A stretch of DNA of 64,000 nucleotides, from positions 1 to 64,000 of the forward strand of contig JAGRKZ010000034.1 in the NCBI GenBank assembly GCA_020442065.1, written 5' to 3'. The notes beneath the pieces are model-generated. The model had not been told where the DNA came from. It ran no database searches and saw nothing but the letters and a program-made list of their open reading frames with translations. How positions within the stretch are numbered: position 1 is the first letter of the stretch; each line of letters opens with the position of its first letter. Positions 1-64,000 of this stretch are shown here, piece by piece. The DNA comes from Bauldia sp. Lineage in GTDB: Bacteria; Pseudomonadota; Alphaproteobacteria; Rhizobiales; Kaistiaceae. The position numbers were made by a program, and so were the translations under genes.

Positions 1-1340
1 CCGATGAACGACGACTTCTCGTCGAGCCGCAGCCGCCGCAGTTGGATCTTGCCCTCGGCGAAGTTCTCGACCCCCACCGCCCGGTTCTGCCGGATCGTCT
101 TGACGATCTCCGTCGCCGCCAGCTCCTCCAGTGAGAGCACGTAGTCGAACTCCAGGTTGCGGCGGAAGAAGGTCCGGAAGCCGTGGAACGGCCGCATGTC
201 CTTGATGCGGAGCACGGTCTTGCGGGCCCCCATGCGCTTGCCGAACAGGCAGCTCAGCATATTGGCGTTGTCGTCGTTCGAAACCGCCAGCAGCAGGTCG
301 GCCTCGGCCGCGTCGGCCTTCTCCATCGCGGCGGCGATGTCCGCTTTCGCGGCCTCCCATTCGGCGGTCAGCGGCCGGATGATCACCGGGTCGACGATTT
401 TGAGGATCTTCTCGCGGTCGGTGTAGTGCGCGCCGAGCGCCGGCCGCTCCCGCGTCGCCTTGAGCGCCTGTTCGAACAGCGTGCCGAAGATCGCCGGGTC
501 GATCTCCGACCAGTCATGCTCCGACGCCGTATCGACAATTAGCTTGAGGTCGGCCGCTTCGAGCGGCAGCACGCCAGCGTCGTCGAACAGCCCGCCGTTG
601 AAGAAACGGATCACGTCGGCCCCGAAGAAGCCGCCCGTCCGCATCTTGCTGAACAGCTCGGCAAGTTGCGCCGTGGCGAGGGCCGGCTTCTTCTCCGTCG
701 CCCGGAGGGTTCGCGTGAAGAGCTCTGCCGGAAGGAGCCGCGCATCCTCGGCGAACATGCAGAACACGAGACGGTTGAGGAAATGGGCAACAGCGCGGGG
801 ATGGTGGCCGCGCTCCTGGAGTCGCCGGCCGAGTTCGCCGAACCGCGCCGCCGCCTTGGCGGTGATGTCCTGAGGGCTGACCTGCGGCTTGAGCCGATCC
901 GACCCCCGGAAGACGAGACGCAATTCGTCGAGGCGGCGGGGTTCGCGAAGGTCGTCGAACGAAAACTCGATCCGGCGGGATACAGTGTTCGTCCAGTTGG
1001 TGTGGACGATGATCCGCTCCATGTCGGAGACCACGAGATAGGGCGGGTTCTCGAGATCGAGCGCGTAGGCCTGAAGCTGGCGCAGGGCGGCGTTGAGGTC
1101 CTTGTGCTTGCCCTTGTACTCCCAGCCGAAGCAGCCCTTCCGCCAGACATCCGCCCAGCCGTCGCCGCCGCCGACCTTCTCGGCGCCGCGCTCGAAGCAG
1201 TAGTGGTCGCCCTTGGGGTCGTCCTCGGCGGGTGTCGGCTCGCCGAGCAGCCGGCAGAGATCGATGAAATGCTCCTGGGCGCCCTGCCGCTCGCGCAGTT
1301 CGCTGTCGCCCCACTTCTCGATGAATCTGGCCGGCGTCAT
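1..1340 (-). CDS. MmeI-like restriction-modification protein joined in frame to a TrkA-like half (partial, runs off the left end)
   Basis: The frame is open from the ATG at 1340 to the window edge, about 446 residues with no stop. Residues 1-340 look like the N-terminus of MmeI/type IIG class I DNA methyltransferases. They start MTPARFIEKW and hold a nuclease-type E-x-K (EYKGKHK, E74/K76), a helical spacer, and the AHYT motif (304-307) that normally precedes the SAM-binding domain. Instead of the expected DPACGSG motif, the frame passes near residue 340-348 into ADLLLAVSNDDNANML and then a region ending VGVENFAEGKIQLRRL. This resembles the second half of a TrkA RCK_N domain plus the start of TrkA_C. 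The GxGxxG nucleotide-binding motif of TrkA is absent. A working methyltransferase is therefore unlikely from this reading. It could be a true recombination product, a decayed gene, or an assembly join at short shared sequence. I re-read the frame across the join base by base. Confidence 0.75.
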   Translation of the reverse strand, partial: MTPARFIEKWGDSELRERQGAQEHFIDLCRLLGEPTPAEDDPKGDHYCFERGAEKVGGGDGWADVWRKGCFGWEYKGKHKDLNAALRQLQAYALDLENPPYLVVSDMERIIVHTNWTNTVSRRIEFSFDDLREPRRLDELRLVFRGSDRLKPQVSPQDITAKAAARFGELGRRLQERGHHPRAVAHFLNRLVFCMFAEDARLLPAELFTRTLRATEKKPALATAQLAELFSKMRTGGFFGADVIRFFNGGLFDDAGVLPLEAADLKLIVDTASEHDWSEIDPAIFGTLFEQALKATRERPALGAHYTDREKILKIVDPVIIRPLTAEWEAAKADIAAAMEKADAAEADLLLAVSNDDNANMLSCLFGKRMGARKTVLRIKDMRPFHGFRTFFRRNLEFDYVLSLEELAATEIVKTIRQNRAVGVENFAEGKIQLRRLRLDEKSSFI

Positions 1341-1390
1341 CCCGGATTGCGGGTGCCACGCCCGTGCAACCCGGTCAAGGACGACCTGCC

Positions 1391-1479
1391 GGTTCCCACC
1401 ACCCTCTCCCCTTGCGGGAGAGGTCGTTTCGCCGCTTGCGGCGAAACGGGGTGAGGGGTCGGTTCCCACCCCACCCTCC
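1391..1479. repeat. REP-like palindromic element with flanking direct repeats
   Basis: Two adjacent inverted repeats are present. CTCTCCC/GGGAGAG lies at 1404-1422 around CTTGC. GTTTCGCCGC/GCGGCGAAAC lies at 1426-1447 with a 2-base centre. GGTTCCCACC occurs on both sides, at 1391 and 1461. The composition matches the short extragenic palindromes that are multicopy in many proteobacterial genomes. It sits just upstream of the partial gene at the left edge, reading away from it. Confidence 0.6.
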
Positions 1480-1490
1480 ATCGGCCGCGC

Positions 1491-1520
1491 TTGACAGGAT
1501 CTTGGTTATAGGAATATATT
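1491..1520 (+). promoter_or_regulatory. Strong sigma70-type promoter
   Basis: A consensus -35 TTGACA (1491-1496) is followed after 18 bases by TATATT (1515-1520). The AT-rich hexamers stand out in GC-rich surroundings. A start near 1523-1527 would transcribe rightward into a region without a convincing coding start for about 400 bases. Confidence 0.6.
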
Positions 1521-1522
1521 CA

Positions 1523-1681
1523 GATCTTCCCGTCCGCGAGGGGTCGCCGTCCGGAGGCGTTCGTTCGGTGGGGCGGGACGGTCCCGCGCCGCCCGGCCCG
1601 CAACCGGCGGCACGGCGCCTCTGTCCGGGACCCCGGGGCCACAGGGCTCCGGCGCCTGAAGGCTGACGGAGCGGGAGACCC
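1523..1681 (+). ncRNA. Candidate structured small RNA (6S-like size and layout)
   Basis: Transcription from the promoter just upstream would begin here. The predicted ends pair with each other: TTCCCG (1527-1532) with CGGGAG (1672-1677), and TCCG (1533-1536) with CGGA (1667-1670), with one bulged G. This leaves a GC-rich interior of about 130 bases with internal pairing. A long rod closed by its own ends, about 160 bases, behind a strong promoter is how 6S RNA looks. I could not match conserved 6S sequence from memory, and no U-tract terminator is visible. It may instead be a leader for the small gene downstream. Confidence 0.3.
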
Positions 1682-1926
1682 TCCGCATGTCGCCCGGCAG
1701 GCCGAAAAATGGCCGCGGCGGGCGCTCGCCCGAGCGCCCCCAAAATCACCCGGAGCAATCCGGGCCGCAGGCACTCGACGAGCGCCCGCCACCCCTCTTG
1801 CCGAGCCCGACGGGCCGGTGGGGGGAACGACGATGGGAAGGGCGGCCCGGGACGACCGGAGCCCACCCCAGACGGCTGCAGCACCCGGCCCGCTCGCGGG
1901 CGCGGCAACGAGGGATCGTGCCCGGA

Positions 1927-2304
1927 ATGCCGAACAGCGATGCGGCCGACGCCGGCCGGAACACCCGGAGATTCCGGGCGACCGGCAGGAAGTGCGAAAC
2001 CGGCGTCCGCTACCGCTATGGCCGCCGGCCGGCGGCGGGGGAGGACGGAAACGCGACGGCCGCCGCCTCGCTCAGGCGATTCCTCGCCGACTGGGGCCAG
2101 CTCTGGCTGCTCTGCGGCTACCGCGTGTGCAACCGCGCCGGCCGCTGCCGCAGCCCCGGCACGCCCTGCTTCGATCGCGAGACCGACTTCCTCTGCAGGC
2201 GCCTCCTCGCCGCTCCGCCGTTCGTCGATCTCTGCGACGCCGCCGCTGCGATCGGCGATGAGGACGACGTCGACGACGGGGACGAGGCCGGCGACGAGGA
2301 CTAG
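1927..2304 (+). CDS. Small cysteine/arginine-rich hypothetical protein
   Basis: The 125-residue frame starting at ATG 1927 holds a protein-like core: RRFLADWGQLWLLCGYR, then CNRAGRC and PGTPCFDRE, and an acidic tail (GDEDDVDDGDEAGDED). Short alphaproteobacterial proteins of unknown function with an RxCxRxxRCxG...ACF-type core are familiar to me, and this resembles them. The frame is open further upstream to 1687, but that part is low-complexity Pro/Arg and not convincing. No clear ribosome binding site supports the start. Four cysteines could bind a metal or form disulfides, but this is not shown. Confidence 0.4.
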   Translation: MPNSDAADAGRNTRRFRATGRKCETGVRYRYGRRPAAGEDGNATAAASLRRFLADWGQLWLLCGYRVCNRAGRCRSPGTPCFDRETDFLCRRLLAAPPFVDLCDAAAAIGDEDDVDDGDEAGDED

Positions 2305-2314
2305 CCCCGCCGCC

Positions 2315-3010
2315 TCAGAGCGTCACCGGCACATCCCGCTCCGGCACCAGCACCGCGGCGCGGGCGTCCGCCATCGCGGCAACGAAGTGCTCGACCTGGC
2401 CGTGGAGCAGGCCGAAGGTGCCGTAGTGGCAGGGGATCACCGTCTCGAAGTCGAAGTAGCGCTGGCAGGCGAGCGCGGCGAGCTTCGGCCCCATGGTGAA
2501 GCGGTCGCCGATCGGCACGATGCCGATCTTCGGCGCGAAGAGCTCGGCCGTAAGCCGCATCCCCTCGAAGATGCCGGTGTCGCCCATGTGGAGGAGCGTC
2601 TTCTCGCCCGGGGCGCTGATCACCACGCCGCCCGGGTTGCCGAGATAGACCGGCACGCCGTCGACGGTCGAGGACGAGGAGTGCCAGGCCGGGACGCAGG
2701 CGGCCCGGAAGGCGCCGAGGTCGATCTCGCCGCCGTGGTTGAACGGCTCGGCGCGGGCGACGCCCTTGCCGGTCAGCCAGTCGCAGACCTCCGGGTTGGC
2801 GACCAGCAGCGCGCCGGTCTCGCGGCAGATCTCGACGGCCGAGCCGACATGATCGTCGTGGCCGTGGGTGAGGACGACATGGGTGGCGCCCCGCGCGGCA
2901 GCGGCCTTGTCGCCCTTGAAGGTCGGGTTGTCGAGGAACGGGTCGATCAGCATCGCGGCGCCGTCGATGTCGATGCGGAAGGCCGAATGGCCGAACCAGG
3001 TGATCTGCAT
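2315..3010 (-). CDS. UPF0173-type metal-dependent hydrolase (metallo-beta-lactamase fold)
   Basis: 231 residues, usual length for the UPF0173/UlaG-like family. The zinc motif HxHxDH is at residues 49-54 (HGHDDH), preceded by the strand [11 protein letters not shown] and [11 protein letters not shown] later GDTG motif and a C-terminal CHYGTF supply the remaining ligands of the MBL fold. The protein is cytosolic, with no signal peptide. The physiological substrate of this family is not known. It is divergent from ruvX with 95 bp between them, an arrangement I associate with Rhizobiales. Confidence 0.9.
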
Positions 3011-3105
3011 GGTGTCCCCTTGCCGGTTTCTTCTATGCTGGCGGCGATGATCGCCACCCGCACCCGATCCCGCAACCCGGACAAGCCGGTTCGCCGGAGG
3101 TTTCC

Positions 3106-3594
3106 GTGAAGCGCGCCGACCTCACCCTCGAGGCGCTGGCGGCGATGCTGCCGCCGCGCGGCGCCCTGCTCGGGCTCGACCTCGGCACCAAGACCATCGG
3201 CCTCGCCCTCTCCGACCTCGGCCGCACCATCGCCTCCCCGCTTGAGGTCATCCGGCGGACCAAATTCCAGGCCGATCTCGTTGCCCTCCGCCGGGCCATC
3301 GCCGACCACGCCGTGGTCGGGCTGGTGCTCGGCCTGCCGGTCAACATGGACGGCAGCGAGGGCCCCCGCGCCCAGGCGACCCGGGGCTTTGCCCGCAACA
3401 TCGCGCCGGCGGTGGACCTGCCCCTGGTGTTCTGGGACGAGCGGCTCTCCACCGCCGCCGTCACCCGCACGCTGATCGAGGCCGATGCCAGCCGCAAGCG
3501 TCGCAGCGAGGTCGTCGACAAGGTCGCCGCCGCCTACATCCTCCAGGGCGCACTCGACCGGCTGCGGTCGATCGCCGCGGGGCCGTCGACGTGA
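3106..3594 (+). CDS. ruvX: RuvX/YqgF-family putative Holliday junction resolvase
   Basis: 162 residues, the usual size. The RNase H-like fold shows the first catalytic Asp in [14 protein letters not shown] (D25), the [12 protein letters not shown] strand, and the WDERLST segment with a further acidic residue. The start is GTG at 3106, preceded by CCGGAGG at ideal spacing. E. coli YqgF also acts in 16S rRNA processing, so either role is possible. It reads alone; the next gene is convergent. Confidence 0.93.
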
Positions 3595-3605
3595 GGGAGT
3601 GGAAG

Positions 3606-3627
3606 GCCCGGCGGCGCGGCGCCGGGC
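3606..3627. terminator. GC-rich hairpin between convergent genes
   Basis: GCCCGGCG and CGCCGGGC form a perfect 8-bp stem around GCGCGG. There is no T-run on either side. It may act as a bidirectional terminator for ruvX and the convergent cyclic-nucleotide-binding gene, but it is not a classic intrinsic terminator. Confidence 0.4.
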
Positions 3628-3660
3628 AGATCGGGTACCGCTGGCGGAATGCCGGCCGGC

Positions 3661-4113
3661 TCAGTACATCATGTACCAGTACATCATCGCCGCCGGATCG
3701 TCTTCGTTCGGCTGCATCTGCTTCTGCCACTCATGGAAGCGCTCGCGGAGGCCCCGTTTGTGCGGGTCCATCTGCGCCATCTTCTCGTTCATCTGGCGAA
3801 GCCGGCGCACCAGCGTCTTCATGAACAGAGCCGCGCGCTGGGGGTCGTTCTGGATCGAATCGTTGAATTCGTCGAAGGTCGTGGTGACGCACTCGGTGTC
3901 GACCACCGCCTTCACCGTCGCCGAGCGCGGGCCGGGGTCGAGCAGGCTCATCTCGCCGAACACCTCGCCGCTCGCCAGCACGCCGAGAACGCGGGTCTTG
4001 TTGCCTTCGCCCACGGTCACTTCGACCGACCCGTCGACGACCAGGAACGCGGTATCACCCTCCTCGCCTTCGGTGAGGATCGTGTCCCCGGCCTTGAACT
4101 TAACGGTCCGCAT
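3661..4113 (-). CDS. Cyclic nucleotide-binding domain protein
   Basis: 150 residues from the ATG at 4113 (MRTVKFKAGDTILTEGEEGD). It is a single cNMP-binding beta-roll with the phosphate-binding cassette signature GEVFGEMSLLDPGPRSATV near residues 49-67. A helical tail follows (residues 95-130, rich in Arg/Met/Lys) and ends in MMYWYMMY. No DNA-binding or kinase domain is attached. Stand-alone domains of this type, often annotated as Crp/Fnr-family without HTH, are common in alphaproteobacteria and may act as regulatory subunits. The frame is open upstream of this start, but the sequence there is antisense to the FAH gene and not protein-like. Confidence 0.85.
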   Translation of the reverse strand: MRTVKFKAGDTILTEGEEGDTAFLVVDGSVEVTVGEGNKTRVLGVLASGEVFGEMSLLDPGPRSATVKAVVDTECVTTTFDEFNDSIQNDPQRAALFMKTLVRRLRQMNEKMAQMDPHKRGLRERFHEWQKQMQPNEDDPAAMMYWYMMY

Positions 4114-4206
4114 GAGTCTTCCCCTGTGCCCTGAATCGATGCGCTGGACGATAGCCGAGCCGGCCGAAGGACGATAGGCTGTGTTGCGTCGCACAGGAAA
4201 GGAAAA

Positions 4207-4911
4207 ATGAACCAGCCACCCCATCCGCCCGGCTATGCCGTCGCGCGTCCGGCCGCCCCGGTCCTGCCGGTGTTCTCGTCCGAGCTCCTGTTTCCGGTCC
4301 GTCGCGTCTACTGTGTCGGACGCAATTATGCCGCCCACGCCGTCGAGATGGGCGGCGATCCGAACCGCGAGCCGCCCTTCTTCTTCCAGAAGAACCCGGA
4401 CAACCTCAATCCGTCGGGCCTGTTTCCCTATCCGTCCGCCTCGCAGGACGTCCATTTCGAGGTCGAGCTGGTCGTCGCCCTCGGCCAGGGCGGCGCCGAC
4501 ATTTCGGTCGACCATGCCCTCGACTGCGTGTTCGGCTATGCCGTCGGCATCGACATGACCCGCCGCGACCTCCAGGCGAAGGCCAAGGAGCTGTCGCGGC
4601 CGTGGGAGGTGGCCAAGGCCTTCGAGGCCTCCGCGCCCTGCGGTCACATCATGCCGGTCGACCAGGTGGGCTATCCGGCCGCCGGCACGATCTGGCTCGA
4701 CGTCAACGGCAAGCGCCGCCAGACCGGCGACCTCGCCCAGATGATCTGGAAAGTGCCGGAGATCATCAGCCATCTATCCGGCCTCTTCACCCTCGCCCCC
4801 GGCGACGTCATCTTCACCGGCACGCCGGCCGGCGTCGGCCCGGTTGCTCGCGGCGACGTCATGACCGCCCATGTTGACGGCGTCGGCAGCATCAAGGTGA
4901 AGGTGACGTGA
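4207..4911 (+). CDS. Fumarylacetoacetate hydrolase family protein
   Basis: 234 residues. The FAH fold is shown by VYCVGRNYAAHA, FFFQKNPDN, then the metal-binding HFEVELVVALG, a GYAVGIDMTRRDLQ segment and the C-terminal FTGTPAGVGP loop. Members hydrolyse C-C bonds or decarboxylate beta-keto acids using Mg2+/Mn2+ (fumarylpyruvate, acylpyruvate, oxaloacetate). The TRRDLQ variant and MGGDPNREPPF are frequent in fumarylpyruvate/acylpyruvate hydrolases. No aromatic ring-cleavage genes are adjacent, so the substrate cannot be assigned. ATG at 4207 follows AAAGGAAAA. Confidence 0.88.
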   Translation: MNQPPHPPGYAVARPAAPVLPVFSSELLFPVRRVYCVGRNYAAHAVEMGGDPNREPPFFFQKNPDNLNPSGLFPYPSASQDVHFEVELVVALGQGGADISVDHALDCVFGYAVGIDMTRRDLQAKAKELSRPWEVAKAFEASAPCGHIMPVDQVGYPAAGTIWLDVNGKRRQTGDLAQMIWKVPEIISHLSGLFTLAPGDVIFTGTPAGVGPVARGDVMTAHVDGVGSIKVKVT

Positions 4912-4997
4912 GACCGGGCGCCGCGAGACCGGAGACTCCCCGGCCGCGGGGCGGCGCCACTGCCCGACGCCAGCGACCTGAAATGAGGGAGCCCGTC

Positions 4998-5390
4998 ATG
5001 TCGAAGACCTTGATTGCCGCCGCCGCAGCGCTTGCGAGCGCCCTCGGCCCGGGAGCAGCGCTTGCCTGCGACGCTGGGGCAGAGGCCTGCCCGATCCCGG
5101 TCGAAATGAAGCCCGGCACTGATACCATCACCCTGGTGCACGAGCTGAAGCAGAACGTCGAGTGCTGCTACTACAGCCTCGCCGCACGGGCCGGGCAGAC
5201 GTTGACCTGGTCCTTCCAGGGACCGGACGCTCGCTCGCTGATCACCTATCCCGATGGCAGCAGCGACGGACCGGGCATCCCCAACAGCATCCCGTTGAAG
5301 GCGACCGGGACCTACATCCTGGGTTTCACGCCCGATCTGATGGCGGACAACGCCTACGGCCCGTTCCGCGCGACGGTGACGATCAAGTAG
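4998..5390 (+). CDS. Secreted small beta-sandwich protein of unknown function
   Basis: 130 residues from the ATG at 4998, with GAGGGAG 6 bases upstream. A Sec signal peptide is clear (MSKTLIAAAAALASALG, cleavage after ALA near residue 23). The mature part has four early cysteines (CDAG..AC and ECCYY). It then shows a pattern like pre-peptidase C-terminal or lysozyme-inhibitor folds: YSLAARAGQTLTWSF, then GTYILGFTP, ending YGPFRATVTIK. It probably acts in the periplasm. No partner is apparent from the neighbours. An upstream extension of the frame has no signal-peptide logic and is rejected. Confidence 0.7.
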   Translation: MSKTLIAAAAALASALGPGAALACDAGAEACPIPVEMKPGTDTITLVHELKQNVECCYYSLAARAGQTLTWSFQGPDARSLITYPDGSSDGPGIPNSIPLKATGTYILGFTPDLMADNAYGPFRATVTIK

Positions 5391-5397
5391 CCACGCC

Positions 5398-6591
5398 TCA
5401 GCCCGCCACGTTCCAGCCGCGGCCGTGGTCGCCGAAGGCCTCCCAGCCGGTCTCGGTGACGGCGACCGTGTCCTCGATCTTGATGTAGCCGCGCCGGGGG
5501 TGCGGCAGCGTCGTCTCGATCGACAGCACCATGCCGGCCTCGAGCGGCCGGTCGGCGTCGTCGCCGGGATAGGGAACCGGCCCTGAACCGGTGAGCCGCG
5601 GCGCCTCGTGGGAGATCAGTCCCATGCCGTGCGCGACGAAGTCGAGGAGGTTGCCGTTGGGGGACATCCGCAGCACCTCCCCGGCCGCGGCAAAGATGTC
5701 GCCGCCCCGCGCCCCTGCCCGGATCGGTGTGCGCGCCGCCTGCTGGATCGCGTCGATCTCGGCGAGCAAGTCCTGCAGTTCGGCATCGGGCTCGCCCATG
5801 ACCGCCATCCGGCAGAGGTCGCCGATATATCCGCGGTAGTTGCCGCCGGAGTCGATCGACATCGGCTCGCCCTCGCGCCACGCCTGGTCCGACGGCGCCC
5901 GGTTGAGGCTGGTGCCGCAGGTGATCAGGCAATATTCGAAAGTGAGGCCCCTTGAGACCTCCTCGCGCCGCAGCGCCTCGACCATATCGAGCTTGGTGAC
6001 GCCGGGACGGCCGTGGCTCGCCACCGCCGCAAGCATCGAATCGACCACGCCGTTCGATGCCGCGCGGAGGAAGTCGAGTTCCTCCGGCGTCTTTTGGGCC
6101 CGCAACCGTTCGAGCGCGACCGTGGCGTCGACGATCCGCGCCGACGGCAGGGCACCACGCAGCATTTCCTCGGCGTCCGCCGGCAGGAAGGCGCGTTCGA
6201 CTCCGATCGTCGCGTTCTCCTTGCCGAGCTTCTTCAGCCGCTCGATCACCGCGCCCATCGCGCCTTGCGATCCCCAGGTCGGCAGGAACTCCGGCATCCA
6301 GAACTTGCCGAGGGCGCGCTCGTAGTTTTCCATCGGGTTACCGGCATAGGCCGCGTCCTCCGGTCGCCCCCGCACGTAGACCAGCAGCGGCAGGTAGCGG
6401 GACAGGCCGATCGCGTCGAAATGCGAGAAGAAGAAGAAGCGATAGGTTCCGCCCACCAGATACTGGACGTTGTGCTTCGAGGAAGCGACGAGAACGTCGA
6501 TCCCCGCCTGCTCGAGCAGTACGTCAAGCTTTGCCTGGTCGAAAGGAAGCGCGGCGCCGGCGCCGGTTGCCTTTTCGTCGCGAGCGTCCAT
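5398..6591 (-). CDS. M24-family Xaa-Pro aminopeptidase/dipeptidase-like protein
   Basis: 397 residues. It has an N-terminal creatinase-like domain (about 15-165) and a C-terminal pita-bread domain. The metal ligands D247 (SIDSGG), D258 (IGDLCR), H321 (VAHGMG), E359 (SIETTL) and E373 (KIEDTV) are all present, so a dinuclear metal hydrolase is expected. The insertion RFFFFSHFDAIG is unusual for PepQ/PepP proper, and many such paralogues in Rhizobiales act on unknown dipeptides. It starts at ATG 6591 behind GGGAGGGG. It is divergent from the acyl-CoA synthetase gene. Confidence 0.88.
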   Translation of the reverse strand: MDARDEKATGAGAALPFDQAKLDVLLEQAGIDVLVASSKHNVQYLVGGTYRFFFFSHFDAIGLSRYLPLLVYVRGRPEDAAYAGNPMENYERALGKFWMPEFLPTWGSQGAMGAVIERLKKLGKENATIGVERAFLPADAEEMLRGALPSARIVDATVALERLRAQKTPEELDFLRAASNGVVDSMLAAVASHGRPGVTKLDMVEALRREEVSRGLTFEYCLITCGTSLNRAPSDQAWREGEPMSIDSGGNYRGYIGDLCRMAVMGEPDAELQDLLAEIDAIQQAARTPIRAGARGGDIFAAAGEVLRMSPNGNLLDFVAHGMGLISHEAPRLTGSGPVPYPGDDADRPLEAGMVLSIETTLPHPRRGYIKIEDTVAVTETGWEAFGDHGRGWNVAG

Positions 6592-6700
6592 GATGCCCCT
6601 CCCATCGTTTGCGTTTCATCCGGGATTATAGCCGCCCAAAGCCGCGGCGTCGCGCCAGCGACGACGTCGGTTGGGCAACGGCCCCGGCGGAGGAATTGGA

Positions 6701-8212
6701 ATGACCAGCATCATCGATCGGATCGCGCCGGGCCGTGATCAGGCCCCGGCCATCCTCGCACCGGATCGTCCGCCACTCACCCACGGCGGCCTTCGCGCGC
6801 TGATCGCCGACACCGCCGCGCGACTCAACGCTGCCGGCATCGGCCGGGGCGATCGCGTCGCCATTGTCCTCCCCAACGGCCCGGAGATGGCGACCGCATT
6901 CCTTGCCGTCGCCGCGACGGCCACGACCGCCCCGCTCAACCCAGCCTATCGTGAGGACGAGTTCGACTTTTACCTCAGCGACATCGGCGCCAAGGCACTC
7001 ATCGTCCTGTCAGGCGAAGATGGCCCGGCAGTGACCGTCGCAGGCCGTCGCGGCATAGCCATCCTGCGGCTGACGCCGGATGCCGACGGACCCGCCGGCC
7101 AATTCACCCTCGACGGTCACAAGAGCGGCACCGTGGTGCGGCCGGAACTCGCCGAAGACGGCGACACCGCACTTCTCCTTCACACCTCGGGCACCACCTC
7201 ACGGCCGAAGCTCGTTCCTCTCAGCCATGCTAACCTCGCCGCCTCGGCCGCCCATATCGGCCAGACGCTGGCGCTGACCCCGGACGACCGCTGCCTCAAC
7301 ATCATGCCGCTGTTCCACATCCATGGCCTGATCGCGGCAGTGCTCGCCTCGCTGGCGGCCGGCGGCAGTACCTACTGCACACCGGGCTTCAATGCGCTCC
7401 GCTTCTTCGCCTGGCTCTCCGAAGCGCAGCCGACCTGGTACACGGCCGTGCCGACCATGCACCAGGCCATCCTAGCCCGCGCCGCCCGCAACCCCGAGGC
7501 GGTTGCGGCGGCAAAGCTGCGTTTCATCCGCTCCTCCTCCGCCTCGCTGCCACCGCAGGTCATGGCCGAGCTTGAGGCCCTGTTCGGCTGCCCGGTGGTC
7601 GAGTCCTACGGCATGACGGAGGCCGCCCACCAGATGGCCTCGAACCCGCTGCCGCCCTCGACCCGGAAACCCGGCAGCGTCGGCATCGCGGCCGGGCCCG
7701 AGGTGGGGATCATGGCCGAGAACGGCGCCATGCTCGGGCCGGATCTGGTTGGCGAGATCGTCATCCGGGGGCCCAACGTCACCGCCGGCTACGAAGCCAA
7801 CCCCGACGCCAATGCCTCCGCCTTCGCCCATGGCTGGTTCCACACCGGCGACCAGGGCACGATCGATGCCGACGGCTACGTCCGCGTCACCGGCCGGCTC
7901 AAGGAGATCATCAACCGCGGCGGCGAGAAGATCTCGCCGCGGGAGGTCGACGAAGTGATCATGGATTGCCCTGCCGTCGCCCAGGTCGTCACCTTCGCCA
8001 TGCCGCACGACAAGCTCGGCGAAGAGGTCGCCGCCGCCGTCGTCCTCCGCGAAGGCGAAACCGCCACCGAGCGCGATATCCGCTCCTTCTGCGCCACCCG
8101 CCTCGCCGACTTCAAAGTACCGCGGAAGATCGTCATCCTCGACGAGATCCCAAAAGGTGCCACTGGCAAGCTGCAGAGGATCGGCCTCGCCCAGAAGCTC
8201 GGGCTCGCCTGA
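6701..8212 (+). CDS. AMP-forming acyl-CoA synthetase (oxalyl-CoA/medium-chain ligase-like)
   Basis: 503 residues from ATG 6701, preceded by GGAGGAA. ANL-family motifs are intact: LLHTSGTTSRPK (P-loop), ESYGMTEAAHQM, the hinge VTGRLKEIINRGGEKI and the catalytic lysine in PKGATGKLQR. The overall pattern is closest to the PCS60/oxalate-CoA ligase branch, but the substrate cannot be fixed. The stop overlaps the start of the ketopantoate-reductase-like gene by one base (TGATG), so the two are translationally coupled. Confidence 0.88.
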   Translation: MTSIIDRIAPGRDQAPAILAPDRPPLTHGGLRALIADTAARLNAAGIGRGDRVAIVLPNGPEMATAFLAVAATATTAPLNPAYREDEFDFYLSDIGAKALIVLSGEDGPAVTVAGRRGIAILRLTPDADGPAGQFTLDGHKSGTVVRPELAEDGDTALLLHTSGTTSRPKLVPLSHANLAASAAHIGQTLALTPDDRCLNIMPLFHIHGLIAAVLASLAAGGSTYCTPGFNALRFFAWLSEAQPTWYTAVPTMHQAILARAARNPEAVAAAKLRFIRSSSASLPPQVMAELEALFGCPVVESYGMTEAAHQMASNPLPPSTRKPGSVGIAAGPEVGIMAENGAMLGPDLVGEIVIRGPNVTAGYEANPDANASAFAHGWFHTGDQGTIDADGYVRVTGRLKEIINRGGEKISPREVDEVIMDCPAVAQVVTFAMPHDKLGEEVAAAVVLREGETATERDIRSFCATRLADFKVPRKIVILDEIPKGATGKLQRIGLAQKLGLA

Positions 8213-9195
8213 TGCGCATTGCGGTCTTCGGCGCCGGCGCGATCGGCGGTCACCTCGCCGCAAAGCTCGCCGCGGCGGGCCGCGTCGACCTTTCCCTCGT
8301 CGCTCGCGGCGAGCACCTGACGGCGCTCCGCACGAATGGTCTCCGCCTCATTGAGGGCGAGAGTGACGCCACCTATTCCGTCCGCGCCAGCGCCGACGCT
8401 GCCGAACTCGGCGTACAGGACTACGTGGTCCTCACCATGAAGGCGCATTCAGTGGCGCCGGCCCTGCCCGCCGTCATGCCGCTGATCGGCCCCGAGACCG
8501 CGGTCGTCACCATGCAGAACGGGATTCCGTGGTGGTATTTCCACCGCCACGGCGGCCCTCATGACGGCAAGCGCATCGAGGCTGTCGATCCTGGCGGCGT
8601 CATTGCCGCGGCGCTCGGCCCGGAGCGGGCCATCGGCACCGCCGTATACATTGCCGCCGAAGTCGAGGCCCCGGGCGTCATCCGCCACGGCTATGGCACC
8701 CGCATATCGCTCGGCGAGCCCTCGGGCGAGAAGAGCGAACGCGCCACCCGCCTTGCCGAGGAGATGATCGCCGCCGGCCTGCAGGCCCCGGTGCGCACCG
8801 ATATCCGCAGCGAGATCTGGGTCAAGCTGTGGGGCAATCTCTCGTTCAACCCGATCTCGGCGCTGACCGACAGTACGCTGGCCGACATCATTGCCGACGA
8901 TGGCACGCGTGCCGTCGCCCGCGCCATGATGGTCGAGGCTCAAGCCGTCGGTGAAGCCCTCGGCGTCCGTTTCCCGATCACCGTCGACAAGCGCATTGCC
9001 GGGGCCGCCAGCGTCGGCGCGCACCGCACTTCGATGCTTCAGGACCTCGAGCGCGGTCGCCCCATGGAGATCGATGCGCTGGTCACCGCCGTGCAGGAGC
9101 TCGGACGGCTGACCGGCCTGCCGACCCCCACCATCGACACGGTGCTAGCGCTGGTACAGCGGCTCGCCCGCGCTCGCGGCTGCTACCCGGGCTGA
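8212..9195 (+). CDS. 2-dehydropantoate 2-reductase family protein
   Basis: 327 residues beginning MRIAVFGAGAIGGHL, an NADP-binding Rossmann motif at 6-12. The ApbA/PanE C-terminal domain is present (SEIWVKLWGNLSFNPISALT, then HRTSMLQDLERGRPMEID), with the usual K, N, S and E of the active site. PanE makes pantoate for CoA synthesis. Many paralogues reduce other 2-oxo acids, and the coupling to an acyl-CoA ligase suggests a catabolic paralogue rather than the only PanE. Confidence 0.88.
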   Translation: MRIAVFGAGAIGGHLAAKLAAAGRVDLSLVARGEHLTALRTNGLRLIEGESDATYSVRASADAAELGVQDYVVLTMKAHSVAPALPAVMPLIGPETAVVTMQNGIPWWYFHRHGGPHDGKRIEAVDPGGVIAAALGPERAIGTAVYIAAEVEAPGVIRHGYGTRISLGEPSGEKSERATRLAEEMIAAGLQAPVRTDIRSEIWVKLWGNLSFNPISALTDSTLADIIADDGTRAVARAMMVEAQAVGEALGVRFPITVDKRIAGAASVGAHRTSMLQDLERGRPMEIDALVTAVQELGRLTGLPTPTIDTVLALVQRLARARGCYPG

Positions 9196-9205
9196 AGCCG
9201 TCGCG

Positions 9206-10663
9206 TCACCGCCGCGGCGGCGGGACATGGTCGCTCGACACCCGCCCGTAGTCGTCCTCGAAGCGGATGATGTCGTCCTCGCCGAGATAGTCGCCGCACT
9301 GCACCTCGATGATGGTGAGCGTGGTTTCGCCGCGGTTGGCGGCGCGGTGAACGGCGCCGAGCGGAATGTAGGTGGATTCGTTGGGCCGGAGCACGATCAC
9401 CCGGCCGTCAATGGTCACCTCGGCCGCGCCTTCCACCACCGTCCAGTGCTCGGAGCGATGACGGTGCTTCTGCAACGACAGGCGCTGGCCAGGACTCACC
9501 ACCAGCCGCTTGACCTGGTGCGCCGGGCCGAGGTCGATCGACTGATAGTAGCCCCAGGGCCGGTAGTGGCGGGCGTAGTCGCCGATAACCGCCTCCGGCT
9601 TGGCCTTGATCGCCGAGACCAGAGTCTTCACCTCGTCCGAGCGGCTTCGCGGCGCGACGAGCACGGTGTCGTCGCTCGCCACCACCACGAGGTCGTCGAC
9701 CCCGAGGAGGCCGATCGTCGGCCGGTCGGTCGAGACGAAGTTGCCCGATGCCGCGACCAGAGTTGCATCCCCTTGTACGGCGTTGCCCTCGGCGTCCTTC
9801 CAGACCGCCGCCCAGACCGAATCCCAGGTGCCGAGATCCGACCAGTCGAAGGCCGCATCGATCACGGCCGCGCGCGCGGTCTTCTCCATTACCGCGTGGT
9901 CGAAGGAGATGCGGCGCGCGCTGCCGAAAACCTTGCCGAGCAGGGTGGCGCCGTCCGGCCCGGTCTCGGCAGCCTCGACCGCCGCCGTAGCGGTGGCGAG
10001 GACGTCGGGGGCGTGGGCAGCGAATTCGGCGAGCCCGGCCTGCGCCGTCATCAGGAAGTTGCCACTGTTCCACAGGTAGCCGGCCGCAACATGACGCCCG
10101 GCGGTGGCGGCGTCCGGTTTCTCGACGAAAGCGGCGACTTCGGACACGCCATCGGCATCGGGGAGCGCCGCGCCACGGGCGATATAGCCGTAGCCGGTCG
10201 CCGGATGGCCTGGCCGAACTCCGAACGTGACGATCCGGCCCGCCTCGGCCGCTCCGGCTGCGGCCGCGACCGTCCGCCGGAAGCCCTCGGTATCGTCGAT
10301 ATGGTGGTCGGCAGCCAGGAACAGGAGCAGCGCGTTCGGGTCGCGTTTTGCGGCGAAAACGACGGCTGCGGCGATCGCTGCCGCGGTGTCGCGGGCGTCG
10401 GGCTCGAGCAGGAGCTGCCCTAGCGCCCCCGCTTCGCCCATCGCCGCGGCGAGCATGTGGCGCTGGTCGCGATTGGCGACGATCAGCGGCGCCGAGAAGA
10501 TCCGGTCGTCGGCGACGCGGGTAAGCGTCGCGGCAAACGTGGACGTGCCGCCCACCAGGGGCAGGAGCGGCTTGGGGCGCGTCTCGCGCGACAGCGGCCA
10601 CAGCCGCGTGCCGGCGCCGCCGCAAAGAATGACCGGGGTGATGGGGCGCACTACCTCTGTCAT
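9206..10663 (-). CDS. manC: Mannose-1-phosphate guanylyltransferase / mannose-6-phosphate isomerase
   Basis: 485 residues, full length for the bifunctional type II enzyme. The pyrophosphorylase signature GGAGTRLWPLSRETRPKPLL is at residues 15-34 and the FVEKPD motif at about 165. The C-terminal cupin isomerase domain has its signature around HRHRSEHW (400-407) and IPLGAVHR. It makes GDP-mannose for exopolysaccharide or LPS. It stands alone here, convergent with the reductase upstream and without polysaccharide genes nearby. Confidence 0.93.
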   Translation of the reverse strand: MTEVVRPITPVILCGGAGTRLWPLSRETRPKPLLPLVGGTSTFAATLTRVADDRIFSAPLIVANRDQRHMLAAAMGEAGALGQLLLEPDARDTAAAIAAAVVFAAKRDPNALLLFLAADHHIDDTEGFRRTVAAAAGAAEAGRIVTFGVRPGHPATGYGYIARGAALPDADGVSEVAAFVEKPDAATAGRHVAAGYLWNSGNFLMTAQAGLAEFAAHAPDVLATATAAVEAAETGPDGATLLGKVFGSARRISFDHAVMEKTARAAVIDAAFDWSDLGTWDSVWAAVWKDAEGNAVQGDATLVAASGNFVSTDRPTIGLLGVDDLVVVASDDTVLVAPRSRSDEVKTLVSAIKAKPEAVIGDYARHYRPWGYYQSIDLGPAHQVKRLVVSPGQRLSLQKHRHRSEHWTVVEGAAEVTIDGRVIVLRPNESTYIPLGAVHRAANRGETTLTIIEVQCGDYLGEDDIIRFEDDYGRVSSDHVPPPRR

Positions 10664-10852
10664 CGCATGCCGTTGCGGCTTTCGCCCTCACTGATCTTTC
10701 CGCGGCCCGGCGAGGAAGCTGTCCATCCGGTTGCGGCCGACTTCTATAGTATAGCTGCAGGACCGCGTCGACCCGGCACCCGAACCGGCTTGGCAACATC
10801 GGCGGTCGTCGTGCTATGCCCTGCGGCGAACGTCATTCTCGAGGAGCACACC

Positions 10853-11203
10853 ATGGCAATCGAACGTCACCAGAGCGGCCCGCGCATGAGTCAGGCTGTT
10901 GTCCACGGCAATACCGTCTACCTCGCCGGCCAGGTCGCCGACGACACCTCGCAATCCGTCGCGGGACAAACCAGGCAAGTCCTCGCCAAGATCGATGCCC
11001 TGCTCGCTGCCGCCGGAACCGACAAGTCGAAACTCCTGTCGACCAACATCTGGCTCAGCGACATCGGGAGTTTCGCGGAGATGAACTCGGTCTGGGATAC
11101 CTGGGTGTCGCCCGGCAACACCCCCGCCCGCGCCACCGTCGAGGCCAAGCTCGCTACCCCAGCCTTCCTCGTCGAGATCATGGTGGTCGCCGCCAAGGGC
11201 TGA
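10853..11203 (+). CDS. RidA/YjgF-family enamine/imine deaminase
   Basis: 116 residues from ATG 10853 with GAGGAG 6 bases upstream. Typical RidA features include the strand VVHGNTVYLAGQVADD, the internal Q(T)RQVLAKIDALLAAAG helix, and an ARATVEAKLATPAFLVEIM C-terminus. In the archetype the arginine of the RATVEA-type segment binds the carboxylate of 2-aminoacrylate. RidA proteins protect PLP enzymes from reactive enamines. The divergent neighbour is manC. Confidence 0.9.
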   Translation: MAIERHQSGPRMSQAVVHGNTVYLAGQVADDTSQSVAGQTRQVLAKIDALLAAAGTDKSKLLSTNIWLSDIGSFAEMNSVWDTWVSPGNTPARATVEAKLATPAFLVEIMVVAAKG

Positions 11204-11309
11204 TGGAAGTCCATCAATTCGTCCGCCGTTGCGACACTGGTGAATGCCATGGAGGCGCACGCCTTCTATATAGTCACGGCGGACGACTGGTTTTCGGAGC
11301 CCGACTGCC

Positions 11310-11414
11310 ATGACCCTGGCTCAGTTTCTGGTGATCTTCTTCGGCCCGGTGGCAGTGCTCGCGGTCCTAGGCTTCCTTGCCTGGCTGACCGGCCGGAGGA
11401 AGCTTCCGCGGTAG
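11310..11414 (+). CDS. 34-residue single-span membrane protein
   Basis: ATG 11310 to TAG 11412 encodes MTLAQFLVIFFGPVAVLAVL, then GFLAWLTGRRKLPR. One hydrophobic helix of about 24 residues is followed by a positive GRRKLPR tail, so the C-terminus should face the cytoplasm. GGAGC lies upstream at 11296-11300. The clean membrane-protein pattern and its place after ridA suggest a real small protein, but no homologue is recognised. Confidence 0.5.
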   Translation: MTLAQFLVIFFGPVAVLAVLGFLAWLTGRRKLPR

Positions 11415-11433
11415 CCCGCTCCGGCCGGTTGCC

Positions 11434-13038
11434 TCACGCTTCGGCGCGGCGGCCGGCCTCGCCTTCAAGGGCGCGGCGGAGCCGCCGGATGAGCACGCCT
11501 CGCGCCTTGTCGTCGGTCGCATCGGACAGGGCATCGTTGATGTCGAGGATCAGCTTCGACACGTCGTTGTGCCAGTCGAGCCGGGCGACGGCGTCGGCCG
11601 CGACCCGCGGCGGCTCGGTCGGGGTCAGCGCCCGCGCGCCCTGCGGCGTGAGCACGAAGCTCTGGTCGATCGACGGCATGACAATCCTGGCCGGGTCGAC
11701 CAGCGACGCGACCCGCGCCGCGAGACCCTCGAGCGCCGGCTCCTCGCCGTGGATCAGGAAGAGCTGGTGGCGGAGCGGCAAGCGCTCCTTCACCCAAGCC
11801 GCGAGTTGCGGCCCGTCGGCGTGGCCCGAATAGAGGTCGAGCGACCGCACTCGCGCCCTGACGGCGAATGTGTCGCCCTGGATGCGGACCTCGTCCGCCC
11901 CGTCCTTGAGGATACGGCCGAGCGTCCCCTGGGCCTGGAAGCCGACCAGCAGCACCGTTGCCTCCTCCCGCCAGATCCAGTTCTTGAGACGGTGGCGGAT
12001 TCGGCCGGCGTCGCACATGCCGCTCGCGGCGATGACGATATGGAAATCACTGAGTCGGTCGAGGGATTTGCTCTCCTCCACCGTCTGGGTAAACCGCACG
12101 TTCCTCGAGTGCAGTCCCCGCACCAGTTCTTCGCCGCCCTCCAGTTCGTGGGCGTGCCCGGCAAAGACCTCGGTCGCCTTCTGGGCGAGGGGGGAATCGA
12201 CATAGATCGGAATCTCGGGGATTGCCCCCTCGCGCATCAGTTGCACGAGGTCGCTGATCAGCTCTTGCGCCCGCTCGACCGCGAAAGACGGGATCAGCAG
12301 TGCGCCCTTCGGGCGCATCGCGGCCCGCACCTCGTCGCGGAGCGCCGACCGACGGCCTTCTTCGGTGGCGTCGATGCGATCGCGATCACCATAGGTGCCT
12401 TCGCAGAGAATGTAGTCGAGGCCGCTCGGACCGGTCGGATCGGGCTGGAGCAGCTTGTAGTCCGGGCCGATATCTGCCGAAAACAGCAACCGGACGGTCC
12501 GCTCCCCGTCCTTCGCCTCCACCTCGATCGACGCCGAACCGAGCAGGTGGCCGGCATTCCAGAACCGTGCGCGCACCCCCGGCAGCGGCTCGAACCAGGT
12601 GTCGTAAGCGGCGTCCTCAAACAGCTCGATCGTGCGCATGGCATCGGCCATGCGGTAGATCGGCTCGACAGGCGGCTTCTTCCGCCGCGCATTGCGGCGG
12701 TTGAGCTGCTCGACCTCCGTTTCCTGGATGTAGGCCGAGTCCGGCAGCATAACCGCCGCAAGGTCGCGCGTCGCCGCCGTGGCGTGGATCGGTCCGCGGT
12801 AACCGTGCCGCACCAGCTTGGGCAGGAGGCCGGCGTGGTCGATATGGGCGTGGCTGAGGATGACCGCATCGAGCTTGGCCGGGTCGAACGGAAACGGCCG
12901 GTAGTTGAGCTCCTTCTCCGTCTTCGGCCCCTGAAACAGCCCGCAATCGACGAGGAGTTGGCCGCGATCGGTTTCGAGTCGAAAGCACGAGCCGGTGACG
13001 CACCGGGACGCACCGTGAAAGGTCAGGCGAAGCGGCAT
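11434..13038 (-). CDS. MBL-fold RNA-processing exonuclease-like protein (beta-CASP)
   Basis: 534 residues. The zinc motif HAHIDH is at 63-68, a GHLLGSASI motif follows (third zinc ligand His), and then an SADIGP aspartate. A beta-CASP insertion contains IPSFAVERAQEL and IYVDSPLA, followed by IAASGMCDAGRIRH and the RMMBL segment YSGHAD. These are the marks of CPSF73/RNase J-type nucleases acting on RNA. The extra 70 C-terminal residues carry no known motif. It is convergent with the small membrane protein and divergent from carbonic anhydrase. Confidence 0.9.
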   Translation of the reverse strand: MPLRLTFHGASRCVTGSCFRLETDRGQLLVDCGLFQGPKTEKELNYRPFPFDPAKLDAVILSHAHIDHAGLLPKLVRHGYRGPIHATAATRDLAAVMLPDSAYIQETEVEQLNRRNARRKKPPVEPIYRMADAMRTIELFEDAAYDTWFEPLPGVRARFWNAGHLLGSASIEVEAKDGERTVRLLFSADIGPDYKLLQPDPTGPSGLDYILCEGTYGDRDRIDATEEGRRSALRDEVRAAMRPKGALLIPSFAVERAQELISDLVQLMREGAIPEIPIYVDSPLAQKATEVFAGHAHELEGGEELVRGLHSRNVRFTQTVEESKSLDRLSDFHIVIAASGMCDAGRIRHRLKNWIWREEATVLLVGFQAQGTLGRILKDGADEVRIQGDTFAVRARVRSLDLYSGHADGPQLAAWVKERLPLRHQLFLIHGEEPALEGLAARVASLVDPARIVMPSIDQSFVLTPQGARALTPTEPPRVAADAVARLDWHNDVSKLILDINDALSDATDDKARGVLIRRLRRALEGEAGRRAEA

Positions 13039-13172
13039 GGCGGGGTGGCCCTGTCATTTCGATCTACCGGGTGTCGCACCCCCGCCCCGGCCGGTCAAAT
13101 CGACCCGAAACAGGGGCTCGACAGAGGGTCACGGGCGCTCCATGTCTCTCCGACCGACGTCACCGATGGGGC

Positions 13173-13790
13173 ATGCGAGAGATGAAGACCCTGCTCGACG
13201 GCTATCGCCAGTTCCGTACAGACGCCTGGCCGGCAGAACGCAGCCGCTTCGAGGCCCTGGCCCGCGAAGGCCAGAGCCCGGCCACAATGGTCATCGCGTG
13301 CTCTGATTCGCGCGTGGCCCCGGAGCGCGTCTTCGGCGCGGCGCCAGGTGAGCTGTTCGTCGTCCGCAACGTTGCCGGCCTCGTCCCGCCCTATCAGCCC
13401 GATGCCGGCTACCACGGCACCAGTGCCGCGCTCGAATATGCGGTGCGCGTCCTCAAGGTTGCCCGCATCGTCGTGCTGGGCCATGCCCAGTGCGGGGGTG
13501 TTCGCGTGATGCTGGAAGGCGCGCCGGCGGAGGCCAAGGACTTCGTCGAGCCGTGGATGAAGCTCGCCGCCCCGGCGCTGATGGCGCTGCCCGGCAATGT
13601 CTCGGGCGACGCGGCCTTGACCCACTGCGAGGAGGAGGTGGTGAAGCTCTCGCTCGCCAACCTCCTGACCTTCCCCTGGATCAAGGATGCGGTGGGCGCC
13701 GGCACGCTGCAACTTCAGGGTTTCCGCTTCGGCATCAAGAGCGGGGTCCTCTCCCGCCTCGAAGGCGAGCGCTTCGTCCCGGTGATGTAG
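13173..13790 (+). CDS. Beta-class carbonic anhydrase
   Basis: 205 residues from ATG 13173 (MREMKTLLDGYRQFR). An alternative start is ATG 13182. Zinc ligands C43, H104 and C107 are in ACSDSRV and GHAQCGGV, with the Asp45/Arg47 dyad present. It interconverts CO2 and bicarbonate in the cytosol. The frame is open further upstream to 13071, but that part is Arg/Pro-rich and has no ribosome binding site. Confidence 0.92.
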   Translation: MREMKTLLDGYRQFRTDAWPAERSRFEALAREGQSPATMVIACSDSRVAPERVFGAAPGELFVVRNVAGLVPPYQPDAGYHGTSAALEYAVRVLKVARIVVLGHAQCGGVRVMLEGAPAEAKDFVEPWMKLAAPALMALPGNVSGDAALTHCEEEVVKLSLANLLTFPWIKDAVGAGTLQLQGFRFGIKSGVLSRLEGERFVPVM

Positions 13791-13902
13791 CCGGAGCCTG
13801 AGCCTGCGACCGGGCGGACCTGCTCGGCGCGGCTTCCCGGCTTGCCGTCCCTTCCCGGCGAGGTTACACAGCGGCAGGAACTCCCGAAGGGACAAGGACG
13901 AC

Positions 13903-14877
13903 ATGGCCATAGCGCTCGCCGACAAGGGGCTGGTGACGGTATTCGGCGGATCCGGCTTTCTCGGCCGCCATGTCGTGCGGGCGCTGCTCAAGCGCGGCTG
14001 GCGGGTGCGCGCCGCGGTGCGCCGTCCGGACCTCGCCGGCCACCTTCAGCCGCTCGGCATGGTCGGCTGGGTCCAGCCCATCCAGGCCAATCTCCGCTAC
14101 CGCTGGTCGGTCGACCGCGCGGTGCAGGGCGCGGATGCCGTGGTCAACCTGGTCGCGGTCATGAACAATTCCGGTCGCCAGACCATCGACACGGTCAATG
14201 TCTTCGGCGCACGCGCCGTAGCCGAGGCCGCCCGCGGCGTTGGGCTCGACCGGATCATCCATGTCTCGGCGATCGGTGCCGATCCGGAGTCGCCCAGCGC
14301 CTATGGCCGCGGCAAGGCGGAGAGCGAGGCGGCCGTCTACGAGACCCTGCCGGAATCGGTGGTGATGCGGCCCTCGCTGATGTTCGGGCCGGAGGACCAT
14401 TTCTTCAACCGCTTCGCCGGCATGGCGCGGATGTCGCCGTTCCTTCCCTTGATCGGCGGCGGCAAGACACGTTTCCAGCCCGTCTTTGCCGGTGACGTCG
14501 CCCAGGCGATCGCGGACGCGATCGAGAGCAAGGCCAGGCCCGGCACCACCTACGAGCTTGGCGGACCCGAAGTCCGCACCTTCCGCGATTGCACGGAGAT
14601 CATCCTGGAGACGATCGGCCGGAAGCGCTTGCTTCTGCCGATTCCGTGGGGCGGCGCCAGCGTCCTCGGCGCGGTGCTTCAGCACCTGCCGGGCAAGATG
14701 CTGACATTCGACCAGGTCCGCCTGCTTCGGGTCGACAACCTCGTCTCCGAGGCGGCAGTCGCCGAGAATCGGACGATTCGGTCCTTCGGCATCGAGCCGA
14801 CCACGATCGAGGCGGTGCTGCCGTCTTACCTCTCCCGCTTCCGCGTCACGGGCGAGTACGAGCGCCAGACCGTCTGA
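13903..14877 (+). CDS. NDUFA9-like NAD(P)-binding protein (atypical SDR)
   Basis: 324 residues with the Rossmann motif GGSGFLGRHV at 15-24 and the characteristic VSAIGADPESPSAYGRGKAESE of the complex I NDUFA9/39-kDa subunit group. Alphaproteobacterial members are linked to complex I assembly or to quinone biosynthesis. The catalytic YxxxK is seen as YGRGK. Downstream is convergent uppP. ATG 13903 follows AAGGGACAAGG. Confidence 0.88.
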   Translation: MAIALADKGLVTVFGGSGFLGRHVVRALLKRGWRVRAAVRRPDLAGHLQPLGMVGWVQPIQANLRYRWSVDRAVQGADAVVNLVAVMNNSGRQTIDTVNVFGARAVAEAARGVGLDRIIHVSAIGADPESPSAYGRGKAESEAAVYETLPESVVMRPSLMFGPEDHFFNRFAGMARMSPFLPLIGGGKTRFQPVFAGDVAQAIADAIESKARPGTTYELGGPEVRTFRDCTEIILETIGRKRLLLPIPWGGASVLGAVLQHLPGKMLTFDQVRLLRVDNLVSEAAVAENRTIRSFGIEPTTIEAVLPSYLSRFRVTGEYERQTV

Positions 14878-14968
14878 GGCGAGCGATCAGCGGAGGCTCT
14901 CGACCAGCCCCGGCCGCCCGGCAGCGATCAGGCGCTGGAAGCGCGCGCGTTCGTCCATCGCCTAGAAG

Positions 14969-15913
14969 CTACTGCTGCCCCTGTTCGCGGATCAGGTCTC
15001 CCAGCGCATCGTCTCCGGGAGGCTGCGGCGCGGTCTGGGTCGTCTCTGGGGTTGCCGGCTCAACGACGGCGGGCGCTTCTGGCGTCACAGCCGGCGCCTC
15101 GCTCGGACCGGTGAAGAAGAACACGGCGACCAGCCCGAGAATGCCCACCACGATGCGCCACCAGCCGAAGGGCGCAAACCCGTGGCGGCTGACGAAGCCG
15201 AGGAAGGTCTTGACCACGATCACCGCCGATATGAAGGCGGCAACGAAGCCGATCGCGATCACCCCGGCCGCGCTCGCATCGATCACGTCGATGTTCTTCC
15301 AGAGGTCGTAGACGAACGCGCCGAGCATCGTCGGCATGGCAAGGAAGAACGAGAACTCCGCCGCCGCCCGCTTCTCGCTGCCGAGCAGCATCGCCCCGAC
15401 GATGGTCGCCCCGGAGCGCGACACGCCGGGGATCAGGGCGAGGCACTGGAACAGGCCGATGCCGAGATAGGTGGCCATCGGATAGTTCATGATGTCGGCA
15501 TACCGCGGCCTGATCGGCAGCCGGTCGATGAACAGAAGCACGATGCCGCCGAGAATCAGCATGATCGAGATTAGCGTTACCGATTCGAACAGCACCCGCG
15601 TGATGTAGTCGTGGAGGAGGACGCCGACGATCGCCGCCGGCAGAAAAGCGACGATCACGCCAACTGCAAAGCGCCGCGCCTTGGGGCGGCTCGGTAGCGC
15701 AACGACCAGGTTCCACAGGCGGCCCGCATACACCGACAGGAGCGCGAGAATCGCTCCGAACTGGATCAGCACTTCGAACGCCTTTCCGGCGTTGTCGAAG
15801 CCGAGCAGCTTGCCGACGAGCAAAAGGTGGGCCGTCGACGAAACCGGCAGAAACTCCGTGACGCCCTCGACGATCCCGAGGACAAGGGCGTCTATGATCG
15901 TCTTGAGGTCCAT
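14969..15913 (-). CDS. uppP: Undecaprenyl-diphosphate phosphatase with an unusual acidic Pro/Ala tail
   Basis: 314 residues. The BacA/UppP core (about 1-268) has the two active-site motifs EGVTEFLPVSSTAHLLL and IPGVSRSGAT, and multiple membrane helices. It recycles undecaprenyl pyrophosphate in the cytoplasmic membrane for peptidoglycan and other glycans, and overexpression gives bacitracin resistance. After the last helix (VVGILGLVAVFFFTG) comes a 45-residue tail rich in Pro, Ala, Glu and Thr (SEAPAVTPEAPAVVEP), which ordinary UppP proteins of about 265-275 residues lack. Confidence 0.93.
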   Translation of the reverse strand: MDLKTIIDALVLGIVEGVTEFLPVSSTAHLLLVGKLLGFDNAGKAFEVLIQFGAILALLSVYAGRLWNLVVALPSRPKARRFAVGVIVAFLPAAIVGVLLHDYITRVLFESVTLISIMLILGGIVLLFIDRLPIRPRYADIMNYPMATYLGIGLFQCLALIPGVSRSGATIVGAMLLGSEKRAAAEFSFFLAMPTMLGAFVYDLWKNIDVIDASAAGVIAIGFVAAFISAVIVVKTFLGFVSRHGFAPFGWWRIVVGILGLVAVFFFTGPSEAPAVTPEAPAVVEPATPETTQTAPQPPGDDALGDLIREQGQQ

Positions 15914-16024
15914 GCCTCCTCCAACCCCGTTTTCGGCGAATCGCCTTGTTCCTGCCGCGGGCCGGCTCTATACCCGAATCGTAGTCGTTCTGTCCGAAAC
16001 GGGGGCCACAAGACCTCCCGCGTG

Positions 16025-16714
16025 ATGCCAGTTCTTCATAGCTATCCACTCTCCGCCGGCTCGCGATACGTGCGCCTCGTCCTCGCCGAGTACGGGGAAT
16101 CGGTCGACCTTGTCGAACGCCACCCGTACGAGCGCGACGAAGACTTTCTCACCCTCAACCCCGCAGGAACCCTGCCCGTCCTGGTCGACGAGACCGACGG
16201 CGCCATCGTTGGCGCAGCAACAATCGCGGAGTACCTGTTTGAGACCCGCGGCAATCGCCTCGGCGAAGCCACGCTGATGCCCGAAACGCCACGGGAGCGC
16301 GCCGAGGTGCGACGACTGGTCTCGTGGTTCCTCGACAAGTTCGAGCAGGAGGTCACCGCCTACCTCGTCGACGAGAAGGTGTTCAAGCGCAACGCCCCCC
16401 GCGGCAACGGCGGCCCGCCCGACGGAGCCGCGATTCGTGCCGGAAAGCTCAATATCCGCTATCATCTGCGCTACATCGGCTACCTGGTGGCGCGGCGGAA
16501 TTGTCTTGCCGGGCGCACGATGACGGCAGCCGACCTTGCCGCCGCGGCGCACCTTTCGACGATCGACTACCTTGGCGAGGTGCCATGGGAGGAAGACACA
16601 ATGGCGAAACAGTGGTACGCCCGGGTCAAGTCGCGGCCGAGCTTCCGGCCGATCCTCGCCGACGCCATCCGCGGCACCCGGCCGGCGACCCACTACGCCG
16701 ATCTCGACTTCTGA
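16025..16714 (+). CDS. Glutathione S-transferase family protein
   Basis: 229 residues from ATG 16025 (MPVLHSYPLSAGSRYVRLVL). It has an N-terminal thioredoxin-like domain with LNPAGTLPVLVDE (cis-Pro) and an ATIAEYLFETRG segment, then an all-helical C-terminal domain with MTAADLAAAAHLSTIDYLG. The active-site residue is probably a serine (SAGSR). The family uses glutathione for conjugation or reduction. Its stop overlaps the likely start of queG, so the two are one transcription unit. Upstream uppP is divergent. Confidence 0.88.
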   Translation: MPVLHSYPLSAGSRYVRLVLAEYGESVDLVERHPYERDEDFLTLNPAGTLPVLVDETDGAIVGAATIAEYLFETRGNRLGEATLMPETPRERAEVRRLVSWFLDKFEQEVTAYLVDEKVFKRNAPRGNGGPPDGAAIRAGKLNIRYHLRYIGYLVARRNCLAGRTMTAADLAAAAHLSTIDYLGEVPWEEDTMAKQWYARVKSRPSFRPILADAIRGTRPATHYADLDF

Positions 16715-17814
16715 AAGCCGCTCTCCTCGCCGACGCGACGAGGGAAGGCTTTGACGTCGTCCGGGTCACCAAGCCCGATGCGGCGCCTGAGACCGCGCCC
16801 CGCCTCGCCCGGTTCCTTGCCGAGGAGTTCCACGGCTCGATGACCTGGCTGGCCGACACCGCCGAGCGCCGCGCCGCGCCCCATGCGCTGTGGTCCGAGG
16901 TTCGATCGGTCGTCATGCTCGGCCTCAACTACGGCCCTCAAGACGATCCCCTCGCATCACTCGCCCGACGCGACCGCGCGACCATCTCGGTCTACGCTCG
17001 CAACCGCGACTATCACGACCTGATCAAGGGCCGTCTCAAAACCATTGCGGGCCGTTTCGCATCCCGTACCGGCAGCGCGGTCAAGGTCTTTGTCGATACC
17101 GCGCCGCTCATGGAAAAGCCGCTCGCGGCGGCCGCCGGCATTGGCTGGCAGGGCAAGCACACCAACCTCGTCAGCCGCGACTTCGGCTCGTGGCTGTTTC
17201 TCGGCGCCATTCTCACGGACGCCGAGCTGCCGGCTGACGCGCCGGAGAGCGACCACTGCGGCTCATGCCGCGCCTGCCTCGATATCTGCCCGACCAAGGC
17301 ATTTCCCTCGCCGTACCGGCTCGACGCCCGGCGCTGCATTTCCTACCTCACCATCGAGCACACGGGACCGATCCCCCGCGCGTTCCGCGCCGCCATGGGC
17401 AATCGAATCTACGGCTGCGACGATTGCCTCGCGGTCTGCCCCTGGAACAAGTATGCGCAAGCGACGCGCGAAGCGAAGCTCGCGGCCCGGAGTGACCTCG
17501 CCGCCCCGCCTCTCGCCGATCTGGCCGCCCTCGACGATGCCGCGTTCCGGGCCCGCTTTTCCGGCGCGCCGATCAAGCGCATCGGCCGCGACCGCTTCGT
17601 CCGCAACACCCTGATCGCCATCGGCAACTCAGGCGATCCCGGGTTCGTGCCACAGGTCATTGCGCTGCTCGGCGACGCGACGCCTGTGGTCCGCGGCGCC
17701 GCGATCTGGGCTCTGAATGCGCTCGATCCTGCCGCGGCCCGGGCGGCACGGATCAGGCAGCGCCCCGACACCGATCCCACCGTCGAGGAGGAATGGAATG
17801 ACCTCGGCCCATGA
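16711..17814 (+). CDS. queG: Epoxyqueuosine reductase (tRNA modification) with a non-standard start
   Basis: About 367 residues. The cobalamin-dependent reductase core is followed by two 4Fe-4S sites: CGSCRACLDICP with the distal Cys in RRCISYL, and CDDCLAVCP. A C-terminal HEAT-like repeat follows (PGFVPQVIALLGDATPVVRGAAIWAL). It converts epoxyqueuosine to queuosine in tRNA. Homology begins at LKAALLADATREGFDVVRVT, exactly where CTG 16711 overlaps the TGA of the GST gene (CTGA). No ATG, GTG or TTG exists in frame near this point, so a CTG start coupled to GST translation is the simplest reading. The nearest GTG lies about 100 bases upstream inside GST. Confidence 0.85.
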   Translation: MKAALLADATREGFDVVRVTKPDAAPETAPRLARFLAEEFHGSMTWLADTAERRAAPHALWSEVRSVVMLGLNYGPQDDPLASLARRDRATISVYARNRDYHDLIKGRLKTIAGRFASRTGSAVKVFVDTAPLMEKPLAAAAGIGWQGKHTNLVSRDFGSWLFLGAILTDAELPADAPESDHCGSCRACLDICPTKAFPSPYRLDARRCISYLTIEHTGPIPRAFRAAMGNRIYGCDDCLAVCPWNKYAQATREAKLAARSDLAAPPLADLAALDDAAFRARFSGAPIKRIGRDRFVRNTLIAIGNSGDPGFVPQVIALLGDATPVVRGAAIWALNALDPAAARAARIRQRPDTDPTVEEEWNDLGP

Positions 17815-18073
17815 CCCTGCAGCCGGCGAAGCAGACCGGGAGCGCATGCCCGTTGCTCCAGTCCGCCCGCCTCCCCACCGTTCCGCCACCGCAACCCGCG
17901 CCTCGGCTGTCGGTGCCATCGCCCTGGGCGCCCTGGCATTCGGGGCGCTGGCCGTCGGAGCGCTCGCCATCGGCCGGCTTGCGGTCGGGCGCTTCAGCGC
18001 CCGCGAGGCTCGCATCGATCGTCTGAAGATCGGCCGGCTCGAGGTCGACGAGTTCGATTGGAAGAACAGGTAG
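17798..18073 (+). CDS. Small protein with a five-residue GALA repeat
   Basis: 91 residues from ATG 17798, with GAGGAGG upstream, overlapping the end of queG by 17 bases. After a basic, proline-rich N-terminus there is a regular five-residue pattern (GAIAL GALAF GALAV GALAI GRLAV). A charged segment then repeats R(I/L)xxLKIGRLEVDEF. The repeat suits either a membrane hairpin or a small beta-helix similar to pentapeptide-repeat proteins. Related short proteins are widespread in Rhizobiales without known function. It probably belongs to the queG transcript. Confidence 0.7.
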   Translation: MTSAHDPAAGEADRERMPVAPVRPPPHRSATATRASAVGAIALGALAFGALAVGALAIGRLAVGRFSAREARIDRLKIGRLEVDEFDWKNR

Positions 18074-18077
18074 GACC

Positions 18078-18983
18078 TTGCCGCTGTCATCGCCTCCGGA
18101 CGCCCGGCCCCTGCGTTTCTTCGTCTTCGGCCTCGGTTACACGGGCCTGGCTTTCGCGCGCTCGATGCGCGACGCCGGCGCGACCATCGCCGGCACCGTT
18201 CGCAGCGTTGAGAAGGCGTCAGCGTTGCGCTCCGAGGGAATTGAGGCGCTGATCTTCGACGGTGTGACGCCCTCCCGCGAAATTGCTGCGGCAGTTCACG
18301 ACGCTTCCCATCTCCTCGTCACGATTTCACAGGGCGACGCCGGGGATCGCGTGCTCGCCGCCTATGGGGAGGCCATCGCCGCGGCGCCCGGCCTTTCCTG
18401 GGCTGGCTATCTTTCGACCGTCGGCGTTTACGGTGACCATGGCGGGGCGTGGATCGACGAAGAGACGCCGCCCGATCCGCGCATCACCCGCGCTGCCGGG
18501 CGTATCGCAGCCGAGTCGGAATGGTCCAACCTCGGGGCGCGTCGGGCGCTGCCGGTCGGCATATTCCGCCTCGCCGGCATCTATGGGCCAGGACGCAATC
18601 CGCTGGTCAAGCTCGCCGAGGGCAAGGCCCACCGCATCGTCAAGGCCGGCCAGGTGTTCAACCGTATCCATGTCGCCGACATCGCCGCCACTCTGACCGC
18701 AGCGATCGCGCAACCCGCAGCGCGCATCTACAACGTCTGCGACAACGAGCCCGCCGCTCCGCAGGATGTCGTCGCCTACGCGGCGCATCTGATGGGCGTA
18801 CCGCCGCCGCCCGAAGTGCCCTATGCCGAGGCGGCCCTCTCACCGATGGCGCGGAGCTTCTATGAGGGCAATCGCCGCATTTCCAACCGGCGCATCCGGA
18901 ACGAACTTGGCGTGGAACTCCGTTTTCCGACCTACCGCGATGGCCTTGCGGCGCTCTGGCGGGAGGGGACGTGGCCGGGATGA
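18078..18983 (+). CDS. NAD-dependent epimerase/dehydratase family protein (YeeZ-like)
   Basis: 301 residues from TTG 18078, the fifth base after the previous stop, with TAGGA as the only weak binding site. The Rossmann motif appears as FGLGYTGLAFA. YLSTVGVYGDHGG and a FRLAGIYGPGRN segment match the YeeZ/SDR-a type. The catalytic tyrosine region is ambiguous (YGDHGG). It is cytosolic with an unknown substrate. It is last in the run GST-queG-GALA protein, and is convergent with infC. Confidence 0.82.
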   Translation: MPLSSPPDARPLRFFVFGLGYTGLAFARSMRDAGATIAGTVRSVEKASALRSEGIEALIFDGVTPSREIAAAVHDASHLLVTISQGDAGDRVLAAYGEAIAAAPGLSWAGYLSTVGVYGDHGGAWIDEETPPDPRITRAAGRIAAESEWSNLGARRALPVGIFRLAGIYGPGRNPLVKLAEGKAHRIVKAGQVFNRIHVADIAATLTAAIAQPAARIYNVCDNEPAAPQDVVAYAAHLMGVPPPPEVPYAEAALSPMARSFYEGNRRISNRRIRNELGVELRFPTYRDGLAALWREGTWPG

Positions 18984-19019
18984 CACGGATGTCACCTGCG
19001 TCTTGAACCCACACGCCTT

Positions 19020-19041
19020 CGTCCCCGCCTGTGCGGGGACG
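19020..19041. repeat. Short palindrome, REP-like or terminator
   Basis: CGTCCCCGC and GCGGGGACG form a 9-bp stem around CTGT in the 150-bp gap between two convergent genes. A second small palindrome (TGACA..TGTCA) lies at about 18980-18994. The palindromes may end both transcripts, or be copies of a dispersed extragenic repeat. Confidence 0.45.
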
Positions 19042-19133
19042 AGTCGGAGAATACCAAGCGTTGATGGCGGCCTTTCTCCGCGGTGCGGGTCGAGCCGACC
19101 CGCTGCGGAACACGGTGCTATGGAGCCGCGGGA

Positions 19134-19673
19134 TCAGCGCGGCGCCAGCACCATGGTCATCTGGCGGCCTTCGAGCCGCGGTTCGGCCTCGACCTTGGCG
19201 ATCGGCGCCGTTTCTTCCTTGACGCGGTCGAGCAGCTTCACACCAAGGTCTTGATGCGCCATCTCGCGCCCACGGAAGCGAAGGGTCACCTTCACCTTGT
19301 CGCCCTCTTCGAAGAAGCGGCGCACAGAGCGCATCTTCACCTCGTAGTCGTGGACGTCGATGTTCGGCCGCATCTTGATCTCTTTGATCTCGACCGTCTT
19401 CTGCTTCTTCCGTGCCTCGGCCGCCTTCTTCTGGGCCTGGAACTTGTAACGGCCGTAGTCGAGGATCTTGGCGACAGGGGGAACGGAATTGGGGGCGATC
19501 TCGACCAGGTCCATGCCCGCTTCAGCGGCCATCTGGAGCGCCTGCTCGATGGGCGTTGGGCCGAGATTGGCGCCCTGATCGTCGATCAACTGGACCTGGG
19601 CGACCCGGATTTCTTCATTGATCCGCGGACCATCCTTGGCGGCGGGCGGCGGGGCTCTGTAGGGTCTGCGAAT
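19134..19673 (-). CDS. infC: Translation initiation factor IF-3, AUU start
   Basis: 179 residues when read from ATT at 19673, giving (M)[20 protein letters not shown], the usual alphaproteobacterial N-terminus. The first ATG (19589) would remove the conserved [13 protein letters not shown] strong AGAGGAGA sits 8-9 bases before the ATT. The N domain, lysine-rich linker and C domain ([17 protein letters not shown]) are intact. IF-3 prevents initiation at non-AUG codons, so an AUU start makes its own synthesis self-limiting, as in E. coli. The rpmI-rplT genes that often follow are not downstream here. Confidence 0.93.
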
Positions 19674-19865
19674 GGCTGCTGTCTCCTCTGACTGTCCAAG
19701 AAAATTACAATAGCGTGCGCGGCGCTCGTCTGGTGGACGGCGCGGATAAGAGAGGATTCCGGCAATCGTCTCTTGAAGTCAACCGATTCGAGCGCTTTTG
19801 CGATGTATGGTGACCCAGCGCGGATCGCAAGCGGACGGTCCCCTTTGCCGGTCCTGCCATGCCTC

Positions 19866-20630
19866 CTAACGCGCCATCCAGCCGCCATCGACTGAAACGA
19901 CCGCGCCTGTGACGTAGGACGATCCCGGCGCGGCAAGGAACAGGACCGCCGTCGCCACCTCGTCCGCCTCGCCGAAGCGTCCCAGCGGTATGCGGGCAAG
20001 GAGCTGCGCCGAGCGTTCGGGGTCGCTGCGGAGCGGTTCGGTGTTGTCGGTGACCATGTAGCCCGGCGCGATCGCGTTGACCGTGATGTGGTGCGGAGCG
20101 AGCTCGTTGGCGAGCGCGCGCGTCAATCCCGCTACGGCGTGCTTCGCCGCGGTGTAGGCGGGCACCCGGATGCCGCCCTGGAACGACAGGAGCGAGCCGA
20201 TGTTGATGATCCGCCCCGGCACCCGGCCGTCGATCATATGCCGCGCCGCGGCCTGCGACAGAAAGAACAGGCTCTTGAGGTTGACGTCCATCACCACGTC
20301 CCAGTCCGCCTCGCCGTAATCGAGGAGGTCGGCGCGGCGGATGATCCCGGCGTTGTTGACGAGGATGTCGATGCGTCCGAACTGATTGAAGGCGTCCGCC
20401 ATCGCAGCATCGATGTCAGGGTTGGCGCTGAGGTCGATACGGACTTCGGCGAAGCGCCGGCCGGTGTCCGCCACCGCCGCGGCGGTTTCTGGCATCGGGT
20501 TCGGCCCGAGGCCGACCACGTCCGCCCCCGCTTCGGCCAGCGCCACCGCGATCGCGCGACCCAGGCCGCGGCGGGCGCCGGTGACCAGGGCCGCCTTGCC
20601 GGTGAGACCGAAGCGATGGGCGAGGCTCAT
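19866..20630 (-). CDS. kduD: SDR oxidoreductase, 2-deoxy-D-gluconate 3-dehydrogenase-like
   Basis: 254 residues. Classical SDR with TGARRGLGRA near residue 18, VNNAGIIRRADLLDY and the catalytic YTAAK. The segment RRADLLDYGEADWDVVMDVN is typical of KduD (2-dehydro-3-deoxy-D-gluconate 5-dehydrogenase / 2-deoxy-D-gluconate 3-dehydrogenase). It ends in GAVVSVDGGWMAR, as most KduD proteins do. A kduI partner is absent. It lies 13 bp after the D-threonine aldolase-type gene on the same strand, so they are likely co-transcribed. Confidence 0.85.
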   Translation of the reverse strand: MSLAHRFGLTGKAALVTGARRGLGRAIAVALAEAGADVVGLGPNPMPETAAAVADTGRRFAEVRIDLSANPDIDAAMADAFNQFGRIDILVNNAGIIRRADLLDYGEADWDVVMDVNLKSLFFLSQAAARHMIDGRVPGRIINIGSLLSFQGGIRVPAYTAAKHAVAGLTRALANELAPHHITVNAIAPGYMVTDNTEPLRSDPERSAQLLARIPLGRFGEADEVATAVLFLAAPGSSYVTGAVVSVDGGWMAR

Positions 20631-20643
20631 CGCCGGCCTGCGA

Positions 20644-21711
20644 TCAGGTCAGCTTGCCGCGCGCGGCAACCGGCCACTCGATCTCTACATCCTCGCCGCG
20701 AATACCGAACACCTTGTCGTGCATGTTGATGCAGACGCAGCAGTGGTTGGGGATGATGTTGATCACGTCGCCGACCTTCGGCCGCGTCTCGGAGCCGGAG
20801 AAATCGATCATGCCGTGTTCCTCCGACATGTTGTTGACCACCGCCCCGGGATACTCGACCACCTTGCCGAAGTTCTTGACGTAGTACTGCTCGCGGGTCA
20901 GCGCCTTCGAGCCCGCGTCGATGATGCCGCGATCTCCGGTCGGCAGGCTCACCACGGTCGCCCGCACCGTCAGCGCGCAGTCGTCCCAGGTCGCGATGCC
21001 TGAGTGCACCATCATCACGTCGTTGAAGACGTAGGTTCCGGGCCGGTGCTCGGTGACCATCGGGAAGTCGCCAAGGCTCAGCAGCGCCGGGGTGCCGCCG
21101 CCCGAGACCACCGGCACCGGGATGCCTTCCGCCTTGAACAGCTCGAGCGCACCGCTGAGGAAGGAGACCGCCTTTTCCCCCACCGTCGGAAATGCCATCA
21201 CGCCCTCGAACTTGACCCGTGGCAGGTTCATCGCCAACCGCGCCAGCGATAGCGCGGCTTCCGGGCTCTGCACGCCGTTGCGGCCGAAGCCGACGTCGCA
21301 CTCGATCAGGATCGGCACGTCCTTGCCATGGCGCACGCCCGCCTCGGACAGGCCGCGCACGACCGTCTCGTTGTCGGCGACGACCGTGAGCTTGTTGACG
21401 CGATCGGCGAGCCGCATCAGGTGTTCGGTCTTCTTCTCGCCGACGATGTCGAAGGTGATCAGGATATCGTCGGTCAGCCCCGCGTCGACGAACACCTCGG
21501 TCTCGCTCAGCTTCTGGCAGGTGAGGCCCGATGCGCCCGCCGCCAGCTGCATCTTGGCGATGTCCGGGATCTTGTGGGTCTTGATGTGCGGGCGGTTCTT
21601 CATGCCCTTGGCCGAAACCATCTCCTGGACGCGCTTGATATTCTTCTCAAGCCGGTCGAGGTCGATCGTCACTGAGGGAGTGTCGAGGTCGTATACCTTG
21701 GTCATCGTCAT
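20644..21711 (-). CDS. D-threonine aldolase-type PLP enzyme (alanine racemase fold)
   Basis: 355 residues. The N-terminal alanine-racemase barrel carries the PLP lysine in RPHIKTHK (K44). A C-terminal metal-binding beta domain follows with PNHCCVCINMHD, the His/Asp metal site of D-threonine aldolases and D-serine dehydratase-like proteins. It should cleave or dehydrate D-3-hydroxy amino acids with PLP and a divalent cation. Coupling to a KduD-like dehydrogenase suggests a role in sugar or hydroxy-amino-acid catabolism. Confidence 0.88.
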   Translation of the reverse strand: MTMTKVYDLDTPSVTIDLDRLEKNIKRVQEMVSAKGMKNRPHIKTHKIPDIAKMQLAAGASGLTCQKLSETEVFVDAGLTDDILITFDIVGEKKTEHLMRLADRVNKLTVVADNETVVRGLSEAGVRHGKDVPILIECDVGFGRNGVQSPEAALSLARLAMNLPRVKFEGVMAFPTVGEKAVSFLSGALELFKAEGIPVPVVSGGGTPALLSLGDFPMVTEHRPGTYVFNDVMMVHSGIATWDDCALTVRATVVSLPTGDRGIIDAGSKALTREQYYVKNFGKVVEYPGAVVNNMSEEHGMIDFSGSETRPKVGDVINIIPNHCCVCINMHDKVFGIRGEDVEIEWPVAARGKLT

Positions 21712-21748
21712 CTGCTTCGCTGAGAGTCGGGGGAATTATCAGACAATA

Positions 21749-22486
21749 TCACGTCCCCGGGCTCGCGCCACCCGTCTCCTTGCGGTGGGCGTCGGCCATG
21801 TCCCCGAGGCTGTTGAAGCGGAAATCGATCCGCGGCATTTCTGCCGGTCGCGAGGTGGCGCCAAAACCCTCCTTGTCGTGGCGGCGGAAGATCCAGCACG
21901 AGGCAAGGCCGAAGCGATTGGCCGGGAGGTGATCGTGGAAGAGGCTCTCCGCAGTGTGGAGGATCTTCGCCTTCTCGACGCCGTCCCTCGCAAGCGTCTC
22001 GATCATGTACTCGAAGTTTCGTGGCGAAGGCTTGTAGGAGCCGATGTCCTCGGCCGTCATGATCCAGTCGAACGTGACCCCGAGTCTCTGGTTGCTGCCG
22101 GCGAAGCTCCGGCGATCGACGTTGGAGAGGATGCCGAGCTTGTAGTGCTGCTTGAGGTAGCGGAGCGCATCCGCCGTGTCCGGAAAGGCAGGCCAGTCAG
22201 GGATCGAGGCGCCGAAGCGGGCCGCCTCCTCGGCGGTGACCGTCAGGCCCCAGTCCCGGGCGATCCGCCCGAAGACCACGCCGAGCAGTTGGGAATAGAT
22301 CATGTCGGGCGTCTCGGCCTCCTGCGCCGCCTCGTTCCGGCCGAAAGCCGCAAGGATGACGTCGTCGCCGAGCTGGTCGCCTGTCCGTGCCGCAAGTGGC
22401 CGCAACCCGGCGAGGATGCCGGTCTCCCAGTCGATCAGGGTGCCGTAGCAGTCAAAGGTCAGGGCGCTGAAGTCAGTGAGTTTCAC
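21749..22486 (-). CDS. Haloacid dehalogenase type II-like hydrolase
   Basis: 245 residues. HAD motif I is [13 protein letters not shown] with the nucleophile D12, motif II is in GILSNVDR (Ser/Asn), and the motif III region is [12 protein letters not shown]. The cap position fits L-2-haloacid dehalogenases, but many such proteins are phosphatases. It shares an operon direction with the D-threonine aldolase-type gene 37 bp downstream. The substrate is unproven. Confidence 0.85.
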
Positions 22487-22630
22487 GGGGCCATTCTCCG
22501 GATGCGCGAGGACCGCTTGGCGGGCCGCGAGGGATGTCCGCGAGGCTTATCGCGCCGGGGACGGGCTCGGCAAGCGCGACCCATCGCGTGGAGAGCCCGG
22601 TGCCCGAGCCAGACGCACCAGACCGTCGGC

Positions 22631-23737
22631 CTATTTCGTCATGAACACGTCCTTGCGGGGGAAGCCCTCGAACACCGACGGGTCCTGGCCGAAATTGGTC
22701 GAAAGAACATCGACCGGGTTGCCGGCAATCCACTGCGACAGGTCGATGGTCTGGTAGTGGCCGCTGTTGAAGACGATCAGGATCCGGGCCTTGTCCGCAC
22801 CAAGGTTCTCGATCGAGTGGCCGAAGCCCTGCGGGATATACCCGACGTCTCCCTGGTTCAGCACCTCCTGGCGCCAGCGCCCTTTTGAGCCAAACAGGGT
22901 GACGCTGAGCTGGCCGCTCAACACGTACTGCCACTCCGCCGCATTGGGATGCCAGTGCAGCTCACGGAGCGCGCCTGGCTCCATTTCGAGGACCACGCCG
23001 GTCATCGTCGACGAGATCGGAAACTGCGCGGCTTCGACGCGCCACTCGATCCCGCCCTCGAAGGTCTCGAACGGCTTCTGCGACAGCAGGCTGTGCTTGT
23101 GGGTCAGCGGCGGCGCCTTCCAGCCCTGGAGTGGCGGCTGCGGCACGGCCGGCGGGATCTTGCCTCTGGCGAAATAGACTTCCTCTTTCGGGAAGCTGTC
23201 GAAAGTCGACGCCGGCAGCCCGAAATTCTTCGCCAGCAGTTCCTTCGGCGCATGGCCGATCCAGTCGGTGATGCTGAAGGTCCCGAACTCCGAGAAATAG
23301 CCGTTGTCGAACACGAGGATGAAGTGGCACGGCTTCTCCCCGAGCGTTTCGATGACGTGGCCATGGCCGCGGGGGAAATACCAGATGTCGCCGGGCTCGA
23401 AATCGTTGGTCTCGGCGCAGCCCTGCGGGTCGATCACCGTCGTGCGCACCCGGCCCTCGGTGACGAAGGCCCACTCCGCCGCGGTGGCATGCCAGTGCAA
23501 TTCGCGCATGATGCCCGGTTCCATCCGCATCGAGACGCCGGCGATTCCCTTCGAGATCGGCAGTTGCGAGACGGTTGCCTCCTTGCCGTAGCTCCCGCCG
23601 AGGACGCGGCCCGTCGACCTCTCGAGCTCGAACTTGAAGGTCGGGAGCTCGTCTCCGGAGGTGACCGGATCGGGGACGTTGTTCTGGAAGCTGGTGTCGC
23701 CCCCCTCCGAGCTGACTGGAAGCGAAAATGAGAACAC
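22631..23737 (-). CDS. Oxalate decarboxylase-like bicupin with altered lid
   Basis: 368 residues from GTG 23737, preceded by AGAGGAGGGG. Two cupin domains each keep a full Mn site: H81, H83, E88, H127 and H261, H263, E268, H307. The layout matches OxdC, which turns oxalate into formate and CO2. In OxdC the lid over the N-terminal Mn reads SENST. Here the aligned segment is SEFGT (149-153), so the key Glu is kept but Asn-Ser is replaced by Phe-Gly. Decarboxylation is plausible, but specificity may differ. No signal peptide. A longer upstream frame exists but lacks a binding site. Confidence 0.85.
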   Translation of the reverse strand: MFSFSLPVSSEGGDTSFQNNVPDPVTSGDELPTFKFELERSTGRVLGGSYGKEATVSQLPISKGIAGVSMRMEPGIMRELHWHATAAEWAFVTEGRVRTTVIDPQGCAETNDFEPGDIWYFPRGHGHVIETLGEKPCHFILVFDNGYFSEFGTFSITDWIGHAPKELLAKNFGLPASTFDSFPKEEVYFARGKIPPAVPQPPLQGWKAPPLTHKHSLLSQKPFETFEGGIEWRVEAAQFPISSTMTGVVLEMEPGALRELHWHPNAAEWQYVLSGQLSVTLFGSKGRWRQEVLNQGDVGYIPQGFGHSIENLGADKARILIVFNSGHYQTIDLSQWIAGNPVDVLSTNFGQDPSVFEGFPRKDVFMTK

Positions 23738-23882
23738 GGATGCCCCTCCTCTTTGAGCCCGGAACGCCGGCAGCCGATGCTGCGCGATCGATCCTGCTGC
23801 GGTCAATCACGCCGTCGGCCAGCCGTCACGAGTATCACAGACAGGCCGCCCGACGACGGCCGACCGTCGCGAGCCGCGCCGG

Positions 23883-24794
23883 TTAGAGATCGCGAATCTT
23901 CCCACCGTTGAGTTCGGCGAGGATGCCCGGCAGGAGCGGCATCATCCGGTCGGCATGCCCCTCGTTGACGACGAGCCGGAACGACTGGTTGACGGCCTGG
24001 CCGATGAACGCCGCCACGCCCGCACTTTCCGCCATCCTTCCGTAGGCGCGGATGTCCTTGGCCCCGGTCCTGATGGTTGCCTTGAGACCGCTCGTGTCGC
24101 CTTCGAGAATCCAGGGCTTTACCGCCCGCCACATGCCGCTGTTGACGCCGCCGGCCGACAGCACCTCCGACAACGCGGCGAGATCGACGCCGACCTTCGA
24201 AGCGGTGGCGAAGGTCTCGGAAATCATCATCACCATTCCCATGCTGATCGCGTTGTTGAGCAGCTTGCAGGTGGCGCCTGCGCCCAGCGGTCCACAGACC
24301 ACGATCGTGTCGGCATAGGTCTCGATGATCGGCCGGACCTTGGCGATGGTCTCCGGATCGCCGCCCACATAGGTGCTGGCGCGACCCTCATCGACTTCCT
24401 TCGGCGTGCGGCCGAGGGCAGCATCGATCAGCGAGCAGCCTGCCGCGTCCATCGCGGCCCCGACCCTGCGCGTCACATCCGGCTCGTTGGTGGTGGCGTC
24501 GATGAAGATCGTGCTGGGACGAGCCCCGGAGAGAAGCCCGCCATCGCCGAGATAGACCGCCTCCATCTCCACGGCCGACGGCAGGCACGTGAACACCACG
24601 TCGGACGCCGCCGCGAGCGAGGGAGCATCCGTCACCTCTCTTGCCCCACGCCCGACAAGGTCATCGATCGGCGTCCGGTTGCGGTGCCCGAGAATCGTCA
24701 GCGGGTAGCCCCCCTTCTCGAGGATGTGGCGCGCCATGCCGTGGCCCATCAGGCCGACCCCGAGAAACCCCACCCGCTGCTTGCCGTCTGCCAT
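23883..24794 (-). CDS. NAD(P)-dependent beta-hydroxyacid dehydrogenase (GarR/HIBADH-like)
   Basis: 303 residues from ATG 24794, with CGGAG 9 bases upstream. The dinucleotide motif GFLGVGLMGHGMA is near residue 8, and FIDATTNEP and GRTPKEVDEG replace the DAPVSGG segment. The catalytic lysine lies in GAGATCKLLNNAI. Family members reduce tartronate semialdehyde or oxidise 3-hydroxyisobutyrate. The divergent substrate loop (ALGRTPKE) suggests another hydroxy acid. It is on the same strand as, and 145 bp from, the bicupin. The 240-bp gap to the MdeB-like gene shows no feature. Confidence 0.87.
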   Translation of the reverse strand: MADGKQRVGFLGVGLMGHGMARHILEKGGYPLTILGHRNRTPIDDLVGRGAREVTDAPSLAAASDVVFTCLPSAVEMEAVYLGDGGLLSGARPSTIFIDATTNEPDVTRRVGAAMDAAGCSLIDAALGRTPKEVDEGRASTYVGGDPETIAKVRPIIETYADTIVVCGPLGAGATCKLLNNAISMGMVMMISETFATASKVGVDLAALSEVLSAGGVNSGMWRAVKPWILEGDTSGLKATIRTGAKDIRAYGRMAESAGVAAFIGQAVNQSFRLVVNEGHADRMMPLLPGILAELNGGKIRDL

Positions 24795-25034
24795 CTGATA
24801 TCTCCGCCTTCCGAGTTTTTGAGATCTGCGAGGTCCTCGCCCATACCTTCGCATAGCCCGCCGCTGCACAGCTGGCCACCCTGCGGCGGATCGATCACGA
24901 AGACACTCAACGCCAAAGCAAAGGATGCGAGACGGGGGTCCCTACACTCACGAGCGGAATGCGGCCACGCGAACCGCGGCGGCAGTCGGCGCCGCGCGCC
25001 GCCTGACCCGATCGGTATTCACCGCGCCGGGGTG

Positions 25035-27428
25035 CTACGGCAAGGTCCGAAGGTGCCGGATCGGCCGGGCCGGGGCCAATGCCTCGGCCGCGGCGATAAT
25101 CGCCTGGGCGTCGATGCCGTAGTGACGGTAGAGGTCTGCGATCGTGCCAGTCTGGCCGAAGTGTTCGACGCCGAGCGAGCGCGTGCGATGGCCGGCCACG
25201 GCGCCGAGCCAGCCGAGCGTCGCGGGGTGAGCATCAACAACCGTCACGAGAGCGCAGTGACGCGGCAAGCCCGCGAAGAGCCTCTCGATGTGGCTGCGGG
25301 CATGCGGCAGGCCGCGTTCGCGGGCCCGCGCGGCCGCAGTCCAGCCGGCATTGAGGCGATCGGCCGAGGTGACCGCGAGAAGCCCGACATCGCGGCGGTC
25401 TTCCGCCATGAGGCCGACGGCCTCGATCGCTTCCGGGGCGACAGCTCCGGAATAGACCACGACCGTCTCGGCATTCGGCCCGGGCTCGCGCATCCAGTAG
25501 GCACCGTCAAGGATGTCGCGTTCGAGGTCGGCCGACATCTCGCGCCGGATCTGGTCAACCGGCCGGGTCGACAGGCGCAGATAGACCGAACCACCGGTCT
25601 CGTCGCGAAGCCATGTCCGCTCCGATGGCTCGCCCTCGCCACCGCGCTGCATGTAGTCGAAGGCGAAGCGCATGATCACCGCCAGCTCATCGACGAACGC
25701 CGGCTCGAACGCGGCCAGGCCGTCCTGCGCCATGCCGATCAGCGGCGTCGCGATCGACTGGTGGGCGCCCCCCTCAGGCGCGAGCGTCACCCCCGACGGC
25801 GTTGCCACCAGCAGGAAGCGCGCATCCTGGTAGCAGGCATAGTTGAGGGCATCGAGGCCGCGCTGGATGAAGGGATCGTAGAGTGTGCCGACCGGCAGCA
25901 GCCGTCGGCCAAACAGCGAATGGCTGAGCCCCAACGCCGACAGGAGGATGAACAGGTTCATCTCGGCGATGCCGAGCTCGATGTGCTGGCCTCGCGGACC
26001 GAAGTCCCACTTCTGGGTCGAGGCGATGCGTTCCTCGCGGAAGGTATCGGCGAGGCTGTCGCGGGCGAACAGGCCGCGCCGGTTGACGAACGGGCCGAGA
26101 TTAGTCGAGACGGTGACGTCGGGTGAGGTCGTGACAATGGCGTCGGCAAGATCGCCGCCGCCGCGCGCAATTTCATCGAGGATCTTGCCGAACCCGAACT
26201 GGGTCGAGGTCGTCGCGGGGACCTCCGCCGCAAGCCGCTCGGGAACCGGGATTGGGTCCGCAGCGAAGCGGCGCGTGCCTGCGCGGTTGAAGGGGACCTT
26301 GGCAAGGAAGCGATCAAACACCTTCTCGGGCAGCGTCAGCCCTTCGAAGCGATCCCACTCGTGACCTTCCCGGACGCCCATCGCCGCGCGAAACGCTTCC
26401 ATCTGCGTTGTCGTCATCAGGCCGGCATGGTTGTCCTTGTGACCGGCCAGCGGCAGGCCGAAGCCCTTGATGGTGTACGCGATGAAACAGACCGGCCGGT
26501 CGTGCTCACCGGCCTCTTCGAAGGCCTTCAGAAGCGCGGGCAGATCGTGGCCGCCGAGATTGGTCATCAGGCGCTGGAGTTCGTCGTCCGAGCGGCGGTC
26601 GATCAGGGCCGACACCGGCCCCTGGTCGCCGATCTCGTCATGGAGCCGCTTCCGCCATGCCGCTCCGCCCTGGAAGGTGAGCGCCGAGTAGAGTTGATTC
26701 GGGCAATCGTCGATGAAGCGGCGGAGGGCCTCGCCGCCGGGCTCGCCAAACGCCGCCTCCTGGAGCGACCCATACTTCAGGATCACGACATCCCAGCCGA
26801 AGTTTCGAAACATCGTCTCGAAGCGCGACCACAGTCCTTCGCGAATGACCGCATCGAGGCTCTGGCGATTGTAGTCGACCACCCACCAGGTGTTGCGGAT
26901 GCCGTGTTTCCAGCCCTCGAGCAGGGCTTCGAAAATGTTGCCCTCGTCCATCTCGGCGTCGCCGACCAGAGCGACCATCCGGCCCTCCGGCCGATCGCCG
27001 CCCCAGCCCTTCGCCCGGACATAGTCCTGAACCAGGGAGGCAAAGAGCGTCTGCGCCACGCCGAGGCCGACAGAGCCCGTCGAGAAATCGACGTCATCGA
27101 CGTCCTTGGTGCGGGAGGGATAGCTCTGGGCGCCCTTGTAGCCGCGGAACGCCTCGAGCTTCTCGCGAGTCTGGTTGCCGAGCAGGTACTGGATGGCGTG
27201 GAAGACGGGGCTTGCGTGCGGCTTGACCGCGACCCGATCCTGCGGACGCAGGATCACGAAGTAGAGCGCGGTCATCACCGTCGAGAGTGACGCGGACGAG
27301 GCTTGATGCCCGCCGACCTTGAGGCCGTCGACATTCTCGCGAAGGTGATTGGCGTTGTGGATCGTCCACGACGACAGCCAGAGCACCTTCCGCTCCAGTT
27401 CCGACAGGATGCTCAAGGTGTCCGCCAT
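25035..27428 (-). CDS. mdeB: Homodimeric 2-oxoacid dehydrogenase E1 / transketolase-like (MdeB-type)
   Basis: 797 residues, built like AceE but shorter than the about 890 of pyruvate dehydrogenase E1. The thiamine-diphosphate motif is GDAEMDEGN (156-164) with DYNRQSLD following. The central pyrimidine domain has HIELGIAEMN. In Pseudomonas putida the E1 homologue MdeB, an alpha-ketobutyrate decarboxylating enzyme, is paired with methionine gamma-lyase MdeA and controlled by the divergent Lrp-type MdeR. The same divergent E1/Lrp pair is seen here, so I infer an MdeB role. No mdeA lies in the window. A general transketolase or PDH paralogue is the alternative. Confidence 0.72.
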   Translation of the reverse strand: MADTLSILSELERKVLWLSSWTIHNANHLRENVDGLKVGGHQASSASLSTVMTALYFVILRPQDRVAVKPHASPVFHAIQYLLGNQTREKLEAFRGYKGAQSYPSRTKDVDDVDFSTGSVGLGVAQTLFASLVQDYVRAKGWGGDRPEGRMVALVGDAEMDEGNIFEALLEGWKHGIRNTWWVVDYNRQSLDAVIREGLWSRFETMFRNFGWDVVILKYGSLQEAAFGEPGGEALRRFIDDCPNQLYSALTFQGGAAWRKRLHDEIGDQGPVSALIDRRSDDELQRLMTNLGGHDLPALLKAFEEAGEHDRPVCFIAYTIKGFGLPLAGHKDNHAGLMTTTQMEAFRAAMGVREGHEWDRFEGLTLPEKVFDRFLAKVPFNRAGTRRFAADPIPVPERLAAEVPATTSTQFGFGKILDEIARGGGDLADAIVTTSPDVTVSTNLGPFVNRRGLFARDSLADTFREERIASTQKWDFGPRGQHIELGIAEMNLFILLSALGLSHSLFGRRLLPVGTLYDPFIQRGLDALNYACYQDARFLLVATPSGVTLAPEGGAHQSIATPLIGMAQDGLAAFEPAFVDELAVIMRFAFDYMQRGGEGEPSERTWLRDETGGSVYLRLSTRPVDQIRREMSADLERDILDGAYWMREPGPNAETVVVYSGAVAPEAIEAVGLMAEDRRDVGLLAVTSADRLNAGWTAAARARERGLPHARSHIERLFAGLPRHCALVTVVDAHPATLGWLGAVAGHRTRSLGVEHFGQTGTIADLYRHYGIDAQAIIAAAEALAPARPIRHLRTLP

Positions 27429-27516
27429 CGCTGCTCCTCCCGGGCTTGCGCAGGGAGAAGTCTAGCCGCATGCTGGTGGCGATTTCCGGCGATTTGCGGC
27501 ACGGGTACTATCAGAA

Positions 27517-28020
27517 TTGGCGACTTCCACCAAGACTGGCAGCGGTGAAAGACAAGATCGCGCAATCGACCGGATCGATCGCAAGATCGTCACGGCCCTT
27601 CAGCGGAACGGGCGGATGAGCATCGCCGAGCTCGCCGCCGAGGTCGGCCTGTCGCCGAGCCCCTGCGCCCGGCGCGTTGGTCTGCTCGAGGCGGCCGGCA
27701 TCATCGAGCGCTACGTCGCCGTGGTGAACCAGCGCGCGGTCGGGCTGCCGGTCAGCGTCTTCGTGTCGATCAAGCTGTCGAGCCAGCGCGAGGAGGCGCT
27801 GAACGCCTTCGCCGCCGCGATCGCCAAGTGGCCGGAGGTCCTCGAGTGCTACCTGATGACCGGGCCGCGCGACTACCTGCTTCGCGTCGTCGCAGAGGAC
27901 CTTGGCGCCTATGAGCGCTTCCTCAAGCAGAAGCTCACACGCCTCGACGGCATCGCCTCGATCGAATCGAGCTTTGCCCTCGAGCAGGTGAAATACACGA
28001 ACGTCCTGCCGGTACCCTGA
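27517..28020 (+). CDS. mdeR: Lrp/AsnC-family regulator (MdeR-like)
   Basis: 167 residues from TTG 27517, the only usable start in this frame. An N-terminal helix-turn-helix (IDRKIVTALQRNGRMSIAEL) is followed by a RAM ligand-binding domain (LECYLMTGPRDYLLRVVAEDL). It is divergent from the E1-like gene with 88 bp between, which presumably holds its operator. By analogy to P. putida MdeR it would activate that gene in response to an amino or keto acid. It is convergent with the enolase-superfamily gene. Confidence 0.78.
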   Translation: MATSTKTGSGERQDRAIDRIDRKIVTALQRNGRMSIAELAAEVGLSPSPCARRVGLLEAAGIIERYVAVVNQRAVGLPVSVFVSIKLSSQREEALNAFAAAIAKWPEVLECYLMTGPRDYLLRVVAEDLGAYERFLKQKLTRLDGIASIESSFALEQVKYTNVLPVP

Positions 28021-28026
28021 CGAGCC

Positions 28027-29211
28027 TCAGGATTCCGCAGATGGCCGCTGCAGGTCGAGCCCTGCCCGGAGCGTGAGCCCGAAGCCGGGCCGGTCGCTGA
28101 TCGTGACCTTGCCGTCCCTCGGCAGGTCCTCGCCCTCGAACAGGCTGCCGAACACCGGCTCGATGCTCCGGCCGTCGGCACTCATGTTGACGTACTCGCA
28201 GAACGGGATGTGGGGCTGCGAGAAAACAAAATGGTACGAATATGCGCCGGACGCATGCGGCACGACCGGGATGTCGTAGGCCGCCGCCATGGCGCTGACC
28301 CGCAACGCCTCGGTGAGACCGCCGATCCACATCACGTCCGGCTGAAGGATGTCGATGGCGCGACCTTCGATCAGCGAGCGGAAGCCGTAGCGGGTGTACT
28401 CGTGCTCACCGGTCGTCCAGCGGGTATGCGGACAGCGCTGCTTGAGAATGCGATGCCCCTCGATGTCGTCCGGCGAGAGCGGCTCCTCGATCCAGTAGAT
28501 GCCGACATCGCGGAGCGCCTCGGCGAGCGATACCGCATAGCCGACATCGAGCGACATGTAGCAGTCGACCATCAGCGGGAAGTCCGGTCCGATCGCCGCG
28601 CGGTGCGCGGCAAGGAAGGCGACGTTCTCGCGAAGGCCCTCCGGACCGTCGGCCGGGCCGTGCGGCAGCGGCACCTTGCCACCCAGGAACCCTTGCGCCT
28701 TGTAGGTCTCCGGCCGCGGGCCGGTGCAGTAAAGCGTGAGCGCCTCGCGCGTGGCGCCGCCGATCATCGCGTAGACCGGCTCCTCGCGGAGCTGACCGAG
28801 CAGGTCCCACAGCGCCAGATCGACCACCGAGATCGCTGCGACCGTGAGGCCCTTCCGCCCGTAGGGCAGGCTCGCCCGATACATCTGGTCCCACATCCGG
28901 TTGATGTCGCGGGGGTCGGCCCCGACCAGGAAGCGGCGGAAGTGCTTCTCGATCATGAAGCAGGCAGGAGGTCCGCCGAGACCGGTGGCGACACCCCGCT
29001 TGCCGCTTCGCGTCTCGACCTCGACGACGAGCGAACCGAGGACCGCAATCCCCCAGCTCGTTCGCGACGCCTTGTAATCCGGGTATCCGGACATCGGATT
29101 GGAGATCAGCGAGTCGATCAGCCAGTGACCCTTCTCGCGGTCGTGGTAGTCGCCACCGGCGCCGGCGCCGACGACGTAGGCGCGAACGTCGACGATCTCG
29201 TCCCGACGCAT
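28027..29211 (-). CDS. Enolase-superfamily dehydratase, L-rhamnonate dehydratase-like
   Basis: 394 residues from ATG 29211. Alignment by eye to E. coli RhmD is good at the N-terminus (GAGGDYHD), the centre (TISV-VDLALWDL-type segment) and the end (RPGFGLTLRAGLDLQRP). Metal ligands are visible in LMVDCYMSLDV, WIEEPLSPDD and TTGEHEYT, and a late catalytic His in VVPHASGAYSYH. The enzyme should dehydrate an acid sugar to a 2-keto-3-deoxy acid. It is last in the ABC-transporter operon, and its start overlaps the previous stop (TGATG). Confidence 0.85.
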   Translation of the reverse strand: MRRDEIVDVRAYVVGAGAGGDYHDREKGHWLIDSLISNPMSGYPDYKASRTSWGIAVLGSLVVEVETRSGKRGVATGLGGPPACFMIEKHFRRFLVGADPRDINRMWDQMYRASLPYGRKGLTVAAISVVDLALWDLLGQLREEPVYAMIGGATREALTLYCTGPRPETYKAQGFLGGKVPLPHGPADGPEGLRENVAFLAAHRAAIGPDFPLMVDCYMSLDVGYAVSLAEALRDVGIYWIEEPLSPDDIEGHRILKQRCPHTRWTTGEHEYTRYGFRSLIEGRAIDILQPDVMWIGGLTEALRVSAMAAAYDIPVVPHASGAYSYHFVFSQPHIPFCEYVNMSADGRSIEPVFGSLFEGEDLPRDGKVTISDRPGFGLTLRAGLDLQRPSAES

Positions 29212-30251
29212 CAAACCGCCTCCACCCGACCGCTCGCGGCGGACCGGTACATGGCATCGAGCACGTCGACCGCGCGGGCGCCGACGATCCCATCGGCCGG
29301 GTTTTCGACGGCCTTGCCGTTGCAGATGTTGACGAAGACACGAAGCGGTGACTCGCACTCATAGGCGCCGTCGCCGGGCGACAGCGGGATGACCTCGTCG
29401 CGCCCGTCACGCCGGCGGAGCTCCACCCGCTCGCGCTCGATGTCGAGGAGCAGCATGCCCTCGGTTCCGAAAATGCGGAGATCAATCTGGACGGGGCGGC
29501 CCTTGGGCAGCGTCGCCGCCCCCGATACCGAACCGGTTGCGCCCCCGGCAAAGCGCACCGCAGCGGCATCGTAATAATCGACTCCGGTCTTCGACGCTCC
29601 GGTCATGGCGAACACCTCGGCAGGCTCGAGATCGACGACCCGGAACATGAGGCCAAGCGCATGGACGAGTTGCCCCCAGCCGAAGCCGCCGGCCCGCTTG
29701 GGATCGGCCCAGGTCGACGCCGGCGGGCGGAACATCGCGCCTTCAGTCTCGAGCATCGGCTCGCCGGCAAAGAGATCATCAAGGGCATTGGCCATCTGGA
29801 GAACGACGTGCTCGATGCGCCCCACCCCGGCGGACAGCCGCCGGGCCTCGGCGGCGAAGGGACGGAAGTTCCAGCCGTAGGGAACGACGATCTGCCGGCC
29901 CTTCTCCCGCGCAAGCGCAACCAGCGCACGGGCTTCGGCTGTGCTGGTGGTCAGCGGCTTTTCGACAAGGACATGGCACCCCTTCTCGAGCGCGGCCGAT
30001 GCGTGCTCGAAATGGACGACATGGGGGGAGGAGACGACGACGCCATCCATTGGCACCGTATCGAGCATGCGCCGGAAGTCTTCGAAGCCGGCGAGGATGC
30101 CGAAGGTTTCCGTGACCGCTTTCAGTTCCTCGGCGCCAAGCCGGTTCACCGCCACCACGTCGCAGTCCGGCAGCGCCTTGAGCACCGGGATGTGGTTGAC
30201 CACCGCCCACCATCCGGCGCCGATGACGCCGATCCGCGCCTTCTGGCTCAT
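29211..30251 (-). CDS. Gfo/Idh/MocA-family oxidoreductase
   Basis: 346 residues. The Rossmann motif is GVIGAGWWA near residue 8, the EKPLTT motif lies at about 97, and the C-terminal domain has GFGWGQLVHALGLMF in place of GGGxxxDxGxH. NAD(P)-dependent oxidation of a sugar or sugar lactone is expected, feeding the dehydratase encoded next. The start overlaps the stop of the regulator gene (ATGA). Confidence 0.87.
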   Translation of the reverse strand: MSQKARIGVIGAGWWAVVNHIPVLKALPDCDVVAVNRLGAEELKAVTETFGILAGFEDFRRMLDTVPMDGVVVSSPHVVHFEHASAALEKGCHVLVEKPLTTSTAEARALVALAREKGRQIVVPYGWNFRPFAAEARRLSAGVGRIEHVVLQMANALDDLFAGEPMLETEGAMFRPPASTWADPKRAGGFGWGQLVHALGLMFRVVDLEPAEVFAMTGASKTGVDYYDAAAVRFAGGATGSVSGAATLPKGRPVQIDLRIFGTEGMLLLDIERERVELRRRDGRDEVIPLSPGDGAYECESPLRVFVNICNGKAVENPADGIVGARAVDVLDAMYRSAASGRVEAV

Positions 30252-30970
30252 TTCGTCTTTTCCATTGCTTCGCGAGTGGAGAGATAGACATTGCGCATGT
30301 GCGCCTCGGTGGCCCGTTCCGCACGATCGGCGTCGCGCTCGGCTAGCGCCGCCGCGATCGCCGCGTGGTCGGCCTGGGACCGGCGCAAGACGCCCGGCAT
30401 CGCCGCAGCGATGCGGCGGTACTCAATGCCGAGCACGTAGAAGGAGTAGGCGACCCGAATAAGAAACGGGTTTTGTGTGCTGTCCATGATGGTGCGATGG
30501 AATTCGAGGTCCGAGACCCGGAAGCCGATCGGATCGTCGACAAGGCCTTCCTGCACCTTCACCATCGCCAGTAGCCGGTCGATATCGGCGTCGGACAGTC
30601 GTTCGGCCGCCAGCCGCGCCACTCGTCCATCGACCATGACCCGTGCCTCGTAGAGGTTCCCGACATTGTCCTCGTTGAGGGTGATGAGCATCTGGAGCGG
30701 CGCCAGCAGGTCCGCCGCGTCGAGCGAGGACACGTAAGCTCCGCCGCCTTGCCGGGTCTTGATCACGCCCAGAATCTGCAGCCCCCGCAGCGCCTCGCGA
30801 AGGCTCGGCCGGCTCACCTGGAGCATCTGCGCAAGGTCGCGCTCGGTCGGCAGCTGGTCACCTGGCTTGAGATTGCCGGTGCGGACCAGATCCAGAATCT
30901 TCTTCGCGATCTGGTCGGCGACCGAGTTCCGCTCTACCGGCGAGATGACGTGGGCAACATCGGCCGTCAT
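30248..30970 (-). CDS. FadR-subfamily GntR regulator of the sugar-acid operon
   Basis: 240 residues. A winged helix (NLKPGDQLPTERDLAQMLQVSRPSL-type segment, within 30-75) is followed by an FCD domain with metal-binding residues (DLEFHRTIMDSTQN and a later His). It lies inside the operon between permease and oxidoreductase genes, so it probably controls its own operon. The palindrome at 34890-34906 is its likely operator. Confidence 0.88.
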   Translation of the reverse strand: MTADVAHVISPVERNSVADQIAKKILDLVRTGNLKPGDQLPTERDLAQMLQVSRPSLREALRGLQILGVIKTRQGGGAYVSSLDAADLLAPLQMLITLNEDNVGNLYEARVMVDGRVARLAAERLSDADIDRLLAMVKVQEGLVDDPIGFRVSDLEFHRTIMDSTQNPFLIRVAYSFYVLGIEYRRIAAAMPGVLRRSQADHAAIAAALAERDADRAERATEAHMRNVYLSTREAMEKTK

Positions 30971-30971
30971 G

Positions 30972-31976
30972 TTACTCCCCGAGGGCCCGTGTCCTGATCT
31001 GGTCGAGGCTCACCGCGAGCATGAGGACGACTCCCTTGGTGACGTCCTGCCAAAAGCTCGAGACATCGTTGAGGGTGAGGCCGTTGTTGAGCGTACCGAG
31101 AATCAGCACGGCGAGGAGCGTGCCCCACACGCTGCCGCGACCCCCATAGAGACTGGTGCCGCCGAGAATGATTGCGGCGATGACGGTGAGCAGATGCGGC
31201 GCAGCGGCAGCCGGGGCCGCCGCCCCGAGCATGGCCGCCAGCATCAGACCCGCGACCGCGCCGGAGACCCCGGAAAGGACATAGAGCACCATCTGGACGC
31301 GCTCGACCGGCAGGCCGATCAGCCGGCTCGCTTCGGCATTGCCGCCGACGGCATAGACGAAGCGCCCGAAGCGAGTCCGCCGGAGCAGGATCGACAGCGC
31401 AACGAAAACGATCATCATTAGGATCGGCGGGAACGGCACGCCGAAGATGCGTCCCTGACCGAGCCAGTTGAAGCCGGGCACCATCAGCGGTTTGGTCAGG
31501 CCGCCAGTCAGGATGAGTGCAGCACCGGAGACGATGCTCATCATGCCGAGCGTGACGATCAGCGGATTGAGGCGAAGGCGCGTGCAGAACAGGCCGTTGA
31601 CCGCACCGATCGCGCCGCCAAGGACGATGGCTGCGACCGCCGCGAGCCAGATGTTCCAGCCGTAGTCGCCATAGAGTACGGCGATAAGGACACCAACAAG
31701 GCCGGCGATGGCCGCCACCGAGAGATCGAGGCCGCCGGCAATGATGAGCGGGGTCCCGGCCGCCGCCATCAGGCCGATGAAGGCGATGTTCGACCCGATC
31801 GCCATCATGTTCCGGGTCGTCATGAAGAACGGTGAGATCAGGGAGAAGACGACCAGGAGCAGAATGTAGAAGACGAACAGCATCACCACGCCCGATGACG
31901 GGCGGCCGAGGAAGGTGAGCAGGGGCCCCCGGCTGGAACCGGCGACGGTGGGCGAACGATCGGCGGCAGAGGTCAT
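30972..31976 (-). CDS. Ribose-type ABC transporter permease
   Basis: 334 residues from ATG 31976, with 13 bp after the ATPase stop. About 8-10 hydrophobic helices. The conserved GLDLSVAAIAGLVGVL, NALFVT-type loop (RLRLNPLIVTLGMM) and GGTSLYGGRGSVWGTLLAVL match RbsC. It forms the membrane channel for the sugar or sugar acid delivered by the binding protein. A start 39 bp upstream is possible but has no better binding site. Confidence 0.9.
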   Translation of the reverse strand: MTSAADRSPTVAGSSRGPLLTFLGRPSSGVVMLFVFYILLLVVFSLISPFFMTTRNMMAIGSNIAFIGLMAAAGTPLIIAGGLDLSVAAIAGLVGVLIAVLYGDYGWNIWLAAVAAIVLGGAIGAVNGLFCTRLRLNPLIVTLGMMSIVSGAALILTGGLTKPLMVPGFNWLGQGRIFGVPFPPILMMIVFVALSILLRRTRFGRFVYAVGGNAEASRLIGLPVERVQMVLYVLSGVSGAVAGLMLAAMLGAAAPAAAAPHLLTVIAAIILGGTSLYGGRGSVWGTLLAVLILGTLNNGLTLNDVSSFWQDVTKGVVLMLAVSLDQIRTRALGE

Positions 31977-31989
31977 CTCGGGAGTCCGT

Positions 31990-33534
31990 TCATGCGGCGT
32001 GGAAGGCGGGATCATCGGTGGTGGCGGCCATCAGCTCGGCCGGCGACGCACCCTTGCCGAAGGTGCCGACGACCCGGCCGCGGTCGAGCACCACGGAACG
32101 ATCGCTGATGCCGGCCACCTCTTCGACGTCCGATGAAAGGACGAGAACGGCAAGGCCTTCATCGGCGAGAGCCCGGAGTTCGAGATAGATCTCATGGCGC
32201 GCGCCGACATCGACGCCCCGCGTCGGCTCCTCCAGGATGAGGAGCTTCACGCTGTCCACCAGCCAACGCGACACGCACACCTTCTGCTGGTTGCCGCCCG
32301 ACAGCGTCCGCATGACCTGCTCCGGACCGCGGGTGCGGATGCCGAGGAGATCGATCCACCGCTTGGCCTGCTCGGTCTCGGCCGAACGCGAGACGAACAG
32401 GCCGCGGACATAGCGATCCTGAAATGGAGCGACCATGTTCTCCCGCACCGTGAGGTCCCCGATGATGCCCTCGCGCTTGCGATCGGCCGCGACGAACCCA
32501 ATGCCACGCGCTTTGCCGACACGTGCCGATTCCGGCCGGTATGTGCTGCCGCCGACCAGAACGGTACCGCCCGTCCGCGGGCCGAGTGCTCCATAGACGG
32601 CGCGGCCGAGCGTTTCGATTCCCGATCCGATGAGACCAAAGACGCCGACAATCTCACCGGCGCGCACGCTGAGGTCGACGCCGTCGAGTTTGCCTGGCAC
32701 CGTCATTCCGGTGACGGTCAGGATCTCGTCGCCATCCGCGCCCCTGCGCTCGATGTCGTAGAGGTCGTCGGCGACGCGGCCGAGCATCGCGGCCAATACG
32801 TCGCCACGCGAGGCGGTTCGCGTCTCGAACACACCGGCGTTGCGTCCGTCACGAAGCACGGCGATGCGATCGGATACCTCGAAGACCTCGTTGAGATAGT
32901 GTGAGATGTAGATCACCGCGACCTGCTGCTCTTTCAGACGCGCGATAATCTGGAAGATGAGCTTCGCTTCCTGTTCGGTCAGCGCCGCGGTGGGCTCGTC
33001 CATGACCAGCACACGCGCCTTTCCCGCAAGCGCCCGCGCAATCTCCACGATCCGTTGTTCGGCGACCGAGAGTCGCTTGACGAGCATCGCGGTATCGATC
33101 GAAGCGAAACCCAATTGGTCGAGAAGACCCCGCGAGCGCTGCCTCATCTCCCGGTCGTCGACGACTGGGAATCCCGGCCCCCGCTTCACGGGAAGGTCGG
33201 CCAGCGAAATGTTCTCGGCCACCGTCATGTCGCCCATTACCGAGATTTCCTGCGGCAGGAGGCGGACGCCCGCGGCGACCGCCGCACGCGGGTCGGGGAA
33301 GACGACCTCTTTCCCGTCCACCCGCACCGTGCCGGAATCGCGCGAATAGACGCCGGTGAGAATCTTGACCAGCGTCGACTTTCCGGCGCCGTTCGAGCCC
33401 AGCAACGCCATCACCTCGCCAGGCTGGACGATGAGATCGACATCGGACAGCACGGTGACCCCGCCAAACGCCTTGCCGATGCCGCGCATCTCGAGGCGGG
33501 GAGCACTGTTCGACGACGTTGCGGCATGAGCCAT
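31990..33534 (-). CDS. Ribose-type ABC transporter ATP-binding protein
   Basis: 514 residues with two tandem ATPase domains, as in RbsA. Domain 1 has Walker A GSNGAGKST, LSVAEQRIVEIARAL and Walker B VLVMDEPTAAL. Domain 2 has a degenerate Walker A (GLIGSGIETLG), LSGGNQQKV and LLILEEPTRGVD. A degenerate second site is normal for this family. It energises uptake together with the neighbouring permease and binding protein. Confidence 0.92.
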   Translation of the reverse strand: MAHAATSSNSAPRLEMRGIGKAFGGVTVLSDVDLIVQPGEVMALLGSNGAGKSTLVKILTGVYSRDSGTVRVDGKEVVFPDPRAAVAAGVRLLPQEISVMGDMTVAENISLADLPVKRGPGFPVVDDREMRQRSRGLLDQLGFASIDTAMLVKRLSVAEQRIVEIARALAGKARVLVMDEPTAALTEQEAKLIFQIIARLKEQQVAVIYISHYLNEVFEVSDRIAVLRDGRNAGVFETRTASRGDVLAAMLGRVADDLYDIERRGADGDEILTVTGMTVPGKLDGVDLSVRAGEIVGVFGLIGSGIETLGRAVYGALGPRTGGTVLVGGSTYRPESARVGKARGIGFVAADRKREGIIGDLTVRENMVAPFQDRYVRGLFVSRSAETEQAKRWIDLLGIRTRGPEQVMRTLSGGNQQKVCVSRWLVDSVKLLILEEPTRGVDVGARHEIYLELRALADEGLAVLVLSSDVEEVAGISDRSVVLDRGRVVGTFGKGASPAELMAATTDDPAFHAA

Positions 33535-33585
33535 GGGACGATCCGGGCGACGGAAAAGGAGTGCGTCAGGTCAAACAGTGTTGCC

Positions 33586-33623
33586 GGCTCTGGGAGCGAG
33601 GCACGCTGCCTCCTCCCAGAGCC
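33586..33623 (-). terminator. Long intercistronic hairpin between binding-protein and ATPase genes
   Basis: GGCTCTGGGAG pairs with CTCCCAGAGCC over 11 bp, and the interior GAGGCA pairs with TGCCTC, giving an almost continuous 17-bp stem with a 3-base loop. No U-tract follows. Such hairpins in sugar ABC operons stabilise the upstream binding-protein message or end part of the transcripts, giving excess binding protein. That role is inferred. Confidence 0.65.
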
Positions 33624-33678
33624 AAGCTGCAGCCATCACGCCATCAGGGACAAGCCGCTGATGCATGTCACGTGGGAA

Positions 33679-34860
33679 TTATTCCGACGGGATCAGGTCG
33701 ACGGCGCCGGCCATGTCCGGCGACTCGCGAATCTCCTTGAGGTGCTCGACGAACTTCTCTTGCGGGAAGTCGAGCTCCATGCCGAGGGCGGGATCGCAGG
33801 GGAAGTCGGGGTAGTAGTTGCAGATGTTGCCCTTGTCGACCATGACGTGGGTCATCAGGACCGTCGGCGGCAGGTCGATCCCGGAAAGCTCGGCCAGCGC
33901 CATCGGGACCAGGAAGTTGCCGTAGCGCTCGGGGAAGTAACCCACCGATGCGACGAAGGTCGGCTCGGCCATCATCGTCGCCAACTCGTCAGCGCCCATG
34001 CCGACGGCGATGAGATCGGCCTCGCGACCGGCCTGCTTGACCGCGCGAATCGTCCCGGTGGTCGCCTGGTCATTGATCGCCGTGGTCATGATCGGCACGC
34101 CCTCGGGGATGCGGCCGAGGACGTTGTTGGTCTGAGCGAAGCTCTCCTCGAGCGTGTTCTTGGTATCGATCGTGATGACGTGGTCCTCTGGGAAACCTTC
34201 GACGGCGGCGAGGAAGCCGGCGAGCTGTCCGCCGGTGCGCATCGCCGGGACCGCGCCGGACTGCGGCAAGTCGCCGAGAATGAAGTAGCCTTCCTTCACC
34301 TTGTCGGCGCCGAACTTCTTGATCGCGGCCTGGCCGAGGTAGACCCCGCCCATGTAGCCGGACTTCGGGTTGTTGGCTCCGAAGAAGGTCGACCCGGGCA
34401 TCGGGATGTCGATGGCCGTAACCTTGATGTCGGCATCATCCATCTTCTGCATGATGGTGGCGCCGAAATTGGCGTCGGTCTGGAATTCGATCACGTAGTC
34501 GACGTTGCGGTTGATGAAGCTCTCGGCGTTGGTCAGCGCCGTGGCGCCATCAAGATTGTTGTCGGCGATGACGAGTTCGATCCCGGCGGCCTCAGCGTTC
34601 TTGACGATTCCCTCCTCGACCTTCGAGCAGAAGCTGATTCCGCGGTCGAGATTGGCAAAGGCGATGACGTATTTGTCGCCATTCCGCGGCGGCGAAGCCT
34701 TCATGGCGTCCGTGACCATCGCGGCAAGGGCGTCCGCCGACGCCTGCTCGCCGGAATAGCCGGTCGGCGAAAAGCCGTGAAATTCTTCGGCCGGGGCGAC
34801 GGCCGTCAGCGCCGCGAGTGCGGCGCCGGACAACAGCAGACGGATTGCGGACAGGCGCAT
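33679..34860 (-). CDS. Sugar ABC transporter substrate-binding protein (ribose/RhaS type)
   Basis: 393 residues. The signal peptide is MRLSAIRLLLSGAALAALTA. The periplasmic-binding fold of type I follows (VIAFANLDRGISFCSKVEEG, then LVIADNNLDGATALTNAE). It is longer than RbsB (about 296) and closer to the 360-390-residue group that often serves sugar-acid operons. The mature part has cysteines at SFCSK, ICNYY and FPCDP. First gene of the six-gene operon. Confidence 0.9.
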   Translation of the reverse strand: MRLSAIRLLLSGAALAALTAVAPAEEFHGFSPTGYSGEQASADALAAMVTDAMKASPPRNGDKYVIAFANLDRGISFCSKVEEGIVKNAEAAGIELVIADNNLDGATALTNAESFINRNVDYVIEFQTDANFGATIMQKMDDADIKVTAIDIPMPGSTFFGANNPKSGYMGGVYLGQAAIKKFGADKVKEGYFILGDLPQSGAVPAMRTGGQLAGFLAAVEGFPEDHVITIDTKNTLEESFAQTNNVLGRIPEGVPIMTTAINDQATTGTIRAVKQAGREADLIAVGMGADELATMMAEPTFVASVGYFPERYGNFLVPMALAELSGIDLPPTVLMTHVMVDKGNICNYYPDFPCDPALGMELDFPQEKFVEHLKEIRESPDMAGAVDLIPSE

Positions 34861-34889
34861 GGACGTTCCTCCCTAGGATGCCGACCGTT

Positions 34890-34906
34890 AATTGGTCAGG
34901 CCAATT
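34890..34906. promoter_or_regulatory. GntR/FadR-type operator upstream of the sugar-acid operon
   Basis: AATTGG-TCAGG-CCAATT is an inverted repeat with perfect 6-base arms. It matches the TTGGTC-N-GACCAA type bound by many FadR-like regulators, with one change (GGCC for GACC). It sits 30 bp before the start of the binding-protein gene. The regulator encoded at 30248-30970 is the natural candidate. Confidence 0.7.
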
Positions 34907-35079
34907 TTTGATCTTCGCAACCTACTTGGTCTCACGCGACTTGCCAAGCGCTAGTCATTCATCGGCGGTTCAAGGATCAGGCGGTATGCCTTGATTGCGC
35001 CTGTTGGTGGCCGCAACCTTCATCAAACGGTCGCGGCGGGGCCCTAAAAATATCCATCAACCCAGATAGATGGGTGAAC

Positions 35080-35108
35080 TTGTTGGTTGGCTTGCCGTTT
35101 GCTAGCCT
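35080..35108 (+). promoter_or_regulatory. Possible promoter of the 35-43 kb operon
   Basis: TTGTTG (35080-35085), a 17-bp spacer and TAGCCT (35103-35108) fit a moderate sigma70 promoter 75 bp before the Tat-protein start. An imperfect inverted repeat (CCATC..GATGG) lies just upstream at about 35054-35073 and could bind a regulator. The remaining 34907-35053 stretch shows nothing else. Confidence 0.35.
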
Positions 35109-35182
35109 AACTTCGGGCGATTGAGCCAAGGCCCATCATCGGCGTCAGCATCGCAAAGTTCTGGTTCCCTAGGAGAACGTCC

Positions 35183-35605
35183 ATGGATTCGACTAAGCAA
35201 CTGAAAGTGGTCCGGACCGAGAAGGAGATGGCCCAGAGCCGACGCAGCTTCCTGCGCCTTGGCGCACTTGGCGCGGCCGCGGTCGTTGCCGCGGGGGTCC
35301 TGCCGACCGGACAGGCGCGCGCAGAGACGTCGACTCGCACTGCTGCGACCGTCCGCTCCGGCGGCACGATCGGTGAAGCGACGGGCGGCAAGATGACCCG
35401 CAGCGCTCGCAAGATGCGGAGCATGGGCGAGGTCGGCGCGAAGGCCGAGGGTGGCGGCAAGACCCGCAGCGCCCGGTCCATGCAGAAGCAGCGCTCGATG
35501 AAGTCGGAAAAAAGCGCGAGCAACAACCGCTCGATGTCGACCCGCAAGATGGGCGAGCGGTCTGCGCAGCGCTCGATGAAGGCGATGAAGACGCAGAAGT
35601 CCTGA
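35183..35605 (+). CDS. Tat-exported, very basic Ser/Arg/Met-rich small protein
   Basis: 140 residues from ATG 35183, with AGGAG upstream. A twin-arginine signal is clear: SRRSFLRLG at 19-27, a hydrophobic stretch and cleavage after ARA (47). The mature 90 residues are low in complexity and highly basic, with repeated RSAR, KMRSM, RSMK and STRKM units and almost no acidic or aromatic residues. It may bind a polyanion such as DNA, LPS or exopolysaccharide, or be a precursor. No homologue is recognised. It lies 56 bp before the AMP-ligase gene and is probably the first gene of that operon. Confidence 0.7.
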   Translation: MDSTKQLKVVRTEKEMAQSRRSFLRLGALGAAAVVAAGVLPTGQARAETSTRTAATVRSGGTIGEATGGKMTRSARKMRSMGEVGAKAEGGGKTRSARSMQKQRSMKSEKSASNNRSMSTRKMGERSAQRSMKAMKTQKS

Positions 35606-35661
35606 CGCCCCGCGCCGGCGGGACGTCACTTCGACTGTACAGGCTCTGACGCGGGTGGCCC

Positions 35662-37062
35662 GTGACCCCTTTGCTTGATGCCGCACTCGACTGCGCGGTG
35701 GCAGAGATGGATTTGCGGCCCACCCGCGGGGCTATGCCTGATCCGCTCGCGCTCCTTCGTGAACGCGTGACGTCGGCGATTGCCGGCGTTCCTTTCTACG
35801 CTGGCCTTTATGCGCCGTTCGGGCGACCCCCTGATGACGACGCGGAGTTTGTGGCCTGGTTCGCCCAGCTGCCGGTGATCAGCCGCGTCGATTTCGAGGA
35901 CGTCGTAGACGAGGACCGGGTGAACCGCGCCCATGCGTCTGCCTCGCTCATCCGCAAGCAGACCAGCGGCAGTACCGGCATCCCCTTCGTGCTGTTCATC
36001 GACGAGCGCGTCGCATCATTCCGCAGCTGGCGATTTCGCCGGCCGCATTTCGACGCCGGGGAAACGTCGCCGCAGTCGCTCGAGTTTCTCTTTCCGGAGC
36101 GGTTCCGTCGCGACCGCCAGGTACGAGTCGTGGCTGAAAAGGTGACGACAGAGGTCGGCCGGAAGGCCGTGACCCGCGCCGAAAAGTCCTATTCCACGCT
36201 GACCGATGCGCTCAAGGCGCCGGAGCAGATGTACAAGGATCTCAGCGCCAAGGCGCCGGCGACCCTCATCGGCTACGCGAGTTCGATCGTCCGCCTGTCG
36301 GAATGGATGGCGACGGCCGGTAAGGCCCTGCCATCGGTTCGGCACATCTGGACGACATCCGAGATGCTGACGCCCGAGGGGCGCTCGATCATCCGCGAGG
36401 CCTTCGGCTTCGAAGCCCACGAGGCCTATGCCAGCGTCGAATTCGGCTTCATGGGATGGCAACCAGAGGCTGGCGGGCCCTTTACCCTCGACACGGACCG
36501 ACTGGTCTTCGAGGGCGTTGGCGTCGCATCTCTCGACTGCTCCGACGCCGGCGAAGTCTCAAGAGTGGTGGTGTCCGACCTCCTCAACGATACGACCCCA
36601 CTCCTCCGTTACGACATCGGCGATTTCGCCACGATGGGCGCGCCGATGGCGAACGCGCCGTCGTTCTATGGCCGTATCGATGAGCTTCGGGGCAAGAGCA
36701 ACGATTCGATCTGCGATATGGCTGGCCGTCGCATCGAACCCTTTGCGCTCCTCGGCTGTCTCAAGGAAACGCTCGGCGCCGCGCAGTATCGGCTCATCTG
36801 CGTCGAACGCGGGCTGCTGGTTCTGCAGTACCGGCCCGCCCGCAAGACCGCGACTGTCCGGCTCGACGCGGTGATGACGGGCCTGCGCGCCATCGTCGGC
36901 GAGCCGATCCGAATCGTTGCCCAGGAAGTCCCTGCGATACGACGAGAGAACTCGGGTAAACTGCGACCGATCATCGACCTCAGCACGATCAAGGGTGCAG
37001 GTCGGGAGCGGCTCCTTCACGATCTGCACCTGGCCGGTCTCGAAAGCGTCGCTGCCTCGTAG
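35662..37062 (+). CDS. CapK/PaaK-like AMP-dependent ligase
   Basis: 466 residues from GTG 35662. The adenylate-forming signature TSGSTGIPF is at 101-109. The later IWTTSEMLTPEGRSI, HEAYASVEFGFMG and LLRYDIGDFA segments are those of phenylacetate-CoA ligase/coenzyme F390 synthetase-like proteins. The C-terminal GKLRPI lysine is present. In biosynthetic clusters such enzymes activate an acid for transfer to a carrier protein, CoA or an amine. The substrate is unknown. A 37-bp gap leads to the carrier-protein gene. Confidence 0.82.
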   Translation: MTPLLDAALDCAVAEMDLRPTRGAMPDPLALLRERVTSAIAGVPFYAGLYAPFGRPPDDDAEFVAWFAQLPVISRVDFEDVVDEDRVNRAHASASLIRKQTSGSTGIPFVLFIDERVASFRSWRFRRPHFDAGETSPQSLEFLFPERFRRDRQVRVVAEKVTTEVGRKAVTRAEKSYSTLTDALKAPEQMYKDLSAKAPATLIGYASSIVRLSEWMATAGKALPSVRHIWTTSEMLTPEGRSIIREAFGFEAHEAYASVEFGFMGWQPEAGGPFTLDTDRLVFEGVGVASLDCSDAGEVSRVVVSDLLNDTTPLLRYDIGDFATMGAPMANAPSFYGRIDELRGKSNDSICDMAGRRIEPFALLGCLKETLGAAQYRLICVERGLLVLQYRPARKTATVRLDAVMTGLRAIVGEPIRIVAQEVPAIRRENSGKLRPIIDLSTIKGAGRERLLHDLHLAGLESVAAS

Positions 37063-37099
37063 GGTTCCTCTCGTTACCGGCGCACCGGGAGTTCGTCCG

Positions 37100-37483
37100 T
37101 TGGATCATGACGCCAAGAAACTGAGGGGCGCGCGCCACCGCGGCCAGGCCGGCGAGCAGGCCCGCCCCGCCACCACCATGCGGCAGCGCACCGAGCCGGC
37201 CGATGTTGGCCCTGAGGATCCGGGGTCGGCAGCCCTTGCCGCGGTCATTGCCGAGGTACTGCCTCGCCACGATCCGAAGAATCCGCCGGCGGCGTCGGCT
37301 GAGCTGTACTCCGATCTCTTCATCGATTCGCGGCGGTTCCTGATGATCATCCGTGGTCTCGAGCGCACGCTCGGCGTCGAAATCGACGACGAGGACCTGC
37401 TCGGCGTCGACCTCATCACCTATGGCGATCTTCTGCGCTTCGTCGCGCAGGTAGTCGCGAAACAGGGCAGGACGAGCGAATGA
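37100..37483 (+). CDS. Acyl/peptidyl carrier protein
   Basis: 127 residues from TTG 37100, which has CGGGAG 9 bases upstream. ATG 37178 is the alternative and gives 101 residues. A basic, probably disordered N-terminus precedes a four-helix carrier domain (about 43-123). The phosphopantetheine site is DSRRF with S77, instead of the usual DSL. The following LMIIRGLERTLGVEIDDEDL matches helix II and loop of carrier proteins. The last four bases overlap the TrpB-like start (ATGA). The PPTase at the end of the operon would activate it. Confidence 0.72.
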   Translation: MDHDAKKLRGARHRGQAGEQARPATTMRQRTEPADVGPEDPGSAALAAVIAEVLPRHDPKNPPAASAELYSDLFIDSRRFLMIIRGLERTLGVEIDDEDLLGVDLITYGDLLRFVAQVVAKQGRTSE

Positions 37484-38877
37484 ACGAGATGCCGATGGCG
37501 GGCTCTCCAGGCGTTACCACCTGGTGCAACTTCCTTCACGACTTCCCGGACCACTATGCCGAGTCGGTCATCACTCCGGACCATTTCGCCGACGTTGCCG
37601 GCGTCAACGTCCTGCCGCAGCAGCCGCTGTCCCTGATGAAGCAGTCGAACGACACGAGCCGCGCCGACGTGGAGATTCCGGCGCCGGTGCGGGCCCTCTA
37701 CGCGACTTATCGGCCGACCCTTCTTCGCCGCGCCGAGAGGCTGGAGGAGCGGCTTGGGACGTCCGCCCGCATCTTTTTCAAGTACGAAGGCGCCAACGTC
37801 TCCGGCAGCCACAAGCTCAACAGCGCGATCGCTCAGGCCTACTACTACAAGAAGGCCGGCGTGAAGCACCTGATCACCGGCACCGGCGCCGGACAGTGGG
37901 GCACTGCCCTCTCCTATGCCTGCCGGCAGCTGGGCCTTCGCTGCACCGTCTTCATGGTCGGCATCAGCTACCGACAGAAGCCGCAGCGCCGGACGATCGT
38001 CGAGCTGTTCGGTGGTGAGATCCACGAAAGTCCGAGCCCGCTGACCAAGACGGGACGCGATGCGCTCAAACGCGATCCGGATCGCATCGGGTCGCTCGCG
38101 GTCGCGACCGGCGAGGCGATCGAACTGGCCCGGGAGCTTAAGGATTCGGCGCGTTTCGCAGTCGGCAGCGGCGAGACCTGCGTCCTCCTGCACCAGACCG
38201 TGATCGGCAACGAGGCGGTTCGCCAGATGGCCGAACTCGACGCCTTCCCCGACTACGTCGTCGCCTGCATGGGAGCGGGGAGCAATTTCGGCGGCGTTGG
38301 CATGCCGTTCCTCCGCGCCGCGCGCGAGACGGGACGCAAAGTGGAGCTCATTGCCGCCGAACCGATCGCCTGCCCCAAATTGACGCGCGGCGACTATCTT
38401 TTCGACATCAATGACTTCTCCGGCACCACGCCGGTCACACGCATGTATACGCTCGGAAGTCGCTATCTCGCCCCGCCGATCCACGCCGGCGGCCTCCGCT
38501 ACCACGGGACCTCCGCGTTCCTCAGCACGCTGTACGCTCACAAGGGCTTCTCGGCGCGGGCCATTTCGCAAACTGATGCGCTCGGCGCCGGCATCCTTTT
38601 TTCCGACTGCGAGGGCATCATTCCCGCGCCCGAGTCAGCGCATGCCATCGCCGCCGCAATCGAGGTGGCGCGCGAACACAAGACCGGCAAGGCGCCAACC
38701 ATCCTGATCAACATCAGCGGTCACGGCCTTTTCGACCTTGCCGGCTACGAAGAAGCCAAACGCGGTACGCTCGCGGGCGACGCGCCGGACGAGGCGCTGA
38801 TCGCAGCGAGCCTCGGTGCGGCGCGCGCCAAGAACGAAGATGTGGCGAAGGCCCTTGCAGCAGATGTCCGCGCCTGA
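37480..38877 (+). CDS. TrpB2-like PLP-dependent enzyme
   Basis: 465 residues. The PLP lysine is in SGSHKLNSA (K112), the phosphate loop is GAGSNFGG, and the C-terminal ISGHGLFDL fits. The long N-terminus and the GTGAGQWG motif place it with TrpB2 (tryptophan synthase beta-like) rather than TrpB1. TrpB2 proteins without TrpA often make or dehydrate L-serine/threonine-derived amino acids, or couple indole. In this operon it may supply an unusual amino acid to the adenylation enzyme. No trpA or other tryptophan gene is near. Confidence 0.85.
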   Translation: MNEMPMAGSPGVTTWCNFLHDFPDHYAESVITPDHFADVAGVNVLPQQPLSLMKQSNDTSRADVEIPAPVRALYATYRPTLLRRAERLEERLGTSARIFFKYEGANVSGSHKLNSAIAQAYYYKKAGVKHLITGTGAGQWGTALSYACRQLGLRCTVFMVGISYRQKPQRRTIVELFGGEIHESPSPLTKTGRDALKRDPDRIGSLAVATGEAIELARELKDSARFAVGSGETCVLLHQTVIGNEAVRQMAELDAFPDYVVACMGAGSNFGGVGMPFLRAARETGRKVELIAAEPIACPKLTRGDYLFDINDFSGTTPVTRMYTLGSRYLAPPIHAGGLRYHGTSAFLSTLYAHKGFSARAISQTDALGAGILFSDCEGIIPAPESAHAIAAAIEVAREHKTGKAPTILINISGHGLFDLAGYEEAKRGTLAGDAPDEALIAASLGAARAKNEDVAKALAADVRA

Positions 38878-39978
38878 TCCCGATGCAATCCTCTACGAGT
38901 CGCCTATTCACGAGCGCGGCCGACGCCTCGGCAGCGAGCTTGCGGCCACCTTCGCGCTAGCCGACCATCGCTTCTTCCGGGCTCTTGCCAGCTGGGAGCC
39001 GCTCCACCCCATCCTCAATGGTGCGATCGGAGATCCCGAGGCAACGATGGATGGGCTCGTTGGGCTCGGCGAAGGGTGCCCCGATGGCGGCATGCTGCTC
39101 TCCTTCGGCGCCCACGCATTCGCCGTTGCAGGCGCCGTGGCCCGTTTTGCCAGTGAGACGGTTCGGGACACCTTCCTTCCCCAGCTTGCGTCCGGCGGCA
39201 TGATCGGGGCGTTTGCCGCCACTGAGGCCGAGGCCGGTTCTGACGTGATGGCGATGAAGATGCGCTACGCCGAGACCCGTCGCGGCTATGTGCTGACCGG
39301 CGCCAAGACCTGGATATCGAACGCCACGCAGGCCGATCTCTTCGTCGTGTTCGCGACCAAGGACCCTCGCCTTCACTCTCGGGGCATCAGTGCGTTTCTA
39401 GTCGAGCGGTCAACCCCCGGGCTCGCAGTCGAGGCCATTCCCGTTCCGGGCCACTCCGGTTCTTCACTCGGGACTGTCACCTTCAGCGATGTCCATGTCG
39501 GACCGGAGAGCCTGCTCGGCCGCGTCAATGCTGGCGCCCAGGTTTTCCGGCATTCGATCATCCAAGAGCGGATTCTTCTGTCCGCATTCCTCACCGGCTC
39601 GGTCCGGCGCGCACTGATGCGGTCCATCGCGCATGCGAGCAACCGCCAGCAATTCGGGGCGCCGATCTCCGGAAATCAGTATGTCAGCGGCCGCATCGTC
39701 GACATCTACAGACGCTACGCGGCCACGCGCCTCCTCCTCCAGCACACCATCGGGCGCCTGCATCTTGGCATCGCGACCGAGGCTGATGCGAGCCTCGTCA
39801 AGCTCGAATGCTCCGAGGCAGCGGTCGCGAGTAACCTTGACGCCTTCCGGATCGATGGCGCGAAGGGTCTCGAGTCGGCCGGACGCGAGGGGCTGATCGA
39901 CGTCCTCTCCAGCATCACCTACTCCGGCACCTCGGACCTTCAGAAAGTGATCATCGCGGCGTCGCTCGGTCTGCAGTC

Positions 39979-39982
<4 letters not shown>
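38864..39982 (+). CDS. Acyl-CoA-dehydrogenase-like flavoprotein, probably acting on a carrier-bound substrate
   Basis: 372 residues from ATG 38864, overlapping the TrpB-like gene by 14 bp. FAD-binding motifs are AFAATEAEAGSD and LTGAKTWISNATQAD. The Glu of the usual YEGT motif is replaced (YSGTSDLQ), but an ER pair on helix G is present (IIQERILLS, E235), the catalytic base position in isovaleryl- and long-chain acyl-CoA dehydrogenases. Free-standing flavoproteins of this family oxidise prolyl-carrier proteins in PltE/PigA pathways. The adjacent adenylation enzyme and carrier protein support that kind of reaction here. Confidence 0.83.
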
Positions 39983-41543
<1,561 letters not shown>

Positions 41544-41547
<4 letters not shown>

Positions 41548-42347
41548 TTGCCGCCATGCAAGGAGACCTCGTCTCCAGTCTCGGTCACGACTTCGCCCAC
41601 GATTCGGCTGCGCTCGGAAGGCGGAAGCTGGTGCGGGTTCTCGCGCCGCCACAGGGTTGCGACGCGACCACGTCCTGCCTGATCCTGCTCCATCCTTTCG
41701 CCGGCAATCGCACCTCCTGGCTTCGCCATGCTCCTGACCTGCTGACGTCGATCTCGAGCGATACTCTGTTGGCGATGCCCGAATGCGGTCGGCGCTGGTT
41801 CATCGACGACCACGCCGGCACGCACTACGAATCGTACATCGTCGAAGACCTCCTTCCCGCACTTGCCAACGAATACGGGGTGTCCGGCCCCGTTGCGGTC
41901 GGCGGGTTCTCCGCCGGAGGCGCGGCCGCGTTCTTCCTGGCCCTCCGGCATCCGGACCTGTTCAACGCAGCGCTTGCCGTCGCCGGCGCCTTCACTGCGG
42001 GCAACCGCACGGGTGATCCCTATCGCGACGTCCGCACTGACGACATGATGATTCCCAGCGAAGAGGAACACGACAGGGTCTGGGGTCCGCCCGGTAGTAC
42101 GACGCGTGCGCTGTACGATCCGGGGACGCTCGTCGCTGCCCGGCTTCAAGGCTCTCAACCTCGGTTCCTGTTCGATGTCGGCGAGGACGACTTTCCTCGC
42201 ATGATCGCGGCGAGCGAGAGGATGGCGGGCCTGCTCAAAGACGCAGGGCTGCCGTTTGCCTACTCGCGTTCCCCCGGGGACCACACTTGGGGCTATGCGG
42301 TTCGCGCCATGGCACGATTGGTCACGTCATGGCGCAATGGGTCGTGA
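41544..42347 (+). CDS. Alpha/beta-hydrolase (esterase/thioesterase-like)
   Basis: 267 residues from GTG 41544, overlapping the A-enzyme stop (GTGA). ATG 41556 is an alternative. The oxyanion strand LILLHPFAGN, the nucleophile elbow GGFSAGG (S123) and the late DHTWGYAVR histidine form a serine-hydrolase triad of the esterase D/putative esterase type. In this operon it may release the product from the carrier protein or hydrolyse an ester of it. No signal peptide. Confidence 0.82.
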
Positions 42348-43033
42348 CCGCGCCGCCGACGGACGATCTCGACGGAACGAGGCTGTTCCCGGTCGTCCTG
42401 GATGCCAGCACGCCATTCGGGCGTTGCGTGGTGGTCGACCTCGCCCTGGCTAACGCCGCAGCACCGGAAGCGATATTGGCCTGCCTGTGCCGCGAGGAAC
42501 GGACGCTGGCTGAAGGCATGCGGGGTGCACGGGTGATCACCTTTGCCGGAGGAAGGGTGGCGGCACGACGGGCCAAGGAAAGAACCCCGGCTTTCGGCAC
42601 CCCGACGTTGATGGAACCAAACGGCGCACCGACAGCGGTGACCGGGGTCGCGGTCAGCATCAGTCACAGCCGGTACTACGCCACCGCACTAGCCGCCGTC
42701 GGTCCGGGATGGGACGTGGGAGTCGACATCGAGGCCCTCGATGACGAGGGTCCGGAAGACCTGCTTGCCGAACGCATCCTCTCCGATGCCGAGCGCGCAG
42801 CGGACCAAGCCTGCGATCCGATCCCGATCCTGTTACGACTGTCGCTCAAGGAAGCCGCCTACAAGGCCCTCTTTCCGCAGGTCGGCCACACTCCGCTTCG
42901 CTGCATTGGGGTCACGCGCCGACCGGGCAATGCGCTCGGCTATGCGGTCACGGTCGAGGGAAGCGAAGTCAGCGTCATCGCCAATGCGACGCAGTTCTGG
43001 GACCACGTCTTGAGCACCGCTGTTGCGAAGTGA
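42329..43033 (+). CDS. 4'-phosphopantetheinyl transferase, Sfp/EntD type
   Basis: 234 residues from ATG 42329, overlapping the esterase gene by 19 bp. The two signatures of the superfamily are present: VGVDIEAL (Mg-binding Asp/Glu) and LRLSLKEAAYKAL (the KEA-K motif). VSISHS is the CoA-binding strand. It would transfer phosphopantetheine to Ser77 of the operon's carrier protein. Its presence makes the operon self-sufficient for carrier activation. Confidence 0.9.
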   Translation: MAQWVVTAPPTDDLDGTRLFPVVLDASTPFGRCVVVDLALANAAAPEAILACLCREERTLAEGMRGARVITFAGGRVAARRAKERTPAFGTPTLMEPNGAPTAVTGVAVSISHSRYYATALAAVGPGWDVGVDIEALDDEGPEDLLAERILSDAERAADQACDPIPILLRLSLKEAAYKALFPQVGHTPLRCIGVTRRPGNALGYAVTVEGSEVSVIANATQFWDHVLSTAVAK

Positions 43034-43473
43034 TCGCGGCGCGCCAAGCTTCTGCTCCTCGGCACCGACGGCAGTCTCAACGAAAGGCAGTTCCATCGCG
43101 CATGTCGTCCTGTTCGCTGCCCGTGCGACCGCGCTCGGACTACCCGGAATGCCGGCCCGCCGTCAGGCAGAACGAGGCCGCTCATCACGTCACTGACACG
43201 GTCGGTGGATGGAACTGGGCATGTCTCCTGTGAGCGATTCGTGCTATCCTCCAAACGGGGCGAGCAACGGTTTCGGCGCGACGATTCGAGCACGCTCCCG
43301 GCACCGTTTCCTTGCATGCCTTCGGGAACGGGGGGCCGAAGAGATCCTGCAGTCGTCGACCGTGCTGTCCGTCCGGTCTCCAACGACCGGACCAATAGTA
43401 CGCCTCCCCTTGGCAACCTGCCGCCGAGGCCGCCCGCGACCTCGGCCGCAGCTTCGTATTAAGGCAAGCCCGC
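43034..43473. other. 440-bp gap with no supported gene
   Basis: Short frames occur on both strands but none has protein-like composition or a binding site. No repeat, tRNA or clear promoter was found. It may hold the untranslated leader and promoter of the RTX gene and the end of the biosynthetic operon. Confidence 0.5.
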
Positions 43474-44265
43474 ATGGCAAAATTCGTCGCGAAACAGCCA
43501 ACGAGTAATCTGTCCCTTCAAGGGATCGGAATTCTTGCAAATCCCGCGAATGTGAGCTTTTCGAACCGCGACAGCGACGGGTTCATCGCGCAGTCACAAA
43601 CCGTTCGGCTAGAGATCGGCGGAGAAGATTTCCGATATTTCGGCGGACGTCCCAAGGCTACAGGGACGATTACTGACATAAAATACTACGCATCAGGGAC
43701 GCTGTACTACAAGATAACAAAAATGCAGATAGACCTTCATGACATTGCCTCGACGAGCAATCTTGAGAAGGTCACGAATGATATTTTTTCGACGGATGAT
43801 ATTGTAAAGGGATCTTTTGGCAACGACACGCTGGCTGGCTTCAAGGGAAAAGACAGGATTGATGGCAAGGCAGGTGCCGATAATCTCCAGGGCGACGGCG
43901 GAAAGGACACGCTCATCGGCGGCGACGGCGCAGACATACTCAACGGCGGAAAGGGAAAGGACATCTACGTCTTCAAGTCGGCCAGCATCACTGGCGTCGA
44001 CACCATAACCAAGTTTCAAGACGGCGAGATACTCCAGTTCAAGAGCACCAAGTTCGACGGTCTGACCAAGGGCGCACTGTCGCCCGACCAGTTCGTCATT
44101 GGCACTGATGCCGCGGACGCGGACGACCGGTTCATCTACGACACCAATGCCGGTCGCCTCTATCACGACCCCGACGGGGTGGGCGGCGTGGCGAAGGCTT
44201 TGGTGGCGATCATGCAGCCAAAGCTCGACGATGTTCTCGGTGCCGACAGCATCTTCGTGATCTGA
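43474..44265 (+). CDS. RTX calcium-binding protein, type I secretion substrate-like
   Basis: 263 residues with AAGGCAAG before ATG 43474. An N-terminal domain of unknown function (1-110) is followed by nonapeptide repeats of the GGxGxDxLx type (GNDTLAG, GADNLQGDGGKDTLIGGD, GADILNGGKGKDIYVF; about 115-166). A C-terminal domain ends ADSIFVI, resembling the uncleaved secretion signal of RTX proteins. No catalytic motif is seen. Its first half uses AT-rich codons (AAA, ATA, AAT) unlike the surrounding genes, which suggests recent acquisition. No type I secretion genes are in the window. Confidence 0.85.
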   Translation: MAKFVAKQPTSNLSLQGIGILANPANVSFSNRDSDGFIAQSQTVRLEIGGEDFRYFGGRPKATGTITDIKYYASGTLYYKITKMQIDLHDIASTSNLEKVTNDIFSTDDIVKGSFGNDTLAGFKGKDRIDGKAGADNLQGDGGKDTLIGGDGADILNGGKGKDIYVFKSASITGVDTITKFQDGEILQFKSTKFDGLTKGALSPDQFVIGTDAADADDRFIYDTNAGRLYHDPDGVGGVAKALVAIMQPKLDDVLGADSIFVI

Positions 44266-44381
44266 CGATTTCGCTCCTGGCTCCCCGGGGACCTCGTAGT
44301 CACGCGCTCTTTGGCCAAAAGCCCGCCGCAGAGGCAAAAAACCAAGTGCCGTGCCGCACATCGCCTTGAAAGACGAGAAAT

Positions 44382-44399
44382 TCAGTATACTGTATTCCG
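44382..44399. promoter_or_regulatory. GTATAC operator of the diiron-oxygenase operon (site a)
   Basis: TCAGTATACTGTATTCCG contains the perfect palindrome CAGTATACTG. It lies in the spacer between a possible -35 TTGAAA (44366-44371) and -10 TGTATT (44391-44396), about 60 bp before the first gene. The identical 18 bases occur inverted at 51963-51980. A repressor bound here would block RNA polymerase. Confidence 0.6.
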
Positions 44400-44460
44400 G
44401 ACGAGCTGGCGCGAGGCGCTGGCCGTGTTGCGATCTGACCATGCGCCCGGAGCGACCACC

Positions 44461-45231
44461 ATGCCTCATGTGATGAATCCCGACGAATTCCGCACCGCCC
44501 TGGAAAACGCCATCAAAGGCAAGAGTGCAAACAAAGCTCCCTTCAGCATCGCCTGGGCGAGCGGAAAACTGAGCCGGGACCATCTCGCGCGCTGGGCCGA
44601 GAATCACTACCACTACGTCGGCCCATTTGCCGAATATCTTGCCTACATCTACGCCCGCATGCCAAACGAGTATGTGGAGGCCAAGGATTTCCTTCTGCAG
44701 AACATGTACGAGGAGGAAATTGGCGGTGATCGCCACACCGATCTGTTGATCCGCTTTGCCGAAGCCTGTGGCACCACTCGCGAGCGGGTCGAAGACCCCG
44801 AAAACATGACCGCGACCACCCGCGGCCTCCAGAGCTGGTGCTACACCGTTGCCATGCGGGAAGATCCGATCGTCGCCGTCGCCGGACTGGTGGTTGGCCT
44901 CGAATCCCAGGTTCCCTCGATATACCGTCGGCAGACCCCCACGCTTCGCGAGAAGTACGGCTTCACGGACGAGGAGGTCGAGTTCTTTGACCTGCACATC
45001 GTCTCGGACGAGATCCATGGCGAGCGTGGCTATCAGATCGTGCTCGAGCACGCCCGCACGGTCGAGATGCAGCAGCGCTGCCTCAAGATCTGCGAGATCG
45101 GAGCCCAGATGCGGCTGCTCTACACCACGGCGCTCTATCACGACTACGTCGCCAACGACATTCCGCTGGCGGAGCTGATGACGGTCGAGAAGAAGGTGCC
45201 GGCGGAAGAACGCGAGCTCCTGCAGGCTTGA
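44461..45231 (+). CDS. Heme-oxygenase-like diiron oxidase/oxygenase (TenA/PqqC/CADD fold)
   Basis: 256 residues, all helical. Six candidate metal ligands are present: E85 and H92 (EEEIGGDRH), E148 (GLES), H179, D183 and H186 (HIVSDEIH). The spacings 7, 56, 31, 4 and 3 nearly match those of Chlamydia CADD (E81, H88, E142, H174, D178, H181), and the H-x3-D-x2-H triad also appears in UndA and SznF. A diiron centre is therefore likely. Known members activate O2 to cleave or hydroxylate amines, acids or tyrosine. The next genes encode two ferredoxins, which could supply electrons. The substrate is unknown. ATG 44461 heads an operon behind operator site a. Confidence 0.82.
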   Translation: MPHVMNPDEFRTALENAIKGKSANKAPFSIAWASGKLSRDHLARWAENHYHYVGPFAEYLAYIYARMPNEYVEAKDFLLQNMYEEEIGGDRHTDLLIRFAEACGTTRERVEDPENMTATTRGLQSWCYTVAMREDPIVAVAGLVVGLESQVPSIYRRQTPTLREKYGFTDEEVEFFDLHIVSDEIHGERGYQIVLEHARTVEMQQRCLKICEIGAQMRLLYTTALYHDYVANDIPLAELMTVEKKVPAEERELLQA

Positions 45232-45234
45232 TCG

Positions 45235-45579
45235 GTGCCGATTGTCACCCTGCATAAGGGCGGCGAGGTTTTTCGCGACGAGGTGGCGGACAATTCCAAC
45301 CTCGTCGTGAGGGCCGGGATCCGAAAATTCCCCTACCCCAACTTCAAGTACAAGTGCGGGATGGGGAAGTGCGCCACCTGCACCAGCCTCATCATCTCGG
45401 GCGGAGAGCATCTGCCCGAGCCCAACTGGAAGGAGAAGAAGATCCTGGGAGATCGGCTGGCGAAGGGCTTCCGGCTCGCCTGCCAACTCTGGATCCATCA
45501 TGACATCGAGCTGACCCAGGAATTCGACGCCGAACGCGCCGGTCCGGCCAGCGACGCAGAAGCAACCGTTACGGGGTGA
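45235..45579 (+). CDS. Plant-type 2Fe-2S ferredoxin 1
   Basis: 114 residues from GTG 45235, 3 bp after the diiron-protein stop. Cluster ligands C41, C46, C49 and C83 give C-x4-C-x2-C-x33-C (KCGMGKCATC, RLACQ). The WIHHDIEL end and acidic tail are not part of the cluster fold. The gene's position makes it the first candidate electron donor to the diiron protein. Confidence 0.87.
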   Translation: MPIVTLHKGGEVFRDEVADNSNLVVRAGIRKFPYPNFKYKCGMGKCATCTSLIISGGEHLPEPNWKEKKILGDRLAKGFRLACQLWIHHDIELTQEFDAERAGPASDAEATVTG

Positions 45580-45584
45580 GGGAC

Positions 45585-45878
45585 ATGTATGTTGTACTGA
45601 CCACCAAACCGGGTGAGTTCCGCACGGAGATTACCCAGGGCCTGAAGCCGGTCGAGTCCTACGACTACGTCTTCTACGGCCGCAAGCGCGCCAGCTTCAC
45701 GATTGCCGAACTCGACGAAGCCATCAAGATCCGCATTGTCGAGGACGAAGAACCACACAGCGTCAACGACGTGCCGTCGAAGCTGTTCGAGAAGTTCGAC
45801 ACGCTTGACGAAGCCCGGGCCGAGCTTGAGACGCTCACCCACTACGGCACGATGGACATCAAATTGAGGAAGGTCTGA
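45585..45878 (+). CDS. Unknown 97-residue protein between two ferredoxin genes
   Basis: Read from ATG 45585, which has GAGGGA 4 bases upstream. A GTG at 45576 overlapping the ferredoxin stop would add three residues. Sequence features are a strand-rich first half (MYVVLTTKPGEFRTEI, YDYVFYGRKRASFTI) and an acidic, helical second half (VPSKLFEKFDTLDEARAELE). No cysteine pair, no membrane segment and no known motif. Its fixed place between the ferredoxin genes suggests a small subunit or adaptor of the oxygenase system. Confidence 0.75.
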   Translation: MYVVLTTKPGEFRTEITQGLKPVESYDYVFYGRKRASFTIAELDEAIKIRIVEDEEPHSVNDVPSKLFEKFDTLDEARAELETLTHYGTMDIKLRKV

Positions 45879-45908
45879 GGCCGCCCGGCACGGCCGCGGC
45901 AGCGCTCC

Positions 45909-46316
45909 ATGATCACAATCACCTTCATCACCAACGGCAACAAGGTCGTCTCGGCGGAGGAGAACAGCAATCTCCTGCGCGTCTCGCTGCGCCAGCAGGG
46001 CGGCATTCCGTTCAAATGCGGTGGCGGCATCTGCGGCACCTGCCGGTGCCTGATCGAGGCGGGGATCGAGAACACCGACAAGGTGAAGAACAAGGAGCGC
46101 AAACACCTCTCCGAGGCCGACCTCGCCGCCGGCTACCGCATGGCCTGCCAGACATTCGTGACCGGCGATGTGTCGGTCTCCTGGAAGGTACCGGAGAAGC
46201 CCGGCGCCTCCAGGGCGACAGCGGTCGCCCCTCCGTCGCCTTCGGAAAACGCCGTCGATCCCTCGGTCGAACCGACCGATGAACCGTCGCCCGAGGCGGC
46301 AACCGCCAGTTCCTGA
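45909..46316 (+). CDS. Plant-type 2Fe-2S ferredoxin 2 with a Pro/Ser-rich tail
   Basis: 135 residues. Ligands C37, C42, C45 and C80 (KCGGGICGTCRC, RMACQ), with an extra C47. After the fold (about 1-93) comes a 40-residue tail rich in Pro, Ser, Ala and Glu that ferredoxins usually lack and that may be a linker or docking segment. It differs from ferredoxin 1 by more than half of its residues, so the two are not a recent duplication. Confidence 0.87.
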   Translation: MITITFITNGNKVVSAEENSNLLRVSLRQQGGIPFKCGGGICGTCRCLIEAGIENTDKVKNKERKHLSEADLAAGYRMACQTFVTGDVSVSWKVPEKPGASRATAVAPPSPSENAVDPSVEPTDEPSPEAATASS

Positions 46317-46357
46317 CGTCCCGGACGCCAGCTCGGCGCCCTTACCCCGGAAAGACC

Positions 46358-47818
46358 ATGAGCGAAACCCACCACAACTATGTCGGCGGCGCCTGGAGCC
46401 CGGCGGCCGGCGGCGCCGTCTTCGAGGATCGCAACCCTGGCGACGAGCGTGACCTCATCGGCATCTTCCCCGATTCGGACGACGATGACGTGGCGGCGGC
46501 GGTCGCGGCCGTTTCCTCGGCGTGGCCGGCGTGGGCGGCAGGCTCGCCGGAAGCGCGGGCCGAGGTGCTGTTCAAGGCGGCCGACATCATGGCGCGAAGG
46601 GCAGACGAGATTGCGGCCGAGCTCACCCGCGAAGAAGGCAAGACCATCACCGAAGCGCGCAACGAGGCGCGGCGGATCGCTGCCAATTTCCGGCTCTACG
46701 CGGGCGAGGCGCTTCGTCTGAATGGCGAGAGCTACGCGACCGAAGCGAACCAGTTCGTATTCTCGCTTCGCCAGCCGGTCGGTGTCGTCGCCGTGATCAC
46801 GCCATGGAATTTCCCGTTGTCGATGGCGGCTCGCAAGATCGCCCCGGCGATTGCGGCCGGAAATGGTGTGGTGTTCAAGCCCTCCGAAGTGACCCCGCTC
46901 ATGGGGCAGCGGCTCGTCGAAGTGCTGCTCGAGGCAGGCCTGCCGGCCAACCTGATCGCCCTTGTTCACGGTCGCGGCGCCACCGTCGGGCAGGCAATCA
47001 CGCGCCACCGCGGCATTGACGCGCTGACCTTCACCGGGTCGTTCGCGGTCGGTCGCGAGATCGCCAGGTCGGTATCGACCGACACGCGCGTCCAGCTCGA
47101 AATGGGTGGCAAGAACGCAACCGTCGTGCTCGATGATGCGGATCTCGACAAGGCGGCCGCGATCATCCAGCGTGGCGCCTTCGGTCTCACCGGGCAGGCC
47201 TGCACGGGCACCAGCCGCGTGCTCGTCGCCCGCCCACTCTACGACGCTCTGCTCGATCGGCTCACGGCCGCGGCCGGAAAATTCAAGGTGGGCCCCGGCG
47301 GCGAGGAAGGCGTTCAGATGGGGCCGGTTGCGACCCGCGCGCAATACGACAAGATACTCTCCTATGTCGACATCGCGCGCGACGAAGGGGCCCGGGTCGC
47401 CGTCGGCGGCGAGGCGCTTCGCGACACGCGCGATGCCCGGTTCCACCACGGCTATTTCCTGACGCCTGCTGTCATCGCCGACGTCCCTGCCGAGAGCCGA
47501 CTGCTCCGCGAGGAGATCTTCGGCCCGGTGGTCGCGCTCCGTGCCTTCGATGGCCTCGACGAGGCGCTCGCGATCGCCGACGAGACCGAGTACGGGCTCG
47601 CGGTGTCGCTTGTCACCAATCATCTCCCATCGGTGATCCGCTTCGCCCGGGAAACCCGCCACGGCGTCGTCAAGGTCAACAGCCCGACCACCGGCGTGTC
47701 CCTCAATGCTCCCTTCGGCGGCTTCAAGCACTCGAGCAACCAGGCGGCGAAGGAGCAGGGCGGGGCAACGGTGATGGACTTCTACACGCGCATCAAGACC
47801 ATCTATCTCGGCGCCTGA
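46358..47818 (+). CDS. NAD(P)-dependent aldehyde dehydrogenase
   Basis: 486 residues. Catalytic residues are N151 (TPWNFP), E248 (LEMGGKN) and C282 (GQACTG). Its overall sequence is nearest to 2,5-dioxopentanoate (alpha-ketoglutaric semialdehyde) and related dehydrogenases with GQACTGTSR. It would oxidise an aldehyde made by the oxygenase or by amine removal. Part of the same operon, 41 bp after ferredoxin 2. ATG 46358 is preceded by GGAAAG. Confidence 0.9.
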   Translation: MSETHHNYVGGAWSPAAGGAVFEDRNPGDERDLIGIFPDSDDDDVAAAVAAVSSAWPAWAAGSPEARAEVLFKAADIMARRADEIAAELTREEGKTITEARNEARRIAANFRLYAGEALRLNGESYATEANQFVFSLRQPVGVVAVITPWNFPLSMAARKIAPAIAAGNGVVFKPSEVTPLMGQRLVEVLLEAGLPANLIALVHGRGATVGQAITRHRGIDALTFTGSFAVGREIARSVSTDTRVQLEMGGKNATVVLDDADLDKAAAIIQRGAFGLTGQACTGTSRVLVARPLYDALLDRLTAAAGKFKVGPGGEEGVQMGPVATRAQYDKILSYVDIARDEGARVAVGGEALRDTRDARFHHGYFLTPAVIADVPAESRLLREEIFGPVVALRAFDGLDEALAIADETEYGLAVSLVTNHLPSVIRFARETRHGVVKVNSPTTGVSLNAPFGGFKHSSNQAAKEQGGATVMDFYTRIKTIYLGA

Positions 47819-47819
47819 C

Positions 47820-48578
47820 GTGCTGCCCGACTTCGCCACCATCCTCCCGCAAGGCTTGCTCTCGCAGCATTTTGCCGGCATGGCGGCAGTCGTCTTCAGC
47901 GCAGCCCTGACGCAGGGAATCGGCGGGATCGGGTTTGCCATGGTCTCGGCGCCGATCTCGGTGCTGGTGTTTCCCGAGCTGGTGCCCGGTCCGCTCCTCG
48001 TTCTCGGCACTGCCCTCGCGCTCCTCGGCGCGGTGCGCGATTTCCGCGACATCAACTGGCGGTCGTTCGGCATCATCATGGGTGGACGGATCGTCGGAAC
48101 CATCGCGGGGGCGGTGATCATCACGCTCCTCTCGGCGACCCTGTTCTCCGTCGTCCTCGCCTCGCTCATCCTCGTCGGCGTCGTGCTGAGCATCTCCGGC
48201 TGGAAGGTCGATGCCAACCCTCCCAATCTCGTCGCGGCCGGCGCCGCTTCCGGAATCATGGGAACGATTACGTCCTCGGGCGCTGCGCCCTATGCGATCG
48301 TCATGCAGCGGGTCGCGCCAGCCGAGCTCCGCGGAACGATGGGGAGCGTGTTCTTCGCCGGCGGCTTCTTCTCGCTCGCGATGCTCGCGGTCGTCGGTCA
48401 TTTCGACCGCAACCAGTTCTGGCTCGGCTTCATCCTTTTTCCGTTCATGATCCTGGGCTTCGCGATCTCGACGCCGCTGACGCGGTTCTTCTCGCGCGAG
48501 GTGATGCGCCACTTCCTTCTCGGCCTGGCCGCGGCGGGGTCGATCGGCATTCTCATCCGCGCCGCTCTGATGGGCTGA
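47820..48578 (+). CDS. TSUP-family (TauE/SafE) membrane transporter
   Basis: 252 residues from GTG 47820, one base after the aldehyde dehydrogenase stop. About seven or eight hydrophobic helices. The N-terminal repeat GIGGIGFAMVSAPI and second repeat GIMGTITSSGAAPYAI are typical of the family. TSUP proteins export small organic or sulfur anions such as sulfite or sulfoacetate. Coupling to the catabolic operon suggests removal of an acidic end product or uptake of the substrate. Confidence 0.88.
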   Translation: MLPDFATILPQGLLSQHFAGMAAVVFSAALTQGIGGIGFAMVSAPISVLVFPELVPGPLLVLGTALALLGAVRDFRDINWRSFGIIMGGRIVGTIAGAVIITLLSATLFSVVLASLILVGVVLSISGWKVDANPPNLVAAGAASGIMGTITSSGAAPYAIVMQRVAPAELRGTMGSVFFAGGFFSLAMLAVVGHFDRNQFWLGFILFPFMILGFAISTPLTRFFSREVMRHFLLGLAAAGSIGILIRAALMG

Positions 48579-48597
48579 ACGATCGGGACGGACTCCG

Positions 48598-49512
48598 ATG
48601 CTCCACATCACTGACAGAATGATTGATGACCTCGTCGGGCCGGCCGCGGTCGAGGAGGCGCTCGTCGCTGCGTTCAGGGCGTTCGACCGCGGCGAGGCGG
48701 GAATACAGGAGCGGGTGCGGACCTACGCGGGCGGCGTTCGTCTCTCCACCCTCGGTGCGCTGCTTCCCGAGCAGGAATTCGCCGGGGCCAAGGTCTACAC
48801 CACCATCGGCGGCGCGTTCTCGTTCGCCATCGTTCTGTTCTCGAGCCGTAGCGGCGAGCTGCTCGCAATCCTCGACGCCAATGCCATCACCCGGCTGCGT
48901 ACCGCCGCCTGCTCCGTGATCGCGGCGCGATACCTCGCCCGGTCCAGTGCCAAGCGACTAGCGATCTTCGGGCTCGGCGTTCAGGGCCGCGAACACGCAA
49001 AGCAGTTTGCTGAGGCCTTCCGACTTGAGGAAATCCTGCTGTGCTCGCAACGCCGCGACCCGGCCATCGCTGTCGAGATCACCAACGCGACAAAGGTTCC
49101 CGCGCGCCTCGCCACTACCGAGGAGGCGCTTGCGTCGGCCGATATGATTGTCACCGCGTCTCGATCCAAGACGCCGCTGTTTGCGGGTGATGCCATCCGT
49201 GCCGGGACCTTCATCGCCGCGGTCGGCTCCAGCCTTCCGACGTCACGGGAGCTCGACGACACCGCCCTCGTCCGGGCCAGCACGATCGCCATTGAATGGC
49301 GCGAGCAGAGCCTGAAGGAAGCGGGGGAACTGGTCCAGGCGGGAGCAGGCGTGGTCGACCCCGCAAAGATCGTGGAGCTGGGGGAGCTGATCTCCGGCAG
49401 AAAGACCGGCCGAACCGACGACCAATCGATCACGGTCTACAAGTCCGTCGGAGTCGGACTGGAAGACATTGCCATCGCCGGGCTCGCCTGGCGGCGCGCC
49501 GTCGCTGGCTGA
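48598..49512 (+). CDS. Ornithine cyclodeaminase / mu-crystallin family protein
   Basis: 304 residues. The NAD(P)-binding motif is FGLGVQGREHAKQF (about 123-136). The substrate side has RVRTYAGGVRLSTLGALLP and AKVYTTIGGAF in the place of the usual K-x5-N/P loop. Family activities include ornithine cyclodeaminase, alanine dehydrogenase and ketimine reductase. A reductase for an imine produced upstream in this pathway would suit the context. Last gene of the operon, convergent with gntR. Confidence 0.87.
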   Translation: MLHITDRMIDDLVGPAAVEEALVAAFRAFDRGEAGIQERVRTYAGGVRLSTLGALLPEQEFAGAKVYTTIGGAFSFAIVLFSSRSGELLAILDANAITRLRTAACSVIAARYLARSSAKRLAIFGLGVQGREHAKQFAEAFRLEEILLCSQRRDPAIAVEITNATKVPARLATTEEALASADMIVTASRSKTPLFAGDAIRAGTFIAAVGSSLPTSRELDDTALVRASTIAIEWREQSLKEAGELVQAGAGVVDPAKIVELGELISGRKTGRTDDQSITVYKSVGVGLEDIAIAGLAWRRAVAG

Positions 49513-49529
49513 TGCACCTACGCCCGGAT

Positions 49530-50174
49530 CTAGACTTCCTGCTGCATCTGCGCAGCGTTGTAGACGTGGCGAGCAGCGAGGAGCGCCGCGAGTTCCCCGT
49601 CCCCTTCGATCACGGCCCTTAGGATTGCGGCGTGTTCCTGCCAGTTCTGGCGTGCACGCGGCACGCCATGGGGCGCGAACAGCATCGCCGTTCGGTCGCG
49701 GAGCGATCCGATGATGTCCTGAAGCACCGTGTTGCCGGCAACCCGGCCGAGCGCCTCGTGGAAGCGGAAATTCTGACGCACGACGGCGGCGGGATTGTCC
49801 TCCGCCATCAGACGCGCCCCCTCGTCAAGGATGGCCTGGAGCTCGGCGATCTGCTTGGGATCGTGGCGCCGGGCGGCGAGCTTGGCGTTGAGAGATTCCA
49901 GCGTGGCGCGCACCTCGATCATCTCGCGCTTCTGCTCGTCGCTGTAGGTGGTGACCGAAGCGCCGCGCCGCGGCTCGATGGTGACGATTCCCTCGGCTGC
50001 CAACTCCCGCAGTGCCTCGCGGACGGGCATGCGCGATACCCCGAGTTCCTCGGACAGGCGGCCTTCGACCAGCCTTTCTCCCAAGGGGATCTCGCCATTG
50101 AGGATGCGTTCACGGAGAGCTGCCGTCACAAGTTTCGTGAGCGGCTCATGCGAGGACCCAATCGGGATGTTCAT
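49530..50174 (-). CDS. GntR-family regulator with FCD domain
   Basis: 214 residues. A winged helix (ILNGEIPLGERLVEGRLSEE, then RMPVREALRELAAEGI) and a C-terminal all-helical FCD ligand domain (FRFHEALGRVAGN with metal-binding Asp/His pattern). It lies between the two halves of the island. GTATAC-centred operators are common for this subfamily, so it is the leading candidate to bind the repeated motif. It may share a transcript with the reductase and GlcG-like genes upstream. Confidence 0.9.
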   Translation of the reverse strand: MNIPIGSSHEPLTKLVTAALRERILNGEIPLGERLVEGRLSEELGVSRMPVREALRELAAEGIVTIEPRRGASVTTYSDEQKREMIEVRATLESLNAKLAARRHDPKQIAELQAILDEGARLMAEDNPAAVVRQNFRFHEALGRVAGNTVLQDIIGSLRDRTAMLFAPHGVPRARQNWQEHAAILRAVIEGDGELAALLAARHVYNAAQMQQEV

Positions 50175-50243
50175 CGCCCTTCACCGGAGTTGCCGAGTCG
50201 CCACCCACCGGAAGGCGGGCATGAGTCGGACTACGCCAAAACT

Positions 50244-50263
50244 GAATACCGAATACAGAATAC
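50244..50263. promoter_or_regulatory. Triple GAATAC repeat upstream of gntR (site c)
   Basis: GAATAC occurs three times at 7-bp steps (50244, 50251, 50258). The right part, GAATACAGAATACGAC, differs from site b (GAATACAGTATACTGAC) by one substitution and one missing base. It lies 70 bp before the gntR start, as expected for autoregulation. The rest of the 200-bp gap shows nothing else. Confidence 0.5.
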
Positions 50264-50372
50264 GACCGCAATCGGGCGGGGCGTCGCACCTTCTGAAGTC
50301 GATTCCGGCTAGTTCCAAGCGTTCATGCGGCCCGTTGCGCCTGCCCGCGATCCCACGGATGACCGGCGTCGA

Positions 50373-51374
50373 TCAACGATTATGCTGAAACAGGAAGCTG
50401 TCGGCGTAGATGTGATTGAGGCTCGCCCCGCGTTCGATGAAAAGTGCCTTGGCTGACCCGACCATGACCGGCGACCCGCATAGGTAGATGGAATACTCGG
50501 AAAGGTCGTCGATCTCGGCCACCACCGCGTCCTGGACATAGCCACGACGTCCCTCCCAGCCGGGGGGTGGACGGCTCAATACCGGCCTGTATTCGAACTC
50601 CGGCAGGCGGCTACTCCAGCCGGCGATCTCGTCGTGAAGATAGAGATCGCCAGGCCCGCGAGCCCCCCAGTAGAGGAAGGACGGCGGACAATCGGGATCC
50701 TCCATCAACGATTCGAGGACGCTCTTGATCGGCGCCAGTCCGGTACCGGTGGCGACCATGAGCAGCGGCCGGAAGTCATCCTTTCGCAGGAAGAAGGACC
50801 CGAGCGGCAATTCAACGTCCAGCGTATCCCCTTCCGCCAGCGACGGCAGTTGCACATCGGTGAAGGCGCCGCCGGGGATTCTTCGGATGTGCAGGTCAAA
50901 GCGATTGCCGGTCGGTGCCGAGGCCATCGAGAAGCTCCGGGGCCGGCCATCGCCCATGAGCACCTGGATGTGCTGTCCGGGCAGGAAGTCGAAGCGGTCG
51001 AGATCGGGCAGCTCGAGTGTAAGGCGGGTAACATCGTCCGCGAGCGGCTCGATCCCGCTGACGACCGCCGCGCGCCTCGCTGGTGGTTGCGCGAGGGCGG
51101 GCCGTACCTCGGCCTCGATTACAAGGTCGGTTCGGGCCCGGGCCTGACAGGCCAGCGCGAAGCCGGCGCCCGCCTCCTCGGGGAGGAGGCCCATCGGCTC
51201 CTCCAGATAGGCCACCTCCCCGCTCACCAACCGCACGCGGCAGGTCGCGCAGGTACCAGACTTGCAGTCATGGGCGAGGTTGATGTTGGCGGCAAGTGCC
51301 GCCGCGAGCACGGATTCCTCTTCGCCGACGACAAACGTTTCGCCAGTTTCGGCAATCGTGACGTTATGGCGCAA
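50373..51374 (-). CDS. Ferredoxin-fused FAD/NAD(P)H oxidoreductase
   Basis: 333 residues. An N-terminal 2Fe-2S domain has C37, C42, C45 and C76. The FAD-binding motif is RSFSMAS and the NAD(P) domain has VATGTGLAPIKSVLE and YLCGSPVMV. This is the layout of oxygenase reductases and CDP-6-deoxyglucoseen reductase (E3). It can pass electrons from NAD(P)H to ferredoxins, so it is the natural reductase for the diiron system encoded 5 kb away. Located 52 bp after the GlcG-like gene. Confidence 0.9.
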   Translation of the reverse strand: MRHNVTIAETGETFVVGEEESVLAAALAANINLAHDCKSGTCATCRVRLVSGEVAYLEEPMGLLPEEAGAGFALACQARARTDLVIEAEVRPALAQPPARRAAVVSGIEPLADDVTRLTLELPDLDRFDFLPGQHIQVLMGDGRPRSFSMASAPTGNRFDLHIRRIPGGAFTDVQLPSLAEGDTLDVELPLGSFFLRKDDFRPLLMVATGTGLAPIKSVLESLMEDPDCPPSFLYWGARGPGDLYLHDEIAGWSSRLPEFEYRPVLSRPPPGWEGRRGYVQDAVVAEIDDLSEYSIYLCGSPVMVGSAKALFIERGASLNHIYADSFLFQHNR

Positions 51375-51426
51375 GGCGCGTGCCCGGTCGCGATGACAGT
51401 TGCCCGGCCAAGCCCGTGCTCCGCCC

Positions 51427-51906
51427 CTACTTCTTGATGTCGGCGGCGACCGTTACCGTCAGGCCTTCGCCGGCAATCATGTCCCGGAGCGCCTCGAGGG
51501 CGGCCAGGCCGCAGGCAGTGTCCTGCTCACCATTGCCGCCCGAGAGCCCGACAGCGCCGATGACCTCGCCGTCGACGACGATCGGGAATCCGCCGACGAA
51601 CACTGCGAACCGCCCTTCGAAGCTGAGCTGAATGCCGAATGCCTCGTTGCCGGGCAATGCCGGCCCGTTCGGCGGCGCGTTGAACAGATGGGTCGAGCGC
51701 TTGTGGCCCGCGGCAGTGAAGGCCTTGTTCCATGCGATCTGCGGCCCGGTGATCCGGGCGCCGTCCATCCGCTCCAGAACGATCGGGAAGCCGCCGTCGT
51801 CGACGACGCAGACGGTCTGCGGTACCCCCAAGTCCGACGCCCGGCGAACCGCCGCATTGACCATCACTCGCGCCTCCGCGCGCTCCAGCTTCCACTTCTG
51901 CTTCAA
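51427..51906 (-). CDS. GlcG/HbpS-like heme-binding-fold protein
   Basis: 159 residues from TTG 51906, preceded by AAGGGGCAGGG. GTG 51936 or 51942 are alternatives. The GlcG core is recognised by VCVVDDGGFPIVLERMDGAR, a GFPIVVDGEVIGAVGLSGGN segment and the C-terminal AALEALRDM helix. Relatives bind heme or cobalamin or act as accessory proteins in diol and aromatic pathways; the function here is unknown. It is divergent from the gamma-glutamyltransferase gene, with operator site b between. Confidence 0.8.
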   Translation of the reverse strand: MKQKWKLERAEARVMVNAAVRRASDLGVPQTVCVVDDGGFPIVLERMDGARITGPQIAWNKAFTAAGHKRSTHLFNAPPNGPALPGNEAFGIQLSFEGRFAVFVGGFPIVVDGEVIGAVGLSGGNGEQDTACGLAALEALRDMIAGEGLTVTVAADIKK

Positions 51907-51962
51907 GACCCTGCCCCTTCCCGATGCTTCCTTCACGTCCACGGCAATGCGTTGCCCAGACA

Positions 51963-51980
51963 CGGAATACAGTATACTGA
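51963..51980. promoter_or_regulatory. GTATAC operator between GlcG-like and gamma-glutamyltransferase genes (site b)
   Basis: CGGAATACAGTATACTGA is the exact reverse complement of site a. Its position in a divergent gap lets one regulator control both directions. TATACT within it could also serve as a -10 for the plus strand, with TTGCCC 15 bp upstream. Confidence 0.65.
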
Positions 51981-52083
51981 CTTTCCCCCGGAGTGGAAGG
52001 ACAGCGCCCGGCACGGAGTGCCGTGAGTGCCATGGACCACAGTGCCACCGGCCCACGGGCAGCGGGCAAGCCGAGGTAGGACA

Positions 52084-53556
52084 ATGGCGGAGATTGAACC
52101 GATTCCCGACGGCGGGCGCGTGGGACAACACTGCATGGTCGCAACCGGTCATCCGGTCGCGGCAAAGGAAGCGCTGGCCGTTCTTGATCGCGGCGGCTCC
52201 GCCGTCGATGCGGCAATTGCCGCGGATGCGATCCTTGGTGTCGTCGAGCCGATGGCGACCGGTATCGGCGGCGACCTCCTCGCCATGATCGTGGAGCCGA
52301 ATGGCAGCGCGGTCACCTACAACGGCACCGGCCGAGCGCCACTCGGACTGAGCCCCGACATGGTCGATGCCCTCCCCGGCCGTCGCATCCCCGACCGTCA
52401 TTCGCTATCGGTGACGACGCCGGGGGTGATTCGCGGCTGGTTCGATCTTCATGGCCGCTATGGCCGCATCGCCATGGCAGACCTTCTGGCGCCGGCGATC
52501 CGCCTCGCCGCCGAGGGCTTCGCGGTCGGCCCGATCGCGGCCCGTGAGTGGAAATTCTTCGATTCGCTCATCGCCGGGGATGCGGCCTGTGCCGCGCTCT
52601 ATCGCGCCGGCAATCCGCCGGCAGCGGGTGAAGCCTTCGCCAACGCCGAACTTGCAGCGGTCCTCGACGCGGTTGCCCATGACGGTCCCGCGGCGTTCTA
52701 CGAAGGCGCGCCGGCCGCGGCCGCGGCCCGGGCGAGCCGAGCCTCGGGCGGAGTGCTTTCCGAGCATGATTTTGCAGCCCATCGCGGCAATTTCGACAGC
52801 CCCCTCTCCACCGGGTTCCGGGGACTTTCGGTCCTCGAATGCCCGCCGAACACTCACGGCCGCGCGGCGCTCGACGCCCTCGGTGCGCTCGAGCCGCTGG
52901 CACTCGATCCCGAAGACCCGCAGACCATGGTCGCAGCGGTCGAGGCGATGCGCGACGGCATGATCAAGGCCAGGCAGACCGTCGCCGATCCGGCCGGCAA
53001 CACGGTCTGCACGGCGATGGTCGACCGTGACGGCCTTGGGATCACGCTCATGAGCAGCGTATTCAAGCGGTTCGGTGCCGCGATCGGTGTGCCCGGCGCC
53101 GGCTTCGTCCTGCAGAACCGCGGCTCCGGCTTCGCCGAGCCAGGCCATGTCAACGGGCCGGCTCCGGGGAAACGTGCCTACCATACGGTCATCCCGGCCG
53201 CCGCTCTCAAGGATGGGCGGCTCCATGCTGTGTTCGGCGTGGTCGGCGGCGCCATGCAGCCGCAGGGTCACGTCCAGCTGATGATGCGCATTGCTGCCTG
53301 GGGCGAGCCGCTGCAAGCCGCGCTCGATGCGCCGCGCTGGCGTCTCGAAGGCGACGATCTGCTGGCGATCGAGGACGGCATGGCGCCGGATGTCGTCGCA
53401 GCCCTTCGCGGCGCCGGGTTCGCCGACACTCATGGCCTCGGCAATATCGCCGGGCGAAGCGACTTTGGAGGCGCTCAGGTCGTCATTCGGGCGGATGATG
53501 GCACCCTCCGCGGCGCTTCCGACAAGCGGAAGGACGGCACCGCGCTCGGCCGCTGA
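52084..53556 (+). CDS. Gamma-glutamyltransferase-family Ntn hydrolase, divergent
   Basis: 490 residues from ATG 52084 behind GAGGTAGGA. The large-subunit region has GGSAVDAAIAAD and EPMATGIGGD. The self-cleavage site normally reads TTHxxVxD. Here it is TVCTAMVDRDG with T307 at the nucleophile position, so Thr is kept but the following Thr-His is Val-Cys. A GSGF...GKRAYHT substrate region follows. No signal peptide is present, whereas many family members are periplasmic. It may cleave a gamma-glutamyl or other amide bond in an imported compound. Convergent with the peptide importer genes. Confidence 0.85.
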   Translation: MAEIEPIPDGGRVGQHCMVATGHPVAAKEALAVLDRGGSAVDAAIAADAILGVVEPMATGIGGDLLAMIVEPNGSAVTYNGTGRAPLGLSPDMVDALPGRRIPDRHSLSVTTPGVIRGWFDLHGRYGRIAMADLLAPAIRLAAEGFAVGPIAAREWKFFDSLIAGDAACAALYRAGNPPAAGEAFANAELAAVLDAVAHDGPAAFYEGAPAAAAARASRASGGVLSEHDFAAHRGNFDSPLSTGFRGLSVLECPPNTHGRAALDALGALEPLALDPEDPQTMVAAVEAMRDGMIKARQTVADPAGNTVCTAMVDRDGLGITLMSSVFKRFGAAIGVPGAGFVLQNRGSGFAEPGHVNGPAPGKRAYHTVIPAAALKDGRLHAVFGVVGGAMQPQGHVQLMMRIAAWGEPLQAALDAPRWRLEGDDLLAIEDGMAPDVVAALRGAGFADTHGLGNIAGRSDFGGAQVVIRADDGTLRGASDKRKDGTALGR

Positions 53557-53562
53557 GCCGCC

Positions 53563-54575
53563 TCAGCGGTGCCAGCAGGCGGCCCAGTGACCGGGCCGCT
53601 TCTCGACCAGCGGCGGCGGCTCGATAGAGCACTTCTCCGTTGCATGGGGGCAGCGGCCGTGCAGGTGGCAGCCTGAGGGCCAATGGCCGGCGTCGACGAT
53701 CTCGCCGCGATAGACCAGCCGCTTCCGACCCTTCTGGATCTTCGGATCCGGGACCGGCACAGCCGAGAGCAGTGCCTCGGTATAGGGATGGATGGGCGTG
53801 TCGTAGAGCGCCTCACGTTCAGCGATCTCGACAAGCCGTCCGCTGTAGAGGATGGCCACCCGATGCGAGATGTGCCGCACGACGCTGAGATCGTGCGCGA
53901 TGAAGAGCAGCGTCAAGCCAAGGTCGCGCTGAAGATCCTGAAGCAGGTTGACGACTTGCGCCCGTACCGAGACATCGAGGGCGGACACCGGCTCGTCGGC
54001 AACAATGAAGTCGGGCTTGAGCGCGAGGGCGCGAGCAATGCCAATGCGCTGGCGCTGCCCCCCCGAGAAAGCGTGGGGAAAGCGATCTTGCGCATCGCGC
54101 GGCAACCCCACGATCCGGAGCAGTTCGCTGATCTCCTCACGAGCCTCCTCGGCGCTTGCGACGAGGCCATGGACGATCAGCGGCTCGGCGACGGTATCGA
54201 GCACGCTCATCCGGGGATTGAGACTCGCATACGGATCCTGGAAGACGATCTGCATGTGGCGGCGAAGCTGCCGGAGTTCTTCGCCCGTCACCGTGGTAAT
54301 GTCGCGGCCCTTGAACAGAATCCGGCCTGACGTCACGCCGATACGGCGGAGAATCGCGCGCCCGGTGGTTGACTTGCCTGAGCCTGACTCTCCGACCAGC
54401 CCGAGAGTCTCGCCAGGGAATATATCGAAGGAGATGCCGTCGAGAGCCTTGACCGGAGACGCGTGCGCCCAGAACCCGCTCCGCCCTCCGTCATAACTGA
54501 CCGAGATATTCTGCACGCTGAGAATCGGCCCCGTTGCAGCTGCCGTCTCGTCGGGCGGTAGCGTCATTGGTGCGC

Positions 54576-54579
<4 letters not shown>
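53563..54579 (-). CDS. Dipeptide/oligopeptide ABC transporter ATP-binding protein (DppF-like)
   Basis: 338 residues from ATG 54579, overlapping the DppD-like stop (ATGA). Walker [10 protein letters not shown], signature [15 protein letters not shown] and Walker [13 protein letters not shown] are present. A C-terminal cysteine-rich end ([14 protein letters not shown]) is usual for OppD/F. With its partner it powers uptake by the membrane subunits encoded upstream. Confidence 0.92.
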
Positions 54580-55606
<1,027 letters not shown>

Positions 55607-55610
<4 letters not shown>

Positions 55611-56584
55611 GGCGTCTCCCGGCCGACACCGGCCCGGCGCTCCTGCCGGCGCCGCGTTGCCGCCCGTGCCCTCGCGAACCGCTTCTCACGCTCCTGGGGA
55701 TCGGTCGTGACCCGAAGCCAATTGGCGAAGAGATTGATCGAGAGAACCGTGACAGAGATGCAGAGGCCGGGGAACGTGACCAGCCACCATGCGACGAAGA
55801 TGTAGTCCTTGCCGGTCGAGACATCGAGGCCCCAGCTCGTCGCCGGTGGCTGCACGCCGAGCCCGAGGAAGGACAGCGCCGCTTCCGCCAGCACGATGTT
55901 GGTGAACTCGAGGATGCCCAGAGTGAGGAGGGGCGACGTGAGATTGGGAAGGATGTGGCGGAAGATGACGCGCGATTGCTGGCAACCGATCATCTCGGCG
56001 GCCTCGACATAGGGCATCTGGCGAACAGAAAGCACGATGCCCCGGACGACGCGCGCGTAGATCATCCAGTTGGTGAGGGCGAGGACCACGATCATCGTCA
56101 CCATGCTGGGACCGATGACGGCCACGATGAGCAGAATGAGGAGGAGACCCGGAAAGGCGACCTGGATGTCGACAAGACGCATCAGAATCGTGTCGGTGCG
56201 CCCGCCGCGAAAGCCGGCGAGGAGACCGATGGTCCCACCGAACGTACCGGCGAGGGCGACGACCAGGATGCCGACGATCAGCGACGTGCGCGCCCCGTAG
56301 ATCAGTCGCGAGAGGATGTCGCGGCCCAGTTGATCGGTGCCGAGTAGATGGGCCCAGTCGCCCTTCGCCATCCACACCGGCGGTTTGAGGCGGCCCACGA
56401 CTGCCTGCGTGGCGGGATCGTATGGTGCGATCAACGGCGCCAGGATCGCCGCGAGCACGATGGTGACGATCAGCACGAAACCGATCAACCCGGGCTTGTC
56501 CTTCCAAAGCTCCTCGGCGAGGGCACGCATCGGTCCCGGCTCGCGCGGAGTGGCAGCGGCAACAGGTGGATCGATGACGGCCAT
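55607..56584 (-). CDS. Dipeptide/oligopeptide ABC transporter permease (DppC-like)
   Basis: 325 residues with about six membrane helices. The N-terminal LGTDQLGRDILSRLIYGAR and the EAA loop (YVEAAEMIGCQQSRVIFRH) are typical. The C-terminus carries an extra 40 basic residues (ERRAGVGRETP) after the last helix. It pairs with the DppB-like subunit 2 bp upstream. Confidence 0.92.
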
Positions 56585-56586
56585 CT

Positions 56587-57507
56587 TCAGGCGAGCTTGA
56601 TGCGCGGATCGATGAATTTGTAGATCACGTCCAGGAGTATGTTCACCAGGACGATCGCGATTGCCACCGTGAACACGATGGCCTGGAGCAGGAAGAGGTC
56701 ATTGCGCTGAATCGCCTGGATGGCCGTGTGACCGAGCCCGGGCCAAGCAAAGACGCTCTCGACGACGACGGTATAGCCGGCAAGGGCGCTGATGACCTCC
56801 CATCCTGCGAGCGTGATGAACGGGATCATGACGTTGCGGAGCGCGTGACCGAACAGCACTTGATGGAAACGAAGGCCCTTGGCCCGAGCCGTCTTCACGT
56901 ACTGCTGGTTGAGCTCGTCGATCACCTGCGAGCGGACGAGCAGCACCATCCGCGCCATGCTCGGCAACGCCAGGGTCAAGGCCGGCAGAATCAGATGTGA
57001 CACGCCGCCTATGCCGGACGTCGGCAGAATCCTGAGCTGGACTGCGAACAGCATGATCAGGAGCAGCCCAAGCCAGAACTGAGGTGTCGACAGGCCGACG
57101 AGGCCACCGATCACCGTGACGCGGTCAATGATGCCACCGGGGCGCAGCGCCGCAAGAGCACCCAGCGGCAGCGCCATGATCATAGCAAAGCCAAGCCCCG
57201 CCCCCACCAGCATCAGCGTGTTGGGAAGACGCTCGAAGACCACCTCCATCGCCGGCCGGCGCTGCCAGAGGCTGTCCCCGAAGTCGAGCGTCGCGAGTTC
57301 GCCGATAAAGGTAACGAACTGCTCCGGCAGGGGCCGGTCGAGACCGATAAGGTGCTCGAACTCGGCCCGCTGCTCGGTCGTGGCGGAAAGGGGCAGCATG
57401 ACCTTGGCAGGATCGCCGAACACGCGCATGGCGACGAACACGACCAGGGACACTCCGAGAACGACCAGGAATCCCTGACCGAGCCTGCGCAGAATGAAGC
57501 GGCCCAT
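56587..57507 (-). CDS. Dipeptide/oligopeptide ABC transporter permease (DppB-like)
   Basis: 306 residues starting MGRFILRRLGQGFLVVLGVS, the standard DppB opening. Six helices and the EAA loop (YVKTARAKGLRFHQVLFGHAL) are seen. It forms the other half of the translocation pore. Confidence 0.92.
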   Translation of the reverse strand: MGRFILRRLGQGFLVVLGVSLVVFVAMRVFGDPAKVMLPLSATTEQRAEFEHLIGLDRPLPEQFVTFIGELATLDFGDSLWQRRPAMEVVFERLPNTLMLVGAGLGFAMIMALPLGALAALRPGGIIDRVTVIGGLVGLSTPQFWLGLLLIMLFAVQLRILPTSGIGGVSHLILPALTLALPSMARMVLLVRSQVIDELNQQYVKTARAKGLRFHQVLFGHALRNVMIPFITLAGWEVISALAGYTVVVESVFAWPGLGHTAIQAIQRNDLFLLQAIVFTVAIAIVLVNILLDVIYKFIDPRIKLA

Positions 57508-57544
57508 GCTGCTCCCTATGGTTCCGGTCCAGGCGGACCGGCGC

Positions 57545-59032
57545 CTACTCCGTCACCTTCATTTCCTTGACGATCAGCTTGGCGTCGACGCGCGGCTGCC
57601 ATTCCACCCGCTCGGAGATGCCGTAGATGTCCTGAACGTTCAGGAGCGGCGCGAGGTAATTATCGTCAAAGGCCTTCTGGGTGATTGCGTCGTAGAGGGC
57701 CTTGCGCTTGGCGACGTCCGTTTCGATCCGCGCCGCCTGCGCCTTCGCCTGCATGTCCATGTCCTTGTTGGACGCGAAGCCGCTACCCGACTCGTAGCCC
57801 GACGAGATCGGACGATCGGCATCCAGCAACTCGTCCGAGTTGACCACGAAGATCGCGTCCGGACGGTTCTCCTTGTCGAACAGGAGGGTCAGGTACTGGC
57901 CGAACTCCTCGATCTGGTAGTTGACGTTGAGGCCCGCCTCCGACCAGTACTGGCCGACTGCCTCGATCAGCTCGCGGTCCTTCAGCCAGCGGCCCGACTC
58001 GCCGACGAGGTTGATGGTCTTACCCTCGGCGCCGGCCTCTTTGATCAGCGCTTTGGCCTGCTCCGGATCATAGGGATAGACCGACAGCGCTTCGTTGAAG
58101 CCGAAGGCCTTCGGGTTCACAAGCTGACCGCGAGCCGGCAGCGCGTAGCCACCGAACAGACTGTCGGCCAGCGCCTGGCGGTCGATCGCGATGTTCAGTG
58201 CCTTGCGGACGCGCGGGTCCTTGGTCACCTCATTCTCGGTAGATAGGATAATTACCGACGTCTCGAGGCCCTGGACGGTCGCCGATTTCGGTACGCTGTC
58301 CACGAACTCGGGCAGGAGGTTGGTGATGACGTCGAACTCGCCCGCGACAAGGCCGGAGAGGCGCGTTCCGGATTCGCCCACGAACCGGTACGTGACCTTG
58401 TCGATGTCAGGCTTGCCGCCCCTGTAGTTCGGATTGGCGACGATGACGATGTCCTGGCCGCGGTTGAACGCTTCAAGCATGTAAGGACCGGTGCCGACCG
58501 GCGCCTCTGCGAATTTCGGATCTGAGGCGTATTTCGGTGGAACCATCTTCATCCAATACATGCGCGACGGCAGGATGGGGTCAGGCCCGGTGGTAATGAT
58601 GCGCACCGTGAGGTCATCGACCTTTTCGGCTCCCTTGAGCGTGCCGAAGTAGGACATCTGCTCGGACTTGAGGTCCGGATTGATGATCCGCTCGACGCTG
58701 GCTACCACCGCGTCGGCATTGAAGGGCTCGCCGTTGGTGAAGGCGATGTCGGGCCGCAGCTTGAATTCCCAGGTCGTGTCGTCGACCTTGGTCGGCGCTT
58801 CCGCCGCCAGCCCCGGAACCAGCGCGCCGTCGGGCGTGCGGGCCATCAGGGTCTCGTAGATATTGTCATTCACGGCGCGCTCACCACCATCGTCGCGCGC
58901 CTGCGGATCGAGCGTCGACGGCTCCGATCCAATCGCGATGACGATATCTCCGGCGGCGAAAGCAGTCATTGGCAACGCGGCACCGGTCATCAACACCGCG
59001 CCGGTCAGCAGGCCTGTCAGCAATTTCATCAT
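57545..59032 (-). CDS. Peptide-type ABC transporter substrate-binding protein (DppA-like)
   Basis: 495 residues. A signal peptide (MMKLLTGLLTGAVLMTGAAL, cleavage after AFA) precedes a family 5 binding protein with IGSEPSTLDPQARDD and the GTGPYMLEAFNRGQ region. It sets substrate specificity; family members bind peptides, opines, nickel chelates or other amides. First gene of a five-gene operon. Regulon-type motifs lie 111-119 bp upstream. Confidence 0.92.
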   Translation of the reverse strand: MMKLLTGLLTGAVLMTGAALPMTAFAAGDIVIAIGSEPSTLDPQARDDGGERAVNDNIYETLMARTPDGALVPGLAAEAPTKVDDTTWEFKLRPDIAFTNGEPFNADAVVASVERIINPDLKSEQMSYFGTLKGAEKVDDLTVRIITTGPDPILPSRMYWMKMVPPKYASDPKFAEAPVGTGPYMLEAFNRGQDIVIVANPNYRGGKPDIDKVTYRFVGESGTRLSGLVAGEFDVITNLLPEFVDSVPKSATVQGLETSVIILSTENEVTKDPRVRKALNIAIDRQALADSLFGGYALPARGQLVNPKAFGFNEALSVYPYDPEQAKALIKEAGAEGKTINLVGESGRWLKDRELIEAVGQYWSEAGLNVNYQIEEFGQYLTLLFDKENRPDAIFVVNSDELLDADRPISSGYESGSGFASNKDMDMQAKAQAARIETDVAKRKALYDAITQKAFDDNYLAPLLNVQDIYGISERVEWQPRVDAKLIVKEMKVTE

Positions 59033-59487
59033 CCGCTCCCAATCTCAACTCTTCGGCACAGAACCCTGCGCCGGACGGTGCGGATCACGTTGCGTTCCCC
59101 CAACGATGGAGACTGGAATCTCCGCAAGATGCTGTCAAGTCGTCAGTATACAAATCATTCGCCGGCAGATCTGAGCCGGGCTTCCCGCGAGCAAGACCGG
59201 GGCCAAGCCGACACTCCGGCCGATCATCGCGCCGATACCCAGAAGTCCTTAGATCCTGCCATTCCGCGCGACAAGCCGCCATCGCAGGGCGATGATGCGG
59301 GCCGCCATTCCGTATCGGACTCGTTTTCCAGCTTTTCAAGCGCTGTTGTATATCTCATACTAAATACTGACGGATCGCGGCGTTCCCCCAAAAGACTGCC
59401 GGCGACCTTGAACAGTCCCGATGTCCCGCCAAGCGCCCTCTTTCGACGGGCGCGGTTTTGGGTTGCGCGACCTTCGGGGACCGAGCT
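59033..59487. promoter_or_regulatory. 455-bp control region upstream of the peptide importer, sites d and d2
   Basis: On the minus strand GTATACTGAC appears at 59142-59151 (site d), just upstream of TTGACA (rc of 59133-59138), a possible -35 of the importer operon. A weaker copy, AATACTGACG, is on the plus strand near 59363-59372 (d2), next to TTGTATAT. No gene is supported in this stretch. Confidence 0.5.
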
Positions 59488-60066
59488 TCAGATGGCCTCG
59501 CCGCGCGAAGCGCGCAGCGGCGCCCGGCCGTACTGGTTGTTTGCTTCCAGCATCCGCATCAGCATGGAGAGAAAGGACTCGCGCTCCTCGGTACTGAGCA
59601 CCGACAGCAGCCTTTCCTGTGCCCTGGCCATGCTGGGGTGCATCGCTTCAACAAGTTCCTCACCGGCCGGTGACAAGCGCGCGAGCACCATGCGGCGATC
59701 GTCGGCGCTCCGCTCGCGAAAGATCAGTCCGCCCTGCTCCAAGCGCCGTAAGACATCGGCGACGTTGGTGCGATCGATCCCCAGGGCATTTGCGAGCGTA
59801 ACCTGATCTGCATCCGGATTCGTGGAAAGGATGGTGAGAAGGCCGTACTGCACGGGCGTGACGCCGAAAGCCTCGCATTCTTCGAAAAAGAGCGCGTAGT
59901 GAATCTGATGAAGCCTTCGGATCAAATACCCGGGCCGACGCCACAACGGCAGGCGGTCCGCGAGCAACTTGAGGGCAGGCTTGGCCGCGGCGTCACCCTT
60001 GTCCGGCCTATCGGCACGTGACTCGCTCCCGCCGGTTCGATCATTCCACTCCCCCTTGACCGACAT
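59488..60066 (-). CDS. MarR-family regulator
   Basis: 192 residues. A central winged helix-turn-helix (VTPVQYGLLTILSTNPDADQ, then GIDRTNVADVLRRLEQGGLI and the wing RSADDRRMVLARLSPAGE) has long flanking helices. A 40-residue charged N-terminus precedes the domain. MarR proteins sense small aromatic or other ligands. It is divergent from the monooxygenase-like gene with operator site f between them, so it is a second candidate regulator of the island. Confidence 0.9.
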   Translation of the reverse strand: MSVKGEWNDRTGGSESRADRPDKGDAAAKPALKLLADRLPLWRRPGYLIRRLHQIHYALFFEECEAFGVTPVQYGLLTILSTNPDADQVTLANALGIDRTNVADVLRRLEQGGLIFRERSADDRRMVLARLSPAGEELVEAMHPSMARAQERLLSVLSTEERESFLSMLMRMLEANNQYGRAPLRASRGEAI

Positions 60067-60168
60067 ATCCCCCCCTGGCGAGAACGCGTTCCATCACGAC
60101 AACCTCTGATGAGGCGCAGGTCGCCACGTCATCCTGTCGCGTCGGCACGCTGCACGGCAAGTCCGGAT

Positions 60169-60200
60169 TTGTCGCACGAGAAGAAGGTCGGTACACTGAC
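60169..60200 (+). promoter_or_regulatory. Promoter with overlapping GTACACTGAC motif (site f)
   Basis: TTGTCG (60169-60174), a 16-bp spacer and TACACT (60191-60196) form a plausible promoter 30 bp before the monooxygenase-like gene. The -10 lies inside GGTACACTGACG (60189-60200), one base different from the island's GTATACTGAC motif. Confidence 0.5.
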
Positions 60201-60232
60201 GATCGTGCCGGACAGGACAGGGAGACCGTAAA

Positions 60233-60598
60233 ATGGCCCAGGAGCCGCTCGCGACCAAAGGCAACTACCTTCACATCTACGACTTCATCGTCGAGAAGGG
60301 CCGGGAAGACGAGTTCATCAAACTGTTCGACGAATTCGACTACTCGGACGGCAATCCCATGCACAAGTCCTGGGCCCAGGTGAAGGACGGCGTCCTCTGC
60401 CGCGATACCGAGAATCCCCAGCGCTTCTTCCTCATCGCCGAGTGGTCCGACATCGTCGAACATGCTCGCATCCGGAAGATCCTCGCCGAGGAGATCAAGC
60501 CCGCCTTCGTCGGGCTGATCGAGGGTCGGAAGTTCGTTCCGAAATACGTGGAGGTTGTCTCCTCGACCCCCGACCACATCCTCAATGCCCAGAAATAG
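60233..60598 (+). CDS. Dimeric alpha/beta-barrel (antibiotic biosynthesis monooxygenase-like) protein
   Basis: 121 residues. The ferredoxin-like alpha+beta pattern of ABM-type proteins is seen: a first strand LHIYDFIVEKGREDEFIKLF, then SWAQVKDGVLCRDTENPQRFFLIAEW, and a final helix. Cofactor-free monooxygenases, heme-degrading proteins and isomerases share this fold, so the reaction is open. It lies 11 bp before the GST gene and is probably co-transcribed. Confidence 0.78.
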   Translation: MAQEPLATKGNYLHIYDFIVEKGREDEFIKLFDEFDYSDGNPMHKSWAQVKDGVLCRDTENPQRFFLIAEWSDIVEHARIRKILAEEIKPAFVGLIEGRKFVPKYVEVVSSTPDHILNAQK

Positions 60599-60609
60599 GC
60601 CGGCCGCAG

Positions 60610-61251
60610 GTGCGCGCGCTCTATACGTTCTTCCGGTCTTCGACGTCCTATCGCGTGCGCATCGCCCTGTCAGTGAAGGGTCTCGACTGGGAACCGCGCT
60701 ATGTCAGCTTGCCTAGGATGGAGCACCGTGACGGCGCATATCTTGCCGTCAATCCGCAGGGGCTTGTCCCCACCTTGGTCGACGATGGTACGGTCGTCGC
60801 CCAGAGCCTCGCGATCCTCGAATATCTCGAGGAAGCATACCCCGAGCCGCCTTTCCTGCCCCGCGACCTGATCGAGCGTGCCTACGTCCGGCGCCTCTCG
60901 CAGATCATCGGCTGCGACATCCACCCCCTCAACAACGTGCGCGTCCTCAAGTGGCTGAAGGCCAACTGGCCGGGCGGTGAAGACCCCACGCGTTCGTGGT
61001 ACGCGCACTGGATCGGGGAGGGCTTCCGCGACTTCGAAGCATGTCTCCGGCACGAAGCACGCCATGGCACCTGCTGCCTCGGCGACCGGCTCACCATGGC
61101 CGACATCTGTCTGGTCCCGCAGGTGGCCAATGCCCGGCGCTTCGACTGCGACCTCGGTCCGTATCCCCTCCTGGTCGCGATCGCCGACCGTGCCGCCGCG
61201 AGGCCCGAGTTCGCCCGCGTCGCACCGGAGACGCAAGGCGACAAGTTCTAG
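60610..61251 (+). CDS. Zeta-class-like glutathione S-transferase (maleylacetoacetate isomerase-like)
   Basis: 213 residues from GTG 60610, the usual length for MaiA. The zeta-class motif appears as RSSTSYRVRIAL near residue 9, with NPQGLVPTLVDDG and QSLAILEYLEE for glutathione binding and LTMADICLVPQVANA in the helical domain. Glutathione-dependent cis-trans isomerisation of maleyl compounds is the family role. With the FAD monooxygenase nearby, a maleylpyruvate or maleylacetoacetate step is possible, but no ring-cleaving dioxygenase is in view. Confidence 0.88.
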   Translation: MRALYTFFRSSTSYRVRIALSVKGLDWEPRYVSLPRMEHRDGAYLAVNPQGLVPTLVDDGTVVAQSLAILEYLEEAYPEPPFLPRDLIERAYVRRLSQIIGCDIHPLNNVRVLKWLKANWPGGEDPTRSWYAHWIGEGFRDFEACLRHEARHGTCCLGDRLTMADICLVPQVANARRFDCDLGPYPLLVAIADRAAARPEFARVAPETQGDKF

Positions 61252-61278
61252 GTTAGACCCTTTCCGGTATCCCGGCCG

Positions 61279-62430
61279 TCACTCCGCCGCCAGCATCGCC
61301 CTGATCATTTCCACAGATGCCGTGGCGCGTACCGGGTTCGGGTAGCTGCGGTTGGCCAGCACCACCAGGCCGATCCGCTGGCTCGGCAGGATCGCGACAT
61401 AGGTACCGAAGCCTGCCGTCGACCCCGTCTTGTTCCAGAACATATCCCCGTTCGGTACCGCCGGAGGCGTGCGGGGAATCAGGGGCTGTGGCTTCAAGGC
61501 CATGTCGAGGGCGTTGCCGGCTTTCAGCCCCTGAAGAGTCACGGGCCAAGTGTAGCCCTCCCAGATCATCGCCTGGGCGTAGTAGGCCGTGTCGGCGTAG
61601 ACGGTGCGTGTTCGAACAATGGCCGCCGCGAGGTCGGGATCGACTTCTATCGCTCCGAGTTCCGCGGCGATGAAGCGGGTCATGTCGACCACGGTTGACC
61701 GCACACCATAGGCCTCCTCGACAAGGAAACCGGGATTCATGCGGGCCGGACGTCCGTCGCGGTTCATACCCATGGCGTAGTCAGCCATCCGCGCCTCGGG
61801 GACGCGGACAAAGGTGCTTTGGAGCCCCAGCGCCGGGAAGAGCCCGCCCTCCATCGCCTCGACATATGTCGTGCTCAGCCGGTCCGCGACGATCGCGCCG
61901 AGCAGGCCGATGCTGAGGTTGGAGTAGGATCGCGTGTGGGCCGGCGGCGCGGCCGGCCTCCAGTGCGCCAGCCAGGCGGTGAGCTTGGCACGAGTCGTGA
62001 TGCCTTCGGGAGCATGGAGCGGCATCCCGCCGGTGGCATGGGTGGCGAGCGCCGCAAGGGTGAGGTCGCCGAACGCCGTGCCTTCGAGATCGCCGATGTA
62101 TGCTGCAACCGGCTCGTCGAGCGCGAGGACGCCATCGTGCTCGGCGCGCTCGGCCAATGTCACGGTGAAGAGCTTGCTCACTGAGCCAAGCTCGAACAGC
62201 GTGTCACCGGTCACCGGCGCACCGGTCTTGGCGTTCGCGAGGCCGGCGGTGAAGACGAAGGTCTCGCCGTCCATGACCGCCCCCACGGCGATACCGGGAA
62301 TGCCGAATTCGGTCATGATCGGATCAAACACGCGCTTGGCGATGCGCTCGAAGGCCTGCTGATCGAGCGCCAATGCGGGCAGGGTCATCGCCAGCGTCGC
62401 CGCGGCAAACAGGGCAGCCCGGACCATCAA
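61279..62430 (-). CDS. Class C (AmpC-type) beta-lactamase family protein
   Basis: 383 residues. The signal peptide is MMVRAALFAAATLAMTLPALA. Class C motifs are present: SVSK (S83, K86), YSN (169-171) and KTG (334-336) within NKTGSTAGFGTYVAILP. The length also fits AmpC. Class C enzymes hydrolyse cephalosporins in the periplasm, while close relatives are D-aminopeptidases or esterases. No ampR is adjacent. It is convergent with the GST gene. Confidence 0.88.
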   Translation of the reverse strand: MMVRAALFAAATLAMTLPALALDQQAFERIAKRVFDPIMTEFGIPGIAVGAVMDGETFVFTAGLANAKTGAPVTGDTLFELGSVSKLFTVTLAERAEHDGVLALDEPVAAYIGDLEGTAFGDLTLAALATHATGGMPLHAPEGITTRAKLTAWLAHWRPAAPPAHTRSYSNLSIGLLGAIVADRLSTTYVEAMEGGLFPALGLQSTFVRVPEARMADYAMGMNRDGRPARMNPGFLVEEAYGVRSTVVDMTRFIAAELGAIEVDPDLAAAIVRTRTVYADTAYYAQAMIWEGYTWPVTLQGLKAGNALDMALKPQPLIPRTPPAVPNGDMFWNKTGSTAGFGTYVAILPSQRIGLVVLANRSYPNPVRATASVEMIRAMLAAE

Positions 62431-62533
62431 TAGTCGTTTCCCTCGCTTGAAGCTGTCGGCCGTCCCTGTGCTGTCGGGGCGGCTACAAGCCCTGTCGATG
62501 CGGTGTTCCGCTACCCCCTGTTAGCAGCCCAGC

Positions 62534-63784
62534 CTACCCCGCGCGCTTCGCTTCGAGCGACTGCTTGTCGTAGCCGGCGATCTGCTTGTAGCGATTGGTG
62601 ATCGACGCCATTTCCTCGGCGCTCATCACATCCTCGATCCGGGTGAAGGGCTTGTCACCGCTGCGAAGATAGACCTCGCGGAGGATCGCATCCGGCGGCG
62701 TCGTCCGGTTTGTGCGAACGACTTGCGCTGTCGCCTCGCGCCGAAGGCCCTCGTAGGCGCTCAATGCCCGGTCGATATCCCCGTCCGCAGCCAGACAGTC
62801 GGCGAGCGCGCGAGCGTCGAGGATCGCCTGCCCGGCACCGTTCGAGCCCCGCGGATACATGGGATGGGCAGCATCGCCGAGGAGGGTGACCCGGCCAAAG
62901 CTCCAGCGGTCGAGCGGGTCCTTGTCCACCATTGGATATTCAAGGATCACGTCCGCAGCGCGGATCATGGCCGGTACGTCGAGGAAGTCGAAGTGCCAGT
63001 CCTCGAAGTAGTGGATGAAATCCTCAAGCCGGCCGCGCTTGTTCCAGTCCTGGCGCTCGTGATCCGGCGTCTCGACTTCGGCGACCCAATTGACGAGCTG
63101 ACGGCCTTCGGCGTCGATGTTGTTGCGGATCGGATAGATCACCATCTTGCCGTGGGCGAGCCACCCGGCGCGCATGTAGCTTTGCCCGGTCAGGTAAGGC
63201 GTCCACGGGGTGACCCCCCGCCACATGTTCACGCCCGAATAGATCGGCCCGCCATCGTCGGGGTGGAGAATCTTCCGGACCTGAGAGTGGATTCCGTCGG
63301 CGCCGATGACCGCAGCCCCGGTCACCCGTTCTTCGCGGCCGTCGGCAAGCGCAAAGGTCGCGGTGGCGCCGTTACCGTCCTGCTCGATCGAAGTGCAACG
63401 GTATCCGGTGATGACGCGTTCCGCACCCGCCTCGGCCACGAAGGCGTCGTAGAGCACCTGCTGCAGGTCGCCCCGATGGATTTGAAACTGGGGCCACGGG
63501 TAGCCGGCGAACGTGCCGACCGGCTCCTTGTATACGAATTGGCCGAAGCGGTTGAAGAAGCAGGACTCCCTGGCGACGACCGCAACACGCTCGAGATCCG
63601 CCTGAAGTCCGAGTTCGGTGAGCTCCTTGCTGGCGTGAGGCAGGATGCTTATGCCGACGCCGATCGGTCTAATCTCAGGTGCCGCTTCGAAAATCCGGAC
63701 CGGAATTCCGCGACGATGCGCCATCAGTCCCAAGCTCAGGCCGCCGATTCCGGCCCCGATGATCAGGATGTCCATGTGGTGCAT
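62534..63784 (-). CDS. FAD-dependent aromatic-ring hydroxylase-like monooxygenase
   Basis: 416 residues. The FAD motif GAGIGG is at 11-16, a DG-type GADGIHSQVR lies in the centre, and GDAAHPMYPRGSNGAGQA binds flavin. This is the salicylate/3-hydroxybenzoate hydroxylase (UbiH/NahG-like) group. Two ATGs 9 bp apart (63784, 63775) could both use AAGGCAGG. A TTGACA -35 lies upstream with motif e1 inside the spacer. Its substrate is probably an aromatic or heterocyclic acid. Confidence 0.9.
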   Translation of the reverse strand: MHHMDILIIGAGIGGLSLGLMAHRRGIPVRIFEAAPEIRPIGVGISILPHASKELTELGLQADLERVAVVARESCFFNRFGQFVYKEPVGTFAGYPWPQFQIHRGDLQQVLYDAFVAEAGAERVITGYRCTSIEQDGNGATATFALADGREERVTGAAVIGADGIHSQVRKILHPDDGGPIYSGVNMWRGVTPWTPYLTGQSYMRAGWLAHGKMVIYPIRNNIDAEGRQLVNWVAEVETPDHERQDWNKRGRLEDFIHYFEDWHFDFLDVPAMIRAADVILEYPMVDKDPLDRWSFGRVTLLGDAAHPMYPRGSNGAGQAILDARALADCLAADGDIDRALSAYEGLRREATAQVVRTNRTTPPDAILREVYLRSGDKPFTRIEDVMSAEEMASITNRYKQIAGYDKQSLEAKRAG

Positions 63785-63817
63785 TTCCTGCCTTGAGGAT
63801 TGCGGCTATTTGGAACC

Positions 63818-63855
63818 GGTATACTATCCGTGTCAATAAAGGCGGTATACTGACA
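63818..63855. promoter_or_regulatory. Paired GTATAC motifs in a divergent promoter (sites e1 and e2)
   Basis: GGTATACT (63818-63825) lies between TTGACA (rc of 63831-63836) and a CAAATA-like -10 of the monooxygenase promoter. GGTATACTGACA (63844-63855) faces the SDR gene, 36 bp before its start. Two sites 25 bp apart would suit cooperative binding by one regulator controlling both genes. Confidence 0.6.
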
Positions 63856-63890
63856 ATTGGATGCCCGGCAGTGGAGCGAAGGGGACTCTC

Positions 63891-64000
63891 GTGATCGACG
63901 AACTGAAACGCGTGGTAGTTATCACCGGCGCAGCGAGCGGCATCGGCGCCGCGCTGGCGAGGACGATTGCGGCACCCGGAACCGGGCTGCTCCTCCACAC
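63891..64000 (+). CDS. SDR-family dehydrogenase (partial, runs off the right end)
   Basis: GTG 63891 with AAGGGGA 9 bases upstream. The 36 visible residues (MIDELKRVVVITGAASGIG...) hold the classical SDR cofactor motif TGAASGIG. It is divergent from the FAD monooxygenase gene and shares its control region, so both probably act in one pathway. Confidence 0.85.
   Translation, partial: MIDELKRVVVITGAASGIGAALARTIAAPGTGLLLH

Follow-up and report, generated by a model that had tools for sequence, protein, structure and literature searches.

A conserved gene set joining a predicted heme-oxygenase-like dimetal oxygenase with two ferredoxins and a small protein outside the catalogued families

Little is known of how heme-oxygenase-like dimetal oxygenases (HDOs) regain their electrons in the cell, and a locus of Bauldia sp. 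(contig JAGRKZ010000034.1, positions 1-64,000, hereafter the window; genome size 5.36 Mb) encodes such a predicted enzyme in the company of two ferredoxins and a small protein. The locus seems to offer, in one natural package, an HDO that ferredoxins apparently drive, along with a fourth component still to be explained. In fact the genes, their order and their strands are as the original prediction gave them: a plus-strand operon (44461-49512) encodes HDO, FdA, SMALL, FdB, ALDH, TSUP and an OCD-family enzyme, and the ferredoxin-fused flavin reductase (RED, with Fer2, FAD_binding_6 and NAD_binding_1 domains) lies on the opposite strand, where it faces the operon together with the genes for GntR and an HbpS/DUF336 protein. 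The HbpS/DUF336 protein, GntR, a shared palindromic operator, a GGT-like acylase gene and an Opp-type ABC transporter are features that the prediction had not described. The features are as follows.

44377-44399, no strand: putative GntR-type operator AAATTCAGTATACTGTATTC, 5' of the HDO operon (repeat and pattern scans)
44461-45231, plus: HDO, predicted heme-oxygenase-like dimetal oxygenase, 256 aa, with E85, H92, E148, H179, D183 and H186 (PF14518, 126 bits)
45235-45579, plus: FdA, plant-type [2Fe-2S] ferredoxin, GTG start, C41, C46, C49 and C83 (PF00111, motif)
45585-45878, plus: SMALL, 97 aa, uncatalogued family, mixed beta fold in the model (no Pfam or NCBIfam match; co-occurs with HDO)
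45909-46316, plus: FdB, plant-type [2Fe-2S] ferredoxin with a Pro/Ala-rich tail (PF00111, 48.7 bits; motif)
46358-47818, plus: ALDH, NAD(P)-dependent aldehyde dehydrogenase, catalytic Cys282 (PF00171, 502 bits)
47820-48578, plus: TSUP (TauE/SafE) membrane transporter (PF01925)
48598-49512, plus: ornithine cyclodeaminase (OCD)/mu-crystallin family enzyme, imine-reductase-like (PF02423)
49530-50174, minus: GntR regulator of FCD type, the proposed cluster repressor (NCBIfam GntR-family matches below cut-off)
50373-51374, minus: RED, Fer2 + FAD + NAD(P)H reductase of BenC/GcoB type (PF00111, PF00970, PF00175)
51427-51906, minus: HbpS/DUF336 protein, 159 aa (PF03928, 110 bits)
51963-51985, no strand: second copy of the putative operator, between the divergent HbpS/RED operon and the GGT-like gene (repeat and pattern scans)
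52084-53556, plus: GGT-like Ntn-hydrolase/acylase (PF01019, 346 bits)
53563-59032, minus: Opp/Dpp-type ABC importer with two ATPases, two permeases and an SBP_bac_5 binding protein (Pfam)
63861-64000, plus: start of an SDR gene (whole gene 63861-64652, beyond the window end)

As the putative oxygenase of the cluster, HDO merits attention at the outset. Its gene starts at the ATG at 44461, which is kept by the homologues, while the TTG at 44311 of the open reading frame belongs to an upstream leader. The protein scores 126 bits with PF14518 (Haem_oxygenas_2) against a gathering score of 28.9, and the six predicted ligands (E85, H92, E148, H179, D183 and H186, an E-H-X-H-D-H set) were located exactly at the predicted positions, are invariant in 36 aligned orthologues, and align gap-free and with similar spacing with the six of CADD, as had also been claimed. 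By homology to CADD these ligands are expected to converge on one dimetal site; the structure model is of moderate confidence (pLDDT 79) and lowest near residues 81-90 and 151-190, the blocks that hold the ligands. The model aligns with PqqC (Z 22.5), CADD (22.1), UndA (20.1) and HrmI (19.1), with Z 17-20 for UndA, BesC and HrmI as a group, and thus a seven-helix heme-oxygenase-like fold is predicted. Judged from sequence and model, HDO is a member of the HDO superfamily, and binding of a dinuclear metal and O2 activation are predicted for it.

The closest solved sequences are CADD (about 70 bits) and NePabS (about 62 bits), with PqqC at 48 bits, and this similarity together with the common fold might suggest a CADD-type pABA role or a PqqC-type role, which we consider extremely improbable. 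The sacrificial residues of CADD are Tyr27 and Lys152, with Tyr25/Lys159 as the equivalents in NePabS (PMC11965152), but Ser29 and Gln158 stand at these places in HDO, so the designation "CADD-like" is right for the fold and the ligands and fails for the sacrificial residues. Moreover, HDO scores 100 with TIGR04305 against a cut-off of 200 and 55.9 with TIGR02111 (the PqqC equivalog) against 240, and no folate, PQQ or thiamin gene was seen among the conserved neighbours in the HDO loci. A pABA synthase is ruled out by both missing residues, the TIGR04305 score and the lack of a folate context, and PqqC by the TIGR02111 score and the gene context; nor did any TenA or PQQ enzyme of known function turn up with the gene set. 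Dedicated electron-transfer genes further distinguish the present HDO from CADD and NePabS.

The two ferredoxins expected downstream of HDO both have the C-x4-C-x2-C-xn-C motif of the plant type, which is also found in 51/51 and 34/34 of their homologues, and they share 35% identity with each other. The 97-residue protein after FdA is likewise genuine, starting at 45585 and belonging to a conserved family of which 52 sequences were aligned with 52-53% mean column identity. There is no credible Pfam match for any of these 52 members, no NCBIfam match for SMALL of the window, no credible match among PDB sequences by profile, and no homologue in viral contigs. The model of SMALL (pLDDT 91) has a mixed beta fold whose best matches in the structure search, neither of them convincing, were Foldseek E 0.22 and VIA Z 3.8; the VIA-align matches to ICAM domains and geminivirus Rep, with Z under 4, were taken as noise. 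SMALL therefore represents a family outside Pfam and NCBIfam, possibly with an uncatalogued fold, and it would most likely act as an effector or as a subunit at which ferredoxin and oxygenase dock.

Conservation was evaluated over 58 full-length loci (at least 20 kb), with per-gene counts from direct sequence hits and with genes called by a codon-likelihood caller seeded with the core hits, by which some small genes were missed. HDO, FdA, SMALL and FdB occur together in 57 of the 58. At the one remaining locus (L052) the HDO is an additional copy, on contig NZ_JANKZL010000011.1, which also has the complete set at L033. FdA-SMALL-FdB remain a block also in loci where they and HDO are divergent. 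Moreover, HDO and SMALL are found in the identical 11 of 117 genomes in Bradyrhizobium and in the identical 42 of 43 in Achromobacter, and the linkage of the four genes is far beyond chance. The other genes vary in their occurrence: HbpS/DUF336 at 55 loci, GntR at 49, ALDH at 45, RED at 28, TSUP at 25 and OCD at 21. Accordingly, the gene order proposed for checking is conserved as a core of HDO-FdA-SMALL-FdB with HbpS/DUF336 and GntR, and to some extent ALDH, while TSUP, OCD and RED are often missing. The HDO orthologues (82-92% identity) extend across Alpha- and Betaproteobacteria, in hosts that live in soil and fresh water and represent many families; nearly all Achromobacter genomes have the set, and it is rare in the sampled Alphaproteobacteria, and the plasmid collection yielded orthologues from Cupriavidus and Caballeronia only. 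Such a patchy spread across classes is as expected for a catabolic module.

From the gene linkage we infer an electron chain from RED through the ferredoxins to HDO, and HDO is rather likely to be ferredoxin-fed. RED has the MboB/BenC architecture, its nearest solved structures being the P450 reductase 5ogx and the benzoate dioxygenase reductase 1krh; about half of the loci lack it, so that its work must fall there to a housekeeping reductase. NAD(P)H would supply the electrons, first to RED (FAD before [2Fe-2S]) or to the housekeeping reductase, and FdB/FdA would carry them on to the dimetal site; such feeding would permit multiple turnovers of HDO, and SMALL would be an obligatory accessory protein. 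The closest precedent is MboA, an HDO of mangotoxin biosynthesis which requires its own reductase MboB; the two are presented as what may be the first HDO and dedicated redox partner (PMC13185094, 2026). This pair resembles the present cluster in the HDO fold, the 3-His/3-carboxylate ligands and a co-encoded NAD(P)H-flavin-Fe2S2 reductase with the RED architecture, but it is biosynthetic, acts on a tripeptide and has one reductase, with neither separate ferredoxins nor SMALL described; in the present loci the reductase is optional, whereas the ferredoxin pair and SMALL are nearly invariant. With MboA, the rule that HDOs lack a dedicated partner no longer holds for all of them, and the separate ferredoxins plus SMALL are the new element. 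For UndA, BesC, SznF and HrmI, biosynthetic enzymes with the same fold and ligand pattern but very low sequence similarity to this HDO, and for other HDOs, no conserved ferredoxin pair was found in the papers searched, nor was a publication on this gene set or on an HDO with separate ferredoxins and a fourth protein. In combining an oxygenase with a reductase, ferredoxins and a small accessory protein, the set recalls three-component oxygenases of the Rieske and soluble methane monooxygenase types, which have a reductase, a ferredoxin and an effector, but the oxygenase here is an HDO, neither Rieske nor ferritin-like, and SMALL shows no relation that could be recognised from its sequence, with no convincing match by structure search.

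The 20-bp palindrome, a putative operator, probably marks one regulon. AAATTCAGTATACTGTATTC matches the palindrome GAATACAGTATACTGTATTC at 18/20 positions, and a scan of the whole genome (5.36 Mb, up to 3 mismatches) found just two sites, 44377-44399 and 51963-51985, both at the cluster. Similar 20-bp palindromes precede HDO in most related loci, and scanning the loci gave 149 matches against 14 in shuffled sequence, standing 5' of HDO, permease, ALDH, GGT and FdA. Operator-like GAATAC repeats also lie at 50244-50263, in the promoter of the GntR gene itself. A third CAGTATACTG site in the same genome (C49) was dismissed, lying in an ordinary region with no related genes.

Taken as a whole, the reading that we moderately favour is a system of four components, in which HDO is driven by NAD(P)H and works in catabolism; a hydrolase would set its substrate free, and the oxidation would lead through an aldehyde. 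The substrate would be a small nitrogen-containing compound, imported by the Opp-type importer or, in other strains, by a 512-aa permease, and the GGT-like acylase, or elsewhere an esterase or amidase, would cut it out of an amide or ester; in fact both hydrolases and importers vary between loci in this manner. The GGT-like protein scores 252 bits with the GGT equivalog TIGR00066 (cut-off 358), its nearest solved structure being 2nlz, a 'cephalosporin acylase'. The product of HDO would include an aldehyde, which ALDH would convert to a carboxylate, although an oxidative cleavage to aldehyde by HDO itself is only a tentative proposal. ALDH is nearest to the NCBIfam models of 2,5-dioxovalerate/alpha-ketoglutaric semialdehyde dehydrogenase (492 bits, below the cut-off of 750). 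The DUF336 protein, whose putative TTG start was assigned from its homologue in Caballeronia, would sense or buffer the aldehyde; DUF336 proteins occur in pathways that involve toxic aldehydes, and EfgA, a member of this group, binds formaldehyde (PMC8153426). The presence of ALDH at 45/58 and of DUF336 at 55/58 loci, together with this link, supports the aldehyde route. The OCD-family enzyme, nearest to 3hdj of unknown function (317 bits), would handle an imine or amino acid, and GntR would repress the set via the palindrome until a pathway compound lifts the repression. The "complete NAD(P)H-driven O2-activating pathway" of the original prediction hence keeps its co-clustered NAD(P)H reductase and loses its completeness, the hydrolases and transporters being different between loci. 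A sulfonate desulfonation, suggested by TSUP, was set aside with this gene at only 25/58 loci.

Several other readings have to be weighed. HDO might be an N-oxygenase of the SznF/HrmI kind acting on an amine or guanidine, in a pathway that degrades or detoxifies a hydroxylamine, oxime or nitro product. Oxygenation of nitrogen is among the chief reactions of HDOs (PMC13108848), the HrmI alignment has a Z of 19.1 and the OCD-family enzyme suits amino-acid or imine chemistry; however, HrmI is no closer than other HDOs (CADD at Z 22, UndA at Z 20), and ALDH with the DUF336 protein indicates an aldehyde instead of an N-oxide, which makes this reading unlikely. It is more improbable still that the ferredoxins and SMALL work for a different oxygenase or for some housekeeping enzyme, with HDO acting alone under a chemical-type reduction like other HDOs in vitro. 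The word ferredoxin is absent from a 2026 review of HDOs, and at one locus (L082) a distant HDO with HbpS and GntR adjoins a Rieske protein without FdA, SMALL and FdB, yet no other oxygenase is conserved in the loci as the four genes are, the presence and absence of HDO and SMALL match exactly in two genera, and the pairwise divergences of HDO are correlated with those of FdA (r 0.78, shared ancestry included).

A biosynthetic cluster for a small metabolite or cofactor is improbable to the same degree. Validated HDOs number about a dozen, almost all of them from natural-product biosynthesis (PMC13108848), and an adenylation/acyl-CoA-dehydrogenase/PPTase cluster lies upstream in the window at 38.8-43.0 kb; but this cluster is not conserved with HDO, the importers, the operator for GntR, ALDH and the varied hydrolases are typical features of compound uptake and degradation, and the contrast between Achromobacter and the sampled Alphaproteobacteria also speaks against it. 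We also considered the homarine (N-methylpicolinate) pathway, suggested by a homABCDER operon; it is unlikely, since HDO occurs in only 2/295 genomes of the Mangrovicoccus family, where a roseobacter homarine pathway would be expected.

With the catabolic four-component HDO retained as the preferred reading, a broader proposal, with a chance somewhat short of even, is that the cluster represents an undescribed class of four-component O2-activating enzyme, in which HDO, two non-interchangeable [2Fe-2S] ferredoxins and SMALL as the obligatory coupling subunit run a widespread soil catabolism of an abundant, unrecognised substrate. If true, HDOs would be extended from natural-product chemistry to bulk soil catabolism. 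The hosts include culturable Achromobacter, Cupriavidus, Bradyrhizobium and Variovorax, so the electron supply, the accessory protein and the substrate are directly testable.

The half-operator CAGTATAC is located at 59144-59151, upstream of the Opp-type importer genes, and two GTATAC sites, at 63819 and 63845, are upstream of the SDR gene. In five loci (L033, L041, L045, L051 and L053) opp genes likewise adjoin GGT/HDO, and in the same five SDR orthologues are found near the GGT gene.

The original prediction of a diiron oxygenase accompanied by two ferredoxins, a small protein and a dedicated reductase gave an accurate account of the gene set on re-examination, with the oxygenase gene starting at 44461 and not at 44311. 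Seven genes form an operon (44461-49512, plus strand) with intergenic gaps of 1-41 bp, and the neighbourhood is as follows, the operon genes being given in order.

Operon, +: HDO, heme-oxygenase-like dimetal oxygenase, 256 aa
Operon, +: FdA, plant-type [2Fe-2S] ferredoxin, 114 aa
Operon, +: SMALL, small protein, 97 aa
Operon, +: FdB, plant-type [2Fe-2S] ferredoxin, 135 aa
Operon, +: ALDH, aldehyde dehydrogenase, 486 aa
Operon, +: TSUP, TauE/SafE-type transporter, 252 aa
Operon, +: OCD, ornithine cyclodeaminase-family enzyme, 304 aa
49530-50174, -: GntR, FCD-type regulator
50373-51374, -: RED, Fer2, FAD and NAD(P)H reductase
51427-51906, -: HbpS, DUF336-domain protein
52084-53556, +: GGT, gamma-glutamyltransferase-like acylase
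53563-59032, -: Opp-type importer

HDO is a heme-oxygenase-like dimetal oxygenase, since it scores 126 bits against the Pfam profile PF14518, its ligands E85, H92, E148, H179, D183 and H186 align one-to-one with the six of CADD and are invariant across 36 orthologues, and its AlphaFold model (mean pLDDT 79) matches PqqC (Z 22.5), CADD (22.1), UndA (20.1) and HrmI (19.1) across alignments of roughly 210-227 residues. It is nevertheless neither a pABA nor a PQQ synthase. The pABA role is ruled out because Ser29 and Gln158 replace the sacrificial Tyr27 and Lys152 of CADD (PMC11965152) and the score against the NCBIfam CADD model is 100 bits vs a cut-off of 200; the PQQ role is ruled out by 56 bits vs 240 for PqqC.

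A scan of genome contigs gave 486 related stretches; the hosts of the best 76 loci, which are 82-92% identical, are Bradyrhizobium, Devosia, Kaistia, Aminobacter, Acetobacteraceae, Mangrovicoccus, Cupriavidus, Variovorax, Achromobacter and others. In the 58 loci that span 20 kb or more, each of the genes HDO, FdA, SMALL and FdB occurs in 57-58; the counts for the others are HbpS 55, GntR 49, ALDH 45, RED 28, TSUP 25, OCD 21 and GGT 9. The only one lacking FdA-SMALL-FdB, L052, represents an additional HDO copy, and its contig also bears a full set (L033). By a strict test the trio is adjacent and in order in 68/79 loci, and the 11 failures are apparently due to over-extended ORF calls or contig ends. 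HDO and SMALL occur in the identical 11 of 117 Bradyrhizobium and 42 of 43 Achromobacter genomes. Among 385 evenly sampled Alphaproteobacteria SMALL is restricted to the window's own genome, 12 others having distant HDOs (~77-207 bits) without it. Mean pairwise identity is highest for HDO (87%; 55-71% for the trio). In L082 (8769-9560 and 7932-8762, minus) a distant HDO, divergent from a Rieske-domain protein gene, is immediately followed by HbpS and GntR without the trio, which suggests that HDO-HbpS-GntR is the older unit and the trio was added later.

Several loci (L028, L034, L041, L043, L045) have two HDO genes ~4-10 kb apart, for example L043 (1972-2754 and 10001-10729, 92% identical). 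One copy goes with the ferredoxin-SMALL set, and the other, in the loci where its surroundings were mapped, is accompanied by HbpS. In L043 and L045 each copy has an operator-like site upstream. The additional gene may encode a second HDO subunit or an isozyme.

The palindrome GAATACAGTATACTGTATTC lies ~62 bp upstream of HDO (18/20 matches) and again between HbpS and GGT (17/20), and no other site in the 5.36-Mb genome comes within 3 mismatches of it; a 15/20 repeat precedes GntR and the half-site CAGTATAC the Opp operon. Related loci have 149 sites of at least 14/20 vs 14 in shuffled sequence, grouped in both classes upstream of HDO, FdA, permease, ALDH and GGT genes. These findings support one dedicated regulon, with GntR, judged by gene linkage, as its presumable regulator.

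SMALL has no credible match in Pfam, NCBIfam or PDB sequences, and its confident model (pLDDT 91) finds nothing above noise in PDB folds (best Foldseek E 0.22, best VIA Z 3.8). RED is closest to the P450 reductase 5ogx and benzoate dioxygenase reductase, and has the domain architecture of MboB. The data establish the gene association, the fold, the ligands and the operator, and from these the electron path and chemistry are deduced. Most likely, electrons would pass from NAD(P)H through RED and the ferredoxins to HDO, where two-electron reduction of the dimetal site would prime O2 activation, and SMALL may help docking or gating. A small nitrogen compound freed by a hydrolase is the probable substrate. 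ALDH and DUF336, a family of aldehyde-producing pathways whose member EfgA binds formaldehyde (PMC8153426), point to an aldehyde product, and OCD possibly to an imine.

GGT resembles cephalosporin-acylase-like proteins more closely than it does the GGT equivalog. Elsewhere, L003 has an alpha/beta hydrolase, L043 a carboxylesterase, and L032, L066 and L077 an amidase. A 512-aa multi-spanning permease (L004 7049-9301, minus, and homologues), often with an upstream operator, is present in 37 of the 58 loci; having no credible Pfam match, it is possibly an unrecognised transporter family. In five Acetobacteraceae loci (L049, L058, L060, L063, L071) the cluster adjoins a fused molybdenum hydroxylase (~900 aa) and a protein of 471 aa whose N-terminus is rich in Cys and which may be a dearomatising reductase; these neighbours hint at an N-heterocyclic substrate.

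About a dozen HDOs are validated according to a 2026 review, in which the word ferredoxin is absent throughout (PMC13108848), and its authors describe MboA/MboB (April 2026) as perhaps the first HDO to be paired with a dedicated redox partner (PMC13185094). A dedicated partner is common to that pair and the cluster studied here. The cluster differs in that its ferredoxins are separate proteins and form a nearly invariant pair, in having a fourth protein that is uncatalogued, and in a setting that looks catabolic. The comparison covers open-licence literature, and an earlier mention elsewhere is possible.

Upstream, a row of acyl-CoA-dehydrogenase-like, AMP-binding ligase, esterase-like and phosphopantetheinyl-transferase-like genes (38816-43033), possibly a small carrier-protein pathway, is not conserved with the HDO cluster; an RTX-repeat protein (43474-44265) follows. 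Between the Opp operon and an FAD monooxygenase (62537-63784, minus) lie a MarR-like regulator (59491-60066, minus) and a beta-lactamase-fold (PF00144) protein (61282-62430, minus). The nearest solved structures to the monooxygenase are the flavin monooxygenases 2rgj/3c96 (PhzS; 292 bits), and GTATAC sites separate it from an SDR gene at 63861. In a Devosia locus (L008) its orthologue is ~0.4 kb from HDO, and a counterpart of the MarR-like gene is also nearby.
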